Assembly: GCA_030655515.1 (NCBI GenBank) | Contig: JAURVI010000043.1 | Location: 1-64,000, forward strand | Source: Polaromonas sp. | Lineage (GTDB): Bacteria > Pseudomonadota > Gammaproteobacteria > Burkholderiales > Burkholderiaceae_C | Length of the DNA: 64,000 nucleotides | Direction: 5' to 3' | In this document: positions 1 to 64,000 of the stretch, one piece after another | Layout of the letters: each line of letters begins with the position of its first letter | How positions within the stretch are numbered: position 1 is the first letter of the stretch | Position numbers and translations under genes: made by a program | Notes under the pieces: generated by a model | The model's input: only the letters and a program-made list of their open reading frames with translations | What the model was told of the DNA's origin: nothing | Database searches by the model: none

Positions 1-216
1 GACAAGGCGATGGCCGTGGCCAACAAGCTCGCCTCGGGCAGCCAGCAGGCGATCCGCTTCACCAAGCGCTCGCTCAACGGCTGGATGAACATGGCGCGCC
101 CGATTTTCGAGAGCTCGCTGGCCATGGAGATGCTGTGCTTCTTCGGCGAGGACGTACACGAAGGCGTGGCCGCAGTGCGCGAAAAGCGCACGCCAAAGTT
201 CCCCTCATCACGGTGA
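1..216 (+). CDS. Enoyl-CoA hydratase/isomerase family protein, C-terminal end
   Basis: Only the last 71 codons are in the window; the gene starts upstream. The visible part (AVANKLASGSQQAIRFTKRS, then a helical tail with a FGEDVHEGVAAVREKR segment) matches the C-terminal trimerisation helices of crotonase-fold enoyl-CoA hydratases. These hydrate or isomerise enoyl-CoA thioesters in the cytoplasm. The catalytic half is outside the window, so the exact reaction cannot be given. The gene ends convergently 36 bases from the end of a minus-strand acyl-CoA synthetase, and both probably belong to the CoA-thioester catabolic region that follows. Confidence 0.8.
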   Translation, partial: DKAMAVANKLASGSQQAIRFTKRSLNGWMNMARPIFESSLAMEMLCFFGEDVHEGVAAVREKRTPKFPSSR

Positions 217-252
217 TCCCTGGACTTGCTGCGGCCAAAGGCCGTGGCAGGA

Positions 253-1791
253 TCAAGCCGCAGCCTGCACGCGGCCTTCCTTGATCCAGACGCGCAATTC
301 GCGCTTGAGTATTTTCCCGGAGGGTCCCAAGGGCATCTCATCGATGAAATACACCTGACGCGGCGCCTTGTAAGCGGCGACATGCTGGCGGCAGTAATCG
401 ATGATCTCACCAGGCGTAGGCTTGTTGCCGGGCTTGACCACGATCACCGCCGCCGGTATCTCCCCTTTGACCGCATCGGCCACCCCGACCAGCGCGCAAA
501 CCGCGACCCCCGGATGCTTGTAGAGCAGGTCTTCCACTTCCAGCGGGTAGATGTTGTAACCGCCGGAGATGATCAGGTCTTTCTTGCGGTCGACGATGTA
601 AAGATAGCCTTCCGCGTCCACATAGCCGATATCGCCGCTCAGCCACCCCTTTGCCGTGAATGTCTTCGCCGTTGTCTCGAGGTCGCGCCAGTAGCCTTTG
701 CCTACGCAGTCGCCACTGATCCTGATTTCACCCCGCTCGCCGACCGCCACCGGTTTGCCATCGTCGTCCACGATGTCAATACTCGAACTGCCGATCGGCA
801 GCCCTGCGGAACCGAGGCGGCGCACCCCTATCGGCGGCTCGCCCGTGTTGTAGCCCGTTGACTCGGTCGCCCCATAGATCTGGGCCAGTCGGACACCGAA
901 CGATTCCTCGAACTGCTTGAGGATTTCCACCGGCACAGGCGCCCCGCCGGTCACCGCCAGCCGCAATGACGACAAGTCATCCCGTTTCGCATCAAACTCA
1001 TTGCATAGATAGACGAACATCGTTGGCGTGCCGGCGAAATAGCTCACCTTGTACCTCTTGATCGCGTCGAGCACCTTGCGCGTGTCCCAGCGCTCATGCA
1101 TGACCATGGTGGCCCCGGAAAAGACGCAGAGGTTCATCTTGGCCGTCGCGCCGAAATTATTGAATAGCGGCAAAACATCGAGAAACACTTCGGCGCCAAA
1201 GCGGAACCGGTTGTAGACCGTCATGTCCCTCAGGGTCGAGTACTGGCTGAGCTGCGAATGCATTGCCCCTTTTGGCAGACCCGTGGTGCCCGATGTGAAG
1301 AAAAGGTTGGAGGTATCGCCGGGCTCGCATTGGACGTCGGCAAACTGGTCTGAGGCCGCGGCGAACAGAGGCTCGAGCGCAGTGCCTCCCTCCAGGGCGC
1401 CGCCCCAAAGCAAAATATGCTTCAGGCTGTGACTCTCTGCCTGAACCGCCTTGGCGTAGGGAAAGGTGCTCTGATCCGTGATGATGACAGACATATCGGT
1501 GCGCGCGATGATCCCGCGGATCTCGGCGTCGCGGTACATCGCGCTCATCGGCGTCGGAATGGCGCCCAATTTCTGACAAGCCCAGTAAGCGCCAACCAGC
1601 AGCGGATTGCTCGGCAGATAAAGACCGACGGGGTCGCCCTTTTTCACGCCAAGGGAAGCCAGCACATTGGCAAGTCTCGCCGCCCTCCGGTTTAACTCGG
1701 CGTAGGTGATGGTCTCGGCATCGGTGATCAGAAACGGCTTGTTGCCGAATATCCGGACCGTCCGTGTCAACATCTCATTGAGACACTCCAT
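253..1791 (-). CDS. AMP-forming acyl-CoA synthetase (class I adenylate-forming)
   Basis: A 512-residue carboxylic acid-CoA ligase that activates an acid via an acyl-adenylate. It has the ATP P-loop TSGTTGLPKG (166-175), the YGATEST motif (306-312), the SGD motif around 386, the hinge DRKKDLI (401-407) and the C-terminal catalytic lysine in PSGKILKRE (about 493). Length and motifs fit the medium/long-chain or aryl-acid ligase group; the substrate cannot be read from sequence. The ATG is preceded by GAGGAG at good spacing. It points away from the next plus-strand synthetase, so the 200-base gap between them is a divergent promoter region. It could be a cyclohexane- or aryl-carboxylate ligase given the neighbouring dehydrogenases, but that is inference. 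Confidence 0.88.
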   Translation of the reverse strand: MECLNEMLTRTVRIFGNKPFLITDAETITYAELNRRAARLANVLASLGVKKGDPVGLYLPSNPLLVGAYWACQKLGAIPTPMSAMYRDAEIRGIIARTDMSVIITDQSTFPYAKAVQAESHSLKHILLWGGALEGGTALEPLFAAASDQFADVQCEPGDTSNLFFTSGTTGLPKGAMHSQLSQYSTLRDMTVYNRFRFGAEVFLDVLPLFNNFGATAKMNLCVFSGATMVMHERWDTRKVLDAIKRYKVSYFAGTPTMFVYLCNEFDAKRDDLSSLRLAVTGGAPVPVEILKQFEESFGVRLAQIYGATESTGYNTGEPPIGVRRLGSAGLPIGSSSIDIVDDDGKPVAVGERGEIRISGDCVGKGYWRDLETTAKTFTAKGWLSGDIGYVDAEGYLYIVDRKKDLIISGGYNIYPLEVEDLLYKHPGVAVCALVGVADAVKGEIPAAVIVVKPGNKPTPGEIIDYCRQHVAAYKAPRQVYFIDEMPLGPSGKILKRELRVWIKEGRVQAAA

Positions 1792-1872
1792 TTGTCATCT
1801 CCTCGTATCTATGGCTCTTCAGTGTGAAAATTCAGCAGCCCCAACGGCCCAAGGGCGATTATCGCCGGATGA

Positions 1873-1968
1873 CTCGGGTTCGACCGGACGCTTCCGATCC
1901 ATCGCTTGCATTTTTTCTCTATTGTGAATTAAACTCGCTATCGAGAATAAGACCCAGGGCGACAATGA
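1873..1968 (+). promoter_or_regulatory. Duplicated promoter-like element, copy 1
   Basis: A 96-base sequence that reappears without gaps at 10648-10743, with about 84 identical positions by my count. It holds a TTGCAT -35-like hexamer (1906-1911), a 17-base spacer and TTAAAC (1929-1934) as a possible -10, followed by the inverted repeat CTCG-CTAT-CGAG (1934-1945). The core from TTGCATTTTTTCTCTA to TATCGAGAATA is the best conserved part. It lies just upstream of the acyl-CoA synthetase that starts at 1994. The second copy lies upstream of a Bug receptor gene, so a shared regulator is likely; one of the two IclR proteins nearby is a candidate. Confidence 0.6.
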
Positions 1969-1993
1969 CTGCAACTGTAGAACAGGGGAATTC

Positions 1994-3991
1994 ATGAAGC
2001 AATCGTTGACAGACGGGGTGATCGTTTGGCGTCCCGACGAGAAGACCACGCGCGCAAGCAATCTGGCGGCTTTTCTAAGAAAAGTCGGCATCGAACGAGC
2101 CGACATGGAAGGATACGACGAGTTGGTCCGCCGAGCCGATGCCGATCCGAGCTGGTTCTGGAACGCAGTGGTGGAGTTCGGCGACGTGCGCTTTTACAAA
2201 CCCTACACGCAGATGCTCGACACCTCGCGCGGCATTGCCTGGGCAGAGTGGTGTGTCGCAGGAACCACGAACCTGGTGCTTAACTGTCTGGACAAGCATC
2301 GCGACGGGCCGCTTTGGCACAAAGCGGCCATTGTGTGGGAGGGCGAGGACGGCCAGCACAGGGAGTGGCGTTACGCCGAACTCGATGGCGAGACGAGTCG
2401 ACTGGCTGCGGCGCTGCGTAACCTGGGCTTTGGTCCGGGCGATGTGATCGGCTTGTATATGCCGATGATTCCGGAAGCGGCCGCTGCGCTGTTGGCAGTG
2501 ACCAAGATAGGCGGGATTCTTCTGCCGCTCTTTTCCGGTTTTGGCGCCAATGCCATCGCGGCGCGTCTCAATGATGGAGGAGCGACAGGGGTACTGACCA
2601 CCGAGGGAACGTGGCGGCGTGGCAAGCAAGTGCCGATGAAACCGACCCTTGACGCAGCGCTGGCGGATTCGCCCACTGTGCGTCACGTGATCGTGTGCGC
2701 CAACCTGGGCGCCACGGCAGCGATGAGTGAGGGCCGCGACCACTGGTGGCACGAAGTCTGTGCCGGCCAGCCGTCTCAGGCCCCGACCGAGCCGATGCCC
2801 GCGGGCGCCCCGGCATTTTTGGTCTATACCTCGGGGACGACCGGCAAGCCGAAGGGCACGGTGCATAGCCATTGCGGCTTTGCGATCAAGATGGCGCTGG
2901 ACATGGGCCTGTGCATCGACTATCGGCCTGATGACCGCATGATGTGGATGAGCGACATGGGCTGGATGGTGGGTCCGCTCTTGGTCGTGGCCACGACGAT
3001 GGCCGGCGGCACGATGGTGCTCGCCGAAGGAGCTCCGGACTACCCCGACGAAGGACGCTATTGGCGTCTGATCCAAGACAACGGCGTCACGCTCCTGGGC
3101 ATCGCACCGACGATCATCCGCAGCTTCATGCAAAACGGCGGCGCGGGGGTCGACGCCTTCGACCTCTCTCGGCTGCGGCTGACCGTCTCGACCGGCGAAG
3201 CCTGGACACCCGATGCCTGGCACTGGATGTTCGATAAGGTGTGCCACCAGCGCATCCCGATCCTGAACTACTCGGGCGGCACCGAAGTGGGCGGCGCGAT
3301 CCTGACCGGCACGCTGCTGCACCCCCTCAAGCCCTGCGCATTCGGCGGGTCCGTGCCCGGCATGGGCGCCGACGTCGTCGACGAGCAGGGCCGCTCCGTC
3401 GGTCCGGGCGGGGTCGGCGAATTGGTCTTGCGCCGGCCTTCTGTCGGCATGACGCGCGGACTTTGGCGCGACCCGGACCGCTACATCGAAAGCTATTGGA
3501 GCAAGCTGCCGGGCCTGTGGTGGCACGGCGACCGGGCGGCGATCGATGCAGACGGCTTCTGGTACATCCTGGGACGCTCCGACGACACGCTGAAAATCGC
3601 CGGCAAGCGCACCGGCCCTTCCGAAATCGAGGCACTGGCGATGGCCACCGGTCTGGTCGCGGAGGTGGCGGCCATCGGCGTGCCCGACGACATCAAGGGA
3701 GAGACGGTGGTGTTGGTGGCCGTGCCCCTGAACGCGCAAATCTCCCAGAACGAAATCCGCGCCCGGCTGGAGGAGGCTGTGGTGTCCGGACTGGGCACGC
3801 CGTTCCGGCCCAAAGCAGTGCTAATCACGTCCGAACTGCCCAAGACCCGCAGCATGAAAATCATGCGCCGCGTGGTGCGCGCAGCGGTGCTCGGCCAGGT
3901 GGCCGGGGATCTGTCGTCCCTGGTGAACCCCGAGTGCATCGACCACATTGCAGCCGCTGCAGCCGGGCTGCGACCTGCAAGCCAAGGGTAA
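1994..3991 (+). CDS. Acetyl/acetoacetyl-CoA synthetase-like AMP-forming ligase
   Basis: A 665-residue AMP-forming ligase with the N-terminal segment seen in acetyl-CoA and acetoacetyl-CoA synthetases (FWNAVVEFGDVRFYKPY, about 56-71). It also has the P-loop YTSGTTGKPKG (278-288) and the C-terminal ending TRSMKIMRR, where the catalytic lysine sits in a position normally written SGKIMRR; here Gly is replaced by Met. This group activates short-chain acids or 3-oxoacids in the cytoplasm. The ATG follows AGGGG at normal spacing and a duplicated promoter element. An SDR gene follows 53 bases downstream on the same strand, so the two are probably co-transcribed. Substrate unknown. Confidence 0.85.
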   Translation: MKQSLTDGVIVWRPDEKTTRASNLAAFLRKVGIERADMEGYDELVRRADADPSWFWNAVVEFGDVRFYKPYTQMLDTSRGIAWAEWCVAGTTNLVLNCLDKHRDGPLWHKAAIVWEGEDGQHREWRYAELDGETSRLAAALRNLGFGPGDVIGLYMPMIPEAAAALLAVTKIGGILLPLFSGFGANAIAARLNDGGATGVLTTEGTWRRGKQVPMKPTLDAALADSPTVRHVIVCANLGATAAMSEGRDHWWHEVCAGQPSQAPTEPMPAGAPAFLVYTSGTTGKPKGTVHSHCGFAIKMALDMGLCIDYRPDDRMMWMSDMGWMVGPLLVVATTMAGGTMVLAEGAPDYPDEGRYWRLIQDNGVTLLGIAPTIIRSFMQNGGAGVDAFDLSRLRLTVSTGEAWTPDAWHWMFDKVCHQRIPILNYSGGTEVGGAILTGTLLHPLKPCAFGGSVPGMGADVVDEQGRSVGPGGVGELVLRRPSVGMTRGLWRDPDRYIESYWSKLPGLWWHGDRAAIDADGFWYILGRSDDTLKIAGKRTGPSEIEALAMATGLVAEVAAIGVPDDIKGETVVLVAVPLNAQISQNEIRARLEEAVVSGLGTPFRPKAVLITSELPKTRSMKIMRRVVRAAVLGQVAGDLSSLVNPECIDHIAAAAAGLRPASQG

Positions 3992-4044
3992 GGCGAAGGG
4001 GCCCCTGCTCGCGCCGGATCCAACATCCATCGAAAGGATTTCCC

Positions 4045-4818
4045 ATGGAACATGGAACGCCCTCTCGCACTGCGATCATCGTCGGCGGCGCCGGTGGCAT
4101 TGGCGCTCAGATCGTGCGCAAACTGGCCGCGCGAGGCGACAACGTTGTGCTCGTCTACCGTTCTGCCGAGGACAAGGCCAAGCAGATCGCCGCCGAGATC
4201 GTTGCGCTCGGAGGTGTTTGCCTGACCTTGCGCGCCGACCTGACCTCGCCCGAGGAGACCGATGCGATGGTGCGATTCGCCCTTGAGCATTTCGGGCATA
4301 TCGACGTTCTCGTGAACACGCAGGGTGCCATCCATCAACTTGCGTTGTTCCACGAAGAGCCGCTGACCGACATGCGCCGCACCGTGGAGATCGAGCTGAT
4401 GAGCGTGATCCATGCCTGTCGCGCGGTCATTCCTGCGATGATCAAGCAGCGAGGCGGTCGCATCGTCACCATCGGGTCGGACTCGGGCAAGGTCGGCTCG
4501 ACGGCCGAGGCCGTCTCGGCAGCCTGTCGAGGCGGGGTGATCGCCCTGTCCAAGTCGCTTGCGCGGGAACTGGCACGCCACGACATCACCGTCAACGTCG
4601 TCTGCCCCGGCCCGACCGAAACGAGCCTGCTCGACCAGATGCGCAACGCCCCTGGCCTGACCGGCAAGTTGATGGACGCCATGGTGCGGGCCATTCCGAT
4701 GAGGCGGCCGGGACGGCCCGAAGAAGTGGCCGATGCGGCGGTCTTCCTCGTTTCCCCGCAAGCCTCTTACATCACCGGGCAGGCACTGAGCGTGAGCGGT
4801 GGCCTGACGATGAGTTGA
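4045..4818 (+). CDS. SDR-family protein (BadH-like) with altered catalytic residues
   Basis: A 257-residue short-chain dehydrogenase/reductase fold. The Rossmann motif GGAGGIG (14-20) and the PGP near 188-190 are intact, and overall it resembles 2-hydroxycyclohexanecarboxyl-CoA dehydrogenase (BadH) and 3-oxoacyl reductases. The catalytic YxxxK reads SAACR: Ser158 replaces Tyr and Arg162 replaces Lys. NNAG is NTQG (91-94). A serine is present at 145. The start ATG at 4045 follows AAAGGA; a longer frame runs upstream into the previous gene, but only this part is SDR. It may be a poor oxidoreductase, use different chemistry, or bind CoA esters without redox activity. It follows the acyl-CoA synthetase in the same direction. 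Confidence 0.85.
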   Translation: MEHGTPSRTAIIVGGAGGIGAQIVRKLAARGDNVVLVYRSAEDKAKQIAAEIVALGGVCLTLRADLTSPEETDAMVRFALEHFGHIDVLVNTQGAIHQLALFHEEPLTDMRRTVEIELMSVIHACRAVIPAMIKQRGGRIVTIGSDSGKVGSTAEAVSAACRGGVIALSKSLARELARHDITVNVVCPGPTETSLLDQMRNAPGLTGKLMDAMVRAIPMRRPGRPEEVADAAVFLVSPQASYITGQALSVSGGLTMS

Positions 4819-4855
4819 GCGCGGCAGGTCACATGTGGATCGAACCTGGTTTGCG

Positions 4856-5638
4856 TCAGGTGATGGATCGGGCGGACGACAGCCCACCATCCACCGTAAA
4901 AATGACACCCGATGTGTACGCCGAGCGCGGCGATGCCAGGAAAACGAACAAATCGGCAATTTCCTGCACCGTGGCTGCGCGTCCCAGCGGCAATTTGGCC
5001 AGCAATTCACCCGACCGTGTCTCATCGCCAAACTGCGCCTGGGCGCGGCTTTTGAAGATTTTTTCGATTCTCTCCGTGGCCACCGGTCCAGGGTTCACGC
5101 CCACGACCCTGATGCCGTCGCGCAAACTTTTGCCGCCCACGGCCCGGGTAAACGCCATCAACGCAGCATTGCCCGTGGTGCCCGCCACGTAGTCGAAGTC
5201 AAAGTTTTCTCCGCCGTTGCCGATGTTGTTGAGAATGACGCCGCGACCGCAACCGCGCATCAAGGCGTAAAAAGCACGGGTCATGTCGATGTACCCCATC
5301 ACTTTCAGGGCCCAACCCTCGCGCCAGCGCGACTCGTCCACTTCCCACAGGTTTCCCCCCGGAATGCTGCCTGCGTTGTTCACCAGAATCTCGATGTCTC
5401 CCGCCTCGTCCACGATGCGATGCACCGAACCGGCTTGCGTCATATCCAGGCTCAGAACGCGCACCGGCGTCCCGTGGCGCGCCACCAGCCCGTCAGCAAG
5501 CGCCCGCAGCTTTTCCGCCGACCGCGCCACCAGCGTCAGATGACATCCTTCCTGTGCGAACGCAGCGGCCAGTCCGGCGCCGATCCCCTGAGACGCACCG
5601 GTAATCAGTACTTTTTTCCCCGACAACCGCATGTCCAT
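4856..5638 (-). CDS. SDR-family oxidoreductase, divergent active site
   Basis: A 260-residue SDR with a clean NAD(P)-binding motif TGASQGIG (13-20) and NNAG (87-90). The catalytic region reads NNIGNGG...DYVAGTTGNAALMAF: Tyr150 is kept, but Thr154 stands where the catalytic Lys is expected and Asn137 where Ser is expected. Database proteins with a similar Y-AG-x-x-GNAAL pattern exist as I recall, so this may be a recognised divergent SDR subgroup; its reaction is unknown to me. The ATG follows GGAGA. It lies after livF on the same strand, with an 85-base gap that contains a dispersed repeat end, and may be the last gene of the importer operon. Confidence 0.82.
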   Translation of the reverse strand: MDMRLSGKKVLITGASQGIGAGLAAAFAQEGCHLTLVARSAEKLRALADGLVARHGTPVRVLSLDMTQAGSVHRIVDEAGDIEILVNNAGSIPGGNLWEVDESRWREGWALKVMGYIDMTRAFYALMRGCGRGVILNNIGNGGENFDFDYVAGTTGNAALMAFTRAVGGKSLRDGIRVVGVNPGPVATERIEKIFKSRAQAQFGDETRSGELLAKLPLGRAATVQEIADLFVFLASPRSAYTSGVIFTVDGGLSSARSIT

Positions 5639-5690
5639 GCCGCATCTCCGTATCTATTGATCTGGCCCCATGAATTCTCAATTTCCGCTC

Positions 5691-5714
5691 AGATAGCGTG
5701 CAACACTGCACTAG
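5691..5714 (-). repeat. Dispersed repeat end (CTAG family), copy A
   Basis: These 24 bases (ending GCAACACTGCACTAG) are identical to the right end of the long palindromic element at 39846-40010, and 19 of them recur at 62506-62524. Immediately after comes CTAGATACCCAAA twice in tandem (5711-5723 and 5724-5736). The second copy provides the TAG stop of livF, which suggests that the repeat arrived with a 13-base duplication of the end of that gene. Confidence 0.7.
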
Positions 5715-5723
5715 ATACCCAAA

Positions 5724-6446
5724 CTAGATACCCAAATAGGCGCGCTGCACCTCGACATTACTGGCCAAGTCCCGGGCCGGCGCCTCCAGCACAATGCGTC
5801 CCTGCTCAAGCACGTAGCCATAATCGGCGACGTCCAAAGCAATCTCGGCATTCTGTTCAACTAACAGCACATCGACGCCGGAGTCACGGATCTCGGAAAT
5901 CACGTGCGCGATGACCTGCACAATTGCGGGCGCAAGACCGATGGTGGGTTCGTCGAGCAGCATCACGCGCGGCGCGCTCATCAAAGCCCGCGCCACAGCG
6001 ACCATTTGCTGCTGCCCGCCGCTCAGCGAGCCCGCCTCCACGGAAAGCTTGGCTTTCAGGTCCGGAAAAAACGCCAGTACCCGTTCAAAATCCCGGGTGA
6101 CCGCGTCCGCGTCGCGACGGCAGTACGCTCCCATTTCCAAGTTCTCTCGGACGGTCATCGCGCCAAACAGCCGCCGACCCTCGGGCACAAGCGATATACC
6201 TCGGGGAACAATCTGATCGGGGTCAAGTCCGTTGATCTCCTGGCCGAACAATCGGACGGAGCCGCGCGTGGGTTTGAGCAAACCACAGACCGTCTTCATG
6301 AGGGTCGACTTTCCCGCGCCATTGGCACCGATGACCGTCACCACCTGTCCTTTTTTCACGCGCAGAGAAATGTCATGCAAGACAGGCACCTTGCCATAAC
6401 TGACCGAAACGTTCTTGAGCTCCAGGGAAATTTCGTCAGTGCTCAT
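5724..6446 (-). CDS. livF: Branched-chain amino acid-type ABC transporter ATP-binding protein
   Basis: A 240-residue ABC ATPase of the LivF type: Walker A GANGAGKST, signature LSGGQQQMV, Walker B VMLLDEPTIGL. It powers import together with LivG through the LivH/LivM channel at the inner membrane. The start at 6446 (MSTDEISLELKNV) overlaps the end of livG by 11 bases; an upstream extension of the frame runs through livG and is not coding. LIV-type systems in this bacterial group often carry aromatic or dicarboxylic acids rather than amino acids, so the substrate may be the acid used by the nearby CoA ligases. Confidence 0.92.
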   Translation of the reverse strand: MSTDEISLELKNVSVSYGKVPVLHDISLRVKKGQVVTVIGANGAGKSTLMKTVCGLLKPTRGSVRLFGQEINGLDPDQIVPRGISLVPEGRRLFGAMTVRENLEMGAYCRRDADAVTRDFERVLAFFPDLKAKLSVEAGSLSGGQQQMVAVARALMSAPRVMLLDEPTIGLAPAIVQVIAHVISEIRDSGVDVLLVEQNAEIALDVADYGYVLEQGRIVLEAPARDLASNVEVQRAYLGI

Positions 6447-7182
6447 GGCGTGCCCCCAAGTAAGCCGACACCACGCTCTCGTTCTGGCGGATTTCCTGCG
6501 GTGTGCCAGCGGCCAGCATCTGCCCGTGGTGCAAGACCACGATGCGCTCACACAGTTGCATGACCGCCTTCATGTTGTGTTCGACCAGCAAGATCGCGCA
6601 ACCGAACTGCCCGCGAATGCGCCGCAGCACATCCAGCGTGGCGTTCGCCTCGGTCTGGTTCAGACCGGTCAGCGGTTCATCCAGACACAGCACCCGTGGC
6701 CGGACCGCAAAGGCGATGGCAATGCTGACCAGCCGCTGCAAGCCATGCGGCAGGTTTCCGGCCACCTCGTCGAGATAAGCCTCCAGGCCGAGCATCGCCG
6801 CCGCCTCTTGCACGCGTGCCTCGCGCTCACCACGGCCAGCGCCCCGGAGCGCGCCAACAGCGCCCACCAGGATGTTGTCGCGCACGGTCATCGTGCGCAT
6901 CAGGCTGCCGTGCTGAAAAGTGCGAACCAACCCCTTGCGACTGATGCGGGTGGGGGACTGACCGGTCACGTCCTCGCCATCCATATACAAACGGCCAGAA
7001 GTCGGACGCACAAAACCGCTAATCAGATTGAAGGTCGTGCTTTTGCCCGCACCGTTCGGGCCGATCAACCCCAATATCTCCCCGGGTCGTATCTCGATAT
7101 CCAAATTGGATACAGCCACCAGTCCACCGTATTTTCGGGTCAAACCCTGGGTCTTGAGCAGGGGCGTCGCGCTCGCACTCAT
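6436..7182 (-). CDS. livG: Branched-chain amino acid-type ABC transporter ATP-binding protein
   Basis: A 248-residue LivG-type ABC ATPase: Walker A GPNGAGKST, the loose LivG signature LPHGLQRLVSIA, Walker B VLCLDEPLTGL, switch His in VEHNM. It pairs with LivF. The start at 7182 (MSASATPLLKTQGL) overlaps the livM stop by four bases, a sign of translational coupling. An upstream in-frame extension lies inside livM and was left out. Confidence 0.92.
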   Translation of the reverse strand: MSASATPLLKTQGLTRKYGGLVAVSNLDIEIRPGEILGLIGPNGAGKSTTFNLISGFVRPTSGRLYMDGEDVTGQSPTRISRKGLVRTFQHGSLMRTMTVRDNILVGAVGALRGAGRGEREARVQEAAAMLGLEAYLDEVAGNLPHGLQRLVSIAIAFAVRPRVLCLDEPLTGLNQTEANATLDVLRRIRGQFGCAILLVEHNMKAVMQLCERIVVLHHGQMLAAGTPQEIRQNESVVSAYLGARHEH

Positions 7183-8108
7183 GCCACGTGCTCCTGTGAA
7201 CGACGGCCAGGACGCAGCCGTGACAACAAGCCGACCACGCCTTTGGGTAGCAGCAGAACGGACAGAATGATCGCCAGACCGTAAAAAACATGCTCGCCCG
7301 CACCCAAGCCCAGCGCGACGCTGCTGAGCAAGACCAGCAAAACGGCGCCTGCCACCGGACCAAGAGGGCTGTCCTCGCCACCCACCTTCAGGTATGCGAG
7401 CGCGAAGGTAGACAGCAGAAAGCCGAAATCCCCGGGGCTGATGACGTTGTTGACGAAGGCCGACAGCCCCCCCGCGATGCCAGCGGCGAATGCGCCGATG
7501 CACAGGCACGCCACCTTCGTCAGATGCACGTTCACACCGACGGATTGCACCACCTGGTCATTGTCGCGAATGGCCACGAAACATTTGCCCAGGTGGGATT
7601 GCTCAATGGCATAAAGCGCGATCAACAAAACACCCACCAGCACGACAACAAACGTGATGTAGAACGCTTCCAGGTACTGAGGCGGAAAAATCCCCACCAT
7701 GCCCGAGTTTCCGCCCAACCATTGCACCTTGGTATAGACAAGGCGTACCACCTCCGTGAACGCGAAGCCGATCAATAAAAAATAAGGGCCTTTGGTTTTG
7801 AGCGTGACAAACCCGAAAACGAACCCTATCGCGGCGGCCACCACGCCACTGAGCAGCAACGCGACCGCGAACGGCCATTGCAAAATGGTCGTGGACACTC
7901 CCGCGCCATAGGCACCCAGGCCGACGAATGCCGCAGTCGCGAAATTGAGCTCGCCGATCAACAGCACAAAGCGCAGGCTGGCCGCCATCAACACGGCAAT
8001 GGCCATCCACATGACGAGGTTGGCGCTGTAGCCTGGCGCGACAGCCAGTGTCGCGATGCCCGCAACGACAACGGCCAGGCCGCTTTGGGACAAGACGCGC
8101 TTATCCAT
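7179..8108 (-). CDS. livM: Branched-chain amino acid-type ABC transporter permease
   Basis: A 309-residue hydrophobic protein of the LivM permease family, with many transmembrane helices and the typical stretch LIGELNFATAAFVGLGAYGAG (about 51-71) plus a conserved EVVRLVYTKV region. It forms the inner-membrane channel with LivH. It overlaps livH by 8 bases and livG by 4. The C-terminal RLRPGRRSQEH tail is cytoplasmic and basic. Confidence 0.92.
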   Translation of the reverse strand: MDKRVLSQSGLAVVVAGIATLAVAPGYSANLVMWMAIAVLMAASLRFVLLIGELNFATAAFVGLGAYGAGVSTTILQWPFAVALLLSGVVAAAIGFVFGFVTLKTKGPYFLLIGFAFTEVVRLVYTKVQWLGGNSGMVGIFPPQYLEAFYITFVVVLVGVLLIALYAIEQSHLGKCFVAIRDNDQVVQSVGVNVHLTKVACLCIGAFAAGIAGGLSAFVNNVISPGDFGFLLSTFALAYLKVGGEDSPLGPVAGAVLLVLLSSVALGLGAGEHVFYGLAIILSVLLLPKGVVGLLSRLRPGRRSQEHVA

Positions 8109-8976
8109 TTCCCATCACTCCCTTTGGACGCAGAAGAAGAATCAACATCGCCAGCACGAATATGGCCATATTGGCGCTGGACGGGTCAAAGAAATAACCG
8201 CCAACGCTTTCCAGGAAACCGATAAACAGACTGCCCACAATGGCACCCGGGACGCTGCCCAATCCGCCGATGACCACAGCAATAAACCCCTTGACCAGGT
8301 AGTCAGCCCCCACGGTCGGCGTGATCACCGAGATCGGCGCCATGATCGCGCCCGCGACCGCGCCCAGAAAGGTCGCAATGGCAAAGCTGTTAAAGACAAT
8401 CTTCTTGTACGGAATACCCTGCAGCATGGCCGCTTCGTGATCGATGGACACAGCACGCATCGCCTTGCCCAAACGCGTCGCGGAAAGCACCCAATACAAC
8501 GCCAGCGTAAACGCCAGAGCCACCAGACCCAGCGCCAGCCTTTGCGCGGTCAGATTGACTCCGAAGAAAGACACATCGCCGTCGATAATCGGCGGCACCG
8601 CGCGCACGGCGCCGCCAAAGTAGTGCATGAACACGCCCTCGAACAGCAGCGCGAAACCGATGGACAGGATGAAAGACCCCACCAAGTCACGCTGGAAGTA
8701 ACGGAACCCGAACTGATAGAGCAACAGACCCACCACAATGGATACCGCGATACCAGCCAGGGCACCCAAGCCGAACGCCACGGGCAAGGAAACCCCCCGT
8801 GTCGTCAGCCACGGCACCAGAACCGCCACCAGCATCGCCGACAGTGTGAAAAACTGCCCGTGCGCAAAGTTGACGATCTTCATGACCCCAAAGATCAGCG
8901 TCAGGCCAAGAGAAAACAGCATGTATACCGAGCCGATCTGCAGGCCGGTCATGACGAGCTGAAGTGCCGTTTGCAT
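8101..8976 (-). CDS. livH: Branched-chain amino acid-type ABC transporter permease
   Basis: A 291-residue LivH permease. The start chosen is MQTALQLVMTGL at 8976; a 12-residue longer frame has no ribosome-binding site. The family stretch GLTLIFGVMKIVNFAHGQFF is near the N-terminus, and a VIGGLGSVPGAIVGS segment is near the end. It is the second gene of the livKHMGF operon, 39 bases after livK. Confidence 0.92.
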   Translation of the reverse strand: MQTALQLVMTGLQIGSVYMLFSLGLTLIFGVMKIVNFAHGQFFTLSAMLVAVLVPWLTTRGVSLPVAFGLGALAGIAVSIVVGLLLYQFGFRYFQRDLVGSFILSIGFALLFEGVFMHYFGGAVRAVPPIIDGDVSFFGVNLTAQRLALGLVALAFTLALYWVLSATRLGKAMRAVSIDHEAAMLQGIPYKKIVFNSFAIATFLGAVAGAIMAPISVITPTVGADYLVKGFIAVVIGGLGSVPGAIVGSLFIGFLESVGGYFFDPSSANMAIFVLAMLILLLRPKGVMGNG

Positions 8977-9015
8977 AGTCGGTGCCCTTAAAGCGTTGCC
9001 ATCGTCGACCAAGGA

Positions 9016-10218
9016 CTAGCGCGCGATTCGCTGCTTGAGCTCTCCAGATTCGATCCGTTGCAGTTCGACCAGCTTCAGGCCTTTCATCTGCGTGATGATG
9101 ACCGGAATCAGAATTTGCTGGGGCGAGCCGTAGGTTTGCTTTCCCCCGAATGCGGCCTTGCTGCCGTAGAGCGAGTCAAACGTGATCTCGGGCAACACCT
9201 TCGCCACCGCCTCCGGCTGGACGCTCTGCGCCTTCTCCATGGCGGTCTTCAGCGCGATGACCGCGTCGTAAAAACCGATCTGTATCGTATTCATCGACTC
9301 GCCGGTGGCCTTGATCATGACCTCGTTCAGTTGACGCTGACGCGCCGTGGCTGTCGGCCCATCAAAGGTCACGGCAGCACCCGTGTAGGTCTTGTCCACC
9401 GCATCGCCTCCGGTGGCCACCAGCCCCTCTGCGCCCGTAGCCACTGGCACCACTTGTACGCCCTTCCATCCCAGCGCTTTGAGCTCCTTGAGCACCCTGC
9501 CGGCCTCGGCCGGTGGCGCTGCGCCCAAGTCGACCGCGTCAGCTTTCAGCCTCGCCAACTTCACGGCAATGGGTTGGAACTCGGTTGTTCCGCGCTCGTA
9601 CCAATCGCTAGACACCACGTTCACGCCTACCGCCTCCCAAGCCTTGCGCGCGACTACCTCGACTTCCTGCCCGGTGGCATCATTGGGATTGAGAAAGGCC
9701 ACCGTCTTGATCGAAGGATTGGCCTCTTTCGCGAATTTGATCAACGGAAAAAGGACTTCACTGGGAGTGTTCATCTGCGTGAAGGTGAGCGGAAACTTCG
9801 GGCCCTTGATGCTGGGACCCCACGCCGTCGTAAACATCAATACGCCTTCACGCTCGGTCAATGACTGCAATGCGCGCACGGGAGCTGTTCCGAGGCTGCC
9901 ACCAATGAACTTCACATTGTCGCGCTTGAGCAATGTCTGGGCAACTTTTGTCCCTTCTGCCGCAGTGTATTTATTGTCATAGGCGATACATTCGAAATTG
10001 TAAATTTTTCCGCCGACTTTCACGCCGCCGCCGGCCTTCACCTCTTTCGCGGCCTCGTGGCAAAGCAACTCGCTTCCCTTGCCCCAGTTGGCACCTGCAC
10101 CCGAGAGCGGCACCGACAAGCCAAGCTTGATGATTTCTTCCGCATGCACAGGTGCGGCGTTGATTGCAACCACGCCAAGAGCAGCCAGCAATACGGCAAA
10201 TTTATTACCCATCTTCAT
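9016..10218 (-). CDS. livK: Periplasmic substrate-binding protein of LIV-type ABC transporter
   Basis: A 400-residue periplasmic receptor of the type 1 (Leu/Ile/Val-binding) fold. It has a signal peptide (MKMGNKFAVLLAALGVVAIN, cleaved after VHA) followed by EEIIKLGLSVPLSGAGANWG, the usual start of the mature domain. GGAGAG precedes the ATG at 10218; a TTG four codons upstream is less likely. It heads livKHMGF. The ligand is unknown; in this clade such receptors often bind aromatic, alicyclic or dicarboxylic acids. Confidence 0.9.
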   Translation of the reverse strand: MKMGNKFAVLLAALGVVAINAAPVHAEEIIKLGLSVPLSGAGANWGKGSELLCHEAAKEVKAGGGVKVGGKIYNFECIAYDNKYTAAEGTKVAQTLLKRDNVKFIGGSLGTAPVRALQSLTEREGVLMFTTAWGPSIKGPKFPLTFTQMNTPSEVLFPLIKFAKEANPSIKTVAFLNPNDATGQEVEVVARKAWEAVGVNVVSSDWYERGTTEFQPIAVKLARLKADAVDLGAAPPAEAGRVLKELKALGWKGVQVVPVATGAEGLVATGGDAVDKTYTGAAVTFDGPTATARQRQLNEVMIKATGESMNTIQIGFYDAVIALKTAMEKAQSVQPEAVAKVLPEITFDSLYGSKAAFGGKQTYGSPQQILIPVIITQMKGLKLVELQRIESGELKQRIAR

Positions 10219-10647
10219 ATGTCTCTCCAAGTGTTGTTAAAAATCCGTCCAGTCACTGCGCGTGGAGCGCTCAACGGAATTGATCATAAATAAATATTAG
10301 CGGCAATGCGTGTCAAAGCACTTCCATAAACCCTTATAACGCTGCTTACGGACCGGAAGCAGCGACCCCACGTGTTAGCCAGAAATCATCAGTCATCCGC
10401 ATGAACCCACCCGCTTGCGCAGCCCCATCTTCATCCCGACGCCGTGCGAAATACGGCTCATGACAGTACAGTAGTTCGATATTGATGGATCAGTTCTTTT
10501 AATCTTATTCACTCCTTCATTTGTTATTCTCTATACAGAAAAACATTTAGCAGGAATTATGAGTTTGCGGTCGCAGACTGTCAATTAGCGCTTACCCTAC
10601 TCTTGCCGTTTGCTCTGACGTTCCAGCAAGAGACTCCGCCGCGAGTG
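10219..10647. other. Divergent intergenic region livK / Bug receptor
   Basis: About 430 bases with no credible gene. It is AT-richer than its surroundings (for example 10490-10560), as expected for the promoters of livK (leftward) and the Bug gene (rightward). I saw no tRNA-like or riboswitch-like structure. The promoter-like duplicated element starts at its right edge. Confidence 0.5.
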
Positions 10648-10743
10648 CTCGGGTTCGACCGGACGTTTCCGATCAATCACTTGCATTTTTTCTCTACCGT
10701 GAATTAAACTCGCTATCGAGAATAGCACCGGGAGCAACGATGA
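10648..10743 (+). promoter_or_regulatory. Duplicated promoter-like element, copy 2
   Basis: Second copy of the element at 1873-1968, collinear over 96 bases. The -35-like TTGCAT, the TTTTTTCTCTA spacer start and the CTCG-CTAT-CGAG inverted repeat (10709-10720) are all kept. It lies about 160 bases before the Bug receptor start, leaving room for a long leader. The changes cluster at the downstream edge, which suggests selection on the promoter/operator core. Confidence 0.6.
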
Positions 10744-10900
10744 GTAAAGATGTCTCTCGCCGGCGTCCGCGGAACATCGAGCTCGGCCTTCCTGTCGAAT
10801 GAACCGTTTCCCCTGGATGCCCCGACCGACGGATCGGGGCGCCTGCTTTCCCAAGTCCGTTCGCTTTGACCATCCACATTCACCACGAAGGAGACACCTT

Positions 10901-11893
10901 ATGAACCACTTCATCAACCGTTCGATGCTGCGCGCGCCGGCGATGGCGCTGCTGGCTGCGGCAAGCCTGCTCGCCATGCCCCGGGCGGCCCTGGCGCAGG
11001 CCTATCCCAGCAAGCCGATCACGTTCGTCGTGGCCTCCGTGCCAGGCGGCATCCTCGACACCGTGGGCCGCATCGTCGCGCGGGGTCTCGAGAAGATGGG
11101 GCAACCCGTCGTCGTGCAGAACATTCCCGGCGCCGGCAGCAGCCTGGGCACCGCAGCGGTGGCTGCGGCACCGGCCGACGGCTACACGGTCGGCATGGTC
11201 GCCACGAGCCACGCGATCAACCCGAGCGTCTACACCAAGCTGCCGTACGACACGAAGCGCGATCTGGCGCCCATTTCGCACTCGGTCAACCTCGTCAATG
11301 TGTTGGTGGTCCATCCGTCCGTGCCAGCCAACAACCTCAAGGAGTTCATCGAACTGGCCAAGCGAAAACCGGGAGAATTGACCTATGGTTCGGCCGGCAA
11401 CGGACAATCGAACCACCTGTCCGCAGAGATGCTGAAGACCGCCACCGGGATCAATCTCATCCACGTGCCGTACAAAGGCAGCGCAGCGGCGATGAACGAT
11501 GTTCTGGGGGGGGTTCTGACAGGCATGTTCGTCGACTCGCTCTCTTCCATGCCCCACGTGAAGGCCGGCAAGCTCAAGGCGCTCGCGGTCAGCAGCGACG
11601 CGCGTCTGCCGATCGCCCCCGAAATTCCCACCTTCGCCGAATCGGGCCTGCCCAACTTCAACGCCAACTCGTGGCTCGGCGTGGTCGGCCGCACCGGCAC
11701 GCCGCCGGAGGTGATCGCCAAGATCGGGGCCGCGGCCGCCCAGGTAATGCACGACCCCGAGGTGCGCCAGCGCCTGATTGCGATGGGTGTGCAGCCCGTC
11801 GGATCAACCCCTGAACAGTTCGCACGCTTTCTCGACGCCGAGATGCAGCGCTATGCCGCAGCGGTCAAAAGCGCAGGAGTGAAGCTTGACTGA
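10901..11893 (+). CDS. Bug-family periplasmic tricarboxylate-type receptor
   Basis: A 330-residue solute receptor of the TctC/Bug family. It has a signal peptide ending ALAQA, the mature start YPSKPITFVVASVPGG, and the family motifs GAGSSLGTAAVAAAPADGYT and YGSAGNGQSNHLSAE. Bug proteins bind carboxylic acids in the periplasm and hand them to TctAB-type carriers or act as sensors; no tctAB genes are in the window. AAGGAG precedes the ATG at 10901. The next gene starts inside its last codons, so receptor and acyl-CoA ligase are translationally coupled, which suggests that the ligand is the acid activated by that ligase. Confidence 0.9.
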   Translation: MNHFINRSMLRAPAMALLAAASLLAMPRAALAQAYPSKPITFVVASVPGGILDTVGRIVARGLEKMGQPVVVQNIPGAGSSLGTAAVAAAPADGYTVGMVATSHAINPSVYTKLPYDTKRDLAPISHSVNLVNVLVVHPSVPANNLKEFIELAKRKPGELTYGSAGNGQSNHLSAEMLKTATGINLIHVPYKGSAAAMNDVLGGVLTGMFVDSLSSMPHVKAGKLKALAVSSDARLPIAPEIPTFAESGLPNFNANSWLGVVGRTGTPPEVIAKIGAAAAQVMHDPEVRQRLIAMGVQPVGSTPEQFARFLDAEMQRYAAAVKSAGVKLD

Positions 11894-13994
11894 ATTCCAA
11901 GCCAGTACCCCCGCGCTCACATCTCGCCTGTCGGCGGTGCTCAACGCCCGCAGCGTTGCCATCGTCGGCGCGTCGGCCGATCCGGGCAAGATCACCGGCC
12001 GGCCGCTCGCCTACATGCTTGCCCGCGGATACGCGGGCAAGCTCTACCCGGTGAATCCTTCGCGCAGCGAAGTTCAGGGCCAGCGCAGCTACCCATCGCT
12101 CAGCGCCATCGGCGAGCCGGTGGACCTGGCCATCATCGGAACCGGCGCGGAGCAGGTCGAAAGCGTGATTGCCGAAGGCATCGCCGCTGGCGTGAAGGCC
12201 TTCGTGGTGTTTTCTTCCGGCTTCGCCGAGACCGGCGACGAAGGCCGCGCGCTTCAGCGGCGGCTGAGCGTGCTGGCGCGCGCCAACTCGGTCGCCATCC
12301 TCGGCCCGAATTGCCTGGGCCTGGCCAACAGCGCCACCGGTCTGATCGCCTCGTTCACGACCGCGCTGGAAGAGACGCCGCTCAAGCGCGGCGGTTTTTC
12401 CCTGGTGAGCCAGAGCGGCGCACTGGGCGCCTACTGGCTCGACATCGTGCTTCGCTCGGGTCTGGGCTTCAGCCAGTGGATCAGCACGGGCAATGAATGC
12501 GATGTCGATGCCGCCGAGGCGATCGACTGCCTGGTCGACGACCCGCAGACGCGCGTCATCGGACTCTACATCGAGGATATCCACGACACCCTGGCCTTTC
12601 GCCGCGCCCTGCAACGGGCCGCCGCCGCGAACAAGCCGGTGATCGCCATCAAGTCCGGCCGTTCGCAGGCCGGCGCGCAGGCGGCCGCATCGCATACCGG
12701 CGCGCTCGCCGGCGACGACGCGCTGTACGACGCCTGCCTGCTTCAGTACGGCGCGCTGCGTGTCGACTCGCTATCGGCCATGATCGACGCCGCGCGCCTG
12801 TTTCTGTTCGACAGCGTACCGCCCGGACCCCGCCTGGCCGTGATGTCGGTGTCGGGTGGCGCGGGGGTGTTGATCGCCGACGAAGCCGAGGCTTTGCGGC
12901 TCACCGTGCCGGCGTTCACCGACACGACCTTGCGCTCGCTCGCGCCGGTGCTGCCGTCCTTCATGCGTCCCGCCAATCCGCTCGACCTCACGGGCAATGT
13001 GGTGCAAAACACCGCCAGCATCTCGCAGGCGCTGCAGGCCGTGGCCGACGATCCCGGGATCGACGTGATCGTGCTGTTCGTCGGCATGATGCACAGTATC
13101 GCGAGCGCCTTCACCGACGCACTCGCCGCGGCGCGCCAGCGCATCCATCGGCCCATCGTGGTGATCTGGATGGGCGCGATGGAATCGACGGTGGCCACAT
13201 TGGAGGCCGCCCGCATCCCGGTGTTCCTGGACATTCCCCAGGCCATGCAGGCCCTGGCCACCGCCATTCGCGTGGACGCTCTTCAGCGCGCGGCGCGAAC
13301 GGCCAGCCTGCCCTCGAAGCGCCCGGCAGGCGCGGCCGCCACGCGCCGCGTGCTCACCGAATGGGACGGCAAGCAGTTGCTGCGCACGCAGCAGGCCGTC
13401 GGGCTGCCAGAGGGCGTTCTGGTGCCGCCCGCCACCTCAGCAAAGCCGCTCACAAAATCCCTGAACTACCCCGTTGCCGCGAAACTGCAGGCGTCGGCGC
13501 TCACGCACAAGAGCGATGTCGGCGGCGTGGTGCTGCGCATCGGTTCGGATGAGGCGCTGGCTGACGCCGTGGACCGACTCAATGCCGTGGGCCGCGCCCT
13601 GCAGGTCGAGTTGCAGGGCGTGCTTGTCGAGCAGATGATTCCCTTCGATCACGAGTTGTTGCTCGGTTTGCGCCGCGATCCGCGTTTCGGCGAGGTGCTG
13701 ACCCTCGCGCGCGGCGGCGTGGAGGTCGAACTGGACGCGGATGCGCTCACGCGCCTGTTGCCGCTTGACGCGGCGCAGGTCGAGGCGATGCTGCGCGGTC
13801 TTCGCTCGGCCCGCCTGCTCGACGGTTTTCGCGGTCGCCCGGCGGCTGACATTCCCGCCGTGGCCAGACGCATCGCCAAGCTCTGCGACTGGTTTCTTGC
13901 CAACGAAGCGCTGGAAGAAATCGAGATCAACCCACTCGCCGTGCGAGGCAGTGACGTCTGGGCGCTTGACGCACTGGTCACGCAAGGCGCGTGA
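11886..13994 (+). CDS. ADP-forming acyl-CoA synthetase (acetate-CoA ligase family)
   Basis: A 702-residue single-chain NDP-forming acyl-CoA ligase. It has an N-terminal CoA-binding domain (SVAIVGASADPGKITGRP, 23-40), succinyl-CoA ligase-like domains with the phospho-histidine loop SHTGALAGDD (His270), and a C-terminal ATP-grasp domain (about 480-700) ending EIEINPLAV. These enzymes make acyl-CoA from acid, CoA and ATP, giving ADP and phosphate. The start is TTG at 11886: AGGAG lies 6 bases upstream and no ATG occurs for over 40 codons. It overlaps the Bug gene by 8 bases. Substrate unknown; pimeloyl- and aryl-propionyl-type acids are used by relatives. Confidence 0.9.
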   Translation: MTEFQASTPALTSRLSAVLNARSVAIVGASADPGKITGRPLAYMLARGYAGKLYPVNPSRSEVQGQRSYPSLSAIGEPVDLAIIGTGAEQVESVIAEGIAAGVKAFVVFSSGFAETGDEGRALQRRLSVLARANSVAILGPNCLGLANSATGLIASFTTALEETPLKRGGFSLVSQSGALGAYWLDIVLRSGLGFSQWISTGNECDVDAAEAIDCLVDDPQTRVIGLYIEDIHDTLAFRRALQRAAAANKPVIAIKSGRSQAGAQAAASHTGALAGDDALYDACLLQYGALRVDSLSAMIDAARLFLFDSVPPGPRLAVMSVSGGAGVLIADEAEALRLTVPAFTDTTLRSLAPVLPSFMRPANPLDLTGNVVQNTASISQALQAVADDPGIDVIVLFVGMMHSIASAFTDALAAARQRIHRPIVVIWMGAMESTVATLEAARIPVFLDIPQAMQALATAIRVDALQRAARTASLPSKRPAGAAATRRVLTEWDGKQLLRTQQAVGLPEGVLVPPATSAKPLTKSLNYPVAAKLQASALTHKSDVGGVVLRIGSDEALADAVDRLNAVGRALQVELQGVLVEQMIPFDHELLLGLRRDPRFGEVLTLARGGVEVELDADALTRLLPLDAAQVEAMLRGLRSARLLDGFRGRPAADIPAVARRIAKLCDWFLANEALEEIEINPLAVRGSDVWALDALVTQGA

Positions 13995-14052
13995 GGATGG
14001 CGGCGCAATGGTTTGCCGTAAAGTGGCGCCAGAAACACTTCTAAGCATAAAA

Positions 14053-14841
14053 ATGACAACAGCCCCCGTTCCCGAAAAACTCGTCGGCGCCCTGAGCAGC
14101 GGCCTCGCTGTGCTACGCTACCTTTCAGCCGCCTCCACACCGATGGGAATGAGTCGGATCGCGCGCGATCTGGAACTCAATTCAAGCACCTGCTTCAATC
14201 TGTTGAAGACACTGGTTCACGAACGACTCGTGACATTCGATGATTCCACGAAAACCTACACCATCGGCCTGGGCGTCGTGGAGCTCGCCAAAGGCGCGCT
14301 GGAACAGACCTCCTACGTGCGCATGCTGCGCCCCCACTTGGACGAACTCGCGATCCGGCACCGCATCACGGCCACGCTGTGGCACCGCACCATTGACGAG
14401 CGGGTCATCCTCCTGGACCGTGCGGACAACGCTTCGGCGATGCGTGTACACATGAGCATCGGCCAGCGCCTGCCTATGTATGTCGCGGCCCTGGGGCGAT
14501 GCATGGCGGCCCACTCCGGCCTGAGCGCAGCGGAGCTTCGCTCTCGCTTTAGCGGGCTGCGCTGGGAAGAGGGTCTGAGCTTCGATAAATACCTCTCCGA
14601 AGTCAAGGAGGCACGCAAGCTCGGCTACGCGGTCGACGCAGGCCACTTCGTGAGAGGGGTGACGACGGTTTCCACGGCCGTACTCGACAGCCCTGGCCAC
14701 CCCATCATGGCCATCAGCGCCGTCGGCTTCAGTGCCCAGTTCACCAAAACGGCGATCAAGGCCCTGGGAGAAGACCTGCGAGACCGTGCCGCGGAAATTT
14801 CGCGTGCGATGTCGGGGCGAAAGGTGCTCGCTACCGGCTAA
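14053..14841 (+). CDS. IclR-family transcriptional regulator
   Basis: A 262-residue regulator with an N-terminal winged helix-turn-helix (about 15-65, GMSRIARDLELNSSTCFNLL) and a C-terminal IclR ligand-binding domain (about 80-255). IclR proteins typically control aromatic or carboxylic acid catabolism. The start is uncertain: ATG at 14053 gives a typical length, while an in-frame ATG at 14008 would add 15 residues. It follows the ADP-forming ligase by 58 bases and runs convergently into a second IclR gene. Confidence 0.85.
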   Translation: MTTAPVPEKLVGALSSGLAVLRYLSAASTPMGMSRIARDLELNSSTCFNLLKTLVHERLVTFDDSTKTYTIGLGVVELAKGALEQTSYVRMLRPHLDELAIRHRITATLWHRTIDERVILLDRADNASAMRVHMSIGQRLPMYVAALGRCMAAHSGLSAAELRSRFSGLRWEEGLSFDKYLSEVKEARKLGYAVDAGHFVRGVTTVSTAVLDSPGHPIMAISAVGFSAQFTKTAIKALGEDLRDRAAEISRAMSGRKVLATG

Positions 14842-14871
14842 TCTGTCCCCACAAAGCCAACGGACCCGAGT

Positions 14872-15621
14872 TTATTGCGACAGTTGCCGCGACAAAAGAC
14901 TGCATGTCGCCACCAGCAACTTCGCACATTCCCCCAGGCAGCCCTCCATGCGATGCCGCGGACCGGCCACGGCCACGGCCAGCGTCTCCTTGTTGATGCT
15001 GAGGAAAGCCGCCACGGCCCACACGTCGTCCACATTTTCGCCTCGCGTCACGAAGTAGCCGGCGCGGCGACTCTGCAGGATGTCGTCGATCAAGGCTTGC
15101 GGGTCGGTGATCGTCGCCTCGGTGATCCTGGCCAGTGGCCGGCCTTCCAGCCAACTGCGCAGCTCCGGCTCCTTGAGACTGCCGAGCAAGGCCTTGCCGA
15201 TCGAACTCGACGTCAGGGGTTTGATGTCGCCCGGCCTGGCCGAGTAGCGGATGGAATGCAAGCCCTCGACGACCTGCAGGTAGACCACCGTGTCGCCTTG
15301 CCGCTTGCCGAGAATGACGGTCTCACGCGATGCGTCGCGCAGTCGCTCAAGCAGCGGCGTGGCCCGCTCGATGAAAGGATCCTTCTCATGAATGTCACGC
15401 GCCACGTCGTACAGGCGCTTGGTCGGGTACAGCGCGCGCGGGCGGGTGAGGGAGTAGAGATAGCCGCGCGCCGTCAGTGTCGTAATGATCGCGTGGCAGG
15501 TGCTCTTCGGGATGTTGGCCGCCTCGGCCAGATCCGTCAGGGACAGCGGCCGCTGGCTGGCCTGGAACGCTTCGAAGATGTCGATGAGTCGCTCGATTGC
15601 CGTCACGTTGACTCCGGACAT
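14872..15621 (-). CDS. IclR-family transcriptional regulator, divergent to mutase operon
   Basis: A 249-residue IclR protein: winged HTH at about 5-60 (LTDLAEAANIPKSTCHAII) and a ligand-binding domain to the end. The start is taken at MSGVNVTAIERL (15621), preceded by AAAGG; the 16-residue upstream extension is weaker. It is transcribed away from the crotonase-mutase operon, and the 170-base gap contains palindromes of the IclR-operator type, so it is the likely regulator of that operon and of itself. Confidence 0.88.
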   Translation of the reverse strand: MSGVNVTAIERLIDIFEAFQASQRPLSLTDLAEAANIPKSTCHAIITTLTARGYLYSLTRPRALYPTKRLYDVARDIHEKDPFIERATPLLERLRDASRETVILGKRQGDTVVYLQVVEGLHSIRYSARPGDIKPLTSSSIGKALLGSLKEPELRSWLEGRPLARITEATITDPQALIDDILQSRRAGYFVTRGENVDDVWAVAAFLSINKETLAVAVAGPRHRMEGCLGECAKLLVATCSLLSRQLSQ

Positions 15622-15711
15622 GAGGATGCCTTTCTCCAAGGGGATGATGAAATTCAACCTGCTGAACAAACTGCTTTGAAAGACGTATTTCAGCCCTGAC
15701 CAACCTTGTTT

Positions 15712-15735
15712 GTTCGAAATATGGAACAGTTGTTC
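15712..15735. promoter_or_regulatory. Putative IclR operator
   Basis: Two overlapping inverted repeats: GTTC-N8-GAAC (15712-15727) and GAAC-AGTT-GTTC (15724-15735). They lie between the divergent iclR gene and the crotonase-mutase operon. The spacing and TTCxxx...GAA character resemble operators of IclR-family regulators. Confidence 0.5.
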
Positions 15736-15792
15736 TTGTAATGGAAATTATGCCATTTTAGTATGCGTGCAACTGAAGGGAACTATCAAGGC

Positions 15793-16572
15793 ATGCAAAC
15801 AGGCAAAGACATCCGGGTCGAGGAACGCGCCCCCGGCGCGTGGTGGGTGACGATTGATCGGGTACACAAGCACAACGCCCTCGCGCGCAGCGTTTTGCAA
15901 GAGCTGAGAGAGGCGGTGAGCTCGGCCGCCGCAGCGCCGGATGCGCGTTTTATTGTGTTGTCCGGCGCCGGGGACCGCTACTTCGCGGCCGGGGGGGATC
16001 TTGTGGATCTGGCCAGTGTCCGCGACGAGCAGGCCACGCTCGACATGAGCAACGAAGCACGCGCCGCCCTGGATGCGGTGCGCCATTGCCCGGTGCCGGT
16101 GCTGGCCTACCTCAACGGCGATGCGATCGGCGGTGGCGCCGAGCTGGCGTTGGCTTGCGACATGCGGCTGCAAGGAGCGAAAGCCCGCATCGGTTTCGTT
16201 CAGGCCAAGCTGGCCATCACGTCGGCCTGGGGCGGCGGACCGGACCTTTGCCAACTGGTCGGCGCCGCCCGTGCGATGCGAATGATGTCGCGCGGCGAAC
16301 TCGTTGACGCCCCGCAGGCGATGGCGTGGGGCCTGGCCGACGCCGTCATCGGCGAGAACTCGGCCAGCGCGGACCTGCAGGCCTTCCTCGCCCCCCTGCT
16401 GGCCTGTCCGCCGCAGGTGCTGCGCGGCATCAAGGCGCAAACGCGGGCCTGGCGGCAGAACCTGCCTTATGCCGAACGCCGTTCCATCGAGCAGCAGCAG
16501 TTGCTCAAGACCTGGCTCCATGAGGATCACTGGCGCCTCTCTGAAAAACTTCTGTCCAAAGGAAAACCATGA
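15793..16572 (+). CDS. Crotonase-fold protein, possible malonyl-CoA-type decarboxylase
   Basis: A 259-residue enoyl-CoA hydratase/isomerase-fold enzyme. The oxyanion-hole segments FAAGGDL (64-70) and GGGAEL (113-118) are present, with Glu117 at the first acid position. The second hydratase glutamate is replaced by Gln136 in GFVQAKLAITSAWGGG. That segment reminds me of the FVxKxMGIxPSWGG stretch of ethylmalonyl-CoA decarboxylase (ECHDC1), so a decarboxylase is at least as likely as a hydratase. It opens the operon with the B12 mutase, overlapping it by four bases. The ATG at 15793 follows AAGG; an ATG ten codons upstream lacks a site. The decarboxylase assignment is inference. Confidence 0.8.
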   Translation: MQTGKDIRVEERAPGAWWVTIDRVHKHNALARSVLQELREAVSSAAAAPDARFIVLSGAGDRYFAAGGDLVDLASVRDEQATLDMSNEARAALDAVRHCPVPVLAYLNGDAIGGGAELALACDMRLQGAKARIGFVQAKLAITSAWGGGPDLCQLVGAARAMRMMSRGELVDAPQAMAWGLADAVIGENSASADLQAFLAPLLACPPQVLRGIKAQTRAWRQNLPYAERRSIEQQQLLKTWLHEDHWRLSEKLLSKGKP

Positions 16573-18191
16573 GCAGCAGCAACCGTGCGGCCGCGACGGC
16601 CGCAGAGCCGCAACTCCTGCCCGTGACCCGCAGCGGCATCGAGGTACCCACCTGTGTCGATGCCTCGGCCGTCAACGCAGAGCACATCGGCGCGCCGGGC
16701 GAGTACCCGTTCACGCGCGGCATCTTTGCCGACGGCTACCAGGGCCGCCTCTGGACCATCCGGCAATATTCGGGGTTCGGAACAGCCGAAGAATCCAACG
16801 AGCGCTACAAATTCCTGCTGGCGAAAGGACAGACAGGGCTCTCGGTGGCGCTGGATTTGCCGACGCAGTGCGGATTTGACCCCACCCACCCGATGGCCAG
16901 GCCGGAGATTGGCAAAGTGGGCGTCTCGCTCTCCAATCTGAGCGAAGCCGAAATCCTGTTCGCGGGGCTCGATCTCTCGAAAATCTCCACCTCTTTCACC
17001 ATCAACGGCACGGCGGCCATCATCTATGCCATGTACCTGGCGGTGGCCGACAAGCAGAATGTGCCGCGCAGCAAGCTCACCGGCACCATCCAGAATGACA
17101 TTCTCAAGGAGTACGTGGCGCGCGGCACCTGGATCTTCCCGGTCCGCCCGTCGATGCGCTTGATCGCCGACTCGATTCTCTATTCCAACGACGTTTCGCC
17201 CCGATTCAACCCGATCAGCATTGCCGGTGCGCACGTGCGCGACGCCGGCGCCACCGCCGCGGAAGAGATGGCCTATACGCTGGCCAACGGTCTGGCCTAT
17301 GTCGAGGAGTTGCGCGCGCGCGGCGGCGACGTGGAGAAATTCGCCAAGCGCCTGTCTTTTTTCTTTTACGTCCACATGGACTTCTTCGAGGAAATCGCGA
17401 AGTTCCGTGCCGGCCGGCGGCTGTGGGCGCGCTTCATGAAGGAGCGCTACGGCGTGCAGGACCCCAAGGCTCAGCACTTTCGCTTCGGCGTGGTCTGCGG
17501 TGGCTCGTCGCTGGTGGCGCCGCAGCCGTACAACAACGTGGCGCGCGTGGCGGTGGAAACCATGGCCGCGGTGTTCGGGGGGGCGCAGTCGATCTTCACT
17601 TGCGCTTTCGACGAGGCCTTTCAGATTCCCACCGAATTTTCCGCGGAGCTGGCGGTGCGCACGCAGCAAATCATTGCTTTCGAGAGCGGCATCGGCCGTT
17701 CCGTCGATCCGCTGGGCGGCAGCTACTTCCTGGAACAGCACACCGACCGCATGGAGGACAAGATCAGCGAGGTAATGGCCGAGATCGACGCCTACGGTGG
17801 CGTGATCCGGGCCATTGAGGACGGGTGGATCCAGATGCGTCTGGCCGAGCGCGGGCTGGAGCGCAAGCTCGACACCGATTCGGGCCACAACGTGATCGTG
17901 GGTCAAAACCACTTCAAGAAACCCAACGAAGAAATCAAGGTCGGCGAGGTTTTCATGCTCGACCCGACGGTCGCGCAACGCGCGCTCGATAAATTCCAGC
18001 GCGTACTCGACACACGCCAGCAGTCAGCGGTCGATGCCGCGCTGGCGAAGCTGGCCGTCGTCGCCGCCAAGGACCGCGAGAACGTCATGCCCTACCTCGT
18101 GGCGTGCTGCCATGCCTATGCCACGGTCGGGGAAATGGTGGCCTGCCTGAAAAAGGAATGGGGCGAATTCAAGGAGCCAGTCAATCTATGA
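16569..18191 (+). CDS. B12-dependent acyl-CoA mutase, large (catalytic) subunit
   Basis: A 540-residue alpha subunit of the methylmalonyl-CoA mutase family, catalytic barrel only, without the cobalamin-binding domain that the next gene supplies. With P. shermanii MutB as guide (constant offset 22), the substrate-carboxylate residues are kept: Tyr67 (Y89) in IRQYSGFGT, Arg185 (R207) in VARGTW, and His222 (H244). 2-Hydroxyisobutyryl-CoA mutase instead has Ile and Asp; here the Asp position is Ala94. This points to an acyl-CoA with a free carboxylate (methylmalonyl/succinyl type or a substituted version), not a 2-hydroxyacyl-CoA. The reaction is a carbon-skeleton rearrangement by adenosylcobalamin. 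Start ATG overlaps the crotonase stop. Confidence 0.9.
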   Translation: MSSSNRAAATAAEPQLLPVTRSGIEVPTCVDASAVNAEHIGAPGEYPFTRGIFADGYQGRLWTIRQYSGFGTAEESNERYKFLLAKGQTGLSVALDLPTQCGFDPTHPMARPEIGKVGVSLSNLSEAEILFAGLDLSKISTSFTINGTAAIIYAMYLAVADKQNVPRSKLTGTIQNDILKEYVARGTWIFPVRPSMRLIADSILYSNDVSPRFNPISIAGAHVRDAGATAAEEMAYTLANGLAYVEELRARGGDVEKFAKRLSFFFYVHMDFFEEIAKFRAGRRLWARFMKERYGVQDPKAQHFRFGVVCGGSSLVAPQPYNNVARVAVETMAAVFGGAQSIFTCAFDEAFQIPTEFSAELAVRTQQIIAFESGIGRSVDPLGGSYFLEQHTDRMEDKISEVMAEIDAYGGVIRAIEDGWIQMRLAERGLERKLDTDSGHNVIVGQNHFKKPNEEIKVGEVFMLDPTVAQRALDKFQRVLDTRQQSAVDAALAKLAVVAAKDRENVMPYLVACCHAYATVGEMVACLKKEWGEFKEPVNL

Positions 18192-18604
18192 ACACCCTAC
18201 AGGCCAACGCTTCGCTAGCCGGCAAGCGGATACTCATCGGAAAGCCCGGACTCGACGGGCACGACATTGGCGCCAAGATCATCGCGTTGACACTGCGCAA
18301 TGCCGGCGCCGAGGTCATCTACACCGGCCTGCGGCGCAGCCCGCTTCAGATTGCGCAGGTGGCGGTCGACGAAGGCGTGGATGCGGTGGGCTTGAGCATC
18401 CTGTCGGGCAGCCACAAGGAACTGGTGGGCGACGTCATGGCGCAGTTGCGCCAGCTCAGGGCCGAAGACATCAAGGTGTTCGTCGGTGGCACGATTCCGG
18501 CGGAAGATCAGCCGCACCTGCGCCAGTTGGGTGTGGCGGCGGTTTTCACGGCAGACATGCCGCTGGAGGATGTGGTGACTATTCTCGCGAAGAGCCTGGC
18601 ATGA
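18188..18604 (+). CDS. B12-binding small subunit of acyl-CoA mutase
   Basis: A 138-residue cobalamin-binding domain with the DxHxxG motif (Asp23-Gly-His25-Asp-Ile-Gly28), whose His ligates cobalt from below, and the later SILSGSH and FVGGTIP segments that line the nucleotide tail pocket. Its length matches small subunits of split mutases such as HcmB. It overlaps the large subunit by four bases (ATGA), as expected for a stoichiometric partner, and the CoA-transferase gene by four bases at the other end. Confidence 0.93.
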   Translation: MNTLQANASLAGKRILIGKPGLDGHDIGAKIIALTLRNAGAEVIYTGLRRSPLQIAQVAVDEGVDAVGLSILSGSHKELVGDVMAQLRQLRAEDIKVFVGGTIPAEDQPHLRQLGVAAVFTADMPLEDVVTILAKSLA

Positions 18605-19728
18605 ACGCACCCCTCGAAGGCATCCGCGTCATTGAGGTCGGGCACATGCTGGCAGGCCCCTACTGCGGCCTGATGCTGGCCGACATGGGGGCGGAAGTCA
18701 TCAAGATCGAGCCTCCGGAAGGGGATATCGGACGCTCGGTCAGTCCGCATTTCATAGGACCGCACAACGCTTACTTCGCCAGCCTCAATCGCAACAAGAA
18801 GAGTGTGGTGATTGACCTGGCCAGCGTTGAAGGCCAGGAGGCGCTGGGCCGCATCGTGAAGGACTCTCACGCGCTGGTGACCAATCTTCGGCCTTCTGCG
18901 ATCCGCAAGCTGGGCTTGACCTACGCGGCCCTGCGCCAATGGAATGAGCGCCTTGTTTGTGTTGCTTTGACGGGCTATGGGCTGGAAGGCCCGTATTCAG
19001 ACAGCCCGGCCTACGATTATGTAATCCAGGCCATCACGGGGGTGATGTCGCTCACCGGCGATCCTGCCGCGCCGCCGACCAAGGCCGGCTACTCGGCGGT
19101 CGACAATTCGGCCGGGCTGGTGGCCGTGATCGGGTTGCTTGCAAAAATCGTACAGGGCCAAGGAGGACAGGTGGACGTGGCCATGTATGACGTGATGCTT
19201 TCGCAGCTCAATTATCTGGCGGGCGCGGCACTCAATACGGGTGACGTGATCGAGCGGATGGCCAATTCGTCCCACCCCTATGTCGTTCCCGCGCAGATTT
19301 TTCCGACGGCGGCCGGCTGGCTGACGCTGTTCATCACGCACGACAAGTTCTGGCAGAAGTTCTGCAACGAAATCGGACGCCTCGAATGGATTGCCGATCC
19401 TGTCTTCGCCACCATGAGCAGCCGCCGCGTCAATCGGGTCGAGGTCGTCGCCCGTATTGCGGAAGTGCTGCAGGGCGCCACGGCAGCGCAGTGGGTTGCC
19501 CGTCTCGCGCCGCTTGGCGTCGTCGCCGCCGAAGTCGGCACCCTGAGCGATGCCTTGCAGAGCGACCTCACGCGCTCCCGCGCCATGGTGACCACGCTGG
19601 GTGACGGCAGCCTGCCGTTGCGCGCAGTCGCCAGCCCCATCAGGTTCGAAGGCTATTCGCCGCAGTACGGGTTGCCGCCGCTGCTCGACGAGCATCACTC
19701 CGTGGCCCTTCGGAGGGCGCCTGCATGA
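18601..19728 (+). CDS. CaiB/BaiF family III CoA-transferase
   Basis: A 375-residue family III CoA-transferase. It has the N-terminal GIRVIEVGHMLAGPYCGLML motif, SLNRNKKSVVIDL, and the catalytic aspartate Asp168 in SAVDNSAGL, matching Asp169 of formyl-CoA transferase. It moves CoA between two acids through an aspartyl mixed anhydride. In this operon it probably loads the dicarboxylic substrate of the mutase using CoA from an operon product, the role played by ScpC (propionyl-CoA:succinate CoA-transferase) in the E. coli sbm operon. It is coupled by ATGA overlaps on both sides. Confidence 0.9.
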   Translation: MNAPLEGIRVIEVGHMLAGPYCGLMLADMGAEVIKIEPPEGDIGRSVSPHFIGPHNAYFASLNRNKKSVVIDLASVEGQEALGRIVKDSHALVTNLRPSAIRKLGLTYAALRQWNERLVCVALTGYGLEGPYSDSPAYDYVIQAITGVMSLTGDPAAPPTKAGYSAVDNSAGLVAVIGLLAKIVQGQGGQVDVAMYDVMLSQLNYLAGAALNTGDVIERMANSSHPYVVPAQIFPTAAGWLTLFITHDKFWQKFCNEIGRLEWIADPVFATMSSRRVNRVEVVARIAEVLQGATAAQWVARLAPLGVVAAEVGTLSDALQSDLTRSRAMVTTLGDGSLPLRAVASPIRFEGYSPQYGLPPLLDEHHSVALRRAPA

Positions 19729-20663
19729 ACAGGCCGCCGCTTGATCGCCGCAAGCTGGGACAGGCCTTGACCCGGCTCGCCAATGCGAGCGCGGCAGAGT
19801 TGATGGCGCGTCCTTTGCGCGATCCGCCGGAGGTACTCGCCCGCCGGATCGGCATGACAGGCGCACCCGGCGCGGGCAAGAGCACCTTGCTCGGGCATCT
19901 CGCGCTGCATCGCGCCCGGGATCATCGCCGCCTCGGCATCCTGGCGGTCGATCCCAGCAGCCCCAAAAGCGGTGGTGCCATTTTGGGCGACCGGATCCGC
20001 ATGGATGAACTCGCAGGCGCATCGGAACTGTACATCCGCTCGCTCGGCTCCCGCACCACGTCGGACGGCCTGGCGGACAACCTGCCCGAGATGCTGGATG
20101 CGATGGATGATTTCGGGTTTGCCGAGGTGATGCTGGAGACGGTCGGCGTCGGCCAGGCCGAATACGCCGCCCGGCTGCAGGTGGACACCCTGGTGCTCGT
20201 GCTGCTGCCCGAAAGCGGCGACACGGTGCAGGCCATGAAGGCCGGCATCATGGAGATGGCGGACATCTTCGTGGTCAACAAGGCGGACTTGCCGGGCGCG
20301 CAGAGGATGGCCAGCGACGTCAAGCGCATCGCCGCCCTCAACCGCCATGAAAGCGGCGCCTGGGTTCCCCCCGTCCTGCTGGCCTCGGCAACGCAGCCCG
20401 AGTCGGTCAAGGCGCTGTCCGAGGCGATAGACCGGCACCAGGCGTGGCTCTCGGCGGGGCCGCGGCGAGATGTGCTGCGCCAGCAAAGAGTCTGCTACCG
20501 GCTCCAGAGAATTCTTGAAACTCGCACCGCAGAAATACTGGCGCGGCAAGACGCCAGCTTCTTCGAGGCGTCCCCGGAGCGCCAGTTGGAGCTCCTTCTC
20601 GAAATGCTGCGAAAAAACGCAGCTTCACCTCAAACCAGGAGACAGACATGGCTACATGGATAA
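19725..20663 (+). CDS. MeaB/ArgK-type G-protein chaperone of B12 mutase
   Basis: A 312-residue G3E GTPase that protects and reloads B12-dependent mutases with cofactor. It has the P-loop GAPGAGKST (about 45-53), the MeaB signature DPSSPKSGGAILGDRIRM, ETVGVGQAE and the base-specific NKAD. The old name ArgK (arginine kinase) is misleading. Its place directly after the mutase subunits and CoA-transferase supports a chaperone role for this mutase. It overlaps both neighbouring genes. Confidence 0.92.
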   Translation: MNRPPLDRRKLGQALTRLANASAAELMARPLRDPPEVLARRIGMTGAPGAGKSTLLGHLALHRARDHRRLGILAVDPSSPKSGGAILGDRIRMDELAGASELYIRSLGSRTTSDGLADNLPEMLDAMDDFGFAEVMLETVGVGQAEYAARLQVDTLVLVLLPESGDTVQAMKAGIMEMADIFVVNKADLPGAQRMASDVKRIAALNRHESGAWVPPVLLASATQPESVKALSEAIDRHQAWLSAGPRRDVLRQQRVCYRLQRILETRTAEILARQDASFFEASPERQLELLLEMLRKNAASPQTRRQTWLHG

Positions 20664-21613
20664 AAAAACTTGCTCTATTGGCAGGGATGCTGGCGGTTTC
20701 GGCCGCCGCGGCTGCGCAGGGTTTCCCGAACAAACCGGTGCGGATTATCGTCCCGCAAACGCCAGGAGGCGCCTCCGATACCCTGGCGCGCATCGTTGGT
20801 CAAAAACTCAGCGAAAAATGGGGGCAGCCCGTGGTCATTGAAAACCGCGCGGGCGCGGGAGGCAACGTGGGCATGGAGGTGGTGGCGTCGTCGCCGCCGG
20901 ACGGCTACACGCTGCTCATGAGCTACGTCGGAACCCAGGCGATCAATGGAGCGCTCTACAAGAAGCTGTCATTCGATCCGGGCAAGGACTTCGCGCCGGT
21001 CGCCACGCTGGCCACGCTCCCCTTCGTCATCGTGAGCAAACCGGATGCGCCGTTCAAGACGGTGCCCCAGCTTGTCGATGCGGCCAAAACGGAACGCCTC
21101 ACTTATGGATCTGCCGGCAACGGTTCCGTCAACCACCTGCTCGGAGAGATGTTCAATGCGGCGGCGAAGGTGAAGCTCGTTCATGTGCCGTACCGTGGCG
21201 CAGCGCCCGCGTTACAGGATTTGATGGGCGGGCAAATCAATGTGGTCTTCACCAGCCTTCCTTCGGTTGCCGGCTTCCTCAAGAACGGAACGCTTCACCC
21301 GATCACAGTCACGAGCCGCAAGCGGGCGGCAGCGTTTGGCAATATCCCGACCATTGAGGAAGCGGGTATCGCGAACTTTGACGTCAATCCCTGGTTCGGC
21401 CTGATGGCGCCAGCGAAGACACCCCGCGAAGTCATCGTCAAGATCAACCAGGACGTCAACACCCTTCTTGGCTCGAAGGAGATCGCCGACAACTTCGCCG
21501 CCCAAGGGGCCGAGGTTTACCGGACCCAGCCGGAAGAATTCGCAGCCAAACTCAGTGCGGACATCGTGACGTGGACAGAGGTGGTCAGGTCATCGGGCGC
21601 ACAGGTGGACTGA
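20648..21613 (+). CDS. Bug-family periplasmic receptor at the end of the mutase operon
   Basis: A 321-residue TctC/Bug receptor with a signal peptide (MATWIKKLALLAGMLAVSAA, cleaved after AAAAQ) and motifs PQTPGGASDTLARIVG and YGSAGNGSVNHLLGE. The start lies inside the end of the MeaB gene (16-base overlap) after AGGAG. As the last gene of the operon it probably binds the carboxylic acid that the mutase pathway uses. No membrane carrier (tctAB) is adjacent, so the carrier must be elsewhere. Confidence 0.9.
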   Translation: MATWIKKLALLAGMLAVSAAAAAQGFPNKPVRIIVPQTPGGASDTLARIVGQKLSEKWGQPVVIENRAGAGGNVGMEVVASSPPDGYTLLMSYVGTQAINGALYKKLSFDPGKDFAPVATLATLPFVIVSKPDAPFKTVPQLVDAAKTERLTYGSAGNGSVNHLLGEMFNAAAKVKLVHVPYRGAAPALQDLMGGQINVVFTSLPSVAGFLKNGTLHPITVTSRKRAAAFGNIPTIEEAGIANFDVNPWFGLMAPAKTPREVIVKINQDVNTLLGSKEIADNFAAQGAEVYRTQPEEFAAKLSADIVTWTEVVRSSGAQVD

Positions 21614-21625
21614 GCAATGTCGCGT

Positions 21626-21654
21626 GCGCCAATAAAAAATTGATTGGCGCGTTT
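21626..21654 (+). terminator. Terminator of mutase operon
   Basis: A perfect 8-bp stem GCGCCAAT (21626-21633) / ATTGGCGC (21643-21650) with a 9-base A-rich loop, followed by GTTTT. It sits 12 bases after the Bug stop and before the convergent azlD. Confidence 0.65.
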
Positions 21655-21696
21655 TGCGCATCCCAGTCTCGCGCGCGGGCCACCGCCGGGGAATGG

Positions 21697-22035
21697 TTAC
21701 CAATTGCCCAGGAACGTTAGCAATCCCACCAGCGCCACTCCGCCAAATACCACCGCCGCCAAGCTCCGAGTCCAGACCGCCAGCAACAATGCGACGATGA
21801 TCCCGTGAAGATAATAGTCGGATATGCCTGTATTCAGTACCCCTCCACGTAAAAAAGTGGATTGGGCCACCAAGGCGGAAAGGATGCCAATTGGCAGATA
21901 CTGCAGGAATCTTTTCAATAAGGGCCTCAGGCGCCGTCCGCTCAGCAACACTATCGGCAAATAGCGGATGCCGAAGGTGAGCAGCGCTGTTCCCACGATC
22001 ATCGGCAGCACCATCTCACCGTTTGTCACAGTCAC
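21697..22035 (-). CDS. azlD: AzlD-family branched-chain amino acid transport protein
   Basis: A 112-residue membrane protein with four hydrophobic segments, typical of AzlD, the small partner of AzlC in export of branched-chain amino acids and analogues. It overlaps azlC by 20 bases. It ends the minus-strand operon that also contains a CoA-transferase and a MeaB-like gene, an unusual context that may point to export of a related short acid or amine. Confidence 0.85.
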   Translation of the reverse strand: MTVTNGEMVLPMIVGTALLTFGIRYLPIVLLSGRRLRPLLKRFLQYLPIGILSALVAQSTFLRGGVLNTGISDYYLHGIIVALLLAVWTRSLAAVVFGGVALVGLLTFLGNW

Positions 22036-22750
22036 CTCCTTCCGGGATCAGGAGCCCAGCTACAGCCCCCCCCAAAGCACCGACGATGGCGCAAATCTGG
22101 GGTGGCCAGAACACGGTAAGCCCTAACCCCAAGGCCACCGAAACGATAGCCACCAGAAACCCGCTCCAGCGGCTTGCACGTACCAAGGGGGCTACCATTC
22201 CGAGAAACGCCACAGGCACAGCGAAACCGAGGACTGGAGTCCACGCGGCAGGCACTAGGGGACCGAGCCATACCCCAAAAAACGTGAACAACACCCATTG
22301 AGCCCATTGGCAAAACTGGGTCGCCAGTCCGTAAGCCTGCACATTTTCGCCTCTGGCAGCTTTGGCGGGCAGCAGCCCTATCGAAGAAGTAGAAAGGGTG
22401 AATCCCAGCAGCGGCATTGCCCGGCGCGTCACGCCGCCGAGATACGGCGCTATGCCCATGGCGATGAGGCCATGGCGGGCATTGGCCATGAAGGTGATGA
22501 TCAACAGCTCGATCATCCCGGCTCCCGTCGTCAACGCGCTCAGACAAGCCAATTGGGCAGAGCCCGCGAAAATGACAGCCGACCAAAGGATAATCTCCCA
22601 CTCTGCGAGGCCGGCTATTTTCGCGGCGATGGCGTAGGCAATCGCAAGTGGCAGATAGAGGGGTATGAACAACAGGCCGTCGCGAATGCCTTCCACAACA
22701 TCCGAGATTCGATGCGAACTGGACACCATCATTGGGCCATCTTTGCTCAA
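22016..22750 (-). CDS. azlC: AzlC-family branched-chain amino acid transport protein
   Basis: A 244-residue inner-membrane protein of the AzlC/YgaZ family (about 7-8 helices; GIRDGLLFIPLYLPLAIAYA near the start, MANARHGLIAMGIAPYL in the middle). With AzlD it exports branched-chain amino acids in B. subtilis and E. coli. The start is TTG at 22750 inside the stop of the CoA-transferase (TTGA overlap), with AAGGAG six to seven bases upstream; a later ATG at codon 7 is possible. The coupling shows that it belongs to one operon with the CoA-transferase. Confidence 0.85.
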   Translation of the reverse strand: MSKDGPMMVSSSHRISDVVEGIRDGLLFIPLYLPLAIAYAIAAKIAGLAEWEIILWSAVIFAGSAQLACLSALTTGAGMIELLIITFMANARHGLIAMGIAPYLGGVTRRAMPLLGFTLSTSSIGLLPAKAARGENVQAYGLATQFCQWAQWVLFTFFGVWLGPLVPAAWTPVLGFAVPVAFLGMVAPLVRASRWSGFLVAIVSVALGLGLTVFWPPQICAIVGALGGAVAGLLIPEGGDCDKR

Positions 22751-23943
22751 CGGATGACTCCTTGGCCCCGCAATGCCACGATCTTTTCCCTTGAATAGGC
22801 GAGCAAACCCGCCAGAACCTCCTCGGTATGTTGGCCGAGAAGAGGCGGTGAAGCGTAGACAGTATCCTTGTCCGGCATCTTGATGGGATTGCCGAGCGTC
22901 CGGAACGTCCCGGCGACCGGATGAGGAACGTTGACGATCATGTTGCGTGCCTTGACTTGTGGGTGTTCCAACCCCTCGGCAAGGGTGTTAATTGGCGATG
23001 AAGGCACCCCTTCCAGAGCCAAGGCATCGAGCCAATAGTCTGAGGGCTTAGTTTTGAGCAGGGGAATCAATAAATCCAGTAGTTCCTGCTTATGTGTTAA
23101 TCGGTTCGCAGAAGACGAAAATCTCGGGTCATCGGCCCACTCCGGCTTGCCAATGGCCCGACAGGTGGCACACCAGAATTTTTCCGTAAGAGACATCAAT
23201 ACGATATACCCGTCAGCGGTTTCGAAGTTCTGGACGGGGACGTAGGCCGGATGCCCGGAAGCGGAAATCTTCTTCGGAACGTCGCCGGCGTTCAAGTAAA
23301 ATCCTGCCACGTAGGTGAAAAGGGAAAGGATGCTGTCGAGCAACGCCACATCGGAGAGCTGACCAGTGCCCTTGCGCTCTTTTTGCACCAACGATGCCAG
23401 GATCGCAATTACCGCATACAGCCCCCCCACATGGTCCACCACCGAGATACCGGTCTTCTCCGGCGGGGTGCCAGGCTCGCCGGCTAGACTCATGAGTCCG
23501 CTGATACCCTGCATGATGTAATCGTAACCGGGACGATCCGAGAACGGTCCGGTCATACCAAACCCCGACAGGGAACAGCAGATGATGTCGGGTTTGATCA
23601 GGCGCAACTTGGCGTGGTCAATCCCCAGCCTTTCGGTAACCCCAGGTCGAAAATTGTCGAATACCACATCAGCGTTCCGAACCAGGTCAAGAAACACCTC
23701 GCGGCCTTGCTCCTTTTTCAAGTCCAGGGTAATGCTCTTCTTGTTGCGGTTGAGCGAGAGAAAGTAGACGCTCTCTCCGTCCATGAAATGCGGCGGCGTT
23801 TTGCGCGCTTCCTCCAAGTGGGTAGGATGTTCAATACGGATCACCTCCGCCCCCAGGTCGCCCAAAATCATTGATGCGAACGGCCCCGCCAGGAAATGCG
23901 TCAAGTCCAGAATCCTGATCCCCGATAACGGCAACGCTGACAT
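22747..23943 (-). CDS. CaiB/BaiF family III CoA-transferase (second copy)
   Basis: A 398-residue family III CoA-transferase: GIRILDLTHFLAGPFASMIL at the N-terminus, SLNRNKKSITLDLKKEQG, and the catalytic Asp in ISVVDHVGGL. GGAGG precedes the ATG at 23943; a GTG two codons earlier is too close to that site. It lies 18 bases after the truncated MeaB-like gene and is coupled to azlC. The MeaB/CaiB pairing mirrors the pair at 18601-20663, but the sequences are clearly different, so it is not a recent duplication. Confidence 0.9.
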   Translation of the reverse strand: MSALPLSGIRILDLTHFLAGPFASMILGDLGAEVIRIEHPTHLEEARKTPPHFMDGESVYFLSLNRNKKSITLDLKKEQGREVFLDLVRNADVVFDNFRPGVTERLGIDHAKLRLIKPDIICCSLSGFGMTGPFSDRPGYDYIMQGISGLMSLAGEPGTPPEKTGISVVDHVGGLYAVIAILASLVQKERKGTGQLSDVALLDSILSLFTYVAGFYLNAGDVPKKISASGHPAYVPVQNFETADGYIVLMSLTEKFWCATCRAIGKPEWADDPRFSSSANRLTHKQELLDLLIPLLKTKPSDYWLDALALEGVPSSPINTLAEGLEHPQVKARNMIVNVPHPVAGTFRTLGNPIKMPDKDTVYASPPLLGQHTEEVLAGLLAYSREKIVALRGQGVIR

Positions 23944-23961
23944 AACCACCCTCCATTATCG

Positions 23962-24841
23962 CTATGCCAAATTGGCGATAGCGTTTAAAAATCGATCCAC
24001 CCCGATGCGGCGGCAAATCACTTGCGAAGCCAACTCCGCCAACTCCGGTCGGACCTTGAGGGTCTTCCAACGATTGATGAAATGGACGGACACCAAGTCC
24101 AGCAGTTCGCGCTCTTCCCGCAGCGCCCGCCTGACTTCCAGTTCACCCGTTTGACGCAGTTGCGCGGCATGGCGGTCGATGGCTCTCACCACTTCGCCGC
24201 TGCCGATATCCTTGTCCGCCTGGGCAGTGATGACCAGCGGCTCCCAAGGTCCCCGCTGTGCGGCAAGGCCCAGCATGACCCGCAGGGAGGATCTAAGCTC
24301 CTCGCTGCCGGGCCGATCCGCCTTGTTCACCACGAACACATCGGCGATTTCCATGAGGCCCGCCTTCATGGTCTGGATGCTGTCCCCCGCCTCCGGCACC
24401 AGCACCACCACCACCGTATCGACGGCCGTCATCACATCCAGCTCGGTCTGGCCCACCCCGACCGTCTCCACCAGGAGATAGTCAAAGCCGAACGCGCGCA
24501 TGAGCTTGAGCACGTCTTTCGTGGCAGGAGACAGTCCCCCGACACCGCCTCGGGTAGCAAGGCTGCGGATGAATACCCCCGAATCTAGATAGTGCCGCTC
24601 CATGCGAATCCGATCCCCGAGCATCGCCCCGCCGGAGAAAGGGCTGGTGGGATCCACGGCAATGATGCCGACCCGATGCCCTTCGCCTCTGAGCACCGCT
24701 GTGACAGCGTTCACCAAGGTGCTCTTGCCGGCCCCCGGGGGGCCGGTGAAACCGATCACGTGGCACTGAGACTGGGACTGAGCAAGGCTCTCGCCAATTC
24801 TCGAAAAAATGCTATTGCCTAATTCGGGGGATGTCTCCACC
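23962..24841 (-). pseudogene. MeaB/ArgK-type GTPase, N-terminus cut by IS21 element
   Basis: About 293 residues of a MeaB-type chaperone GTPase: P-loop GPPGAGKST, DPTSPFSGGAMLGDRIRM, ETVGVGQTE, NKAD, full C-terminus. The frame is intact but upstream of VETSPELGNSIF it runs into the inverted repeat of the IS21 element, so its native start is lost. On the far side of the element, minus-strand codons reading LRTLIEKTRAR look like the missing N-terminal helix. Only about a dozen residues are missing, and translation from a start in the IS end could still give a nearly whole protein. No second mutase gene is visible nearby. Confidence 0.75.
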
Positions 24842-25039
24842 TGTTGGCGCCGATTGAATATTGACCCACCCTGCCGATCCAATATTGACCCAGGGCGGGT
24901 TGCTGGTTTTTGAATCAGCAACTGTGGATAAGTGTACTCAATTGCTTGTTTTTGCTTTGTCTCCTTGTCTTTGATTGCGAGCAGGGGGAAATCCGCTACG
25001 GGCTACGCCCTTCGCTCCTTTCCCCCTGCTCGTGCGACC

Positions 25040-25867
25040 TCAGAACGGCGCGTCCGGCTCCTCGGTGGCGGGTGCCGCCTTGCTGTCTTTGCGGGCGCTT
25101 TCCCTGGCCTTGATGCGCGTCTTGGCGGCCATGCTGCTGTGTCGGAATCGATAGGACTCGTTGCCCGTCTCCACGATGTGGCAATGGTGGGTGAGCCGGT
25201 CCAGCAGCGCCGTGGTCATCTTGGCGTCGCCAAACACTGCCGACCATTCCGAGAAGCTCAGGTTGGTGGTGATCACCACGCTGGTGTGCTCGTACAGCTT
25301 GGAGAGCATGTGAAACAGCAAGGCACCTCCGGCCTGACTGAAGGGCAAATACCCCAGCTCATCAAGGATGACCAAGTCCATGCGCATCAGTGCCAAGGCG
25401 ATGCGCCCGGCTTTGCCCTCACGCTTTTCCTTCTCCAACTCATTGACCAAATCAACCGTGGAGTAAAAGCGTACCCGTTTGCCCTTGGAGGCAATGCCAG
25501 AGACCCCAATGGCGGTCGCCAGGTGCGTCTTGCCAGTGCCCGGCCCACCAATGAGAACGGCGTTTTGTGCCGTCTCGGTGAAGTCCAGTGTGCCCAATTG
25601 GCTGACCAGCTTTTGATCCACCTTGGAGGCTTCAAAGTCAAAGCCCGCCAAATCACGATGCAGTGGGAACTTGGCCGCCTTCATCTGGTGGCGTACCGAG
25701 GCAAAGGCCCGCTGTGCATGTTCAGCTTGCAGCAAATGCTCGATCAACCAACGGGAGGTTTGTACGCCCACATCGGTTGGCACTCCCTCTTGGGTCGTCA
25801 AGTCGGCCCAGGCTCCGGCCATGCCGTGCAGGCGCAGCTCTTTGAGCTCGGTTGTGATATCACGCAT
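25040..25867 (-). CDS. istB: IS21-family helper ATPase IstB
   Basis: A 275-residue AAA+ ATPase that helps the IstA transposase choose and engage target DNA. Walker [12 protein letters not shown], Walker [12 protein letters not shown], and the family stretch RFRHSSM near the end are visible. The start at 25867 ([15 protein letters not shown]) overlaps the istA stop by 8 bases. The length is normal, with a short charged C-terminal tail. It lies wholly within the insertion sequence. Confidence 0.93.
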
Positions 25868-27365
25868 GGCCCACCTCCACCAAGACGTCGGTACGCAGGC
25901 TGTCGTAGCGGCCGGTGTTGGCAACTGGCACCTCTTTGAGTTGCAAACTGCTCTCAACGGATTCGGGCATGGGCGTGGCATTGAGTCGCGCCAACACGTT
26001 GAGGACGTGTTCGGTGCTGAGCACGCCGGACTCGATGACCAATTCCACCGCCACCAGCACCGCCTCCAAGCCATGGCTGCAGACGCAGTTGAGAACCTGC
26101 GCCATGATTTTGTCACCCCCGTCGTGACGCATCAACCCTTGACGCAAACGCTGCAAAGGCGGTGGCATGTCGGCAAAGGGCGCACCATTTCTCAGTGCCC
26201 CAGGTTTGCGCTGTACCAGCGCAATGTAGTGTTGCCAGTCGTAGCAGATGTGGCCCCGGTCGGCCAGGCGCTCATGGCTGGCAACGATGGCCTCATCGCT
26301 GGCGATCTCAACCCGGTTGGGGTACAGCCGGGTGCTCACGCGCTGGCCCGCCAGTTCACACGGCACCGAGTAGCGGTTACGTGCCACCGCCACCAAACAG
26401 GTGCTCGATACTTTGGCCGACCTTTCTACATAACCATCAAACACCGTGGGCATGGGCATGAGTTCGCCGCGCTCTTGCTCCAGCATCTCGGCTACGCTGA
26501 ATTGCTTGTATTCGGGGTGGCGAATCTCCTCCCACAGGGACCGGCACCGCTCACCCAGCCAGGCGTTGAGCTCGGCAAAGCTGCCAAACTGACGCTGTTG
26601 GGCATCCAGCCAGATGCGCCTGCGGCTGTCCTGCACGTTCTTCTCGACAACCCCTTTCTCCCAGCCGCTGGCGACGTTGCAAAAGTCGGCGTCAAACAGG
26701 TAGTGCGCGCACATGACGGCAAAGCGCGCGTTGACAATGCGGCCCTTGCCCTTCTTGACTTTGTCGACGGCGGTTTTCATGTTGTCATAAATGCCCCGAC
26801 GCGCCACGCCGCCCAGCGCCGTGAACGAGCGGGTGTGGGCATCGAACAGCATTTCATGCCCCTGGCTGGGGTAGGCCACCAGCCAGAAGGCACGGCTGGC
26901 GCACAGCTTCATGTGCGAGACCTGCATCCGGTGATAAATGCCACCCACCACCAAACCTTCTTCGCTCCAGTCAAACTGGAACGCCTCGCCCAGCTCGAAC
27001 TTCAGCGGCACGAACGCTTTTACGTCTTTACCAGCGCTTGCTCGCCAGGCACGGATGAAGTCAGTGACACGGGTATAGCCTCCGATATAGCCGCTGGCCT
27101 TGATTTGCGCGAACAACGCGCGTCCCGTGCGGCGATTCTGCTTGGGCCGCAGTGCGTCAGCCTTGAGCGACTGCTCCAGCTCCGCCATAAACCCGCTGAG
27201 CTTGCTAAAGCCCGCCGCCCGGCTATAGGTCGGCACCTGCACGACCTCTGGCGTCCTCAGCCAGCGGCGCACCGTGTTGCGTGACAAGCCCGTGCGCTTG
27301 GTGATTTCATGCAGCGACACCTTGTCGCGCAAATACATCCGTCGAATTCTTCCCAACATTTCCAT
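25860..27365 (-). CDS. istA: IS21-family transposase IstA
   Basis: A 501-residue DDE transposase. The N-terminal HTH ([21 protein letters not shown]) binds the terminal repeats. Catalytic acids are probably the Asp in FQFDWSEE, the Asp in [10 protein letters not shown] and the Glu in [16 protein letters not shown] at 27365 is chosen because it begins the family-typical [10 protein letters not shown]; an 18-residue extension reaches into the terminal repeat region. No frameshift seen. Confidence 0.93.
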
Positions 27366-27481
27366 GGTGATCACCTTGTTCGTCCCCTGCCCAAAATTTA
27401 GGCAAGGCAAGTAAAACACCTGGGTCAGTTTTGAATCGGCTCAATGGCCTAAAGTGGGTCAGTTTTCGGTCGGCGGCAACA

Positions 27482-27518
27482 CCCTGGCGCGCGTCTTCTC
27501 AATCAGGGTCCGCAAGAA
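27482..27518 (-). pseudogene. Possible 5' remnant of the IS-interrupted meaB-like gene
   Basis: Minus-strand codons directly flanking the IS right end read FLRTLIEKTRAR, preceded by an in-frame TAA (27519-27521). Joined across the element at a shared GG, the frame continues as ARVETSPELG of the MeaB-like gene. MeaB proteins usually start with a similar helix (such as ALARALTLIE). There is no ATG; a TTG codon would be the start. Short, so uncertain. Confidence 0.35.
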
Positions 27519-27627
27519 TTAACTTGCAACAATGACCGTTTGTAGGCTCAAAGTCCACATGCCTTGAATTCAACAGGCAACGACAGAAATCACGGGGTGA
27601 TGCAGAGGTAGAAAAGAAGTCAGGTTT

Positions 27628-27657
27628 CGTGGTCAATCGCTGCGCGATTCAACCACG
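27628..27657. repeat. Strong hairpin between IS21 element and integron array
   Basis: Inverted repeat CGTGGTCAATCGC (27628-27640) with a TGC loop and GCGATTCAACCACG (27644-27657), one base bulged. It has no T-run. It lies in a geneless 200-base stretch (27520-27716) left between the insertion sequence and the last cassette; the same stretch has a 14-base tandem duplication (GGGAAGCCCTTGTA, 27682-27709). Function unknown. Confidence 0.5.
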
Positions 27658-27702
27658 ATGGATACCTGTTTGACAAAGGTGGGGAAGCCCTTGTAGGGAA
27701 GC

Positions 27703-27766
27703 CCTTGTAGTCGAAGCTACGCGGCGACGCGCTTGCGCGGCGTCCGGCTTGAGCGACTTGTTAAAC
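27703..27766 (-). other. attC site of cassette 3, degenerate end
   Basis: On the minus strand the site opens with GTTTAAC (27766-27760), the exact complement of the core GTTAAAC at the start of the cassette. It continues with an imperfect GC-rich hairpin (GCCGGACGCCGCG / CGCGTCGCCGCG) and AGTCG...CGACT arms. The expected GTTRRRY core at the far end is missing; the sequence reads CTACAAGGGC instead, so the array boundary is eroded here. The stop codon of the BrnA-like gene lies inside the site. Confidence 0.65.
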
Positions 27767-27980
27767 CTTGCGTTTCTTGCGCAAAAGCCAACATGCTTGC
27801 TAGGGCCTTGTTGACGGCCTCGGACGTAGGGAACGCTTTCAGAATCTCGGGTTGCAAAACAACGACATTGCTTCCCTGCATGAAGTGTTTCAGGTATTTG
27901 CCCCTTACACCCTTGCCAAGTTGATCACGTTTCAATTCGGGGATGTCTTGATCAGCCATTTTCGTAGATGCCTTTTTCAT
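27717..27980 (-). CDS. BrnA-like antitoxin (integron cassette 3)
   Basis: An 87-residue basic protein read after the BrnT-like toxin with a 29-base overlap; AAAGG precedes the ATG. The stretch KHFMQGSNVVVLQPEILKAFPTSEAVNKAL resembles the ribbon-helix-helix part of BrnA antitoxins, which bind both toxin and promoter. The last 16 or so residues (LTSRSSRTPRKRVAA) are encoded by the attC recombination site itself, so cassette exchange would change the antitoxin tail. Identification rests mainly on pairing with the toxin. Confidence 0.72.
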   Translation of the reverse strand: MKKASTKMADQDIPELKRDQLGKGVRGKYLKHFMQGSNVVVLQPEILKAFPTSEAVNKALASMLAFAQETQGLTSRSSRTPRKRVAA

Positions 27981-28227
27981 ATCGTGTTGCCTTTCTTGCG
28001 CTGATGATTCGAATGCCGTTGCGGCGCTCCGTATGGATTACAACCAAAAGCCGCGCCTTGTTTGAGATTCCGTAGGTCCGACTTCGATCTTCGACGTCGG
28101 TGTGATCGGTGTCCGCAAAGGTCAGTGCCAGTGCATCCCCAAAAACGCTGACCGCCTCGTCGAACGATACACCGTGTTTAAGCAAATTGCTTGCAGCCTT
28201 TTGATCATCCCATTCGAACTTGAACAT
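27952..28227 (-). CDS. BrnT-family ribonuclease toxin (integron cassette 3)
   Basis: A 91-residue BrnT toxin. FEWDDQKAASNLLKHGVSFDEA at the N-terminus is diagnostic, with the later RLLVVIHTERRNGIRIISARKATRYE containing the conserved Arg and RxISAR segment. BrnT is a RelE-like RNase that halts growth by cutting RNA. Toxin first, antitoxin second is the usual brnTA order. The gene starts 17 bases into the cassette. TA pairs are common stabilisers of integron arrays. Confidence 0.85.
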   Translation of the reverse strand: MFKFEWDDQKAASNLLKHGVSFDEAVSVFGDALALTFADTDHTDVEDRSRTYGISNKARLLVVIHTERRNGIRIISARKATRYEKGIYENG

Positions 28228-28243
28228 GCGAAATACCTGAGAG

Positions 28244-28335
28244 GTTTAACGAATGAGGTAAGGGGCTGCTCGAGGGTTTATTCGCGCAGTCCCGCTTGAC
28301 CGTAAGGTTGCACGATCTAACCTTATTCGTTGGGC
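28244..28335 (-). other. attC site of cassette 2
   Basis: A 92-base attC on the minus strand: outer arm GCCCAAC (28335-28329), inner imperfect palindrome (AAGGTTAGATCGTGCAACC facing the plus-strand TGAGGTAAGGGGCTGCTCG part) and the core GTTAAAC (28250-28244), which fits GTTRRRY. The crossover falls between 28249 and 28250. Confidence 0.75.
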
Positions 28336-28347
28336 CTCGCGTTTTGG

Positions 28348-28998
28348 CTAGCAACTTGTAACCTGCCCGACTTGTAGTGAATTGACGCGGCCGTTTTGGA
28401 AATGCAGCAACAGCCAAGCCAAAAGGTCAAAGCCTCCACCTTCGCAGTTGCCCGGCACTTTGCCTTGAAAGTCATAGGACCGCCAAGCGCCTTTCTGGTA
28501 GGAGGGCGCACCGAGCTTTGCAGGTGCAGCACCTTCCGATGCGCCGAGCCACAGGTGGTTATCAAGTGACAACGGCTTCAGATTGTTGGGCAACGCCGGA
28601 CAATCGGCGGTTGCGTTTCCATTTGGCAAGAGTTCCGCGCTGATGTTCGTAACGTAATGCTCAGGGCCGCCCATCTCGCCGTGGGCAACAATCCAGACTC
28701 TCTCGGCCTGCGTTGGGGCTAAATTTGTATAGCAGAGCCAGTAAGCACTTTCTCCAGCGTCGCCTCGGTGCGCAATTTCACCGACAGACGCAGCACGGCG
28801 AACGTCGTCAAGGGTTGTTCTTTCAAATCGAACGCGGAACGCTCCCATTCGGAGACCCGTTGAGGGTTTCCGCTTCAAGGTGGCTTTCCAAGTTATAGCG
28901 TCAAACGGCGCAACGGGAGGCGGTGTCTCCGCGAATGAGCTGTGGGACGCGCCGATTAGGATGCCAAGCAAAAGCGCGCGTAGACGATGGTGGTTCAT
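28348..28998 (-). CDS. Exported protein of unknown function (integron cassette 2)
   Basis: A 216-residue protein with a signal peptide (MNHHRLRALLLGILIGASHS, cleavage near SSFAE) and a mature domain I do not recognise. It has five or six cysteines (CYT, CPALP, CEGGG, SC at the end) that could form disulfides, and it ends with a phrase often seen in periplasmic cassette products (ARGRV-like NGRVNSLQVGQVTSC). The start at 28998 is the first ATG; a TTG at the cassette edge is less likely. Occupies nearly the whole 761-base cassette. Confidence 0.7.
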   Translation of the reverse strand: MNHHRLRALLLGILIGASHSSFAETPPPVAPFDAITWKATLKRKPSTGLRMGAFRVRFERTTLDDVRRAASVGEIAHRGDAGESAYWLCYTNLAPTQAERVWIVAHGEMGGPEHYVTNISAELLPNGNATADCPALPNNLKPLSLDNHLWLGASEGAAPAKLGAPSYQKGAWRSYDFQGKVPGNCEGGGFDLLAWLLLHFQNGRVNSLQVGQVTSC

Positions 28999-29004
28999 TA
29001 CGAG

Positions 29005-29076
29005 GCCCAACGCCCAAGCTCACCGGCGGCAATGGAGCGTAGCGGAATTGCTGTCCGGTGCAGCGCCTTGTTCGAC
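29005..29076 (-). other. attC site of cassette 1
   Basis: A 72-base attC on the minus strand from GTCGAAC (29076-29070) to the core GTTGGGC (29011-29005). The inner arms match the common attC pattern (AAGGCGCTGCACCGGACAG facing CCGCCGGTGAGCTTGGGC). The crossover falls between 29010 and 29011. The GIY-YIG-like gene stops two bases before the site. Confidence 0.85.
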
Positions 29077-29077
29077 G

Positions 29078-29659
29078 TCATATTTCAAGCTCAACTGGTA
29101 GCCCAAAGAGATTCACTTGGCTTCGGAACCAAACAGTAATAGGTTCTTCCGAGTCCCATCGCGGAGCAAGCATCATACCCTTGTCCGGTATCTCACAATA
29201 GGGCGGCGATTCCCCATATAGAGCATTCATGATTGCCGCTTCAAGTCGCTCAAGAATTCGAGGCGCTGTATCAACATCAGCCACGAATACCCTAAATGTG
29301 GCGAGTTGATGGCGAGCGGCAGCTTCTAGCTCAGTTTTTCGCCCCTCGTAGGAGTTGCGTTTCTCCGGCGTCCAACCCCATCCATGCCATATCTCTTTGC
29401 GTACACCTCGATTCATGGCAGTCATGTCCAGAATCGTGTAGTCACCTTTAATATATTTCGCAGTGTGCTCTCGGAATCGAGTGGGAATAGACCGTCGGGT
29501 GATTCCAGCCACATAGATGATGTAGCCGGTTTGGTATTCAGAAGTCCATAGATAGATGCCCGGATGCTTTGGAATCGACGGTAGCCCGGATTCCCCCTCA
29601 AATTTTGGCCATGCATACGGGCCTGTCCATTCAACCTCTATGACGCTTTCATCTCCCAT
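29078..29659 (-). CDS. GIY-YIG-like domain protein (integron cassette 1)
   Basis: A 193-residue protein. GIYLWTSEYQTGYIIYVAGIT near residues 34-54 followed by SIPTRFREHTAKYIKGDY matches the GIY-YIG nuclease core: GIY, then YVA in place of YIG, the catalytic Arg in RFREH, and a candidate metal-binding Glu in RLEAAIMNAL. Such domains cut DNA or RNA; here the changed second motif leaves activity uncertain. No ribosome-binding site is evident. It is the first cassette after attI, the best-expressed position. Confidence 0.65.
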   Translation of the reverse strand: MGDESVIEVEWTGPYAWPKFEGESGLPSIPKHPGIYLWTSEYQTGYIIYVAGITRRSIPTRFREHTAKYIKGDYTILDMTAMNRGVRKEIWHGWGWTPEKRNSYEGRKTELEAAARHQLATFRVFVADVDTAPRILERLEAAIMNALYGESPPYCEIPDKGMMLAPRWDSEEPITVWFRSQVNLFGLPVELEI

Positions 29660-29681
29660 TAATCATGCTCTTTGTATCGTC

Positions 29682-29688
29682 GTCGAAC
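29682..29688 (-). other. attI recombination junction
   Basis: The minus-strand core GTTCGAC marks the joint between attI and cassette 1; its complement GTCGAAC is the outer arm of attC1, proving that both belong to the same cassette. The rest of attI should lie between here and about 29755; I could not place its accessory integrase sites or a Pc promoter with confidence. Confidence 0.7.
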
Positions 29689-29751
29689 TCAATATCGAGC
29701 GACACGACCGTGTCGCCCGAACATCGGAACAACAAAGCAGCGCAAAGCCGC

Positions 29752-29796
29752 TTGCATCAAGGGGCTTGGATACTATACTGTACAAATGAACAGTCA
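29752..29796 (+). promoter_or_regulatory. intI promoter with LexA (SOS) box
   Basis: TTGCAT (29752-29757), a 16-base spacer and TATACT (29774-29779) make a good promoter. A LexA box, CTG-N10-CAG (29778-29793) with flanks TA...TCA, overlaps its -10 and start point, in the same place as in class 1 integrons (CTGTACAAA...CAGTCATAAC). The integrase should therefore be induced by DNA damage. Confidence 0.85.
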
Positions 29797-29818
29797 TAAC
29801 ATTCCCAGAAAGACCAGC

Positions 29819-30805
29819 ATGCCGGTTTTTCAGTCAACCCGGCTGCTGGATCAGTTGCGCGAGCAAATTCGCTACCTGCACTATAGCTTGCGGACCGAAG
29901 AGGCTTACGTGTACTGGGTGAAGAAGTTCGTTCGGTTCCACGGGTTGAAGCATCCGCGCGACATGGGCCAGGCCGAGGTCGAGGCGTTCTTGACGTATCT
30001 GGCCACGCAGCGCAAGGTGTCGGTTTCCACCCACCGGCAGGCGCTGAGCGCCCTGTTGTTCTTGTACCAGAAGGTGCTGGGCGTGGCGTTGCCCTGGATG
30101 GACGCGTTGGCGCGCCCCGTGCCCAAAAAACGCATTCCTGTGGTGCTGACGCGCTCTGAGGTGCAGGCTGTACTGGGCAAGCTGGAGGGGCAGCACAAGT
30201 TGCTGGCGTCCTTGCTGTATGGCTGCGGCCTGCGGCTGCTGGAGGGGTTGCGCCTGCGGGTCAAGGACGTGGACTTTGACCACAACGTCATCGTGGTGCG
30301 CGATGCCAAGGGCGGCAAAGACCGGGTGGTGATGCTGCCGCACAGTCTGGTGCCGGCGCTCAAGAATCAGTTTCTCCAAAGCCATGCGCTGTGGACGCAA
30401 GACCGCGCGCAACAGTTACCCGGCGTTGAGATGCCGCACGCCCTGGATGCCAAGTACCCCAAGGCGGGCCAGACTTGGGCGTGGCACTGGGTGTTTGCCC
30501 AATCCACGGTGTCAACCGATCCGCGCAGCAAGCTTGTTCGGCGGCATCACGCCTATGACCAGACTTTTCAGCGCGCCTTCAAGCAAGCGGTGCAGTCGGC
30601 GCTGATTGTGAAGCCCGCCACACCCCACACCCTGCGCCACAGTTTTGCCACGCACCTGCTGCAATCAGGCACCGACATCCGCACCGTGCAGGAACTGCTG
30701 GGCCACAGTGACGTGAGCACCACCATGATCTACACCCATGTGCTCAAAGTTGCAGCAGGTGGCACAGCCAGCCCGCTCGACGCACTGAATCACGCTGCCG
30801 CCTGA
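29819..30805 (+). CDS. intI: Integron integrase (tyrosine recombinase)
   Basis: A 328-residue integron integrase. Tyrosine-recombinase residues are Arg139, His270, Arg273, His296 and nucleophile Tyr305 (MIYTHVLKV). The integron-specific patch is present ([20 protein letters not shown], then STDPRS and [15 protein letters not shown] at about 242-255), which separates IntI from XerC/D. It recombines attI and attC sites to capture or shuffle cassettes. The start at 29819 follows AAAGA; an ATG at 29786 lies inside the LexA box and is unlikely. It resembles IntI1 closely along its length, without being identical. Confidence 0.95.
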
Positions 30806-30926
30806 CGCCCGTCAGTACCCCAAAAAAACCTTCCATCACTTCCTTGCATCGGCCAGGCTTATCGCAGGTCAATGCGCCATGCAGCCCTGTTGCGTACCAT
30901 GCGGAAAGTCAATTCTTGGAGTCGCC

Positions 30927-32183
30927 ATGACAGAGTCAGTCACCCCCCCATGGCGCTTTGCCTGGCTGCTGACCGCGCCGCACCGGCTGGGCTTCTTTGC
31001 CGCCGCGCTGATGCTGGCCTTCAGTTCGGTCTGGTGGAGCGCCATGCTGGTGGCGCGCGCGCTCGGCACCACGCCGGCCTGGGCCGTGCCTCCCCCAGCC
31101 GCCCATGCCTTGCTGATGAGCCTGGGCTTCATGCCGTTCTTCATTGCAGGCTTCCTGTTTACCGCGGGACCCAAGTGGCTGGGCTTGCCGGCAGTCCCGG
31201 CGCGCCGCCTGCTGCCCGGCATCGCCCTCATGCTGGCAGGCTGGGCGCTCACCGTGACCGGCTTTCATGTCCACGCCGCGCTGGCGAGCGCCGGCATGGC
31301 ACTCGTGGCCACTGGCTGGACCAGCTTGTGTCTGCGGTTCCTCGCCCTGCTGCGCGCCAGCCGCGTGCATGACCGCATCCACGCCAGCTTGGTGGCCGTG
31401 GCGTGCGTTGTGGGCGTCATCGCGCTGTGGCTGGCCGCCGCCGCCCTGGCCATGGGCTCCGGGTTGCTGTTGCGCTCGGCCGTACCGATCGCCCTGTGGG
31501 GATTTCTGGCTACCGTCTTTGCGGTGGTCTCGCACCGCATGCTGCCGTTTTTCAGCGCCAGCGCGCTTCCCCTGCTCGACGCCTGGCGCCCGATGTGGCT
31601 GATGTGGTTTTTTGTGTTTGTGCTGTGGCTGGAGATGGTGCCCGCGGTTGCCGAATTGTGGTGGTGGCCCTTGCCTCCTGCGCTGCGCTGGGCCCAGGTC
31701 GCCATGGAAGTGCCCGCTGCCCTGCTGCTGCTGTGGCTGGCCATCCGCTGGGGTCTGGTGCAGAGCCTGAAAATCCGCCTGCTGGCCATGCTGCATGGCG
31801 GCTTTGTCTGGCTTGGCATTGCGCTGGCGCTGGGCGCCGTGTCCCACGCGCTGATGGCCCTGACCGGCGAAGAACTCTCGCTGGGCCTGGCCCCGCTGCA
31901 TGCCTTCGCCATGGGCTACCTCGGCGCCACCCTGTTTGCCATGACCACGCGCGTGAGCAGCGGCCACGGCGGCCGGCCCCTGGCGGCTGACAACACGGCC
32001 TGGGCTTTGTACTGGGTCCTTCAGTCGGCCGTGCTGCTGCGCGTGATTGCTGCCTTGTGGCCCGCAGTCACCACCGCGCTGACCCTGTTCGCGGTGCTGG
32101 CCTGGACAACAGCCACCGTGGGCTGGGCCATTCGCTATGGCAGTTGGTTCGGCCGTCCGCGGCTGGACGGGCGCCCCGGCTGA
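30927..32183 (+). CDS. NnrS-family heme/copper membrane protein
   Basis: A 418-residue membrane protein with about 12 hydrophobic helices, of the NnrS family linked to nitric oxide stress. Typical features are the N-terminal APHRLGFFAA, LMSLGFMPFFIAGFLFTAGP, the HRMLPFFSAS segment and the conserved HAFAMGYLGATLFAM with GHGGRPL. Histidines in these segments probably bind metal or heme. GGAG precedes the ATG at 30927; a longer frame from 30879 lacks support. A second NnrS gene follows, but a separate promoter lies between. Confidence 0.85.
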   Translation: MTESVTPPWRFAWLLTAPHRLGFFAAALMLAFSSVWWSAMLVARALGTTPAWAVPPPAAHALLMSLGFMPFFIAGFLFTAGPKWLGLPAVPARRLLPGIALMLAGWALTVTGFHVHAALASAGMALVATGWTSLCLRFLALLRASRVHDRIHASLVAVACVVGVIALWLAAAALAMGSGLLLRSAVPIALWGFLATVFAVVSHRMLPFFSASALPLLDAWRPMWLMWFFVFVLWLEMVPAVAELWWWPLPPALRWAQVAMEVPAALLLLWLAIRWGLVQSLKIRLLAMLHGGFVWLGIALALGAVSHALMALTGEELSLGLAPLHAFAMGYLGATLFAMTTRVSSGHGGRPLAADNTAWALYWVLQSAVLLRVIAALWPAVTTALTLFAVLAWTTATVGWAIRYGSWFGRPRLDGRPG

Positions 32184-32220
32184 GGGCTTCTTCATTGATT
32201 GCATCGGCGCGTTGTTCAGC

Positions 32221-32247
32221 ATAACATTCATTTAGAATGAATGTTAT
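32221..32247. promoter_or_regulatory. NsrR-type operator
   Basis: A perfect 12-bp inverted repeat ATAACATTCATT / AATGAATGTTAT around a TAG centre. Positions 32223-32245 fit the NsrR consensus AAnATGCATTT-n-AAATGCATnTT with few changes. It lies 33 bases before the second NnrS gene; an nsrR gene is 1.7 kb downstream. Confidence 0.8.
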
Positions 32248-32279
32248 GGAAACTTTGCGTTCTTGACGCCTTCACCGCC

Positions 32280-33488
32280 ATGACGACCTCTTCGCCACCC
32301 CTTCGCACGACGCCCGCAGCGCCTGTCACGCCGGTTCTCCGTGGCCTGCCCCTGTTGCGTCTGGGCTTTCGGCCCTTTTACCTGGGCGCCGCACTCCTGG
32401 CCGCGCTGGCCGTGCCGCTGTGGATCGCGATGTTTTTCGGCCGCCTGCCTCTGAGTCCGGCCGCCCCTCCCCTGCTGTGGCACGCGCACGAAATGCTGTT
32501 CGGGTTTGCCGCGGCGGTCATTGTCGGCTTCCTGATGACGGCCGGCAAAGCCTGGACCGGACTGGCCACGCCGCGCGGCCCCCTTCTCGGCGCCCTGGTC
32601 ATGCTGTGGCTGGCCGCCCGCGTTGCCGCCCTGGTCGCGCCCTATCCGGTGTACGCGGTGCTTGACGGGATGTTTCTGCCCATCGTGGCGGTGATATTTC
32701 TCAATCTGCTGCTGCGGGCGCGCAACCGGCGCAACCTGCCGCTGGCGGGGATACTCATCCTGCTGTCGGTGAGCAATGTCGCCTTTCATCTCGCCGTGAC
32801 AAATAGCCTGGCGATCTCTCCCTTGGGCACACTGCACGCGGGGCTGGCACTCATCATCATGATCGAATGCGTGATGGCCGGACGCGTCATCCCGGCCTTC
32901 ACCATGAGCGCCACGCCCGGCCTGAAGCTGACGGCGAACCCGAAGCTGGAGCCGATCACCTTGCTGTTGACCGCGCTGGGGCTCGCCCTCTGGGTGTTCG
33001 CGCCGCCTGGCTGGGTCACGCTGGTCGCCCTGGCATGCGCCGCCGGGCTGCACCTGCACCGGCTATGGCATTGGCAGCCCCTGGTCACCCGCAGCCGCCC
33101 CCTCCTCTGGATCCTGCATGCCGCCTACGCCTGGATCCCCCTCGGGCTGGGCCTGCTGGCGCTGGCCCAGATCGCCGTGGTGCCGGTCTCGGCCGGCCTG
33201 CATGCCCTGGCCGTCGGCGCCACCGGCGGTCTTATCATCGGCATGATCACGCGCACTGCGCGCGGCCACACCGGCCGGCCACTGAAGCCATCGGCACCCG
33301 AGGTCATGGCTTACGCGCTGGTGATGCTCGCCGCCGTGCTGCGCGTGTTCCTGCCGCTGCTGTCGCCCGATCTGCTGCCCCTCTCGCTGCTCGGCGCGGC
33401 GCTGGCATGGACGGTCGCCTTCACCCTCTACCTCGTCATTTACACCCCCTGGCTCATGCGCACGCGACTGGACGGCCGGGACGGCTGA
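32280..33488 (+). CDS. nnrS: NnrS-family protein
   Basis: A 402-residue NnrS protein with about 12 membrane segments. RLGFRPFYLGAALLAALAVP near the start, LLWHAHEMLFGFAAAVIVGF (His-rich NnrS motif), AGRVIPAFTMSAT and MITRTARGHTGRPL are all family hallmarks. NnrS lowers nitric oxide stress and binds heme and copper. The ATG at 32280 is chosen; the frame opens 13 codons earlier within the NsrR operator. It forms an operon with the SirB2-like gene 7 bases downstream and is probably repressed by NsrR in the absence of nitric oxide. Confidence 0.9.
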   Translation: MTTSSPPLRTTPAAPVTPVLRGLPLLRLGFRPFYLGAALLAALAVPLWIAMFFGRLPLSPAAPPLLWHAHEMLFGFAAAVIVGFLMTAGKAWTGLATPRGPLLGALVMLWLAARVAALVAPYPVYAVLDGMFLPIVAVIFLNLLLRARNRRNLPLAGILILLSVSNVAFHLAVTNSLAISPLGTLHAGLALIIMIECVMAGRVIPAFTMSATPGLKLTANPKLEPITLLLTALGLALWVFAPPGWVTLVALACAAGLHLHRLWHWQPLVTRSRPLLWILHAAYAWIPLGLGLLALAQIAVVPVSAGLHALAVGATGGLIIGMITRTARGHTGRPLKPSAPEVMAYALVMLAAVLRVFLPLLSPDLLPLSLLGAALAWTVAFTLYLVIYTPWLMRTRLDGRDG

Positions 33489-33494
33489 GCGCGA

Positions 33495-33878
33495 ATGGAC
33501 TACGGCACCGTCCGCTCGATTCACCTGGCCTGCGTCACGGCCAGCATCACGCTTTTCATGCTGCGCGGCCTGCTGCAGATCGCATCCGTCAACTGGCGCC
33601 GATGGCACTGGCTGCGCATCGTGCCGCACCTCAATGACACGGTGCTGCTGGCGGCGGCCATCACGCTGAGCGTCATGAGCGGCCAATACCCGCTGCTGCA
33701 GCCCTGGCTGACCGCCAAGGTCCTCGGCCTGTTTGTCTATGTGGCGGCAGGCAGCATGGCTCTGCGCCCGGGCCTGTCCCCGGCACGTCAAGGCAGCGCG
33801 TTTGGCGTGGCCCTGCTGGCGGTGGCCTACATCGTGGGGGCGGCGTGGACGCGTTCGCCCACACTCGGCTGGCTGTAG
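33495..33878 (+). CDS. SirB2-family membrane protein
   Basis: A 127-residue protein with four hydrophobic segments, matching the SirB family (IHLACVTASITLFMLRG, LRIVPHLNDTVLLAAAITL, LTAKVLGLFVYVAAG). The molecular role is unknown; the name comes from a Salmonella invasion phenotype. It follows nnrS by six bases, so it is co-regulated with the nitric oxide genes here. Confidence 0.85.
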   Translation: MDYGTVRSIHLACVTASITLFMLRGLLQIASVNWRRWHWLRIVPHLNDTVLLAAAITLSVMSGQYPLLQPWLTAKVLGLFVYVAAGSMALRPGLSPARQGSAFGVALLAVAYIVGAAWTRSPTLGWL

Positions 33879-33899
33879 TCCGGGCGCTGGCGCCGGCGT

Positions 33900-34337
33900 T
33901 CAGCCCGGACGATGCACCAGGATGCGCTTGAGTTCATTCGGCCGCACCACTAGGTCTGCCAGGGTGTAGCGGTCCAGTTCGGCATACAGGGCGTCGAACG
34001 CACGAACCAGAACGCCTGCGAGTTTGCAGGCCGGCGCAATGCTGCAGCGCGGCTCGCCCGACAGGCATTCAACAATCGGCACCTCACCTTCGGCCAGCCG
34101 CACCACCTCGCCCAGGCGAATCTGCGCCGGGTCGAGCGCCAGCCGCAGGCCGCCGCCCTTGCCGCGCACCGTCTCGACAACGCCGCTGAGGGCCAACTGA
34201 TGCACCACCTTCATCAGATGGCTTTCGGAAATGGCGTAGGCACTGGCGATTTCCTGAATCGTCGCCAGACGCTCATTCTGCAGGGCCAGGTACATCAGCA
34301 CGCGCAGGCTGTAATCGGAAAAAGTGGTCAGGCGCAT
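33900..34337 (-). CDS. nsrR: Nitric oxide-sensing Rrf2-family repressor NsrR
   Basis: A 145-residue Rrf2 protein: MRLTTFSDYSLRVLMYLAL start, winged HTH with SESHLMKVVHQL, the KGGG wing, and three cysteines Cys91, Cys98 and Cys104 that hold the iron-sulfur cluster attacked by nitric oxide. NsrR represses nitric oxide detoxification genes. It is convergent with the SirB2 gene and divergent from the DUF2249 gene, with an NsrR-like box in the shared promoter region, so it probably controls itself and both flanking operons. Confidence 0.92.
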   Translation of the reverse strand: MRLTTFSDYSLRVLMYLALQNERLATIQEIASAYAISESHLMKVVHQLALSGVVETVRGKGGGLRLALDPAQIRLGEVVRLAEGEVPIVECLSGEPRCSIAPACKLAGVLVRAFDALYAELDRYTLADLVVRPNELKRILVHRPG

Positions 34338-34397
34338 CAGGTCAGGATTAAAGATTCATTGCGGGTATTGCTTTTTCGAAATGTAACCGATATATTT

Positions 34398-34420
34398 AAC
34401 ATTCATAATATATACATCTT
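34398..34420. promoter_or_regulatory. Second NsrR-type operator
   Basis: Positions 34398-34420 match the 23-base NsrR pattern: AACATTCAT on the left and ATACATCTT on the right around an AT-rich centre. It is in the AT-rich gap between nsrR and the DUF2249 gene, 33 bases before the latter, the same distance as the first box from nnrS. Confidence 0.7.
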
Positions 34421-34453
34421 TAAACCACCGACCCCCCACCCAGGAGCTTTGCC

Positions 34454-34735
34454 ATGTCAACCGAATTTGCAAACACCATTGACGTTCGCGACATCATCCC
34501 CCGTGAACGCCATTCCCTGATTTTCAGCAGCTTCAACGCGCTGCAGCCGGGCCAGTCCCTGCAGTTGATCAACGACCACGACCCCAAGCCGCTCCATTTT
34601 CAGTTTGAATCGCTGGCGAATGGCCAGTTCAGTTGGACCTACCTGGAGTCCGGGCCCGCGCTCTGGCGTGTGGAGATCGGCAAGAACGCCGGCGCCGCCT
34701 CTGGCGGCTGCTGCTCTGGTGGCCGTTGCGGCTGA
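34454..34735 (+). CDS. DUF2249 domain protein
   Basis: A 93-residue DUF2249 protein ([20 protein letters not shown], then [20 protein letters not shown]). Such proteins are often found with nitric oxide and iron-sulfur repair genes in denitrifiers; their function is not established. The tail [10 protein letters not shown] carries three cysteines that could bind a metal. The promoter holds an NsrR box, and fdxA follows 19 bases downstream. Confidence 0.85.
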
Positions 34736-34754
34736 CGGAGGCGGGGAGCCGTCC

Positions 34755-35078
34755 ATGACCTTTGTCGTCACCGAACCCTGCATCCGCTGCAAGTACACCG
34801 ACTGCGTCGATGTGTGCCCGGTGGATGCTTTCCGCGAGGGGGCCAATTTTCTGGTGATCGATCCGGCCGATTGCATCGACTGCGCGCTGTGCGTTCCCGA
34901 ATGCCCGGTGGAAGCCATCTACGCAGAAACCGATGTGCCGCGCGGCCAGCGGGATTTCACGGCCCTGAATGCCGAGCTGGCGCGGCAGTGGAAGCCCATT
35001 ACCCGCAGCAAACTTGCCCCGCCCGACGCGGATGAATGGGCGAGCGTCAAGTTCAAGCGCGCCGAACTCCAGCGCTGA
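34755..35078 (+). CDS. fdxA: Seven-iron ferredoxin FdxA
   Basis: A 107-residue [3Fe-4S][4Fe-4S] ferredoxin. Cysteine pattern [18 protein letters not shown] and [16 protein letters not shown], with the FdxA-type C-terminal extension ([20 protein letters not shown]). It transfers electrons in the cytoplasm. Its position after an NsrR-controlled gene suggests a role in nitric oxide or oxidative repair. The start ATG is inside a longer open frame that covers the previous gene. Confidence 0.93.
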
Positions 35079-35125
35079 GGCGGCCTCGAACGCCTCATTT
35101 CACACCTGTCACCCGATGCGCTGCA

Positions 35126-35530
35126 TCAACCGAACATCACAGGATGCCCCAGGCGGTCAAATGGAATGAAGGCGCCGAAAGTACCGGCCTTGATGGCCGC
35201 CTCCATTCGCTCAAGAGGTTTGCGGGCCTCGTCAGGCGTGGGCGCCACACCGTTGCGCCCGGAAAGCCCGGCCACGAAAACCATGACCCAGTCGTGGGCA
35301 AACTGGCGCGACTCTTCCTCCAGTTGGCTGAAGCTCACAATTTCCTCTGGCGTCCTGTCAACGCACATCAGGGGAATGAGCGCACCCCCCCGGCCCGTGC
35401 GGAATTGTTCGCGTTGCTCCGGCGTGCTGTCCTCGGTGAGTTCCGCGCCCGCAAACACAAACAGGAGCCGCTGCGGCTCGGGCTGCTGCCGGGCCGCGCC
35501 CAGCAAGTCGTCGAAACTGGCGATGTCCAT
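35126..35530 (-). CDS. Conserved small protein next to nrdJ, function unknown
   Basis: A 134-residue acidic protein (MDIASFDDLLGAARQQPEPQ, VFAGAELTEDSTPEQREQF, ending GHPVMFG). Homologues in this bacterial order are, as I recall, labelled 'ribonucleotide reductase subunit alpha', probably only because of their position beside the reductase gene; I see no reductase motif. It is transcribed divergently from nrdJ with a 96-base gap. No signal peptide or membrane segment. Confidence 0.75.
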   Translation of the reverse strand: MDIASFDDLLGAARQQPEPQRLLFVFAGAELTEDSTPEQREQFRTGRGGALIPLMCVDRTPEEIVSFSQLEEESRQFAHDWVMVFVAGLSGRNGVAPTPDEARKPLERMEAAIKAGTFGAFIPFDRLGHPVMFG

Positions 35531-35626
35531 GGCCTGATTCTCTCAGGTTTGTTGTGAATCAAATAATTCGGCGCACCCCCAGCGTACGATGCGCCAATAC
35601 TCATCGGAACTCATCGGAACCGCGTT

Positions 35627-38600
35627 ATGCCAAATTCAGCCCTCAAACCCGCCCCCGCAATAGATGCCCTTCCCGCCCAGGCCATCAGCCAGGAGATTTT
35701 GCTGGAGAAATACGGAAAGGGAACCGAGCAAAACGTCTTCGACGTCAACCAGCGCGTGGCGCATGCCCTGGCGCAGGTCGAGGCGCCGGAGCAGCGCAAA
35801 CAGTGGGAAGGCCGCTTCCTGCAGGCCTTGCAGCAAGGCTTTCTGCCGGCCGGGCGCATCCAGTCGGCGGCCGGCACCGAACTCTCCGCCACGTTGATCA
35901 ACTGCTTTGTGCAGCCGGTGGGCGACTCCATCGCCCATATCGACGACGGCCACCCCGGCATCTATGTCGCCCTCATGGAAGCAGCGGAGACCATGCGCCG
36001 CGGCGGCGGCGTCGGCTATGACTTCTCGCGCATCCGGCCGCGCGGCGCCTGGGTCGGCAGCACCCAGAGCAGCGCCTCCGGGCCGGTGAGCTACATGCGC
36101 GTGTTTGATCGTTCCTGCGAAACGGTCGAATCGGCCGGTGCCAGGCGCGGCGCGCAGATGGGCGTGCTGCGCTGCGACCATCCCGACATCGAGGAATTCA
36201 TCCACGCCAAGGATGGCGGTGACTTGCGCAACTTCAACATCTCGGTCGGTGTGACGGACGCTTTCATGGAGGCCGTCGTCGCCGATGCGGAGGTCTCACT
36301 GGTCCATCGTGCCGAACCGGGCGTCGAGCAAAAAACGGCTGGCGCCTATCAGAGCCATGACAATGGGCTATGGATTTACCGCAAACTCAAAGCGCGGACT
36401 CTGTGGGACCAGATCATGCGCTCCACCTACGACCATGCCGAACCGGGCGTGCTGTTCCTCGACCACATCAACCGCGACAACAACCTAGCGTACTGCGAGA
36501 CGATTGCCAGCACCAATCCGTGTGTGACCGCCGACACCTGGGTGATGACAAGCGATGGCGCCCGGCAGGTACGCGATCTGGTGCGCCGTCGTTTCACGGC
36601 CGTGGTCGACGGACAAGCCTACCCCACCGTCTCCGAAGGATTCTTTCCCACCGGGCGCAAGCCCGTCCTGCGCCTGCAAACCCGTGAAGGCCATGCCCTG
36701 CGACTGACGGCCGAACATCTGGTGCGCCGGGTCAGGCGAAAAACCCGCTACGTCATTGAAGCCGAATGGGTCGCTGCCCATCAGCTCCGGCCCGGGGATG
36801 AATTGGTTCTTAATAACCATCGCGCTCTGCAAGGCTGGGAGGGGACGCATACCGAAGCCCAGGGCTATCTGATGGGTCTGCTCATTGGTGACGGCACGCT
36901 CAAGACAGACAAGGCGGTGCTGTCGGTCTGGGCTCCCGAACTGAAAATGGTGGCAGGCAGTGATTTACTCAGCACGGGCGTTCACAGTGCCCAGGGCATC
37001 ATGGCCGCAGCGCAGGCCGCTATTCACACGCTTGACCATCGGTCCGACTTTCGCGGCTGGCAGCGCCCGATTGAAGGGCGCGGCGAGGTACGGATGGCTT
37101 CGGCAGCCTTGCGGGATCTGGCCCTCAGTCTGGGCCTGGCGCCTGGGCACAAAACCATGACCCCGGCCATCGAGCAGTCGTCCTCGGCGTTCCATGTCGG
37201 CCTGCTGCGCGGACTGTTTGATGCCGATGGTTCGGTACAAGGCTCCCAGAACAAGGGCGTGAGCGTGCGACTCACACAAGCTGATCTGGCCCTGCTGCAA
37301 TCCGCGCAGCGCATGCTGCTGCGGCTCGGGATCGCCTCGAAAATCCACCAGAACCGCCATCATGCAGGCCCCAAGCCCCTGCCCGATGGCCGAGAAGGCT
37401 ACGCCGACTACGAGACCCAGGCCACGCATGAACTTGTCATCAGCGGCGACAACCTCCATCTATATGCTGAGCTGATCGGCTTCAGCGACACAGCCAAGGC
37501 CTCGCGCCTCGATGCGTTGCGGCAAGCCTGCCGGAGCGAACTCAACCGCGAGCGGTTCACCGTCACCGTGCAAGCCCTGACAGCCGATGGCGAAGAAGAG
37601 GTTTACGACGTCACCGTCCAGGACATTCACGCCTTCGATGCCAACGGCCTGTATGTGCATAACTGCGCCGAACAACCCCTGCCGCCCTACGGCTGCTGCT
37701 GCCTCGGCTCGATTGACCTGACCCGGTTCGTACTCAATCCATTTGATGACAACGCGCGCTTCGATCAGGCCGCGTTCACCGAGGTCGCACGCGTGGCCGT
37801 TCGCATGCTGGACAACGTGCTGGACGTCACCGTCTGGCCCTTGCCGCAGCAGCAGGAAGAAGCGCGCAACAAACGCCGCGTCGGCCTGGGCTTTACCGGA
37901 CTGGGCGATGCGCTGATCATGCTCAACCTGCGCTACGACACGCAAGCGGCCCGTGACATGGCGCGGCACATCACCGAAGTGATGCGGGACGCGGCCTACG
38001 ACGCCTCGGTGGAACTGGCGCGCGAACGCGGCGCCTTCCCGCTGTTCAATGCCGACCTGTACCTGAGCGGCCAGACCTTTGCCTCACGCTTGCCGCAGCC
38101 CCTCAAGGAGCGCATTCGCGCCCACGGGCTGCGCAACTCGCACCTGCTGTCCATTGCGCCGACCGGAACCATCAGTCTGGCCTTTGCAGACAACGCCAGC
38201 AACGGCATCGAGCCCGCGTTCAGTTGGTGCTACACCCGCAAGAAGCGCATGCCGGACGGCAGCTTCAAGGAATATGCCGTGGAAGACCACGCCTGGCGCC
38301 TGTACCGCCACTTGCGCGGCGAAGAGGCTGCCCTCACGCCCGCGTTTGTGACCGCGCTGGAGATGAGCGCACAGGCGCACGAGGCCATGGTGGCAGCGGT
38401 GGCGCCCTGCATCGACACCGCCATTTCGAAAACCGTCAATGTGCCGGCCGACTACCCCTATGAGGACTTCCAGAACCTGTACCTCGAAGCCTGGCAGTCC
38501 GGCCTCAAGGGACTGGCCACCTACCGGCCCAACGCGGTGCTGGGCTCGGTGCTCAGCGTCACCCCGACACCGACGGCGGCACCGCTGCAGATCAATGACA

Positions 38601-39658
38601 CCAACCGCCGCCTGGCACTGGAGCGATTGCCCGCCCCCGTGCTCTCGTCCCTGCGCTGGCCGGGCCGGCCCGAGTTGCCCGCCGGCAACCCCGCATGGAC
38701 CTTCATGGTGCATTACCCCTTTGGCGATTTCGCGCTGTTCGTGGGCGAACTGGCGGGTGAAGACGGGGGGGCGCCGCAGCCCTTCGAGGTCTGGGTCAAC
38801 GGCGCCGAGCAGCCGCGCGGCCTGGGGGCACTGGCCAAAACGCTGTCGATGGACCTGCGCGCCAACGACCCGGCCTGGCTGCAGCTCAAGCTCGACGCCC
38901 TGGCCACCGTGGCCGAGGAGCGCGCGTTCGAGATGCCGTTTCCGCCGCATGGCGAACTGCGCATGTTTCCGGGCGTCGTCGCGGCGACCGCGGCGGTCAT
39001 CCGCTGGCGCTGCGAGCAGCTCAAGTCCTTGAGCCCCATGGCCAAACCCTTGCCGACACCGGTGATGGACGCCATGTTCAGCCGGGACGAACCCCTCACC
39101 GGGCCTTCGGGCACCCTGGCCTGGGCGGTCGATATCGACAACCCGGCCACCGGCGAAGCCTTCACCCTCACCTTGAAAGAGGTGACGCTCCCAGGCCCGG
39201 ACGGCAGCACCGTGACCCGGCCCTGCGCGGTGGGCTTTTCGGGCAACTACCCGCGCGCGCTCGACGGCCTGGCCCGACTGCTGTCGCTCGACATGCGGGT
39301 GATCGACCCGGCCTGGATCGGCATGAAGCTGCGCAAGCTGCTCAACTACGCCGAGCCGCTGGGCCACTTCATGGCCTTTGTGCCGGGTTTGCCGCACGGC
39401 GAGCGGCGCCAGCAGACCTGGCCCTCGACCGTGGCCTATCTGGCGCGTCTGATCATTCACCGCTACGCCATGCTCGGCATCCTGAATGAAGAAGGTTTTC
39501 CACTGCGGGAAATGGGCGTGCTGGAATCGCCCAAGGATGTGAGCGCATCCGCCACGCTGGCCGGCAAGGCCTGCCCGGAATGCGGCAACCCGACCGTCAT
39601 CAAGAAAGATGGATGCGACTTTTGCACGGCCTGCGGCTACGTGGGGCAGTGTGGCTGA
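35627..39658 (+). CDS. nrdJ: B12-dependent (class II) ribonucleotide reductase with intein
   Basis: A 1343-codon frame: a 962-residue adenosylcobalamin-dependent ribonucleoside-diphosphate reductase interrupted by a 381-residue intein (residues 299-679). The reductase shows [15 protein letters not shown], the active-site motif [15 protein letters not shown] split by the intein, the radical-site segment [20 protein letters not shown] and a C-terminal zinc-ribbon-like CPECGN...[13 protein letters not shown] that recycles the active-site disulfide. It makes deoxynucleotides in any oxygen condition, provided B12 is available. Protein splicing is needed for activity. Like the mutase operon, it depends on adenosylcobalamin. 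Confidence 0.95.
36521..37663 (+). other. Intein with LAGLIDADG homing endonuclease (in NrdJ)
   Basis: A 381-residue in-frame intein. Splicing residues: Cys1 at 36521, block B TAEH (T63, H66), the C-terminal end GLYVHN, and Cys+1 at 37664 opening [10 protein letters not shown]. Blocks C and E of the endonuclease read [11 protein letters not shown] (115-125) and [11 protein letters not shown], both with their catalytic Asp, so endonuclease and splicing parts both look intact. Inteins are known at this site in class I and II reductases because the DNA is highly conserved there. Confidence 0.93.
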
Positions 39659-39753
39659 CAGGGACAGCGATGCGGGACACACGCCACGGCGAGCCAGGCG
39701 TCTTGAGCAGGGCGTCTTGAGCGGCGTATGCGGGTTTTGATTCGCCAGAGGTT

Positions 39754-39788
39754 GGCTTCGAACGACCCCCTTCGGGAGGCTCGAAGCC
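39754..39788. repeat. Hairpin downstream of nrdJ
   Basis: GGCTTCGA (39754-39761) and TCGAAGCC (39781-39788) with further pairing inside around a TTCG loop. It lies 95 bases after the nrdJ stop. There is no T-run, so it is more likely a palindromic repeat than a normal terminator. A GCGTCTTGAGC direct repeat precedes it. Confidence 0.5.
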
Positions 39789-39845
39789 TGCCACGACCGC
39801 GCGTGCGGGAACGGCAACCGCTGACGTCCCACGCCCGACAGGCTG

Positions 39846-40010
39846 CTAGTGCAGTGTTGCATGCTGGATGGAACAAATAAAAACGATGGATTTTGGGTCA
39901 GGGCAAGGCGCAAACCACAGCGATACCGCAGGTATCGCGCGGATTTGCAACGCCGCCATGGCGCAAAAGACGCGTTTTCATGTTCCAGATAGCGTGCAAC
40001 ACTGCACTAG
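39846..40010. repeat. 165-base imperfect palindrome with CTAG ends
   Basis: The ends CTAGTGCAGTGTTGCA and TGCAACACTGCACTAG are perfect inverted repeats, and pairing continues with mismatches through GGAAC...GTTCC to a central GCGATACC-GCA-GGTATCGC hairpin. The whole element is thus one long stem. No gene inside. Its right end recurs at 5691-5714 and 62506-62524. It looks like a non-autonomous mobile palindrome; the transposase is not in the window. Confidence 0.75.
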
Positions 40011-40052
40011 CATCGGCAGAGTGCTTTAGTATCGGCTGAACCAGCCATCACC

Positions 40053-42623
40053 ATGTTCCATACCTCCTTTCCTGATTCCGTCCATCTACTGGCTGAAGAG
40101 CTGATGGAAAAACGTTACAGTCGCGGGCTGCGGTCTTTGTTGCGGATGCTGCTGGTGGGCTTGCCGCTGCTGCTGATCCTGACGGCCATGCAGAACAACG
40201 CCAGCATGCAGATCGTCATTGTGATGTCCGCCATCATGTTCACCTGCCTGGCCTACTGGCTGCTGCACCGCGGCCATTACCTGTGGGCCAGCCACTTGCT
40301 GGTCTTTTCGCTGATCGCTTGCACGGCGGCCTCCATCTTCGTCTACGGATCGGCGCGCGGCGCCATGGTGGTGGGTTTTTCCGGCGCCGTGGTGAGCGCC
40401 GGCATCATCCTGGGAAAAAGAGCCCTGACTTTGGTCGTGGCGCTCAGCGCGGCAGCGCTGGGCGCGCTGACATGGGCCGAGGCGTCCGGCCTGCTCGTCA
40501 AACCCGATTTCACGGTGGGCCTGAGGTTCTGGCTGCTTCATGTGCTGCTGTTGACCGGCATCGCCATCAGCGTCTACACCAGCCGCCGGGTGGTACTGGG
40601 TGCGCTGCGCGAGCAGCATGGCGAGCTGAAGCGGCGCGAACAGGCCGAGCATGCGCTGCGCCTGAGCGAAGACCGGTTCAGCCGCATCTTTCGCAGCAGC
40701 CCGGCCGCCATCGTCGTGCAGGAGGCCCAGAGCATGGCGGTGCTGGACGTCAACCCTGCCTTCGAACGCCTGTACGGCTACTCCCGCAACGAAGTCATCG
40801 GGCACACCGACGTCGGGTTCTGGAATGACCTCAAGGCACGCGAAGCCTTCGCGCATCAAATGGAAGCGTCCGGCCGCATCGTCAATCTCCCGGTGGACGG
40901 CCGCCGGAAAGACGGCAGCCTGCTCCATATTCTGCTGTCCAGCGAGATCGAAGGCCGGGGCCAGGGGCGCATCGTGGTGTCCACCGTCATCGACGCCACC
41001 GCCGAAACCCAGGCCCGGCAGGCGGCCCGCGAGTCCGCCGAGCTGTTTTCCAAGGCCTTTGACTTCAGCCCCATCAACATGGCCCTGACTCGGGTCTCGG
41101 ACGGAAAATTCCTGGCCACCAATGCCACCAAAGACTCGGTTCAAGGTTTTACCGCCGCGGAACTGATCGGTCGTACGTCGCTGGAAGCCGGCGTCTGGCG
41201 CAACGAAAAGGAGCGCATGCAGTTTATTGACGAGCTGTTCGCACAGGGGCGGGTGATCAGCCGCGACTCGCAAGTGCGTCACAAAAACGGCGCCATGATC
41301 GACTGCCGGATGTGGGCGGTGATTGTTCAGATTGCGGGCGAGCCCTGCGTGCTCAGCTCGACCCTCAACATCACCGAACAAAAGCGGCGCGAGGCCCAGT
41401 TGATCGATGTTGCCAAGGGCTTGTCGGTCGGCACCGGCGAGGCCTTCTTCCGCGCCGTGGCGCAGAGCCTGGCCCATGCTGTCGAGGCCGACTCGGTGAT
41501 GGTGGGTGAAATAGATGGCGACCAGAACGTCGCCTCTTTGACCATGCTCCAGGACGGCGCGCTGCAGCCCAATATCCGTTATGCGCTGACCGGTACACCG
41601 TGCGACATGGCCATCCACCAAAGCGGCCTGTGCGTCTATGGCGACGGCGTGCAACAGTTATTTCCGCAAGACCCGCTCTTGGTGGACGGCGGCTACCAGG
41701 CTTACGTCGGCATGGCGCTGCGGGATGCGGACGGCAGCCTGATCGGCATCGTCAACGCCTTATGGCGAAAGTCCCAGCCGCCGTCGCCGGACCGGGACGC
41801 GCTGGTGCAAATTTTTGCCAGCCGCATCTCGGCCGAACTGGTGCGCCTGCGCCGCGACCGCGAAATCTCGCGCCTCAATGAAACGCTGGAGCAGCGGGTC
41901 AACGAGCGCACCGACCAGCTCAAGGCGACCAATGCGGAGCTGGAGTCCTTCGGTTATTCGGTGTCGCACGATCTGCAGTCGCCGCTGCGCAGCATCGAAG
42001 GCTTCAGCGTGTTGCTGGAACGCCGCCTCAAAGGCCGGCTGAACGAAGCAGAACAGCGATTGTTTGACCGGGTCAGGGTCAACGTCGTGCGTATGCACGA
42101 GCTGATCGACGACCTGCTGGCGCTGGCCCGGGCCAGCAAGGGCAAGCTGCTGCTCGATCAGGTCAACCTCAGTGCATTGGCACAGCAGATCATTGCGCAG
42201 GAGCGGCTGCGCGACCCGCAGCGCCAGGTGCAGGTAACGATTCAGCCCGGCATCAGCGCCCGCTGTGACAGCAAGTTCGCCCGCATCACACTGGAAAACC
42301 TGATCGGCAACGCCTGGAAATACTCACGCACGCGGGCCGACGCGCACATCGAGTTCGGCGCCCTGCCATCACACGAAAACGGTCGCACCATGCTGTTTGT
42401 GCGCGACAACGGCGTCGGCTTCAACATGGCTTACTCCGCCAACCTGTTCAAACCCTTTCACCGGCTGCACCATGAAACCGAGTTTGAAGGCAGCGGCATT
42501 GGCCTGGCCACCGTACACCGCATTCTTGAACGGCATGGCGGCGTGATACGCGCCGAGTCGGACGAAGGTGCCGGCGCCTGTTTTTATTTTTCGTTCGATC
42601 CGCGCTTCAGCGTTTCAATTTGA
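40053..42623 (+). CDS. Membrane-anchored PAS/GAF sensor histidine kinase
   Basis: An 856-residue sensor kinase. About 30-180: a membrane domain with roughly six helices. About 205-320 and 325-440: two PAS domains (FRSSPAAIVVQEAQSMAVLD; FDFSPINMALTRVSDGKFLA). About 450-600: a GAF domain. Then a coiled coil (ISRLNETLEQRVNERTDQLK), the phospho-acceptor His in SVSHDLQSPLRSIEGF, and an ATPase domain with NLIGNAWKYS, DNGVGF and GSGIGLATV. The H-box is of the phytochrome/PAS kinase type. No response regulator is adjacent. Signal unknown. Start ATG 40053 taken; an ATG at codon 18 is possible. Confidence 0.88.
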   Translation: MFHTSFPDSVHLLAEELMEKRYSRGLRSLLRMLLVGLPLLLILTAMQNNASMQIVIVMSAIMFTCLAYWLLHRGHYLWASHLLVFSLIACTAASIFVYGSARGAMVVGFSGAVVSAGIILGKRALTLVVALSAAALGALTWAEASGLLVKPDFTVGLRFWLLHVLLLTGIAISVYTSRRVVLGALREQHGELKRREQAEHALRLSEDRFSRIFRSSPAAIVVQEAQSMAVLDVNPAFERLYGYSRNEVIGHTDVGFWNDLKAREAFAHQMEASGRIVNLPVDGRRKDGSLLHILLSSEIEGRGQGRIVVSTVIDATAETQARQAARESAELFSKAFDFSPINMALTRVSDGKFLATNATKDSVQGFTAAELIGRTSLEAGVWRNEKERMQFIDELFAQGRVISRDSQVRHKNGAMIDCRMWAVIVQIAGEPCVLSSTLNITEQKRREAQLIDVAKGLSVGTGEAFFRAVAQSLAHAVEADSVMVGEIDGDQNVASLTMLQDGALQPNIRYALTGTPCDMAIHQSGLCVYGDGVQQLFPQDPLLVDGGYQAYVGMALRDADGSLIGIVNALWRKSQPPSPDRDALVQIFASRISAELVRLRRDREISRLNETLEQRVNERTDQLKATNAELESFGYSVSHDLQSPLRSIEGFSVLLERRLKGRLNEAEQRLFDRVRVNVVRMHELIDDLLALARASKGKLLLDQVNLSALAQQIIAQERLRDPQRQVQVTIQPGISARCDSKFARITLENLIGNAWKYSRTRADAHIEFGALPSHENGRTMLFVRDNGVGFNMAYSANLFKPFHRLHHETEFEGSGIGLATVHRILERHGGVIRAESDEGAGACFYFSFDPRFSVSI

Positions 42624-42637
42624 TCGCCGAATAAAGC

Positions 42638-43510
42638 TCAGCGCGAGTGCGCCAGCCCGCTGACCAGCATCACCAACGCGATGCCCACGCCCAGCCAGGA
42701 AATCTGCGCGACGGTTTCGCGGGCGCTCAGGCGCTTTTGCAGTTGCGGGATCAAGTCCGCCAGCGCCACATACACGAAGCTGCTGGAGGCCACCACCAGA
42801 AAATAGGGCAGCCAGTCGTGCAGCATGTCGACCAGCGCGTAGCCGACCAGGCCGCCCAGCGCCGTCACCGCGCCGGCCAGAGAGACCTTGACGAGGGCGA
42901 CCCGCTGGTTGCTGGAGGTCTGGCGCAGCACCACCAGGTCGCCCATGTGGTGCGGGATTTCGTGTGCCAGCACGGCCAGTGCGGTGATCACGCCCAGGCG
43001 CATGTCGGCCACGAAGGCGGAGGCAATCATGATGCCGTCGCCAAAAGCATGCACACTGTCACCCGTCAGCACGGCCCAACTACCGGACTTGGCGGGGCTG
43101 TGGTGATGAGGATCGTGATGACCATGCGCCAGCGGACTCGGCGAGGTTTCCATCCGCTCGGCGCGAATGGCGTTGCTCGTGGACACCGGCGCCAGCATGT
43201 GGCCCCGCTCCCCTGTGGCCCCCTCCGGGCCGTGGTGTTCATGGCCGTGGTGGTAGAGCTCGGCCTTGTCGAGCAGGAAGAAAAACACCAGGCCCACCAG
43301 CAGCGTGGCAAACAGCTCTTGCGCACCGGCCTGGCTTTCAAAGGCTTCGGGCAGCAGGTGCATGAAGGCGGTAGCCAGCAGCGCGCCGGCCGCCAGGCTG
43401 AGCATGTGCTGGGTGTAGCGGGCCAGCACGCCAAAGCTGAGCAGCGCCGCCAGCCACACGCTGCCAATACCGGCGGCCAGGGTTCCGATCAAAATTGCTA
43501 TTAATGTCAT
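42638..43510 (-). CDS. ZIP-family divalent metal transporter
   Basis: A 290-residue ZIP transporter with eight hydrophobic segments. It has the metal-binding helix motifs HAFGDGIMIASAF and HEIPHHMGDLVVL and a His-rich loop (HHGHEHHG and HGHHDPHHH) between helices 3 and 4, typical of zinc transporters of the inner membrane. The ATG at 43510 is chosen after GGAAG; a TTG 12 codons upstream is less likely. Confidence 0.9.
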   Translation of the reverse strand: MTLIAILIGTLAAGIGSVWLAALLSFGVLARYTQHMLSLAAGALLATAFMHLLPEAFESQAGAQELFATLLVGLVFFFLLDKAELYHHGHEHHGPEGATGERGHMLAPVSTSNAIRAERMETSPSPLAHGHHDPHHHSPAKSGSWAVLTGDSVHAFGDGIMIASAFVADMRLGVITALAVLAHEIPHHMGDLVVLRQTSSNQRVALVKVSLAGAVTALGGLVGYALVDMLHDWLPYFLVVASSSFVYVALADLIPQLQKRLSARETVAQISWLGVGIALVMLVSGLAHSR

Positions 43511-43578
43511 GGCTTCCAGAGCCCAATCTATATTGGATAAATCCAAAAATGGTTATCAAACTGCACGAAAAAGCGCGC

Positions 43579-43609
43579 AAAAAAACCGCCGCACATCGCT
43601 GTGGGGCGG
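43579..43609 (-). terminator. Terminator of dienelactone hydrolase gene
   Basis: On the minus strand a 10-bp stem (one mismatch) CCGCCCCACA-GCGA-TGTGCGGCGG is followed by seven Ts. It lies 26 bases after the hydrolase stop. Confidence 0.8.
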
Positions 43610-43634
43610 CCGGACGCAGGCAAGGCTTGTTCAA

Positions 43635-44534
43635 TCAAGCGACGCCGTTGGCCTTGAACCACGCCACAGCACGTTTCCAGCCGTCGTCTGCCGGTTCCTT
43701 GCGGAAGCTGGGGCGGTAGTCGGCGTGGAACGCATGCGGGGCATCAGGGTACACCACAAACTGCGATGCCTTCGCCGCGGCACTGCCGGTGGCGAGCACA
43801 GCCTTCATCTTATCAACCGTGTCAAGAGGGATGCCGCTGTCCTGCCCGCCATACAGGCCGAGCACCGGAGCGTGCAGGATTGGCGCCAGATCAACCGGGT
43901 GTTTTGGCGTGAGCTCGGTGCTGCTGCCGACCAGGCGGCCGTACCAGGCCACCCCGGCCTTGACATTGAGACTGTGCGCGGCATACAGCCAGGTGATGCG
44001 ACCACCCCAGCAAAAGCCGGTGATGCCTACTTTGGCGGTGTTGCCGCCGTTGGCGCCTGCCCACGTCACAGCGCCGTCGAGGTCGGCCATGACTTGCGCA
44101 TCAGGTACCCTGGAGACAACTTCGGCCATCAGCCTGGCCACTTCGCCGTATTGGCTGGGGTCGCCCTGACGCGCGTACAGCTCGGGCGCAATCGCCAGGT
44201 AGCCGGCCCTGGCAAAGCGGCGGACGGTGTCGGCAATGTATTCATGCACGCCAAAAATCTCCTGGATCACCAGGATCACCGGCAGACTGGTCTTGCCGGC
44301 GGGGGCGGCGTAATAGACCGGCACCTTGAAGCCGTCGACTTCAAACGTGGTCTCGCCGGTTTTCAGGCCTTCGGCAGAAGTTCTGATGGCGGTCTGCGCC
44401 ATGATGGGCATCGCCGCGGCGGCATAACCGACGCCGAGCGCCGCTTTCAGCGCCGTGCGGCGGGTCGCGCCGGCTTCCCCGCTTTGGCCGGGGAGCAGGG
44501 AATCCAACTCGGATTTCTGGTCGCTGTTGAGCAT
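43635..44534 (-). CDS. Dienelactone hydrolase family protein, Tat-exported
   Basis: A 299-residue alpha/beta hydrolase of the dienelactone hydrolase family. Triad: nucleophile Cys in GFCWGG, Asp in GGQDSGIP, His in PHAFHAD. The N-terminus has a twin-arginine-type signal, TRRTALKAALGVGYAAAAMP, so it is probably exported, unlike the cytoplasmic ClcD enzymes. The ATG at 44534 follows GGAGA. Substrate unknown; no chlorocatechol genes nearby. Confidence 0.88.
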   Translation of the reverse strand: MLNSDQKSELDSLLPGQSGEAGATRRTALKAALGVGYAAAAMPIMAQTAIRTSAEGLKTGETTFEVDGFKVPVYYAAPAGKTSLPVILVIQEIFGVHEYIADTVRRFARAGYLAIAPELYARQGDPSQYGEVARLMAEVVSRVPDAQVMADLDGAVTWAGANGGNTAKVGITGFCWGGRITWLYAAHSLNVKAGVAWYGRLVGSSTELTPKHPVDLAPILHAPVLGLYGGQDSGIPLDTVDKMKAVLATGSAAAKASQFVVYPDAPHAFHADYRPSFRKEPADDGWKRAVAWFKANGVA

Positions 44535-44722
44535 GGCGGTCTCCTCAAAAAAAGGGTCCAACAGGCGGAGTCTACGCGGTCACAGAACCTCTTGCCGGTT
44601 CTGGGAAAGACTGCGGGGTATTTGCCAAGCCGCCGCCTACCCGGCCCCGCGCCAGGGAAACTGAACCGCACCGCAAAAAAACCACCTGCGGGTATACTAG
44701 CGGAAAGTAAGGAAGTAATACC

Positions 44723-44950
44723 ATGCTGCAAACCTCCAAACTCACGTCCAAATTCCAGGCCACGGTGCCTTTGCCTGTGCGCAAGGCCTTGCATCTCATG
44801 GCAGGCGACCTCGTAGGGTTCGAGATTGAAGGAAATGAAGTCAGGCTGCGCCGGGCTACCCCGCTTGATCTGGCCTTCACGCAGGCGCTGGAAGGCACCC
44901 TGTCCGAGTGGTCCAGCAAGGAAGACGACAAAGCCTTCAAGGGCTTGTGA
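44723..44950 (+). CDS. AbrB/MazE-like antitoxin
   Basis: A 75-residue swapped-hairpin AbrB DNA-binding protein (MLQTSKLTSKFQATVPLPVR, GDLVGFEIEGNEVRLRR) with an acidic C-terminus for toxin binding. It overlaps the MazF/PemK-like gene by one base (TGATG). TATACT (44691-44696) and AAGGAAG before the ATG give a promoter and ribosome site. It should repress its own operon. Confidence 0.88.
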   Translation: MLQTSKLTSKFQATVPLPVRKALHLMAGDLVGFEIEGNEVRLRRATPLDLAFTQALEGTLSEWSSKEDDKAFKGL

Positions 44951-45288
44951 TGGTGAGCCTCCAGCCTTTTGACGTGGTCGTGGTGCCCTTTCCGTTCACC
45001 GACCGCACCGCCACCAAACGCCGTCCGGCGCTGGTGTTGACCAGCAACACCTTCAATCAAAAGGCCAGGCACAGCGTACTGGCCATGATTACAAGTGCCG
45101 AGCAGTCGGCGTGGCCCGGTGACTACCCTGTTGAGAACCTCGAAACTGCTGGCTTGCCCACAGCCTGCGTGGCAAGGCTCAAACTTTTCACGCTAGACCA
45201 CCGCCTGCTCATTCGCAAGGCCGGCGTGCTCAGTCCGGCAGACCAGAAGAAGCTGCGCGCGGCATGGAAGGGCTGGCTGGCGCTGTAG
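44950..45288 (+). CDS. MazF/PemK-family endoribonuclease toxin
   Basis: A 112-residue PemK-fold toxin: FDVVVVPFPFTDRTATKRRPALVLTS at the N-terminus and SRVARLKLFTL-like CVARLKLFTLDHRLLIRKAG in the middle. It cuts mRNA when the antitoxin is lost. It is translated by overlap after the antitoxin and is convergent with polA. Confidence 0.88.
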   Translation: MVSLQPFDVVVVPFPFTDRTATKRRPALVLTSNTFNQKARHSVLAMITSAEQSAWPGDYPVENLETAGLPTACVARLKLFTLDHRLLIRKAGVLSPADQKKLRAAWKGWLAL

Positions 45289-45326
45289 CTTCGATGTCCG
45301 GTTGGCCCGGTTCGCCTGCCGCACCA

Positions 45327-48143
45327 TCAATGCGCCTTCTCCCAGTTCTCGCCGACACCGATCTCGGCCAGCAGCGGCACTTTCAGCTTGGCCACACCGG
45401 CCATCAGGCGCGGTATTTCGGCCCTGACCCATTCGACCTCGGCCTCAGGCACCTCGAACACCAGCTCGTCATGCACCTGCATGATCATGCGGGTAGCCCG
45501 CTGCTCGTCGTCGAGCACTTGCTGCACCTTGTTCATGCTGAGCTTGATCAGGTCCGCCGCCGTGCCCTGCATGGGCGCGTTGATGGCCTGCCTTTCCGCG
45601 GCCTTTTTGCGCGGCCCGTTGCCGCCGTTGATTTCCGGCAGATACAGGCGTCGGCCAAACACGGTTTCGACGAAGTAATTTTCCCGCGCAAAAACCACGG
45701 TTTGATCCATGTAATTTTTGACGCCGGGGTAGCGCTGGAAATATTTGTCGATGTAGGCGGCTGCGGCTTTGGTCTCTATGCCCAAATTGCGCGCCAGCCC
45801 GAAACTGCTCATGCCGTAGATCAGCCCGAAGTTGATGACCTTGGCATAGCGGCGTTGCTCGCTGCTGACCTGATCCACCGCCACGCCAAACACCTCGGCG
45901 GCGGTGGCGCGATGCACGTCCAGGCCCTCGGCGAAAGCGCGCAACAAGGCTTCATCGCCACTGAGGTGGGCCATGATGCGCAGCTCGATCTGGGAGTAGT
46001 CGGCGCTGGCAATCACGCTGCCGACGGGCGCCACGAAAGCCTCGCGCACACGCCGGCCCTCCGCGGTTCGGATCGGAATGTTCTGCAAATTGGGGTCGTT
46101 GCTGGACAAACGGCCCGTGACAGCGACGGCCTGCGCGTAATGTGTGTGTACCCTGCCGGTTTTGGGGTGTGCGAGCTGGGCCAGTTTGTCGGTATACGTA
46201 CTCTTGAGCTTGGACAGGCCGCGATGCTCCAGGATTTTCGCCGGCAGCGGGTAGTCTTCGGCCAGTTTTTCGAGCACTTCTTCGTCGGTAGAAGGCGCGC
46301 CGCTCGGGGTTTTCTTGACGACCGGCAGGCCCAGCTTGGTGAAGAAAATTTCGCCAATCTGCTTGGGCGAGCCAAGGTTGAAAGGCTGGCCGGCCAGTTC
46401 ATGCGCCTGGGCTTGCAGTTGCAGAATGCGCGCGCCCAGCTCGCCGCTTTGCCTGGCCAGCGTGGGCGCGTCGATCAGCACGCCGTTGCGCTCGATACGG
46501 TACAGCGTTTCGCTGCTTCTGATTTCCAGTTCATAGACAAAACGCAGCTTGTCGTTGGCCTGCAACCTGGGCCAGAGCACACCGTGTACGTCCAGCGTCT
46601 GATCGGCGTCTTCGCACGAGTACTCGGCGGCCTTGCCGATGTCGACCTGGTTGAACTTGATCTGATGCACCCCCTTGCCGCACAGGTCTTCGTAGTTGAT
46701 GCCGCCGCGCCCCAGATGGCGCTCGGCCAGGCTGGCCAGACCGTGTGGTTTGTGAACCTCCAGCACGTAACTTTGCAGCATGGTGTCGTGTGCATAGCCC
46801 CGCACCTCGATGCCATGGTTGGCGAACACGTGGCGGTCGTATTTGACGTGCTGACCCAGCTTGTGTCTGGCCGGGTTTTCCAGCCAGGGCTTCAGGCGCG
46901 CCAGCACCTCGGCACGCGGCAGTTGCGCCGGGGCATCGGGATAGTCGTGCGTCAGCGGAATGTAGGCGGCCTCGCCGGGCTCCACGCTGAAGCTCACGCC
47001 GACAATTTCGGCGCGCATTTCGTCCAGCGAGGTGGTTTCGGTGTCAACAGCCACCAGTTCCGCGGCTTCAATCTTGGCCAGCCAGCGATCAAAGTCCTCC
47101 CAGGTAAAAATGGTGTCGTAGCGAAGAGGGGTCACGCGGGCCGCCAGCGGCGTGTCCGGAAATTCCGGCTCGTCGAACAGGCCCGCCTCGGATTTCACCC
47201 CCTCCCGTTCAGGCCGGGTTCGTCGAAGCCCTGCGACAGGCTCAGGGCGAACGGCGTGGGACTCCGGCGGCCTGGTCAGCGACTTGAAGCCATATTTTTC
47301 GTAAAAAGTGGCCAGAGCCTCCGTCTGTTCAGCGCCGATAGCTATCGTTTCCATGGCAGGCAGGCCGCCAATGTGCTCGGTCAGGTCGCAGTCTTTTTTG
47401 ATGGTCAACAGCGCCCGACCCGTGGGCAACCAGCCAAGCGCCTGGCGCAGGTTCTCGCCGACCACGCCCTTGATCTCGCCGGCATGCGCCACCAGCGCGT
47501 CCAGCGAGCCGTATTCGACGAGCCACTTCGCGGCCGTCTTGGCGCCGACCTTGGGTACGCCAGGCACGTTGTCGATCACATCGCCCACCAGGGTCTGGTA
47601 GTCCACCATCAGCCGCGGCGGCACGCCGAATTCGGCCTCAACACCGGCCAGGTCGCGCCGACGGCCGTTCATGGTGTCGATGACGGTGATGTTTTCATCG
47701 ACCAACTGGCTCAGGTCCTTGTCCCCGCTGGAAATGATGACTTCGATGCCCTGCGTCGACGCCATGCGGGCCAGCGTGCCGATCACGTCGTCGGCTTCGA
47801 CGCCCGGCACGTCCAGCACCTTCCAGCCAAGCAGACGCACGACCTCGTGAATCGGCTCGATCTGGCTGCGCAAATCGTCCGGCATCGGTGAGCGCTGGGC
47901 CTTGTAGTCGGGGTACAGCTCATTGCGAAAAGTCGGCCCCTTGGCGTCGAACACACAGGCAGCGTAATCGGCCCGCACATCCTTGCGCAGTTTTTGCATC
48001 ATGTTGACCATGCCGCGGATGGCGCCCGTGGCCGGACTGGCGGGGTCGCCCGGTTGGGCGCGCAGGTCGGGCATGGCATGAAACGCGCGGTACAGGTAGC
48101 TCGAACCGTCCACCAGCAGAAGTGTTTTTTTGTCGGTACGCAT
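45327..48143 (-). CDS. polA: DNA polymerase I
   Basis: A 938-residue three-domain polymerase: 5'-nuclease (1-290, LLLVDGSSYLYRAFHAM), 3'-5' exonuclease (about 330-510, with AVDTETTSLDEM acids) and polymerase (about 550-938) with motifs DYSQIELRIMAHLSGD, RRYAKVINFGLIYGMS and QVHDELVFEV. It fills gaps and removes RNA primers. A palindromic repeat (47205-47254) is translated in frame as residues about 297-313 in the linker between the first two domains. ATG at 48143 used; a GTG five codons earlier is possible. Confidence 0.95.
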   Translation of the reverse strand: MRTDKKTLLLVDGSSYLYRAFHAMPDLRAQPGDPASPATGAIRGMVNMMQKLRKDVRADYAACVFDAKGPTFRNELYPDYKAQRSPMPDDLRSQIEPIHEVVRLLGWKVLDVPGVEADDVIGTLARMASTQGIEVIISSGDKDLSQLVDENITVIDTMNGRRRDLAGVEAEFGVPPRLMVDYQTLVGDVIDNVPGVPKVGAKTAAKWLVEYGSLDALVAHAGEIKGVVGENLRQALGWLPTGRALLTIKKDCDLTEHIGGLPAMETIAIGAEQTEALATFYEKYGFKSLTRPPESHAVRPEPVAGLRRTRPEREGVKSEAGLFDEPEFPDTPLAARVTPLRYDTIFTWEDFDRWLAKIEAAELVAVDTETTSLDEMRAEIVGVSFSVEPGEAAYIPLTHDYPDAPAQLPRAEVLARLKPWLENPARHKLGQHVKYDRHVFANHGIEVRGYAHDTMLQSYVLEVHKPHGLASLAERHLGRGGINYEDLCGKGVHQIKFNQVDIGKAAEYSCEDADQTLDVHGVLWPRLQANDKLRFVYELEIRSSETLYRIERNGVLIDAPTLARQSGELGARILQLQAQAHELAGQPFNLGSPKQIGEIFFTKLGLPVVKKTPSGAPSTDEEVLEKLAEDYPLPAKILEHRGLSKLKSTYTDKLAQLAHPKTGRVHTHYAQAVAVTGRLSSNDPNLQNIPIRTAEGRRVREAFVAPVGSVIASADYSQIELRIMAHLSGDEALLRAFAEGLDVHRATAAEVFGVAVDQVSSEQRRYAKVINFGLIYGMSSFGLARNLGIETKAAAAYIDKYFQRYPGVKNYMDQTVVFARENYFVETVFGRRLYLPEINGGNGPRKKAAERQAINAPMQGTAADLIKLSMNKVQQVLDDEQRATRMIMQVHDELVFEVPEAEVEWVRAEIPRLMAGVAKLKVPLLAEIGVGENWEKAH
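47205..47254 (-). repeat. GC-rich palindromic (REP-type) repeat inside polA
   Basis: CCGTTCGCCCTGAGCCTGTC on the minus strand, followed by an inverted, partly decayed second arm ending GAACGG. The same arms occur at 50600-50668. Reading frame stays open through it and codes for a basic linker (EPVAGLRRTRPEREG). Confidence 0.75.
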
Positions 48144-48207
48144 GGACCCGATTGTCACCTTTTTGCCAGCTCTATCCCCGAACGCGCCCGCCCCCTACAA
48201 TGCAGCC

Positions 48208-48570
48208 ATGCAACATCCTATTTGCTCCTTCCTGCTCATCGGCGCCGCTGCGGCATGGGTGGGTGTCCCGGCCCTGGCCCAGACCACCGCGCCCGCTCCG
48301 GTCGCCGCGCCTGCCCTGGCGCCCGGCGCCAACCCGACCAGCGGCCGGCCGGAGCAAGCCATCCAGCGCATCCGCGTCGAAGATGCCGGTTCGCGCATTG
48401 ACGAAGTGCGTATAGGCGGTGAAACGCAAAGCATTACCGTGCAACCCAAAACCAATATGCCCGCCTACGAGGTGTTGCCCTCGGACGCCAGCAAGGGCGG
48501 AGGGACCGCCCCGTCCACATCGGGCGCCGGCAGCACCGGTAAACGCGTCTGGAACGTACTGAAGTTTTAG
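48208..48570 (+). CDS. DUF2782-like exported protein
   Basis: A 120-residue protein with a signal peptide (MQHPICSFLLIGAAAAWVGV, cleavage after ALAQ), a low-complexity Ala/Pro stretch, and a core RIRVEDAGSRIDEVRIGGETQSI that resembles DUF2782. Genes of that family commonly sit between polA and thrB in Pseudomonas and Burkholderiales, as here. Function unknown. Confidence 0.75.
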   Translation: MQHPICSFLLIGAAAAWVGVPALAQTTAPAPVAAPALAPGANPTSGRPEQAIQRIRVEDAGSRIDEVRIGGETQSITVQPKTNMPAYEVLPSDASKGGGTAPSTSGAGSTGKRVWNVLKF

Positions 48571-48601
48571 TTTTTTAGTTTTTTAGTTTTCAGTTTCAGG
48601 C

Positions 48602-49591
48602 ATGGCCGTTTACACCGAAGTCTCGTTCGACGAGGCCGCCTCTTTTTTGCAGTCACTCGGGCTGGGGCCGCTGCAAACCATCACCGCATGCGCCGGTGGT
48701 ATCGAAAACACCAATTATTTCGTGGACACCGGACAGGGCCGGTATGTGCTGACGCTGTTTGAACGCCTGACGTTTGAGCAGTTGCCGTTTTACCTGCACC
48801 TGATGAAGCACCTGGCGCAACGCGGCATCCCGGTGCCAGAGCCGCAGGCGGCGCCGACAGCAGCGGGCCATGGCGAACCCGGCGACATTCTGCACAGCCT
48901 CAAAGGCAAACCCGCCGCCGTGGTGAACCTGCTGCGCGGCCGCAGCGAACTGGCACCCACGCCGGTCCACTGCGCGGTGGTCGGCGAGATGCTGGCACAC
49001 ATGCACCTGGCGGGACAGGACTACCCGCGCCAGCAAGCGAATTTGCGCGGCCTGGCCTGGTGGAACAACACCGTGCCGGTGGTCTTGCCCTACCTCCGCC
49101 CCGATCAGACCCGCCTGATCCTGTCAGAGCTGGCATACCAGAACCATGTGGCGGCTTCATCGGCCTACCGGGCTTTGCCGCGCGGGCCGGTGCATGCCGA
49201 CCTGTTTCGCGACAACGTGTTGTTCGACAGCGAAGGCGGCGCCCCGGTTCTGACCGGGATTTTTGATTTTTACTTTGCCGGCTGGGACGCTTTGCTGTTT
49301 GACATCGGCGTCAGCCTGAACGACTGGTGTGTTGACCTGGCCACCGGCGTACACGACGCCGCGCGGGCCGAGGCCTTCATCGCGGCCTACCAGACAGTGC
49401 GCCGCTTGATCCCGCAGGAGCGCACGCTGCTGCCGGCCATGCAGCGGGCCGGTGCGCTGCGTTTCTGGACCTCGCGGCTGTGGGATAAACACCTGCCGCG
49501 CGACGCCGCGGTTCTGCAGGCGCACGACCCCGAGCATTTTGAACGGGTGCTGCGCCAGCGGGTGGCCCACCCCTACAGCTTGCAGTCCTGA
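48602..49591 (+). CDS. thrB: Homoserine kinase (ThrB, APH-like type)
   Basis: A 329-residue homoserine kinase of the choline/aminoglycoside kinase-like type used in many proteobacteria. It shows GGIENTNYFVDT at the nucleotide loop, the catalytic GPVHADLFRDNVLF, and the metal-binding IFDFYFAG. It phosphorylates L-homoserine in threonine synthesis. A T-rich tandem repeat lies just before the start and the ribosome site is weak. Confidence 0.93.
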   Translation: MAVYTEVSFDEAASFLQSLGLGPLQTITACAGGIENTNYFVDTGQGRYVLTLFERLTFEQLPFYLHLMKHLAQRGIPVPEPQAAPTAAGHGEPGDILHSLKGKPAAVVNLLRGRSELAPTPVHCAVVGEMLAHMHLAGQDYPRQQANLRGLAWWNNTVPVVLPYLRPDQTRLILSELAYQNHVAASSAYRALPRGPVHADLFRDNVLFDSEGGAPVLTGIFDFYFAGWDALLFDIGVSLNDWCVDLATGVHDAARAEAFIAAYQTVRRLIPQERTLLPAMQRAGALRFWTSRLWDKHLPRDAAVLQAHDPEHFERVLRQRVAHPYSLQS

Positions 49592-49741
49592 ACACGCGGT
49601 GCTCCGACGCTCAAAGTACCGGGCAAGCCGCCGGAACCACCGCCCTATCGACGATGCCAAAAAGTTGCCGGTCAGTTTTTTTTGAAGCAAACTGTCCCTC
49701 GCGGCGTTAGCCCTGAACCCCTCAAACACACAACTTGCGCC

Positions 49742-50512
49742 ATGAAACCAAACATCGTTCCCGCACGCACCGGCATCACATGGGTCAAGCTCGGCATACA
49801 AACTTTCCTCAAGCAGCCCCTGGCTTTGGCGGGCCTGTTTTTCCTGTACATGGCGGCAGCCACGCTGGCATCGCTGATTCCGTTTGTCGGCGTGGTGCTG
49901 GCGCTGGCCATCGTGCCGGCGGCCACGCTGGGCCTGATGGCCGCCACGCAGGAGGCGGCCAAGGGGTGTTTCCCGATGCCGGCCATTTTGCTCAGCGCAT
50001 TTCGGGCCGGTCAGCAACGCGGGCGGGCCATGCTGGTACTGGGTTTTCTGTATGCGGCGGCCTGCCTGCTGATCGTCTCCGTGGTGCCGCTGTTTTTCGA
50101 CGTGCCGGTCAGCCGCGACAATGCGCTGTCTCCCGAAATGCAGGGCGTGATGCTGGCCATCATGGTTGCGTACCTGCCAGTGTCGGTGCTGTTCTGGCAT
50201 GCGCCCGCGCTGGTGTACTGGCATGGCGTGGCGCCGGTCAAGAGCCTGTTTTTCAGTGCCGTCGTCTGCTTCAGGAACGCCGGCGCGTATGCGCTGTTCG
50301 GCATCACCTGGATGGCGGTGCTGGGGTTCATCGGGGTCGGCGTGACGCTGCTGGTCGGCCTGCTGGCCAGCCCCGAGGCGGCGGCCGCGCTGATCATGCC
50401 CGTTGCGCTGCTGATGGCTGCGATGTTTTCGACCTCGATTTACTTCACTTTCCAGGGCAGTTTTGAAGCCTCGCCACCAGACGACGCCCTCACCCCAGGA
50501 GATACGCGATGA
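49742..50512 (+). CDS. BPSS1780-type membrane protein
   Basis: A 256-residue membrane protein with six hydrophobic segments (GLFFLYMAAATLASLIPFVG; AIVPAATLGLMAAT). It matches the BPSS1780 family of unknown function found in betaproteobacteria. Starts at ATG 49742 after a 150-base gap from thrB. Confidence 0.8.
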   Translation: MKPNIVPARTGITWVKLGIQTFLKQPLALAGLFFLYMAAATLASLIPFVGVVLALAIVPAATLGLMAATQEAAKGCFPMPAILLSAFRAGQQRGRAMLVLGFLYAAACLLIVSVVPLFFDVPVSRDNALSPEMQGVMLAIMVAYLPVSVLFWHAPALVYWHGVAPVKSLFFSAVVCFRNAGAYALFGITWMAVLGFIGVGVTLLVGLLASPEAAAALIMPVALLMAAMFSTSIYFTFQGSFEASPPDDALTPGDTR

Positions 50513-50599
50513 CACAGCACCTGCTGCAAGAACGGCAAAGGCGCCATGGGTTATTGACCCGCTGAGCTCCCTGGTCTAAACCCAATACTGTTCGCTTAA

Positions 50600-50668
50600 C
50601 CGTTCGGGCTGAGCTTGTCGAAGCCTGTTTGCACTGTGACGACCCTTCGACAGGCTCAGGGCGAACGG
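50600..50668. repeat. Inverted pair of REP-type repeats
   Basis: Two facing copies of CCGTTCGsCCTGAGCyTGTC (plus-strand arm from 50600; opposite arm ending at 50668 with GGGCGAACGG) separated by about 20 bases. The transcript would fold into a long stem. It lies between the BPSS1780-type gene and the end of uvrD. Confidence 0.8.
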
Positions 50669-50699
50669 GGTTGAGGCGCTTCAATGAACAGCATTGGGT

Positions 50700-53093
<2,394 letters not shown>

Positions 53094-53203
53094 CCCCGCA
53101 TTGTAGAAAACCCTCGATGCACCGCCTGTCGGGAGGGCATTCCTAGAAATTCAGATTTTCGGGATGAATTGATAGAAGTGCCCTGGACTGGCTACGGACT
53201 AGA

Positions 53204-53536
53204 TCATGCCCGGCGTCGCACCAGCCTGTCCAGCGCTTGCAGCGCGGCCGCTTGCTCTTGGGCGTCAAGAAAATCAGTGCTTCGCATACGCAGCCGCAGA
53301 ACCGGCAGGGACACCAGGCCAGCCTTCACCCCGGCCCGCACCCAGCGCAGGTCGAAGACGCGGGGCGGGTCCGACAGCGTATAGCAATCAGCATCAATCG
53401 ATACCGTCATGCCAGACGGAATGGGCGACACCTCGGACATCCCCAGAACCGACAGGCTGCCAATGACCACATAGTCGCGGTGGCCGCATTCGGCGTACGC
53501 TGCCTGGAGCAGATCGAACAGCGCCTGGGCGTTCAA
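53204..53536 (-). pseudogene. Nucleotidyltransferase-like toxin, internally deleted
   Basis: A 110-residue remnant. The first part (HRDYVVIGSLSVLGM, then PSGMTVSIDADCYT and DPPRVFDL) matches the core of DUF6036/nucleotidyltransferase proteins. The end (RWVRAGVKAGLVSLPVLRLR, LDAQEQAAALQALDRL) matches their C-terminus. The usual middle of roughly 80 residues is missing; FDL joins directly to RWVRAG, suggesting an in-frame deletion. The start is TTG at 53536 overlapping the antitoxin stop (TTGA). Confidence 0.65.
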
Positions 53537-53997
53537 TCGCCCCCCGCATTGCTGAGCACGCCAAACGGAGAGTTCTGCCGCATCGCGCGGCCCCAACCGG
53601 CGGCGTCGGAACACATACGCGGCACCAACTGCTTGAGGGGCAACGCCAGCCAGCCGCGCCAGCGCTTGATGTAGTCTGCGCTACAGAGCTGCCCGGTTTC
53701 CCAACGATCAACTTCACGCTCCGCAGCCTCGATGCGACTGCGTTGCTGCGCGGCCGTGGCGCACAGCAACGCAATACCCAAGCCCTGGTGGGTCAGCAAG
53801 CGTTGAATTTCCACTTGTTGTTGAGCGGAGCGGGCAGCTCGACGCTCGTCGAGTGCCTCGCGCTGCGCCAGCCATTGCGGCGGCACGAGACCAGCCACCA
53901 GCTTGCCATGCCGTTCGACCCCCAACGGCCCCAACGCGGCGCGCGCGAGAATCTCGCCGAAGTTCTGCTTGACACGAGAGGCTGCAATTATGTCCAT
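53533..53997 (-). CDS. Phd-like antitoxin paired with nucleotidyltransferase remnant
   Basis: A 154-residue protein. Its first 40 residues (MDIIAASRVKQNFGEILARA, then HGKLVAGLVPP) resemble Phd/YefM antitoxins, followed by a charged helix and a C-terminal domain (WRGWLALPLKQLVPRM, WGRAMRQNSPFGV) that I know from partners of nucleotidyltransferase toxins. It overlaps the remnant by four bases. With the toxin apparently damaged, the antitoxin may be on its way to loss. Confidence 0.65.
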   Translation of the reverse strand: MDIIAASRVKQNFGEILARAALGPLGVERHGKLVAGLVPPQWLAQREALDERRAARSAQQQVEIQRLLTHQGLGIALLCATAAQQRSRIEAAEREVDRWETGQLCSADYIKRWRGWLALPLKQLVPRMCSDAAGWGRAMRQNSPFGVLSNAGGD

Positions 53998-54124
53998 AAC
54001 GCAATATTTTAGGCAATTTAAGAAATTTAGACAACTTTAGGTCGGCGGTCATAAAGAGGTCCCTCTGAAGGTCATATTCGCCTTTCCACCGCCATGGCCC
54101 AGTCGACAGCCCGTAAAATCGGCC

Positions 54125-54155
54125 ACCGGGCCCAAGCAATTGCGCCCGGTTTTTT
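54125..54155 (+). terminator. Terminator-like hairpin in guaC leader
   Basis: ACCGGGC (54125-54131) pairs with GCCCGGT (54144-54150), and Ts run from 54150 to 54155. It lies 80 bases before guaC on the same strand, with no plus-strand gene upstream, so it may be an attenuator or the end of a small RNA. Confidence 0.55.
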
Positions 54156-54234
54156 GTCTGCGCATCGCCTGCGCACAAAAGCCGGTCCAATCCAAGTGCC
54201 TTCTGTTTCAACAGTCTTCGGGAGCTTGGGAATC

Positions 54235-55212
54235 ATGGAAATCTTCGACTACGACAATGTTTTGCTGCTGCCACGCAAATGCCGCGTGGAAAGCCGCTCG
54301 GAATGCGATGCCGGCGTGACGCTGGGCGGGCGCAGCTTTCGCATTCCAGTGGTGCCAGCCAATATGAAAACGGTGATCGACGAGGCTATTTGCGTGTGGA
54401 TGGTGCAAAACGGCTATTTTTACGTGATGCACCGCTTCGATCTGGACAACCTTCAGTTCGTCAAACGCATGGCGGCTCAGGGCATTTACGCGTCCATCTC
54501 CCTGGGCGTCAAAAAACCCGACTACGATACGGTGGACCGACTGGCCGCCGAAGGCCTGGCGCCCGAGTACATCACGATCGACATTGCCCATGGCCATTCC
54601 GAGACCGTGCAGCGGATGATCGCCTATTTGAAGAAAAAACTGCCCGCATCGTTTGTAATTGCCGGCAACATCGGCACACCGGAAGCCATCATTGACCTGG
54701 AAAACTGGGGCGCGGACGCGACCAAGGTCGGCATTGGCCCCGGCAAGGTCTGCATCACCAGGATGAAAACCGGCTTTGGCACCGGCGGCTGGCAGCTCTC
54801 GGCGCTCAAGTGGTGCGCGCGCGTGGCGACCAAGCCCATCATTGCCGACGGCGGCATCCGTGAGCACGGCGACATTGCCAAGTCCATCCGTTTTGGCGCG
54901 ACCATGGTGATGATAGGCTCGATGCTGGCCGGCCTGGAAGAAAGCCCCGGCAAAACCGTGGAGGTCAATGGCAAGCTGTTCAAAGAGTATTACGGCAGTG
55001 CCTCGGACTTCAACAAGGGCGAGTACAAACACGTCGAAGGCAAGCGCATTCTGGAGCCCGTCAAAGGGTCTTTGGCCGACACGCTGCGCGAGATGGAAGA
55101 AGACATGCAAAGCGCCATCAGTTATGCCGGCGGAAAAAAACTGATGGACATTCGCAAGGTGAACTACGTCATTCTGGGCGGCGACAATGCCGGCGAACAT
55201 TTTTTGATGTGA
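54235..55212 (+). CDS. guaC: GMP reductase
   Basis: A 325-residue IMPDH-fold barrel. [20 protein letters not shown] holds the catalytic Cys, and [20 protein letters not shown] the phosphate site. Lack of CBS domains and the length indicate GMP reductase, which converts GMP to IMP with [20 protein letters not shown] is taken as the start (54235); the longer upstream frame contains the hairpin and is leader. Confidence 0.9.
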
Positions 55213-55275
55213 TGCCGCCCCGGTCAAAGCTGCCGCCAGAGTACAGTCATCGCCAAACCATGGAAACGAAAACCT

Positions 55276-55665
55276 GTGCCCACTGCAGCCATTGAAATAC
55301 GCCGGCCATGTTCGCGCGAAGAAGAAGCAGCCCTCATCAGCGCGGCGCAGGCCGCGATGACCGCGGCGCTCAAGGTTCCGCGCTGGACCACGTCGATTCG
55401 CCTGTTCGTTCACGAGCCGCACCGTTTTGTCGGGCCGCCGGGCAAGGGCGAACACTACACGCTGGTCACGATTGACTGCTTCATCGGGCGCTCCGTCAAG
55501 ACCAAGCGCGCGCTGTACCGGGCCATGGTGCAGAACCTGGGCCTGTGCGGCATTCCCGCCGACCACCTCAAGGTACTGGTGCGAGAAGCGCCGCGCGAGA
55601 ACTGGGGAATTCGCGGCGGCCTGCCGGCGTCCGACGTCGCACTGGAGTACGACGTCAATATCTAG
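55276..55665 (+). CDS. Tautomerase-fold protein
   Basis: A 129-residue tautomerase family protein. It starts with GTG at 55276, giving Met-Pro; after Met removal Pro1 is the catalytic base of this superfamily. TLVTIDCFIGRSVKTKRALYRAM is the typical middle helix region. Substrate unknown. It lies 63 bases after guaC and ends at a shared bidirectional terminator. Confidence 0.82.
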   Translation: MPTAAIEIRRPCSREEEAALISAAQAAMTAALKVPRWTTSIRLFVHEPHRFVGPPGKGEHYTLVTIDCFIGRSVKTKRALYRAMVQNLGLCGIPADHLKVLVREAPRENWGIRGGLPASDVALEYDVNI

Positions 55666-55720
55666 TGCCCTGTCCCGCAAATAAACGAGAGTGCGAACGG
55701 TCAATGCCGGGCGCACCATC

Positions 55721-55749
55721 AAAAAAGGCCCGCAACCGCGGGCCTTTTT
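55721..55749. terminator. Bidirectional terminator tautomerase / DEAD helicase
   Basis: A6-GGCCCGC-AACC-GCGGGCC-T5 (stems 55727-55733 and 55738-55744) between two convergent genes; it has a T-run in either direction. Confidence 0.9.
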
Positions 55750-55766
55750 CGCCTCAGAAAAACGAA

Positions 55767-57629
55767 TTACCGTGCGGGGCGTGCCGGACGCTTTTGGGCG
55801 TCGCGGGGGACAAACACCTTGCCGGCAGGTTTGGCAAAACCGGGTTTGCGGTCTGCAAAATCAGCACGTGGCGCAAAACCTTCCGGACGGCCGCCGAAGC
55901 CGCGGTCATCCCGGCGCGGGCCACGGCTGTCGCGGTCGATGCGGTCGTTGAAAGCGCCGCCATTGCCCTGCGCCTGGAACGGTGCGCGCTCGTTGCGGCT
56001 GTTTCCAAAACCACCACGGTCAGCGCCGCGGTCGGCGCCAAAAGCGGGTTTCTTGCCGGCGTAACCGGTCGTAGCGCCGCCACCGAACCCGCCAGAAGGC
56101 GCGCGGTCATTGCCGAAGCGTCCACCACCGCCGAAGCTTCGGCCGCCACGGTCCGGGCCATTGCCAAAATTGCCGCGCGGGCGATCCGAGGTCGGCGCGA
56201 AACGCTGCTGCGGCTCGAGACCGGCCACCACGCTGGGCTTCAAGTTTTGCTGGGTGTAGTGCTCGATATCCTGAATTTTTCGGCGATCCCGGAACTCGGC
56301 AATCGTGATGGCCTGGCCTTCGCGTCCGGCACGGCCGGTACGGCCAATGCGGTGGACGTAATCTTCGGCTTTCATCGGCAGACCGTAGTTGATGACGTGG
56401 GTGATGGTTGGCACGTCCAGGCCGCGGGCAGCGACGTCGGTCGCCACCAGAATCTGCACACGGCCGTCGCGGAAAGCCATCAAGCGGCGGTTGCGCAAGC
56501 CCTGGCCCAAAGCGCCATGCAGCGCCACGGCGCTGAAACCTTCCTGCACCAGGTCATTGGCCAGACCGTCACACTCGACCTGGGTGCAGGCAAACACGAT
56601 GGCCTGGTTGATGGTGGTGTCGCGCAGCCAGTGGTCCAGCAGCTTGCGCTTGTGGGTCATGTTGTCGGCCCACAGCAGCGACTGCGTGATGGAAGCGTGT
56701 TTTTCGTGCGGGGAATCAATCTCCACACGCTGCGGCTGGCGCATGACGCGGGTAGCCAGTTGCATGATGCGAGGCGCAAAGGTGGCGCTGAACATCATGG
56801 TCTGCTTGCGCTCGATGGTGAGCTGGTTGACTTCGGTCAGGTCGTCGGCAAAGCCGAGGTCCAGCATGCGGTCGGCTTCGTCAACCACGAGGAACTGCAC
56901 CTGGTCGAGTTTGATCTGCATGCTGCGCTGCAGATCCAGCAGGCGGCCGGGCGTGGCGACCACGAGGTCGGCGTTTTGCAGCCTGGCGATTTGCAACTGG
57001 TAAGGAATGCCGCCAACGACGTTGGCGATACGCAGGCCGCGGCAATGGCGAACCAGGTCGATCGCGTCGGCGCAGACCTGCTGAGCCAGCTCGCGCGTCG
57101 GGCACAAAATCAGCGCGCCGGGGGTCGCGGCCTTGAAGTTGCGCGCGTTGGTCGGATCCTTGCGCTTGGGCTTTTTCAGCGGCGCTTCGCCACGGGCGAC
57201 AGCCTCTGCGCTGAGGCGCTCAAATTGAGCACGCTCATGGCGCTCGGCGTCTTCCTGCTGCTTGAGCAGGGTGTGCAGCACGGGCAACAGGAAGGCGGCG
57301 GTTTTGCCGCTGCCAGTCTGGCTGGAGACCAGCAGGTCAGTGAACTTGCTTGCCTTGGGGTCCGCATCCAATGCCTGCATGGCTTTGGGGATGGTGGCCA
57401 GTTGCACCGCGGTCGGCTGGGTAAAACCCATGTCGGCCACGGCTTGCAGCAGCGCCTTGGCCAGGCCCAGTTTCACGAAGCCGTTGGGCTCCGGTGTGAT
57501 GGCGTCCAGCGAGTTTTCAGCCCCGACAGGGGAAGCAGGCGCGTCAGAAAAGTCCGGAATCAGATTGATTTCGGTGTCGGTATTTGCTTCGGCCAAAAAG
57601 TCGCCGCGAGCCTCAAAAGAGTCAGTCAT
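55767..57629 (-). CDS. DEAD-box RNA helicase (RhlE-like)
   Basis: A 620-residue DEAD-box helicase: Q motif GFTQPTAVQLATIP, SSQTGSGKTAAF, PTRELAQQ, VVDEADRMLDLGF, SAT, and VATDVAARGLDVP / HRIGRTGRAGREG. It remodels RNA, for example in ribosome assembly or cold adaptation. There is a 30-residue insert of charged residues (KKPKRKDPTNARNFK) between motifs I and Ia, and a 150-residue Gly/Arg/Asp-rich tail for RNA binding. ATG at 57629 chosen; GTG four codons upstream possible. Confidence 0.92.
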   Translation of the reverse strand: MTDSFEARGDFLAEANTDTEINLIPDFSDAPASPVGAENSLDAITPEPNGFVKLGLAKALLQAVADMGFTQPTAVQLATIPKAMQALDADPKASKFTDLLVSSQTGSGKTAAFLLPVLHTLLKQQEDAERHERAQFERLSAEAVARGEAPLKKPKRKDPTNARNFKAATPGALILCPTRELAQQVCADAIDLVRHCRGLRIANVVGGIPYQLQIARLQNADLVVATPGRLLDLQRSMQIKLDQVQFLVVDEADRMLDLGFADDLTEVNQLTIERKQTMMFSATFAPRIMQLATRVMRQPQRVEIDSPHEKHASITQSLLWADNMTHKRKLLDHWLRDTTINQAIVFACTQVECDGLANDLVQEGFSAVALHGALGQGLRNRRLMAFRDGRVQILVATDVAARGLDVPTITHVINYGLPMKAEDYVHRIGRTGRAGREGQAITIAEFRDRRKIQDIEHYTQQNLKPSVVAGLEPQQRFAPTSDRPRGNFGNGPDRGGRSFGGGGRFGNDRAPSGGFGGGATTGYAGKKPAFGADRGADRGGFGNSRNERAPFQAQGNGGAFNDRIDRDSRGPRRDDRGFGGRPEGFAPRADFADRKPGFAKPAGKVFVPRDAQKRPARPAR

Positions 57630-57983
57630 GTTTTTTCTCACGAATCACTTGCGCGCGCCGCCAAGTTCTGGTTTAGGCGGGCGAACAAGAAACTACCACC
57701 TGCCGCGTCGCGGAAAGGCTTCGTTCATGGTTAATAAAACATCAACCATCAAACGAATATTTCGGTTCGGGCGACTTCCGGAAAAACCGGTGTCCGAAGC
57801 GATGGCTCTGTCGGTAGAGCCCAAAGGTGTGAGGTAGATGTGCAATTGCAGCGCACCCTGTGCAACTGCAAGCGCGCAATTATGGCACAGTTTACGGGTT
57901 TGTACCAATCTCTTTATCAACCCCCGTGATGCCGTGGGTTAACCGGGCTCGCCGCGTGGGTTGGACACATCCATCGGCTGAAA
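57630..57983. other. Long leader / intergenic region upstream of DEAD-box helicase
   Basis: About 350 bases without a convincing gene; a 75-codon minus frame (57693-57920) has no family resemblance. It contains an ATGGTT...AACCAT inverted repeat (about 57728-57749) and similar motifs TGCAATTGCAGCGC and TGCAACTGCAAGCGC. A long 5' leader would fit a cold-regulated helicase, but that is inference. Confidence 0.4.
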
Positions 57984-58547
57984 TCACTTCAAAAAGTGCG
58001 TGCGGTAATGCGCCAGCTCGTCGATGGATTCATGCACGTCGGCCAGCGCCGTGTGGCTTTGCTGTTTCTTGAACGCGCCGTAAACCTCGGGGCGCCAGCG
58101 TTTGGCGAGCTCCTTGAGGGTGCTGACATCGATATTGCGGTAATGAAAAAACGCTTCGAGTTTGGGCATGTACTTGACCAGAAAGCGCCGGTCCTGGCCG
58201 ATGGTGTTGCCGCACATCGGTGACTTGCCTTTGGGCAGGTACTGCGCCAGAAAGGCCAGCAACTGCTTTTCGGCATCTTCTTCGGTCACGCTGCTGGCTT
58301 TGACCTTGGCGATCAGGCCGCTGCGGCCGTGTGTGCCTTTGTTCCAGTTGTCCATTTTGTCCAGCAAATCGTCCGGCTGATGGATCACCAGCACCGGGCC
58401 TTCAATACGCGGCGTCAGTTGGGGGCCGGTGACGATCACGGCAATTTCCAGCAAACGCTCTTTGTCCGGGTCCAGCCCGCTCATTTCGCAGTCGAGCCAG
58501 ACCAGGTTCTGGTCGGATTTTTTCAGTAGGGGTTCAGGGTCAAGCAT
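57984..58547 (-). CDS. orn: Oligoribonuclease
   Basis: A 187-residue DEDDh exonuclease: [12 protein letters not shown] (Asp19, Glu21), [11 protein letters not shown], and [12 protein letters not shown] with the catalytic His and Asp. It degrades 2-5 nt RNA and linear di-nucleotides such as pGpG, ending RNA turnover and c-di-GMP breakdown. It is divergent from the M48 protease gene with a 35-base gap. Confidence 0.95.
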
Positions 58548-58582
58548 CTTGCGATTCTCGCTGATCGCCTAAACTGCCAACC

Positions 58583-59950
58583 ATGACTGACTACTCGCTT
58601 GTTTTTACCCTGGTGTTTGCGACCGCAGTGGTGTCGGTCGTGCTGCTGAATTTTTACCTGACATCGCGTCAAATACGCCATGTGGCGCGGCACCGCGACC
58701 AGGTGCCTGCCGCCTTCGCCGCCACGATTTCGCTGGCGGCTCACCAGAAAGCGGCCGACTACACCATCACCAAAGCCCGCTTCGGCCTGCTGGAGCTGGC
58801 CTTCGGCACAGCGGCGCTGCTGGGCTGGACACTGCTGGGCGGCCTCGATGCGCTGAACCAGGCGCTGGCCGGCACCGGCCTGGACCGCTACGGCAGCCTG
58901 CTGCCGCAACTGGCACTGCTGGCCGCTTTCGGCTTGATCGGCGGCCTGCTGGATTTGCCCTTCACACTCTACAGCACCTTCCGGATCGAAGAGCGTTTCG
59001 GCTTCAACAAGATGACTTTCAGGCTGTGGCTGACGGACTTGTTCAAATCCCTGGGGGTCGGGATCCTGATCGGCCTGCCCGTTGTGGCGCTGATGCTGTG
59101 GATCATGGGCAGCACCGGCAGTTGGTGGTGGCTCTGGGCCTGGGGCGCCTGGATGGGCTTTAACCTGCTGATTCTGGTGCTTTACCCGACGGTGATTGCG
59201 CCGCTGTTCAACAAGTTCCAGCCGCTGGAGGACGAGACGCTGAAAGCGCGGGTGACGGCCTTGATGAAACGCTGCGGCTTTGCCGCCAAAGGCTTGTTCG
59301 TGATGGACGGCAGCAAGCGCTCGGCCCATGCCAATGCTTATTTCACCGGCTTTGGCGCGGCCAAACGCGTGGTGTTTTACGACACGCTGCTCAAGCAGCT
59401 CAATCCCGGCGAAGTGGACGCCGTGCTGGCGCATGAGCTGGGCCATTTCAAGCACAAACACATCATCAAGCGCATCGCCGCGATGTTTGCCCTGAGCCTG
59501 GCCGGCTTTGCGCTGCTGGGCTGGCTGTCAACGCAGGTCTGGTTTTACACCGGGCTCGGCGTTCGTCCCAATATTGCCCCCACGCTCGGCGCTATCGCGT
59601 CCTCGCTGCCCCCCGAGGGAGCGCTCGCGCCTTGGGGCGGCCCGGCGGCGCTTATGCCCGTCCCCAACGACGCGCTGACCCTGCTGCTGTTTATGCTGGT
59701 CGTGCCGCTCTTTGGTTTTTTCATCTCGCCGCTGTTCGCCCGGTTTTCGCGCAAGCATGAGTTCGAAGCCGATGCCTATGCCATCGCGCAAACCGATGGC
59801 AAGGATTTGCAAAGCGCCCTGCTCAAGCTTTACCAGGACAACGCCAGCACCTTGACGCCAGACCCGGTGTTTGCGAAGTTTTACTATTCCCACCCGCCGG
59901 CTTCCGAGCGGCTGGCCCGCATGGACACCAACGGCGGAGTTCCCGCATGA
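58583..59950 (+). CDS. M48-family membrane metalloprotease (CAAX protease-like)
   Basis: A 455-residue Ste24/HtpX-type zinc protease with an N-terminal multi-helix CAAX-protease region, the zinc motif HELGHFKHKH (HExxH) and a second conserved EFEADAYAI. It works in membrane protein quality control. Residues about 341-355 (LPPEGALAPWGGPAA) are coded by a GC-rich repeat (59603-59648) inserted in a loop between membrane segments. phhB starts within its last codons. Confidence 0.9.
   Translation: MTDYSLVFTLVFATAVVSVVLLNFYLTSRQIRHVARHRDQVPAAFAATISLAAHQKAADYTITKARFGLLELAFGTAALLGWTLLGGLDALNQALAGTGLDRYGSLLPQLALLAAFGLIGGLLDLPFTLYSTFRIEERFGFNKMTFRLWLTDLFKSLGVGILIGLPVVALMLWIMGSTGSWWWLWAWGAWMGFNLLILVLYPTVIAPLFNKFQPLEDETLKARVTALMKRCGFAAKGLFVMDGSKRSAHANAYFTGFGAAKRVVFYDTLLKQLNPGEVDAVLAHELGHFKHKHIIKRIAAMFALSLAGFALLGWLSTQVWFYTGLGVRPNIAPTLGAIASSLPPEGALAPWGGPAALMPVPNDALTLLLFMLVVPLFGFFISPLFARFSRKHEFEADAYAIAQTDGKDLQSALLKLYQDNASTLTPDPVFAKFYYSHPPASERLARMDTNGGVPA
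59603..59648 (+). repeat. GC-rich repeat translated inside M48 protease
   Basis: TCGCTGCCCCCCGAGGGA and CTTGGGGCGGCCCGGCGG around a GCGCTCGCGC centre. The two arms match those of the 78-base tandem units at 62251-62485 (GCTGCCCCCCGAGGGGGC, GGGGCGGCCCG). Confidence 0.7.
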
Positions 59951-60267
59951 GCAACCCCATCCATCAAAACCGCCGTGCGCTGAGCGCCACCGAGATCGTC
60001 ACCCGGTTGAGTCAGCTCAATGGCGAGCAGGCCCAGGGCTGGCGCCTGATCGACGGCTCTCTGGAAAAAACCTGGGCCTTCAAAAACTTTCACGAGACCA
60101 TGGGTTTTGCCAACGCCGTGGCTTTCATTGCCAATGCCGAGGACCACCACCCGGACCTGGCGCTGAGTTATGGCAAATGCACGGTGCGTTTCAACACGCA
60201 CGACGTGAACGGCATTTCGGTCAGCGACTTTTTCTGCGCGTCCAAGGTTGACGCGCTGCTGGCTTGA
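59947..60267 (+). CDS. phhB: Pterin-4a-carbinolamine dehydratase
   Basis: A 106-residue PCD/DCoH protein with the active-site pattern ENHHPDL-like AEDHHPDLALSYGKCTVRF. It recycles the pterin cofactor of phenylalanine hydroxylase and may serve molybdopterin metabolism. It overlaps the protease stop by four bases and the rsgA start by four bases. Confidence 0.92.
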   Translation: MSNPIHQNRRALSATEIVTRLSQLNGEQAQGWRLIDGSLEKTWAFKNFHETMGFANAVAFIANAEDHHPDLALSYGKCTVRFNTHDVNGISVSDFFCASKVDALLA

Positions 60268-61208
60268 CCACTGTTTCCTCCGCCGGGACCCTGCCCGGCC
60301 TGGTGGTGGCCGGCTTCGGCCGGCATTGCCTGGTGGAGACGCCCGACGGCCAGCGCCTGATCTGCCACCCGCGCGGCAAGAAAAGCCAGGCCGTTGTCGG
60401 CGACCGCGTGTTGTGGCTGCCCTCGCAGGACGAAGGCACGATCGAGAAGGTGGAAAAACGCAGCAACCTGTTCTACCGGCAGGACGACATGCGCACCAAG
60501 TCGTTCGCGGCCAACCTCGATCAGGTGCTGATCCTGATTGCCGCCGAGCCTGAATTTTCGGAAAGCCAGTTGACCCGCGCGCTGATTGCGGCCGAAGCCG
60601 AACGCATCACCCCCATCATTGCGCTGAACAAAAGCGATTTGACCGAGCCGTTCGGGCGCGCCTGGGCCAAGCTGGCGCCCTACCGGGCCATGGGCTACCA
60701 GGTCGTGCCGCTGGCGATCAAACCGAAAATCGCCGGGCCGGCGGCCAATGAGGCACAAATGGCGCAACTGCAGGCGCTGCTGCACGGCAAAAAAACATTG
60801 GTGCTGGGGCCTTCCGGCGCCGGCAAAAGCAGCCTGACCAATCTGCTGGTGCCCGACGCGCAGGTGCTGACCGCCGAAATATCGCAGGCCCTGAACTCCG
60901 GCAAACACACAACCACCAGCACCACGCTGTACTGGATCGACGCGGCCAGGACCAGCGCCCTGATCGACTCGCCGGGCTTCCAGGATTTTGGCCTGCACCA
61001 CATAGCCCCGAGGCATCTGGCCAACTACATGCCGGATTTGAAAGCTCACGCGCAAGACTGCAAGTTCTACAACTGCACGCACCTGCATGAGCCCGGCTGT
61101 GGCGTTATTTCAGAAGTCGAATCAAGCGCCAGCCCCAGCAAAATAAGCGCAAGTCGCTATCGTTTGTATAGCGAACTATTTGCCGAGCTGTCGCAAAGCC
61201 GCTACTGA
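60264..61208 (+). CDS. rsgA: Ribosome small subunit-dependent GTPase A
   Basis: A 314-residue circularly permuted GTPase for 30S maturation. N-terminal OB fold (VVAGFGRHCLVETPDGQRL), then G4 NKSD before G1 GPSGAGKSSLTN and G3 DSPGF, and a C-terminal zinc knuckle CKFYNCTHLHEPGCGV. The start is TTG at 60264, within the phhB stop (TTGA); no better ATG exists near the family start. Confidence 0.93.
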   Translation: MTTVSSAGTLPGLVVAGFGRHCLVETPDGQRLICHPRGKKSQAVVGDRVLWLPSQDEGTIEKVEKRSNLFYRQDDMRTKSFAANLDQVLILIAAEPEFSESQLTRALIAAEAERITPIIALNKSDLTEPFGRAWAKLAPYRAMGYQVVPLAIKPKIAGPAANEAQMAQLQALLHGKKTLVLGPSGAGKSSLTNLLVPDAQVLTAEISQALNSGKHTTTSTTLYWIDAARTSALIDSPGFQDFGLHHIAPRHLANYMPDLKAHAQDCKFYNCTHLHEPGCGVISEVESSASPSKISASRYRLYSELFAELSQSRY

Positions 61209-61218
61209 CGGCGCGCTG

Positions 61219-62226
61219 TCAGCCCAGCAGGCGCGCCAGGGTCAGCAAGGCCAGCAGCGCCATCCAGAGCACCACAGAGCGCCAGACCAGCCCGACGATG
61301 CTGCGCAGGTGCGCCACTTCAGGCTCGCGGCCGGGGGTGCTTTCGGTGACGGCAGGACTGCCCGCATCGGCACCGTTGGCCTGAAAATGCTGTGAGGTAT
61401 CGGGCACAAACGCGGCCTTCAGGGCCTCCCCGCCCAGCCGCACGTTGACCGCGCCGGAGGTGGCGGCGAGTATCACGCCGTCGTTGTGGCTGTCCGGACC
61501 AGGCGGCTGGCGCTGCGCATAATTGCGCCAGCCATCAATCGCGTCTTCGAAGCTGCCGACCACCGCAAAACCCAGCGCGGTCAGGCGCGCAGGCACAAAG
61601 TCGATCATGTCCCAGGCGCGGGTTGCCGCGCCCTGCAGCGCCGGACTGGCGCCCTCGCCGGTCGATTCGCTTTTATGCACCCAGTAGCGGGAAACAAACT
61701 CGCTCATGCGGTAGAGCACTGCACCGGCCGGCCCCAGACCCAGCGCGGCCAGTACCGAGAACCAGGCGAGTACGCCAAACACATGGCGATGCGCGGCGAG
61801 CACGGAATACTCGATCACATGCCGGACAATTTCGCTGCGCGGCAGCTCGCTCGCATCGACCTGACGCCACTGCGCCAGCAGCCCGCGCGCGCTGGCTTCG
61901 TCACCATCGTCCAGCGCATCGCGTATGTCGGTGAAATAGTGACTGAACTGGCGAAAACCGAGGGTGACATAGAGCACGGCCACACTCCAGGCAAAGGCCA
62001 GCACCCCACTGGCGCTCCACAGCAGCCAGTACACCACGAGCACGCCCAGCGTCGGCACGACAACGGCCACGCTCCAGGCAACCCAGCCGTGCTGCGGCTT
62101 GCCAGCGTCCAGACTGCGTCTGGCCCAGCGCGCCCAGCGGCGCAAACCGGCATGGATCAGATTGCCACGGGCCAGCGGTCTGACCTGTTCAATGATGAGG
62201 GCAAACAAAACAGCAAAAAAACTCAT
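61219..62226 (-). CDS. CobD/CbiB-like membrane protein
   Basis: A 335-residue membrane protein resembling the CobD/CbiB family (adenosylcobinamide-phosphate synthase). It has RPLARGNLIHAGLRRWARWA, a run of helices, the mid region EIVRHVIEYSVLAAHRHVFG, and DFVPARLTALGFAVVGSFEDAI. The C-terminus has an extra membrane segment. In this order such proteins are called 'CobD/CbiB family', but B12 synthesis has not been shown for this branch. No other cob genes nearby. Confidence 0.8.
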   Translation of the reverse strand: MSFFAVLFALIIEQVRPLARGNLIHAGLRRWARWARRSLDAGKPQHGWVAWSVAVVVPTLGVLVVYWLLWSASGVLAFAWSVAVLYVTLGFRQFSHYFTDIRDALDDGDEASARGLLAQWRQVDASELPRSEIVRHVIEYSVLAAHRHVFGVLAWFSVLAALGLGPAGAVLYRMSEFVSRYWVHKSESTGEGASPALQGAATRAWDMIDFVPARLTALGFAVVGSFEDAIDGWRNYAQRQPPGPDSHNDGVILAATSGAVNVRLGGEALKAAFVPDTSQHFQANGADAGSPAVTESTPGREPEVAHLRSIVGLVWRSVVLWMALLALLTLARLLG

Positions 62227-62250
62227 GCCAAATCATAACGGGCCTGGGAT

Positions 62251-62524
62251 ATGGCCCCCACGCTTTTCACTGCGTGTCATGCGCTGCCCCCCGAGGGGGC
62301 TGATTTTTCTAGGGGCGGCCCGTCGAAAAATGGCCCCACGCTTTTCACTGCGTGTCATGCGCTGCCCCCCGAGGGGGCTGATTTTTCTAGGGGCGGCCCG
62401 TCGAAAAATGGCCCCACGCTTTTCACTGCGTGTCATGCGCTGCCCCCCGAAGGGGCTGATTTTTCTAGGGGCGGCCCGTCGAAAAATGGCCCCACGCTTT
62501 TCACTGCGTGCAACACTGCACTAG
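62251..62524. repeat. Tandem 78-base repeats ending in CTAG-family repeat end
   Basis: Three near-identical units (62251-62329, 62330-62407, 62408-62485; 79, 78 and 78 bases) and a partial fourth. Each begins ATGGCCCC and holds GCTGCCCCCCGAGGGGGC (third unit has one change, GAAGGGGC). The fourth breaks off at CACTGCGTG and joins GCGTGCAACACTGCACTAG (62506-62524), the CTAG-family end. It fills the gap between cobD-like and NUDIX genes. Contiguous, no spacers, so not CRISPR. Confidence 0.85.
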
Positions 62525-63216
62525 GCGCTTAAAAAGCGATAAAGGTTGCGCAGCATGCCGGCGGTTGCGCCCCAGATGTAGCGCTCTTTGGCATCGCTGC
62601 TGCCCGCGCCCGGGTACGGCATGGACAGCCACTGGCGCAACACGCCATCGAATTCGAACTCATGGCGTTGATGATGCGCCGGGTTCATCAGGTAGCGCAG
62701 AGGCACCTCAAAGATATCGGCCACCTCGGACGGGTTGGACTGTAGCGTAAAGCCGGTCTGCACCAGCGCCACCACCGGCGTGACGATGAAGGCGGTGCCG
62801 GTGACGTAGGTCGGAAGAATCCCCAGCACCTCCACATGCTCACGACTCAGGCCGATTTCCTCATGCGCCTCGCGCAGGGCCGTGTCCACTGCATCGTGAT
62901 CAACTTCGTCCGTCCGGCCGCCGGGCAGCGCTATCTGGCCGGAATGGTTGGACATGTTGCCGGCCCGCTCCGTCAGCAGCACCATCAGTTCATCGCGCAT
63001 GACCAGCGGCAGCAGGACCGCAGCCAGTGTCGGCTCGCGATCGGCGAACTTCTTCTCGCCGCTGTGTTCGGGCGTCCAGACTGGCGGGTGCCTGAAACGC
63101 TGGCGCAAGGCCTGCGGCGTCAGGTCATGCGCCGGCACGCCGGACAGGTGCGCATCCACACCGAGCACGGGAATGCTGCGCGGGTCGAATTTTGGCAAGG
63201 GCTTGGTGAAGGTCAT
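62521..63216 (-). CDS. NUDIX hydrolase, CoA pyrophosphatase-like
   Basis: A 231-residue NUDIX protein. The NUDIX box GGRTDEVDHDAVDTALREAHEEIG has REAHEEIG intact, and the upstream LLTERAGNMSNHSGQIALPG is typical of CoA pyrophosphatases (NudL/PCD1), which cut CoA and its derivatives. The TAG stop is provided by the CTAG repeat end. Start MTFTKPLPKF at 63216 chosen; an ATG six codons upstream is at the T-run of the rplS terminator. Confidence 0.85.
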   Translation of the reverse strand: MTFTKPLPKFDPRSIPVLGVDAHLSGVPAHDLTPQALRQRFRHPPVWTPEHSGEKKFADREPTLAAVLLPLVMRDELMVLLTERAGNMSNHSGQIALPGGRTDEVDHDAVDTALREAHEEIGLSREHVEVLGILPTYVTGTAFIVTPVVALVQTGFTLQSNPSEVADIFEVPLRYLMNPAHHQRHEFEFDGVLRQWLSMPYPGAGSSDAKERYIWGATAGMLRNLYRFLSA

Positions 63217-63234
63217 ACGAAGCGAAGCAGGCAT

Positions 63235-63265
63235 AAAAAAAGCCGCCCAGAAAGAGCGGCTTTTT
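63235..63265 (-). terminator. rplS terminator
   Basis: On the minus strand AGCCGC-TCTTTCTGG-GCGGCT followed by a run of Ts (plus-strand As 63235-63241). It lies 16 bases after the rplS stop. Confidence 0.85.
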
Positions 63266-63281
63266 GAGGGCTGAACCGCTT

Positions 63282-63647
63282 TTATGCAGCTTTGGCGCCC
63301 AGCTTTTCCTTGATACGCGCCGACTTGCCGCTGCGGCTGCGCAGATAATACAGCTTGGCACGGCGCACATCACCCCGGCGCTTGACTTCGATCTTGGCGA
63401 TCAGCGGGCTGTAGACCTGAAAGGTGCGCTCGACGCCTTCGCCATTGGATATCTTGCGCACGATGAAGCTGGAGTTCAGGCCGCGATTGCGCTTGGCAAT
63501 CACGACACCTTCAAAAGCCTGCACACGCTTGCGGGTGCCTTCAACCACATTGACGCTGACGATCACGGTGTCGCCGGGAGCATACGCCGGAATGGTCTTG
63601 TTCAGTCGAGCAATTTCTTCCTGCTCAAGGGTTTCGATCAGATTCAT
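63282..63647 (-). CDS. rplS: 50S ribosomal protein L19
   Basis: A 121-residue L19 protein: [21 protein letters not shown] and [20 protein letters not shown] are highly conserved. It lies at the 30S-50S interface. Usually it follows rpsP-rimM-trmD; here the 350 bases upstream hold no trmD, so either the operon is split or trmD is outside the window. Confidence 0.97.
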
Positions 63648-64000
63648 AAAAATTCCATCTCGCTTGTTTCTCGTTCATGCACGCGCTGCGCTAAAGACCG
63701 CAAATCCATGGACACATCAAGGATGCATCAAGATGGTTGCAGTGGCCGCCAGAGGATCGAAAAGCTTTTGATTATAGCCATTTATGGCCGCGGGAGCAGT
63801 TTGGGCAGCAGATCGAAATAGTGCAGGCGTAAAAAAGCCCGCTCAACGCGGACTGTTTGAGTGGGGAAAGCCGATTAGGCTGCCACCTTGTGTGGCACCA
63901 ACGTCCGGCCGTCGCGCGCCCGGCTCAAAACGCGTTCACGTTATGAATTTGCAACGTGTCCGAATCCAATCTGAACCATTGCCGGCAGATCGCGCAAAAA
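63648..64000. other. Region upstream of rplS, no supported gene
   Basis: No convincing reading frame longer than about 25 codons from the window edge. It contains a terminator-like hairpin on the minus strand (TTGAG/CTCAA type stem, 63837-63846 and 63857-63866, with six Ts at 63831-63836), which suggests that a minus-strand gene ends around 63870-63930; its body is outside the window. The rplS promoter should be within 63650-63780, which is AT-richer. Confidence 0.5.

Follow-up and report, generated by a model that had tools for sequence, protein, structure and literature searches.

A conserved gene cluster around a B12-dependent acyl-CoA mutase of a separate clade, possibly for the degradation of a substituted succinate

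To our knowledge, only a few substrates have been established for B12-dependent acyl-CoA mutases. ECM interconverts methylsuccinyl-CoA and ethylmalonyl-CoA, and the Xanthobacter Py2 loci compared here presumably encode the pivalyl-CoA mutase PcmAB. In the sbm (scp) operon of E. coli, the CoA-transferase ScpC belongs to family I. Another enzyme to be considered, ECHDC1, is a crotonase with an 'SWGG' stretch. The motif GGGAE has been reported for ECHDC1 (PMC6717113), and an excerpt from a further report gives ethylmalonyl-CoA as a compound decarboxylated by it (PMC8473548). In the indoleacetate (iaa) pathway of Aromatoleum aromaticum, with the CoA-transferase IaaL, the mutase IaaGH and the decarboxylating IaaF, a substituted succinate is activated with CoA and converted by the split mutase to a substituted malonyl-CoA, followed by loss of CO2 (PMC8360864). 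IaaL is assigned to family III in an excerpt from PMC11659651, and a CoA ligase serves for activation in HCM operons according to an excerpt from PMC7176365. McmA2 of Mycobacterium marinum, a split mutase encoded in a region with P450 genes, is described in the excerpted text of PMC4428469 as a second methylmalonyl-CoA mutase.

The window, i.e., the whole analysed stretch of 64,000 nucleotides from Polaromonas sp., carries the gene cluster listed in Table 1. The initial annotation had described six overlapping genes with an sbm-like set of enzymes, a CoA-transferase of another family than that of sbm, and a receptor and an IclR regulator of their own. All of this was borne out: the frames are open without internal stop, lie on one strand and give Pfam matches above the curated cut-offs; mutase, MeaB, crotonase and CoA-transferase occur together as in scpA-argK-scpB-scpC; the transferase is of family III; the Bug gene is the last of the operon and the IclR gene is divergent. 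The overlaps measure 4 bases at four of the five junctions and 16 bases at the MeaB/Bug junction. The operon start had to be corrected, as position 15793 is an internal ATG of a frame that opens at 15763. The profile scan of the small subunit ran from 18182, and its start at 18188 was checked.

Table 1. Features of the operon and its upstream region (window coordinates)
Feature	Position	Strand	Basis
IclR-family regulator, divergent from operon	14872..15669	-	PF01614 and PF09339 above cut-off
Dyad TGTTCGAAATATGGAACA, candidate IclR operator	15711..15728	.	intergenic; predicted binding
Crotonase-superfamily protein, 269 aa	15763..16572	+	PF00378 (ECH_1) above curated cut-off
Large subunit, B12-dependent acyl-CoA mutase, 540 aa	16569..18191	+	PF01642 (MM_CoA_mutase) 625 bits; tree; residues
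B12-binding small subunit, 138 aa	18188..18604	+	PF02310 and TIGR00640 above cut-offs
Family III CoA-transferase, 375 aa	18601..19728	+	PF02515 (CoA_transf_3) 362 bits
MeaB-type GTPase chaperone, divergent in sequence	19725..20663	+	PF03308 above cut-off
Bug/TctC periplasmic receptor, predicted carboxylate ligand	20648..21613	+	PF03401 (TctC) 234 bits

DxHxxG of the small subunit is present in 68 of 68 homologues examined. The Asp of the DNSxG motif, which we take to be the catalytic Asp of family III CoA-transferases, is found in 37 of 37 relatives and, with the PF02515 match, places the enzyme in that family. The MeaB-type protein reaches 229 bits with TIGR00750 against a cut-off of 240.75; its homologues carry G..G.GKST (18/20) and NKxD (16/20).

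The initial annotation had called for a comparison across genomes. Of 23 distinct proteobacterial loci (alpha, beta and gamma; the plasmid matches H2 and H3, Paraburkholderia, 72.8%, are outside this count), 16 carry the five enzyme genes in the same order. The recurrence of this order is more than chance. Counting against our main reading, no CoA-transferase adjoins the mutase in four loci (L012, L013, L129 and L128), and no crotonase was found in L128. The actinobacterial relatives have neither crotonase nor MeaB in tandem with the mutase (in one of them, L023, a crotonase of 36% identity is on the opposite strand), so the gene set is not universal to the mutase clade. In two Halomonadaceae genomes (G252 and G253) the operon mutase is the sole PF01642 protein found and thus not a spare MCM there. 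No second mutase that might pair with the nearby CaiB2/MeaB2 was found in the window genome (84.8% complete); in the plasmid collection, the MeaB2 search gave nothing at E 1e-60 and the CaiB2 search gave matches only below 60% identity.

Mutually unrelated carboxylate importers stand beside the operon, namely Bug, TctA (locus L130) and DctM with an NMT1-type receptor (locus L015), and annotated TRAP sets lie next to it in loci L088 and L091. An aldehyde dehydrogenase family was observed beside the operon in 6 of the 20 loci compared. An IclR-related gene is present in 14 of 20 proteobacterial loci compared, in some of which it has the orientation of the operon. The pattern TGTTC-N8-GAA[CT][AG] occurs in all seven betaproteobacterial intergenic regions examined, with two copies in three of these; within the 64 kb window it is found on both strands at the intergenic dyad of Table 1 and at one other site, 16767. 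The IclR regulator would control the operon. Zero Rfam matches were obtained across 10000-30000 of the window, and hence there is no cobalamin riboswitch in that interval at the gathering threshold.

In the IQ-TREE phylogeny, the operon mutase forms with its actinobacterial and two other relatives a clade of its own (100/99), apart from the MCM, putative ECM, HCM, PCM, IcmF and iaa-type sequences. As the mutase falls outside every substrate clade tested and the gene order is conserved, the proposal of the initial annotation stands on both points on which it had been open to refutation here. Membership in MCM was rejected, the two clades being separate with 100% bootstrap each and the loop residues replaced; the score of 538.6 bits with PRK09426, the NCBIfam equivalog for MCM (cut-off 876), is to be read with the fact that this model covers the fused protein, for which reason any split enzyme gets a low score. 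The two putative ECM sequences (ccr lies within 3 kb of L105, and on another contig than L108) group with MCM (94/89), away from the operon mutase, and differ in residues. HCM forms its own clade, and the operon mutase is without its Ile/Val89, Asp116 and Gln207 pattern. Isobutyryl- and pivalyl-CoA mutases, again separate, carry Phe or Leu at 89 and Gln or Asn at 207 in place of Tyr89 and Arg207. The putative iaa-type mutases, five sequences whose iaa identity is taken from the gene content of locus L152 alone, are likewise in a different clade. Judged from its sequence, the mutase is a B12 enzyme of an uncharacterised type.

Active-site residues were compared in 127 mutases (46 of the operon clade, 5 iaa-type and 76 others). 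Tyr89 and Arg207, presumably the carboxylate-binding pair, are kept in 45 of 45 clade sequences covering these sites, as in MCM, ECM and iaa-type sequences. From MCM structures, sites 243, 328, 330, 331 and 334 are assumed to line the substrate pocket. All 46 clade members have Gly for His328, Val for Gln330 and Ser/Ala for Trp334, residues kept in 8 of 8 MCM sequences, and Tyr243 is lost as well. Gln330 is Gly/Ala in the five iaa-type sequences and Gln in 76 of 76 others, i.e., outside the clade its loss is confined to the five putative phenylsuccinyl-CoA mutases of the indoleacetate type. Retention of Tyr89/Arg207 with loss of Gln330, His328 and Tyr243 points to a substituted succinyl-CoA, a pattern that would fit the substituted succinate named as a possible substrate by the initial annotation. 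Two observations count against this: Tyr289 and His291 of the clade partly refill the opened space, and the PCM sequences, compared at 12 sites, are more open than the clade. A search of the open-licence PMC literature for named mutase pocket residues gave nothing useful.

Whether the operon serves to break down a substituted succinate taken up by the cell is, from these data, evenly balanced; the compound degraded and imported is probably a branched dicarboxylic acid of this kind. In the predicted order of reactions, the Bug receptor (other importers elsewhere) would capture the acid and the family III transferase would convert it to its CoA thioester, succinyl-CoA and the product acyl-CoA, the latter closing the cycle proposed by the initial annotation, being equally possible donors. 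With MeaB maintaining its activity, the B12 mutase would then shift the thioester carbon to the adjacent carbon, and the resulting alkylmalonyl-CoA would be decarboxylated by the crotonase to an acyl-CoA for ordinary β-oxidation. Schemes of a similar kind are known from E. coli sbm and from the iaa pathway.

Decarboxylation by the crotonase is plausible, as both hydratase glutamates, which we take to be Glu144 and Glu164 in rat ECH numbering, are mostly lost: the former is Gln in 17 of 17 aligned operon copies, the latter Arg in 13, Gln in 2, Lys in 1 and Glu in 1. The decarboxylase ScpB has Pro at the first position and Glu at the second, so loss at the second is not diagnostic. As to the ECHDC1-like segment proposed by the initial annotation, the protein has GGGAE, and similar GGG.E stretches occur in related hydratases. 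Two results count against a predicted malonyl-CoA-type decarboxylase: close relatives of characterised function are lacking (ScpB is 24% identical over 178 residues), and the 50 neighbours listed in the fold search were hydratases and other crotonases, giving no assignment; the predicted structure models are of moderate confidence (mean pLDDT 73.7 and 73.4). Crotonases being functionally diverse, this one might have thioesterase, isomerase or some other activity without decarboxylation, with the mutase product leaving otherwise, e.g., through a decarboxylating dehydrogenase as in iaa. We regard this as unlikely, though a serious rival. Two acyl-CoA dehydrogenase genes do lie 3' of the operon in locus L014, but no such family was noticed among those in at least 3 of 20 loci (rough gene caller), and with the crotonase gene ahead of the mutase gene in 20 of the 23 proteobacterial loci a linked step is likely.

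In a methylsuccinate route, the mutase would run the ECM reaction backwards, from methylsuccinyl-CoA to ethylmalonyl-CoA, and the crotonase would give butyryl-CoA. Ethylmalonyl-CoA is the compound attributed to ECHDC1 in the excerpt cited above (PMC8473548), and Tyr89, Arg207 and the His328 to Gly change are common to the clade and both putative ECM sequences. This route is rather unlikely, as those two sequences have both Gln330 and Tyr243 and branch at another place in the tree, and the clade loop is more open than would seem necessary for a methyl group. Methylsuccinate degradation via a CoA mutase and CoA-transferase found no match in the open-licence PMC literature. An aryl-substituted succinate (phenyl- or benzylsuccinate type), degraded by a non-oxidative relative of the iaa pathway, would agree with the Gln330 loss common to the clade and iaa-type mutases, the 44% identity to one putative iaa-type mutase and the use of a family III transferase. 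It is nevertheless improbable, given the separate clades and a transferase only 26% identical to that of L152; unlike in L152, neither a hydantoinase-like nor an IaaF-like family was noticed in the set of neighbour families common to at least 3 of 20 loci.

In Diaphorobacter and Hydrogenophaga, whose two islands have neighbours in common and may represent a single lineage, PcmA/PcmB-like genes lie 10-11 kb from the operon, hinting weakly at 2,2-dimethylsuccinate as substrate and isovaleryl-CoA as product. A far-reaching joint reading, which we hold to be improbable, makes the operon a dedicated route for quaternary-carbon succinates: 2,2-dimethylsuccinate (e.g., from tert-butyl oxidation), activated with CoA beside the quaternary carbon, would give isopropylmalonyl-CoA and then isovaleryl-CoA, the pivalyl-CoA mutase product, by a B12 subclass without description in the open-licence PMC literature searched, its mycobacterial relatives being mislabelled as methylmalonyl-CoA mutase. 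The mutases found in the window genome, G251, G252 and G253 include no Pcm-like sequence. Of 250 family genomes, 9 have PcmA, and of the three family genomes with the operon, only G018 is one of these. In the open-licence PMC matches listed, no dimethylsuccinate mutase pathway appears in titles or abstract starts, and isopropylmalonyl-CoA and dimethylsuccinyl-CoA are absent. A plain sbm-type cycle from succinate to propionyl-CoA with a swapped CoA-transferase, suggested by the same enzyme set as in E. coli, is very improbable with a mutase outside the MCM clade, His328, Gln330, Tyr243 and Trp334 all replaced and a separate MCM-type protein already in the window genome.

A clade that keeps the carboxylate site and opens the adjoining loop, within a conserved five-gene module accompanied by importer and regulator genes, makes the substituted-succinate reading directly testable. 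If true, it would add a new substrate class, probably a branched dicarboxylate beyond the reach of β-oxidation. Family score alone is no sufficient ground for annotating the split mutases of this clade as MCM, and this probably applies to the published mycobacterial one too.

Among known systems, PcmAB has relatives near the operon in the two genera above, but it is without the carboxylate pair (Leu89, Asn207). HcmAB (PDB 4r3u), the best PDB match by sequence and fold, is likewise a split mutase with a MeaB partner, while HCM differs at 89, 116 and 207 as given above. McmA2 probably belongs to the actinobacterial branch of the operon mutase clade, as far as the excerpted description allows, and the residues of that branch would speak against methylmalonyl-CoA mutase function. 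The sbm operon likewise unites B12 mutase, MeaB-type chaperone, crotonase and CoA-transferase, yet its mutase is a single fused MCM-type chain, while the Polaromonas operon has a split one of another clade, a family III transferase, added receptor and IclR genes and a crotonase distant from ScpB. By analogy, the closer precedent is the iaa pathway, which the initial annotation missed: Gln330 is lost with Tyr89/Arg207 kept in both mutase groups, separate as their clades are, with 44% identity between the operon mutase and one putative iaa-type sequence, and a crotonase here takes the place of the decarboxylating dehydrogenase of iaa.

Six overlapping open frames were found on the plus strand, each with a Pfam match above the cut-off, which confirmed the operon claimed in the initial annotation; among the gene boundaries only the crotonase start had to be changed. 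Two more PF01642 proteins are encoded in the same genome, one grouping in the tree with MCM rows and the other with IcmF rows. Directly downstream of the operon there are two small membrane-protein frames, AzlCD-like by eye, and a second pair of family III CoA-transferase and MeaB, for which no mutase partner was found in the window's genome (84.8% complete), a draft of 2.65 Mb in which the window is contig C46. The terminal repeats of an IS21-type element overlap the 5′ end of the second MeaB frame; the element is therefore located at the start of this gene.

Positions of the operon genes and adjoining features in the window
Feature	Position	Strand	Remark
IclR gene	14872-15669		divergent from operon
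Dyad	15711-15728
Crotonase	15763-16572	+
Mutase large subunit	16569-18191	+
B12-binding subunit	18188-18604	+
Family III CoA-transferase	18601-19728	+
MeaB	19725-20663	+
Bug receptor	20648-21613	+
Region downstream of operon	21697-27474	-	includes AzlCD-like frames
Second family III CoA-transferase	22747-23949	-
Second MeaB	23962-24921	-
IS21-type terminal repeats	24849-24892 and 27421-27474		element frames 25040-27419

In a careful tree of 51 mutase sequences, 17 window-type rows (10 proteobacterial, five actinobacterial, plus L040 and L041) formed one clade with support of 100/99, which groups loosely (81/98) with HCM, PCM and the iaa-type (indoleacetate pathway) mutases, apart from MCM and putative ECM. 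A FastTree of 127 rows agreed with this tree. Judged by these trees, the window mutase belongs to a distinct clade with no characterised member among those compared. The next gene in L040 (a Nitrospinota genome) and L041 (another bacterium) looks like one for aldehyde:ferredoxin oxidoreductase, with a Pfam check for L041 alone.

Comparison of active-site positions in an alignment of 127 rows, 46 from the window clade (one a fragment) and the mutases of genomes G355, G735 and G856 left out, revealed that Tyr89, Arg207, Gln197 and His244 are kept in all 45 window-clade rows covering these sites; in MCM, Tyr89 and Arg207 bind the substrate carboxylate. Tyr243 is replaced by Ala (44 rows) or Ser (one), His328 by Gly (46/46, as in both ECM rows) and Gln330 by Val (46/46), and Thr331 and Trp334 are changed as well. 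All 76 rows that belong to neither the window clade nor the iaa-type clade retain Gln330; the iaa-type rows have Gly or Ala (5/5). The summed side-chain volumes of sites 243, 328, 330-332 and 334, which presumably line the pocket, were 924 Å3 for MCM, 818 for ECM, 789 for HCM, 786 for PCM, 606 for the iaa type and 540 for the window clade. When 12 sites are summed, the classes differ less (1709, 1679, 1731, 1460, 1470 and 1534 Å3, in the same order) because Tyr289 and His291 contribute bulk in the window clade. This residue pattern fits a dicarboxylyl-CoA that carries a further substituent and argues against plain methylmalonyl-CoA as the substrate.

The spread of the module was investigated with the mutase in named genomes (the best 80 loci of at least 590 matching stretches), in a plasmid collection (seven records above 60% identity, five taken in and the Paraburkholderia matches H2 and H3 left out) and in family, order and class genome searches, giving 23 distinct proteobacterial loci, with the window included and duplicates merged. 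All five enzyme genes, in the order crotonase, mutase, B12 subunit, CoA-transferase, MeaB, are present in 16 of them (window, L007, L009, L010, L011, L014, L015, L016, L017, L087, L088, L089, L090, L091, L131 and L132); the gene order is conserved beyond the window. The crotonase gene lies upstream of the mutase gene in 20. Two of the remaining seven are cut (L008, a 4.5 kb contig, and L157, at a contig end); L012, L013 and L129 have a B12 subunit-MeaB interval without the CoA-transferase, L130 has no MeaB at the module position, and mutase, B12 subunit and MeaB are all the module genes found in L128. The module is rare, being present, window's genome counted each time, in 3/250 family genomes at E <= 1e-150 and in 2/399 order and 3/369 class genomes at E <= 1e-170; the order search repeated at 1e-135 added one fragment of the window mutase clade, in G521. 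Hydrogenophaga sp. 2FB has two copies. Recent horizontal transfer is likely, since the mutase of the gammaproteobacterial genome G735 is 91% identical to that of the window (L128; mutase, B12 subunit and MeaB at 7263-10243, with 86% identity for the B12 subunit and 74% for MeaB).

In the alignment of 17 operon crotonases (L129, L130 and L132 left out), the position of rat ECH Glu144 is Gln in all copies and that of Glu164 is Arg in 13, Gln in two, Lys in one and Glu in one. These changes make an ordinary hydratase unlikely. ScpB, the decarboxylase of the E. coli sbm operon, has Pro and Glu at the two positions; the Glu164 change is therefore no mark of decarboxylases. Similarity between the operon crotonase and ScpB is 24% over 178 residues. 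The GGGAE motif, quoted for ECHDC1 in an excerpt of PMC6717113, is found in 16/17 operon copies, yet similar stretches occur in related hydratases. The structure model is of moderate quality, and hydratases and other crotonases make up the 50 PDB matches listed for it. Decarboxylation is our best guess, from context, for the crotonase reaction. The L041 mutase is directly preceded by a crotonase whose Glu144 position is likewise Gln.

Non-homologous carboxylate importers adjoin the module in different loci: Bug receptors in the window, L007, L010, L087 and L131, and TctA in L130. L015 has a DctM-type permease with an NMT1-type receptor, homologues of which are encoded in L016 and L091, and TRAP sets are annotated in L088 and L091. 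That one importer family takes the place of another while the enzymes stay the same argues for a pathway starting from a free carboxylate taken up by the cell. Of 20 loci compared, 14 have an IclR gene. The dyad TGTTC-N8-GAA[CT][AG], a candidate IclR operator, was found in each of the 7 intergenic regions compared, all betaproteobacterial and taken from the 23 loci, with two copies in L007, L010 and L131; the 64 kb of the window have it at one place besides 15711-15728. The annotation of Marinobacter shows a cob(I)yrinic acid a,c-diamide adenosyltransferase downstream of the module.

Among candidate substrates, methylsuccinate is unlikely. The boldest reading, 2,2-dimethylsuccinate with isovaleryl-CoA as product, is improbable. 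Pivalyl-CoA mutase, as the title of a paper cited in PMC4428469 also states, catalyses the reversible conversion of pivalyl-CoA to isovaleryl-CoA; analogous radical chemistry would turn 2,2-dimethylsuccinyl-CoA into isopropylmalonyl-CoA, which would be decarboxylated to isovaleryl-CoA. A plasmid of Diaphorobacter sp. HDW4B and one contig of Hydrogenophaga sp. 2FB have the operon ~10-11 kb away from genes 65-68% identical to Xanthobacter Py2 PcmA and PcmB, and a 2-oxoglutarate oxygenase-type gene and an aldehyde dehydrogenase gene, both with homologues in L011, are close by. Nevertheless, the two islands may represent one lineage, no Pcm row was found among the mutases of the window genome, G251, G252 and G253, and only one of the nine family genomes (of 250) with PcmA has the operon. 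Aryl succinates are likewise improbable as substrates.

In G735 the genes around those of the mutase encode FMO/Baeyer-Villiger-like monooxygenases, FAD-binding (KstD/TcuA-like) proteins and acyl-CoA dehydrogenase. A related CoA-transferase gene lies downstream in 22/24 actinobacterial relatives, and an F420-type LLM oxidoreductase gene, which sits between B12 subunit and CoA-transferase in the loci inspected, is present in 20 of 23 compared (L019-L039, L042, L065); many also have ligase and acyl-CoA dehydrogenase genes. By gene content, the setting is that of alicyclic or branched compounds. The G735 cluster has two of the monooxygenases and a luciferase-like oxidoreductase. An excerpt of PMC4428469 describes the mycobacterial split mutase McmA2 as a second methylmalonyl-CoA mutase. 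Another HCM-related cluster, on a Sinorhizobium plasmid (L122), consists of B12 subunit, MeaB, mutase, crotonase and AMP-binding ligase.

The logic of the initial annotation, with its proposed CoA transfer, rearrangement, decarboxylation and return of CoA by transfer, is partly supported overall. No epimerase gene was found within the window operon; for E. coli sbm, an epimerase is required for propionate from glucose, as excerpted from PMC5512728. Five Burkholderiales mutases (L145, L147, L149, L150 and L151) are putatively of iaa type, on the basis of the single cluster around L145 (locus L152). Its acyl-CoA dehydrogenase has a GGG motif and a C-terminal end, IAKEVTS, that resembles the IAKEVSS deduced from the published iaaF primer. 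The cluster further comprises genes for hydantoinase A and B proteins, the FAD subunit of a molybdenum enzyme and a family III transferase. The L152 mutase is 44% identical to that of the window. Loop 328-334 of the five is glycine-rich (Ile-Ala-Gly/Ala-Gly-Gly-Gly-Gly); the corresponding stretch of P. shermanii MCM is His-Ser-Gln-Thr-Ser-Gly-Trp. According to PMC8360864, the iaa pathway runs in turn through the CoA-transferase IaaL, which is able to work with succinate, the phenylsuccinyl-CoA/benzylmalonyl-CoA mutase IaaGH and the oxidising decarboxylase IaaF, in which a GGG motif replaces YEG. The order transferase, mutase, loss of CO2 is therefore already known for a substituted succinate, the difference being that in the window operon the crotonase occupies the place of IaaF.
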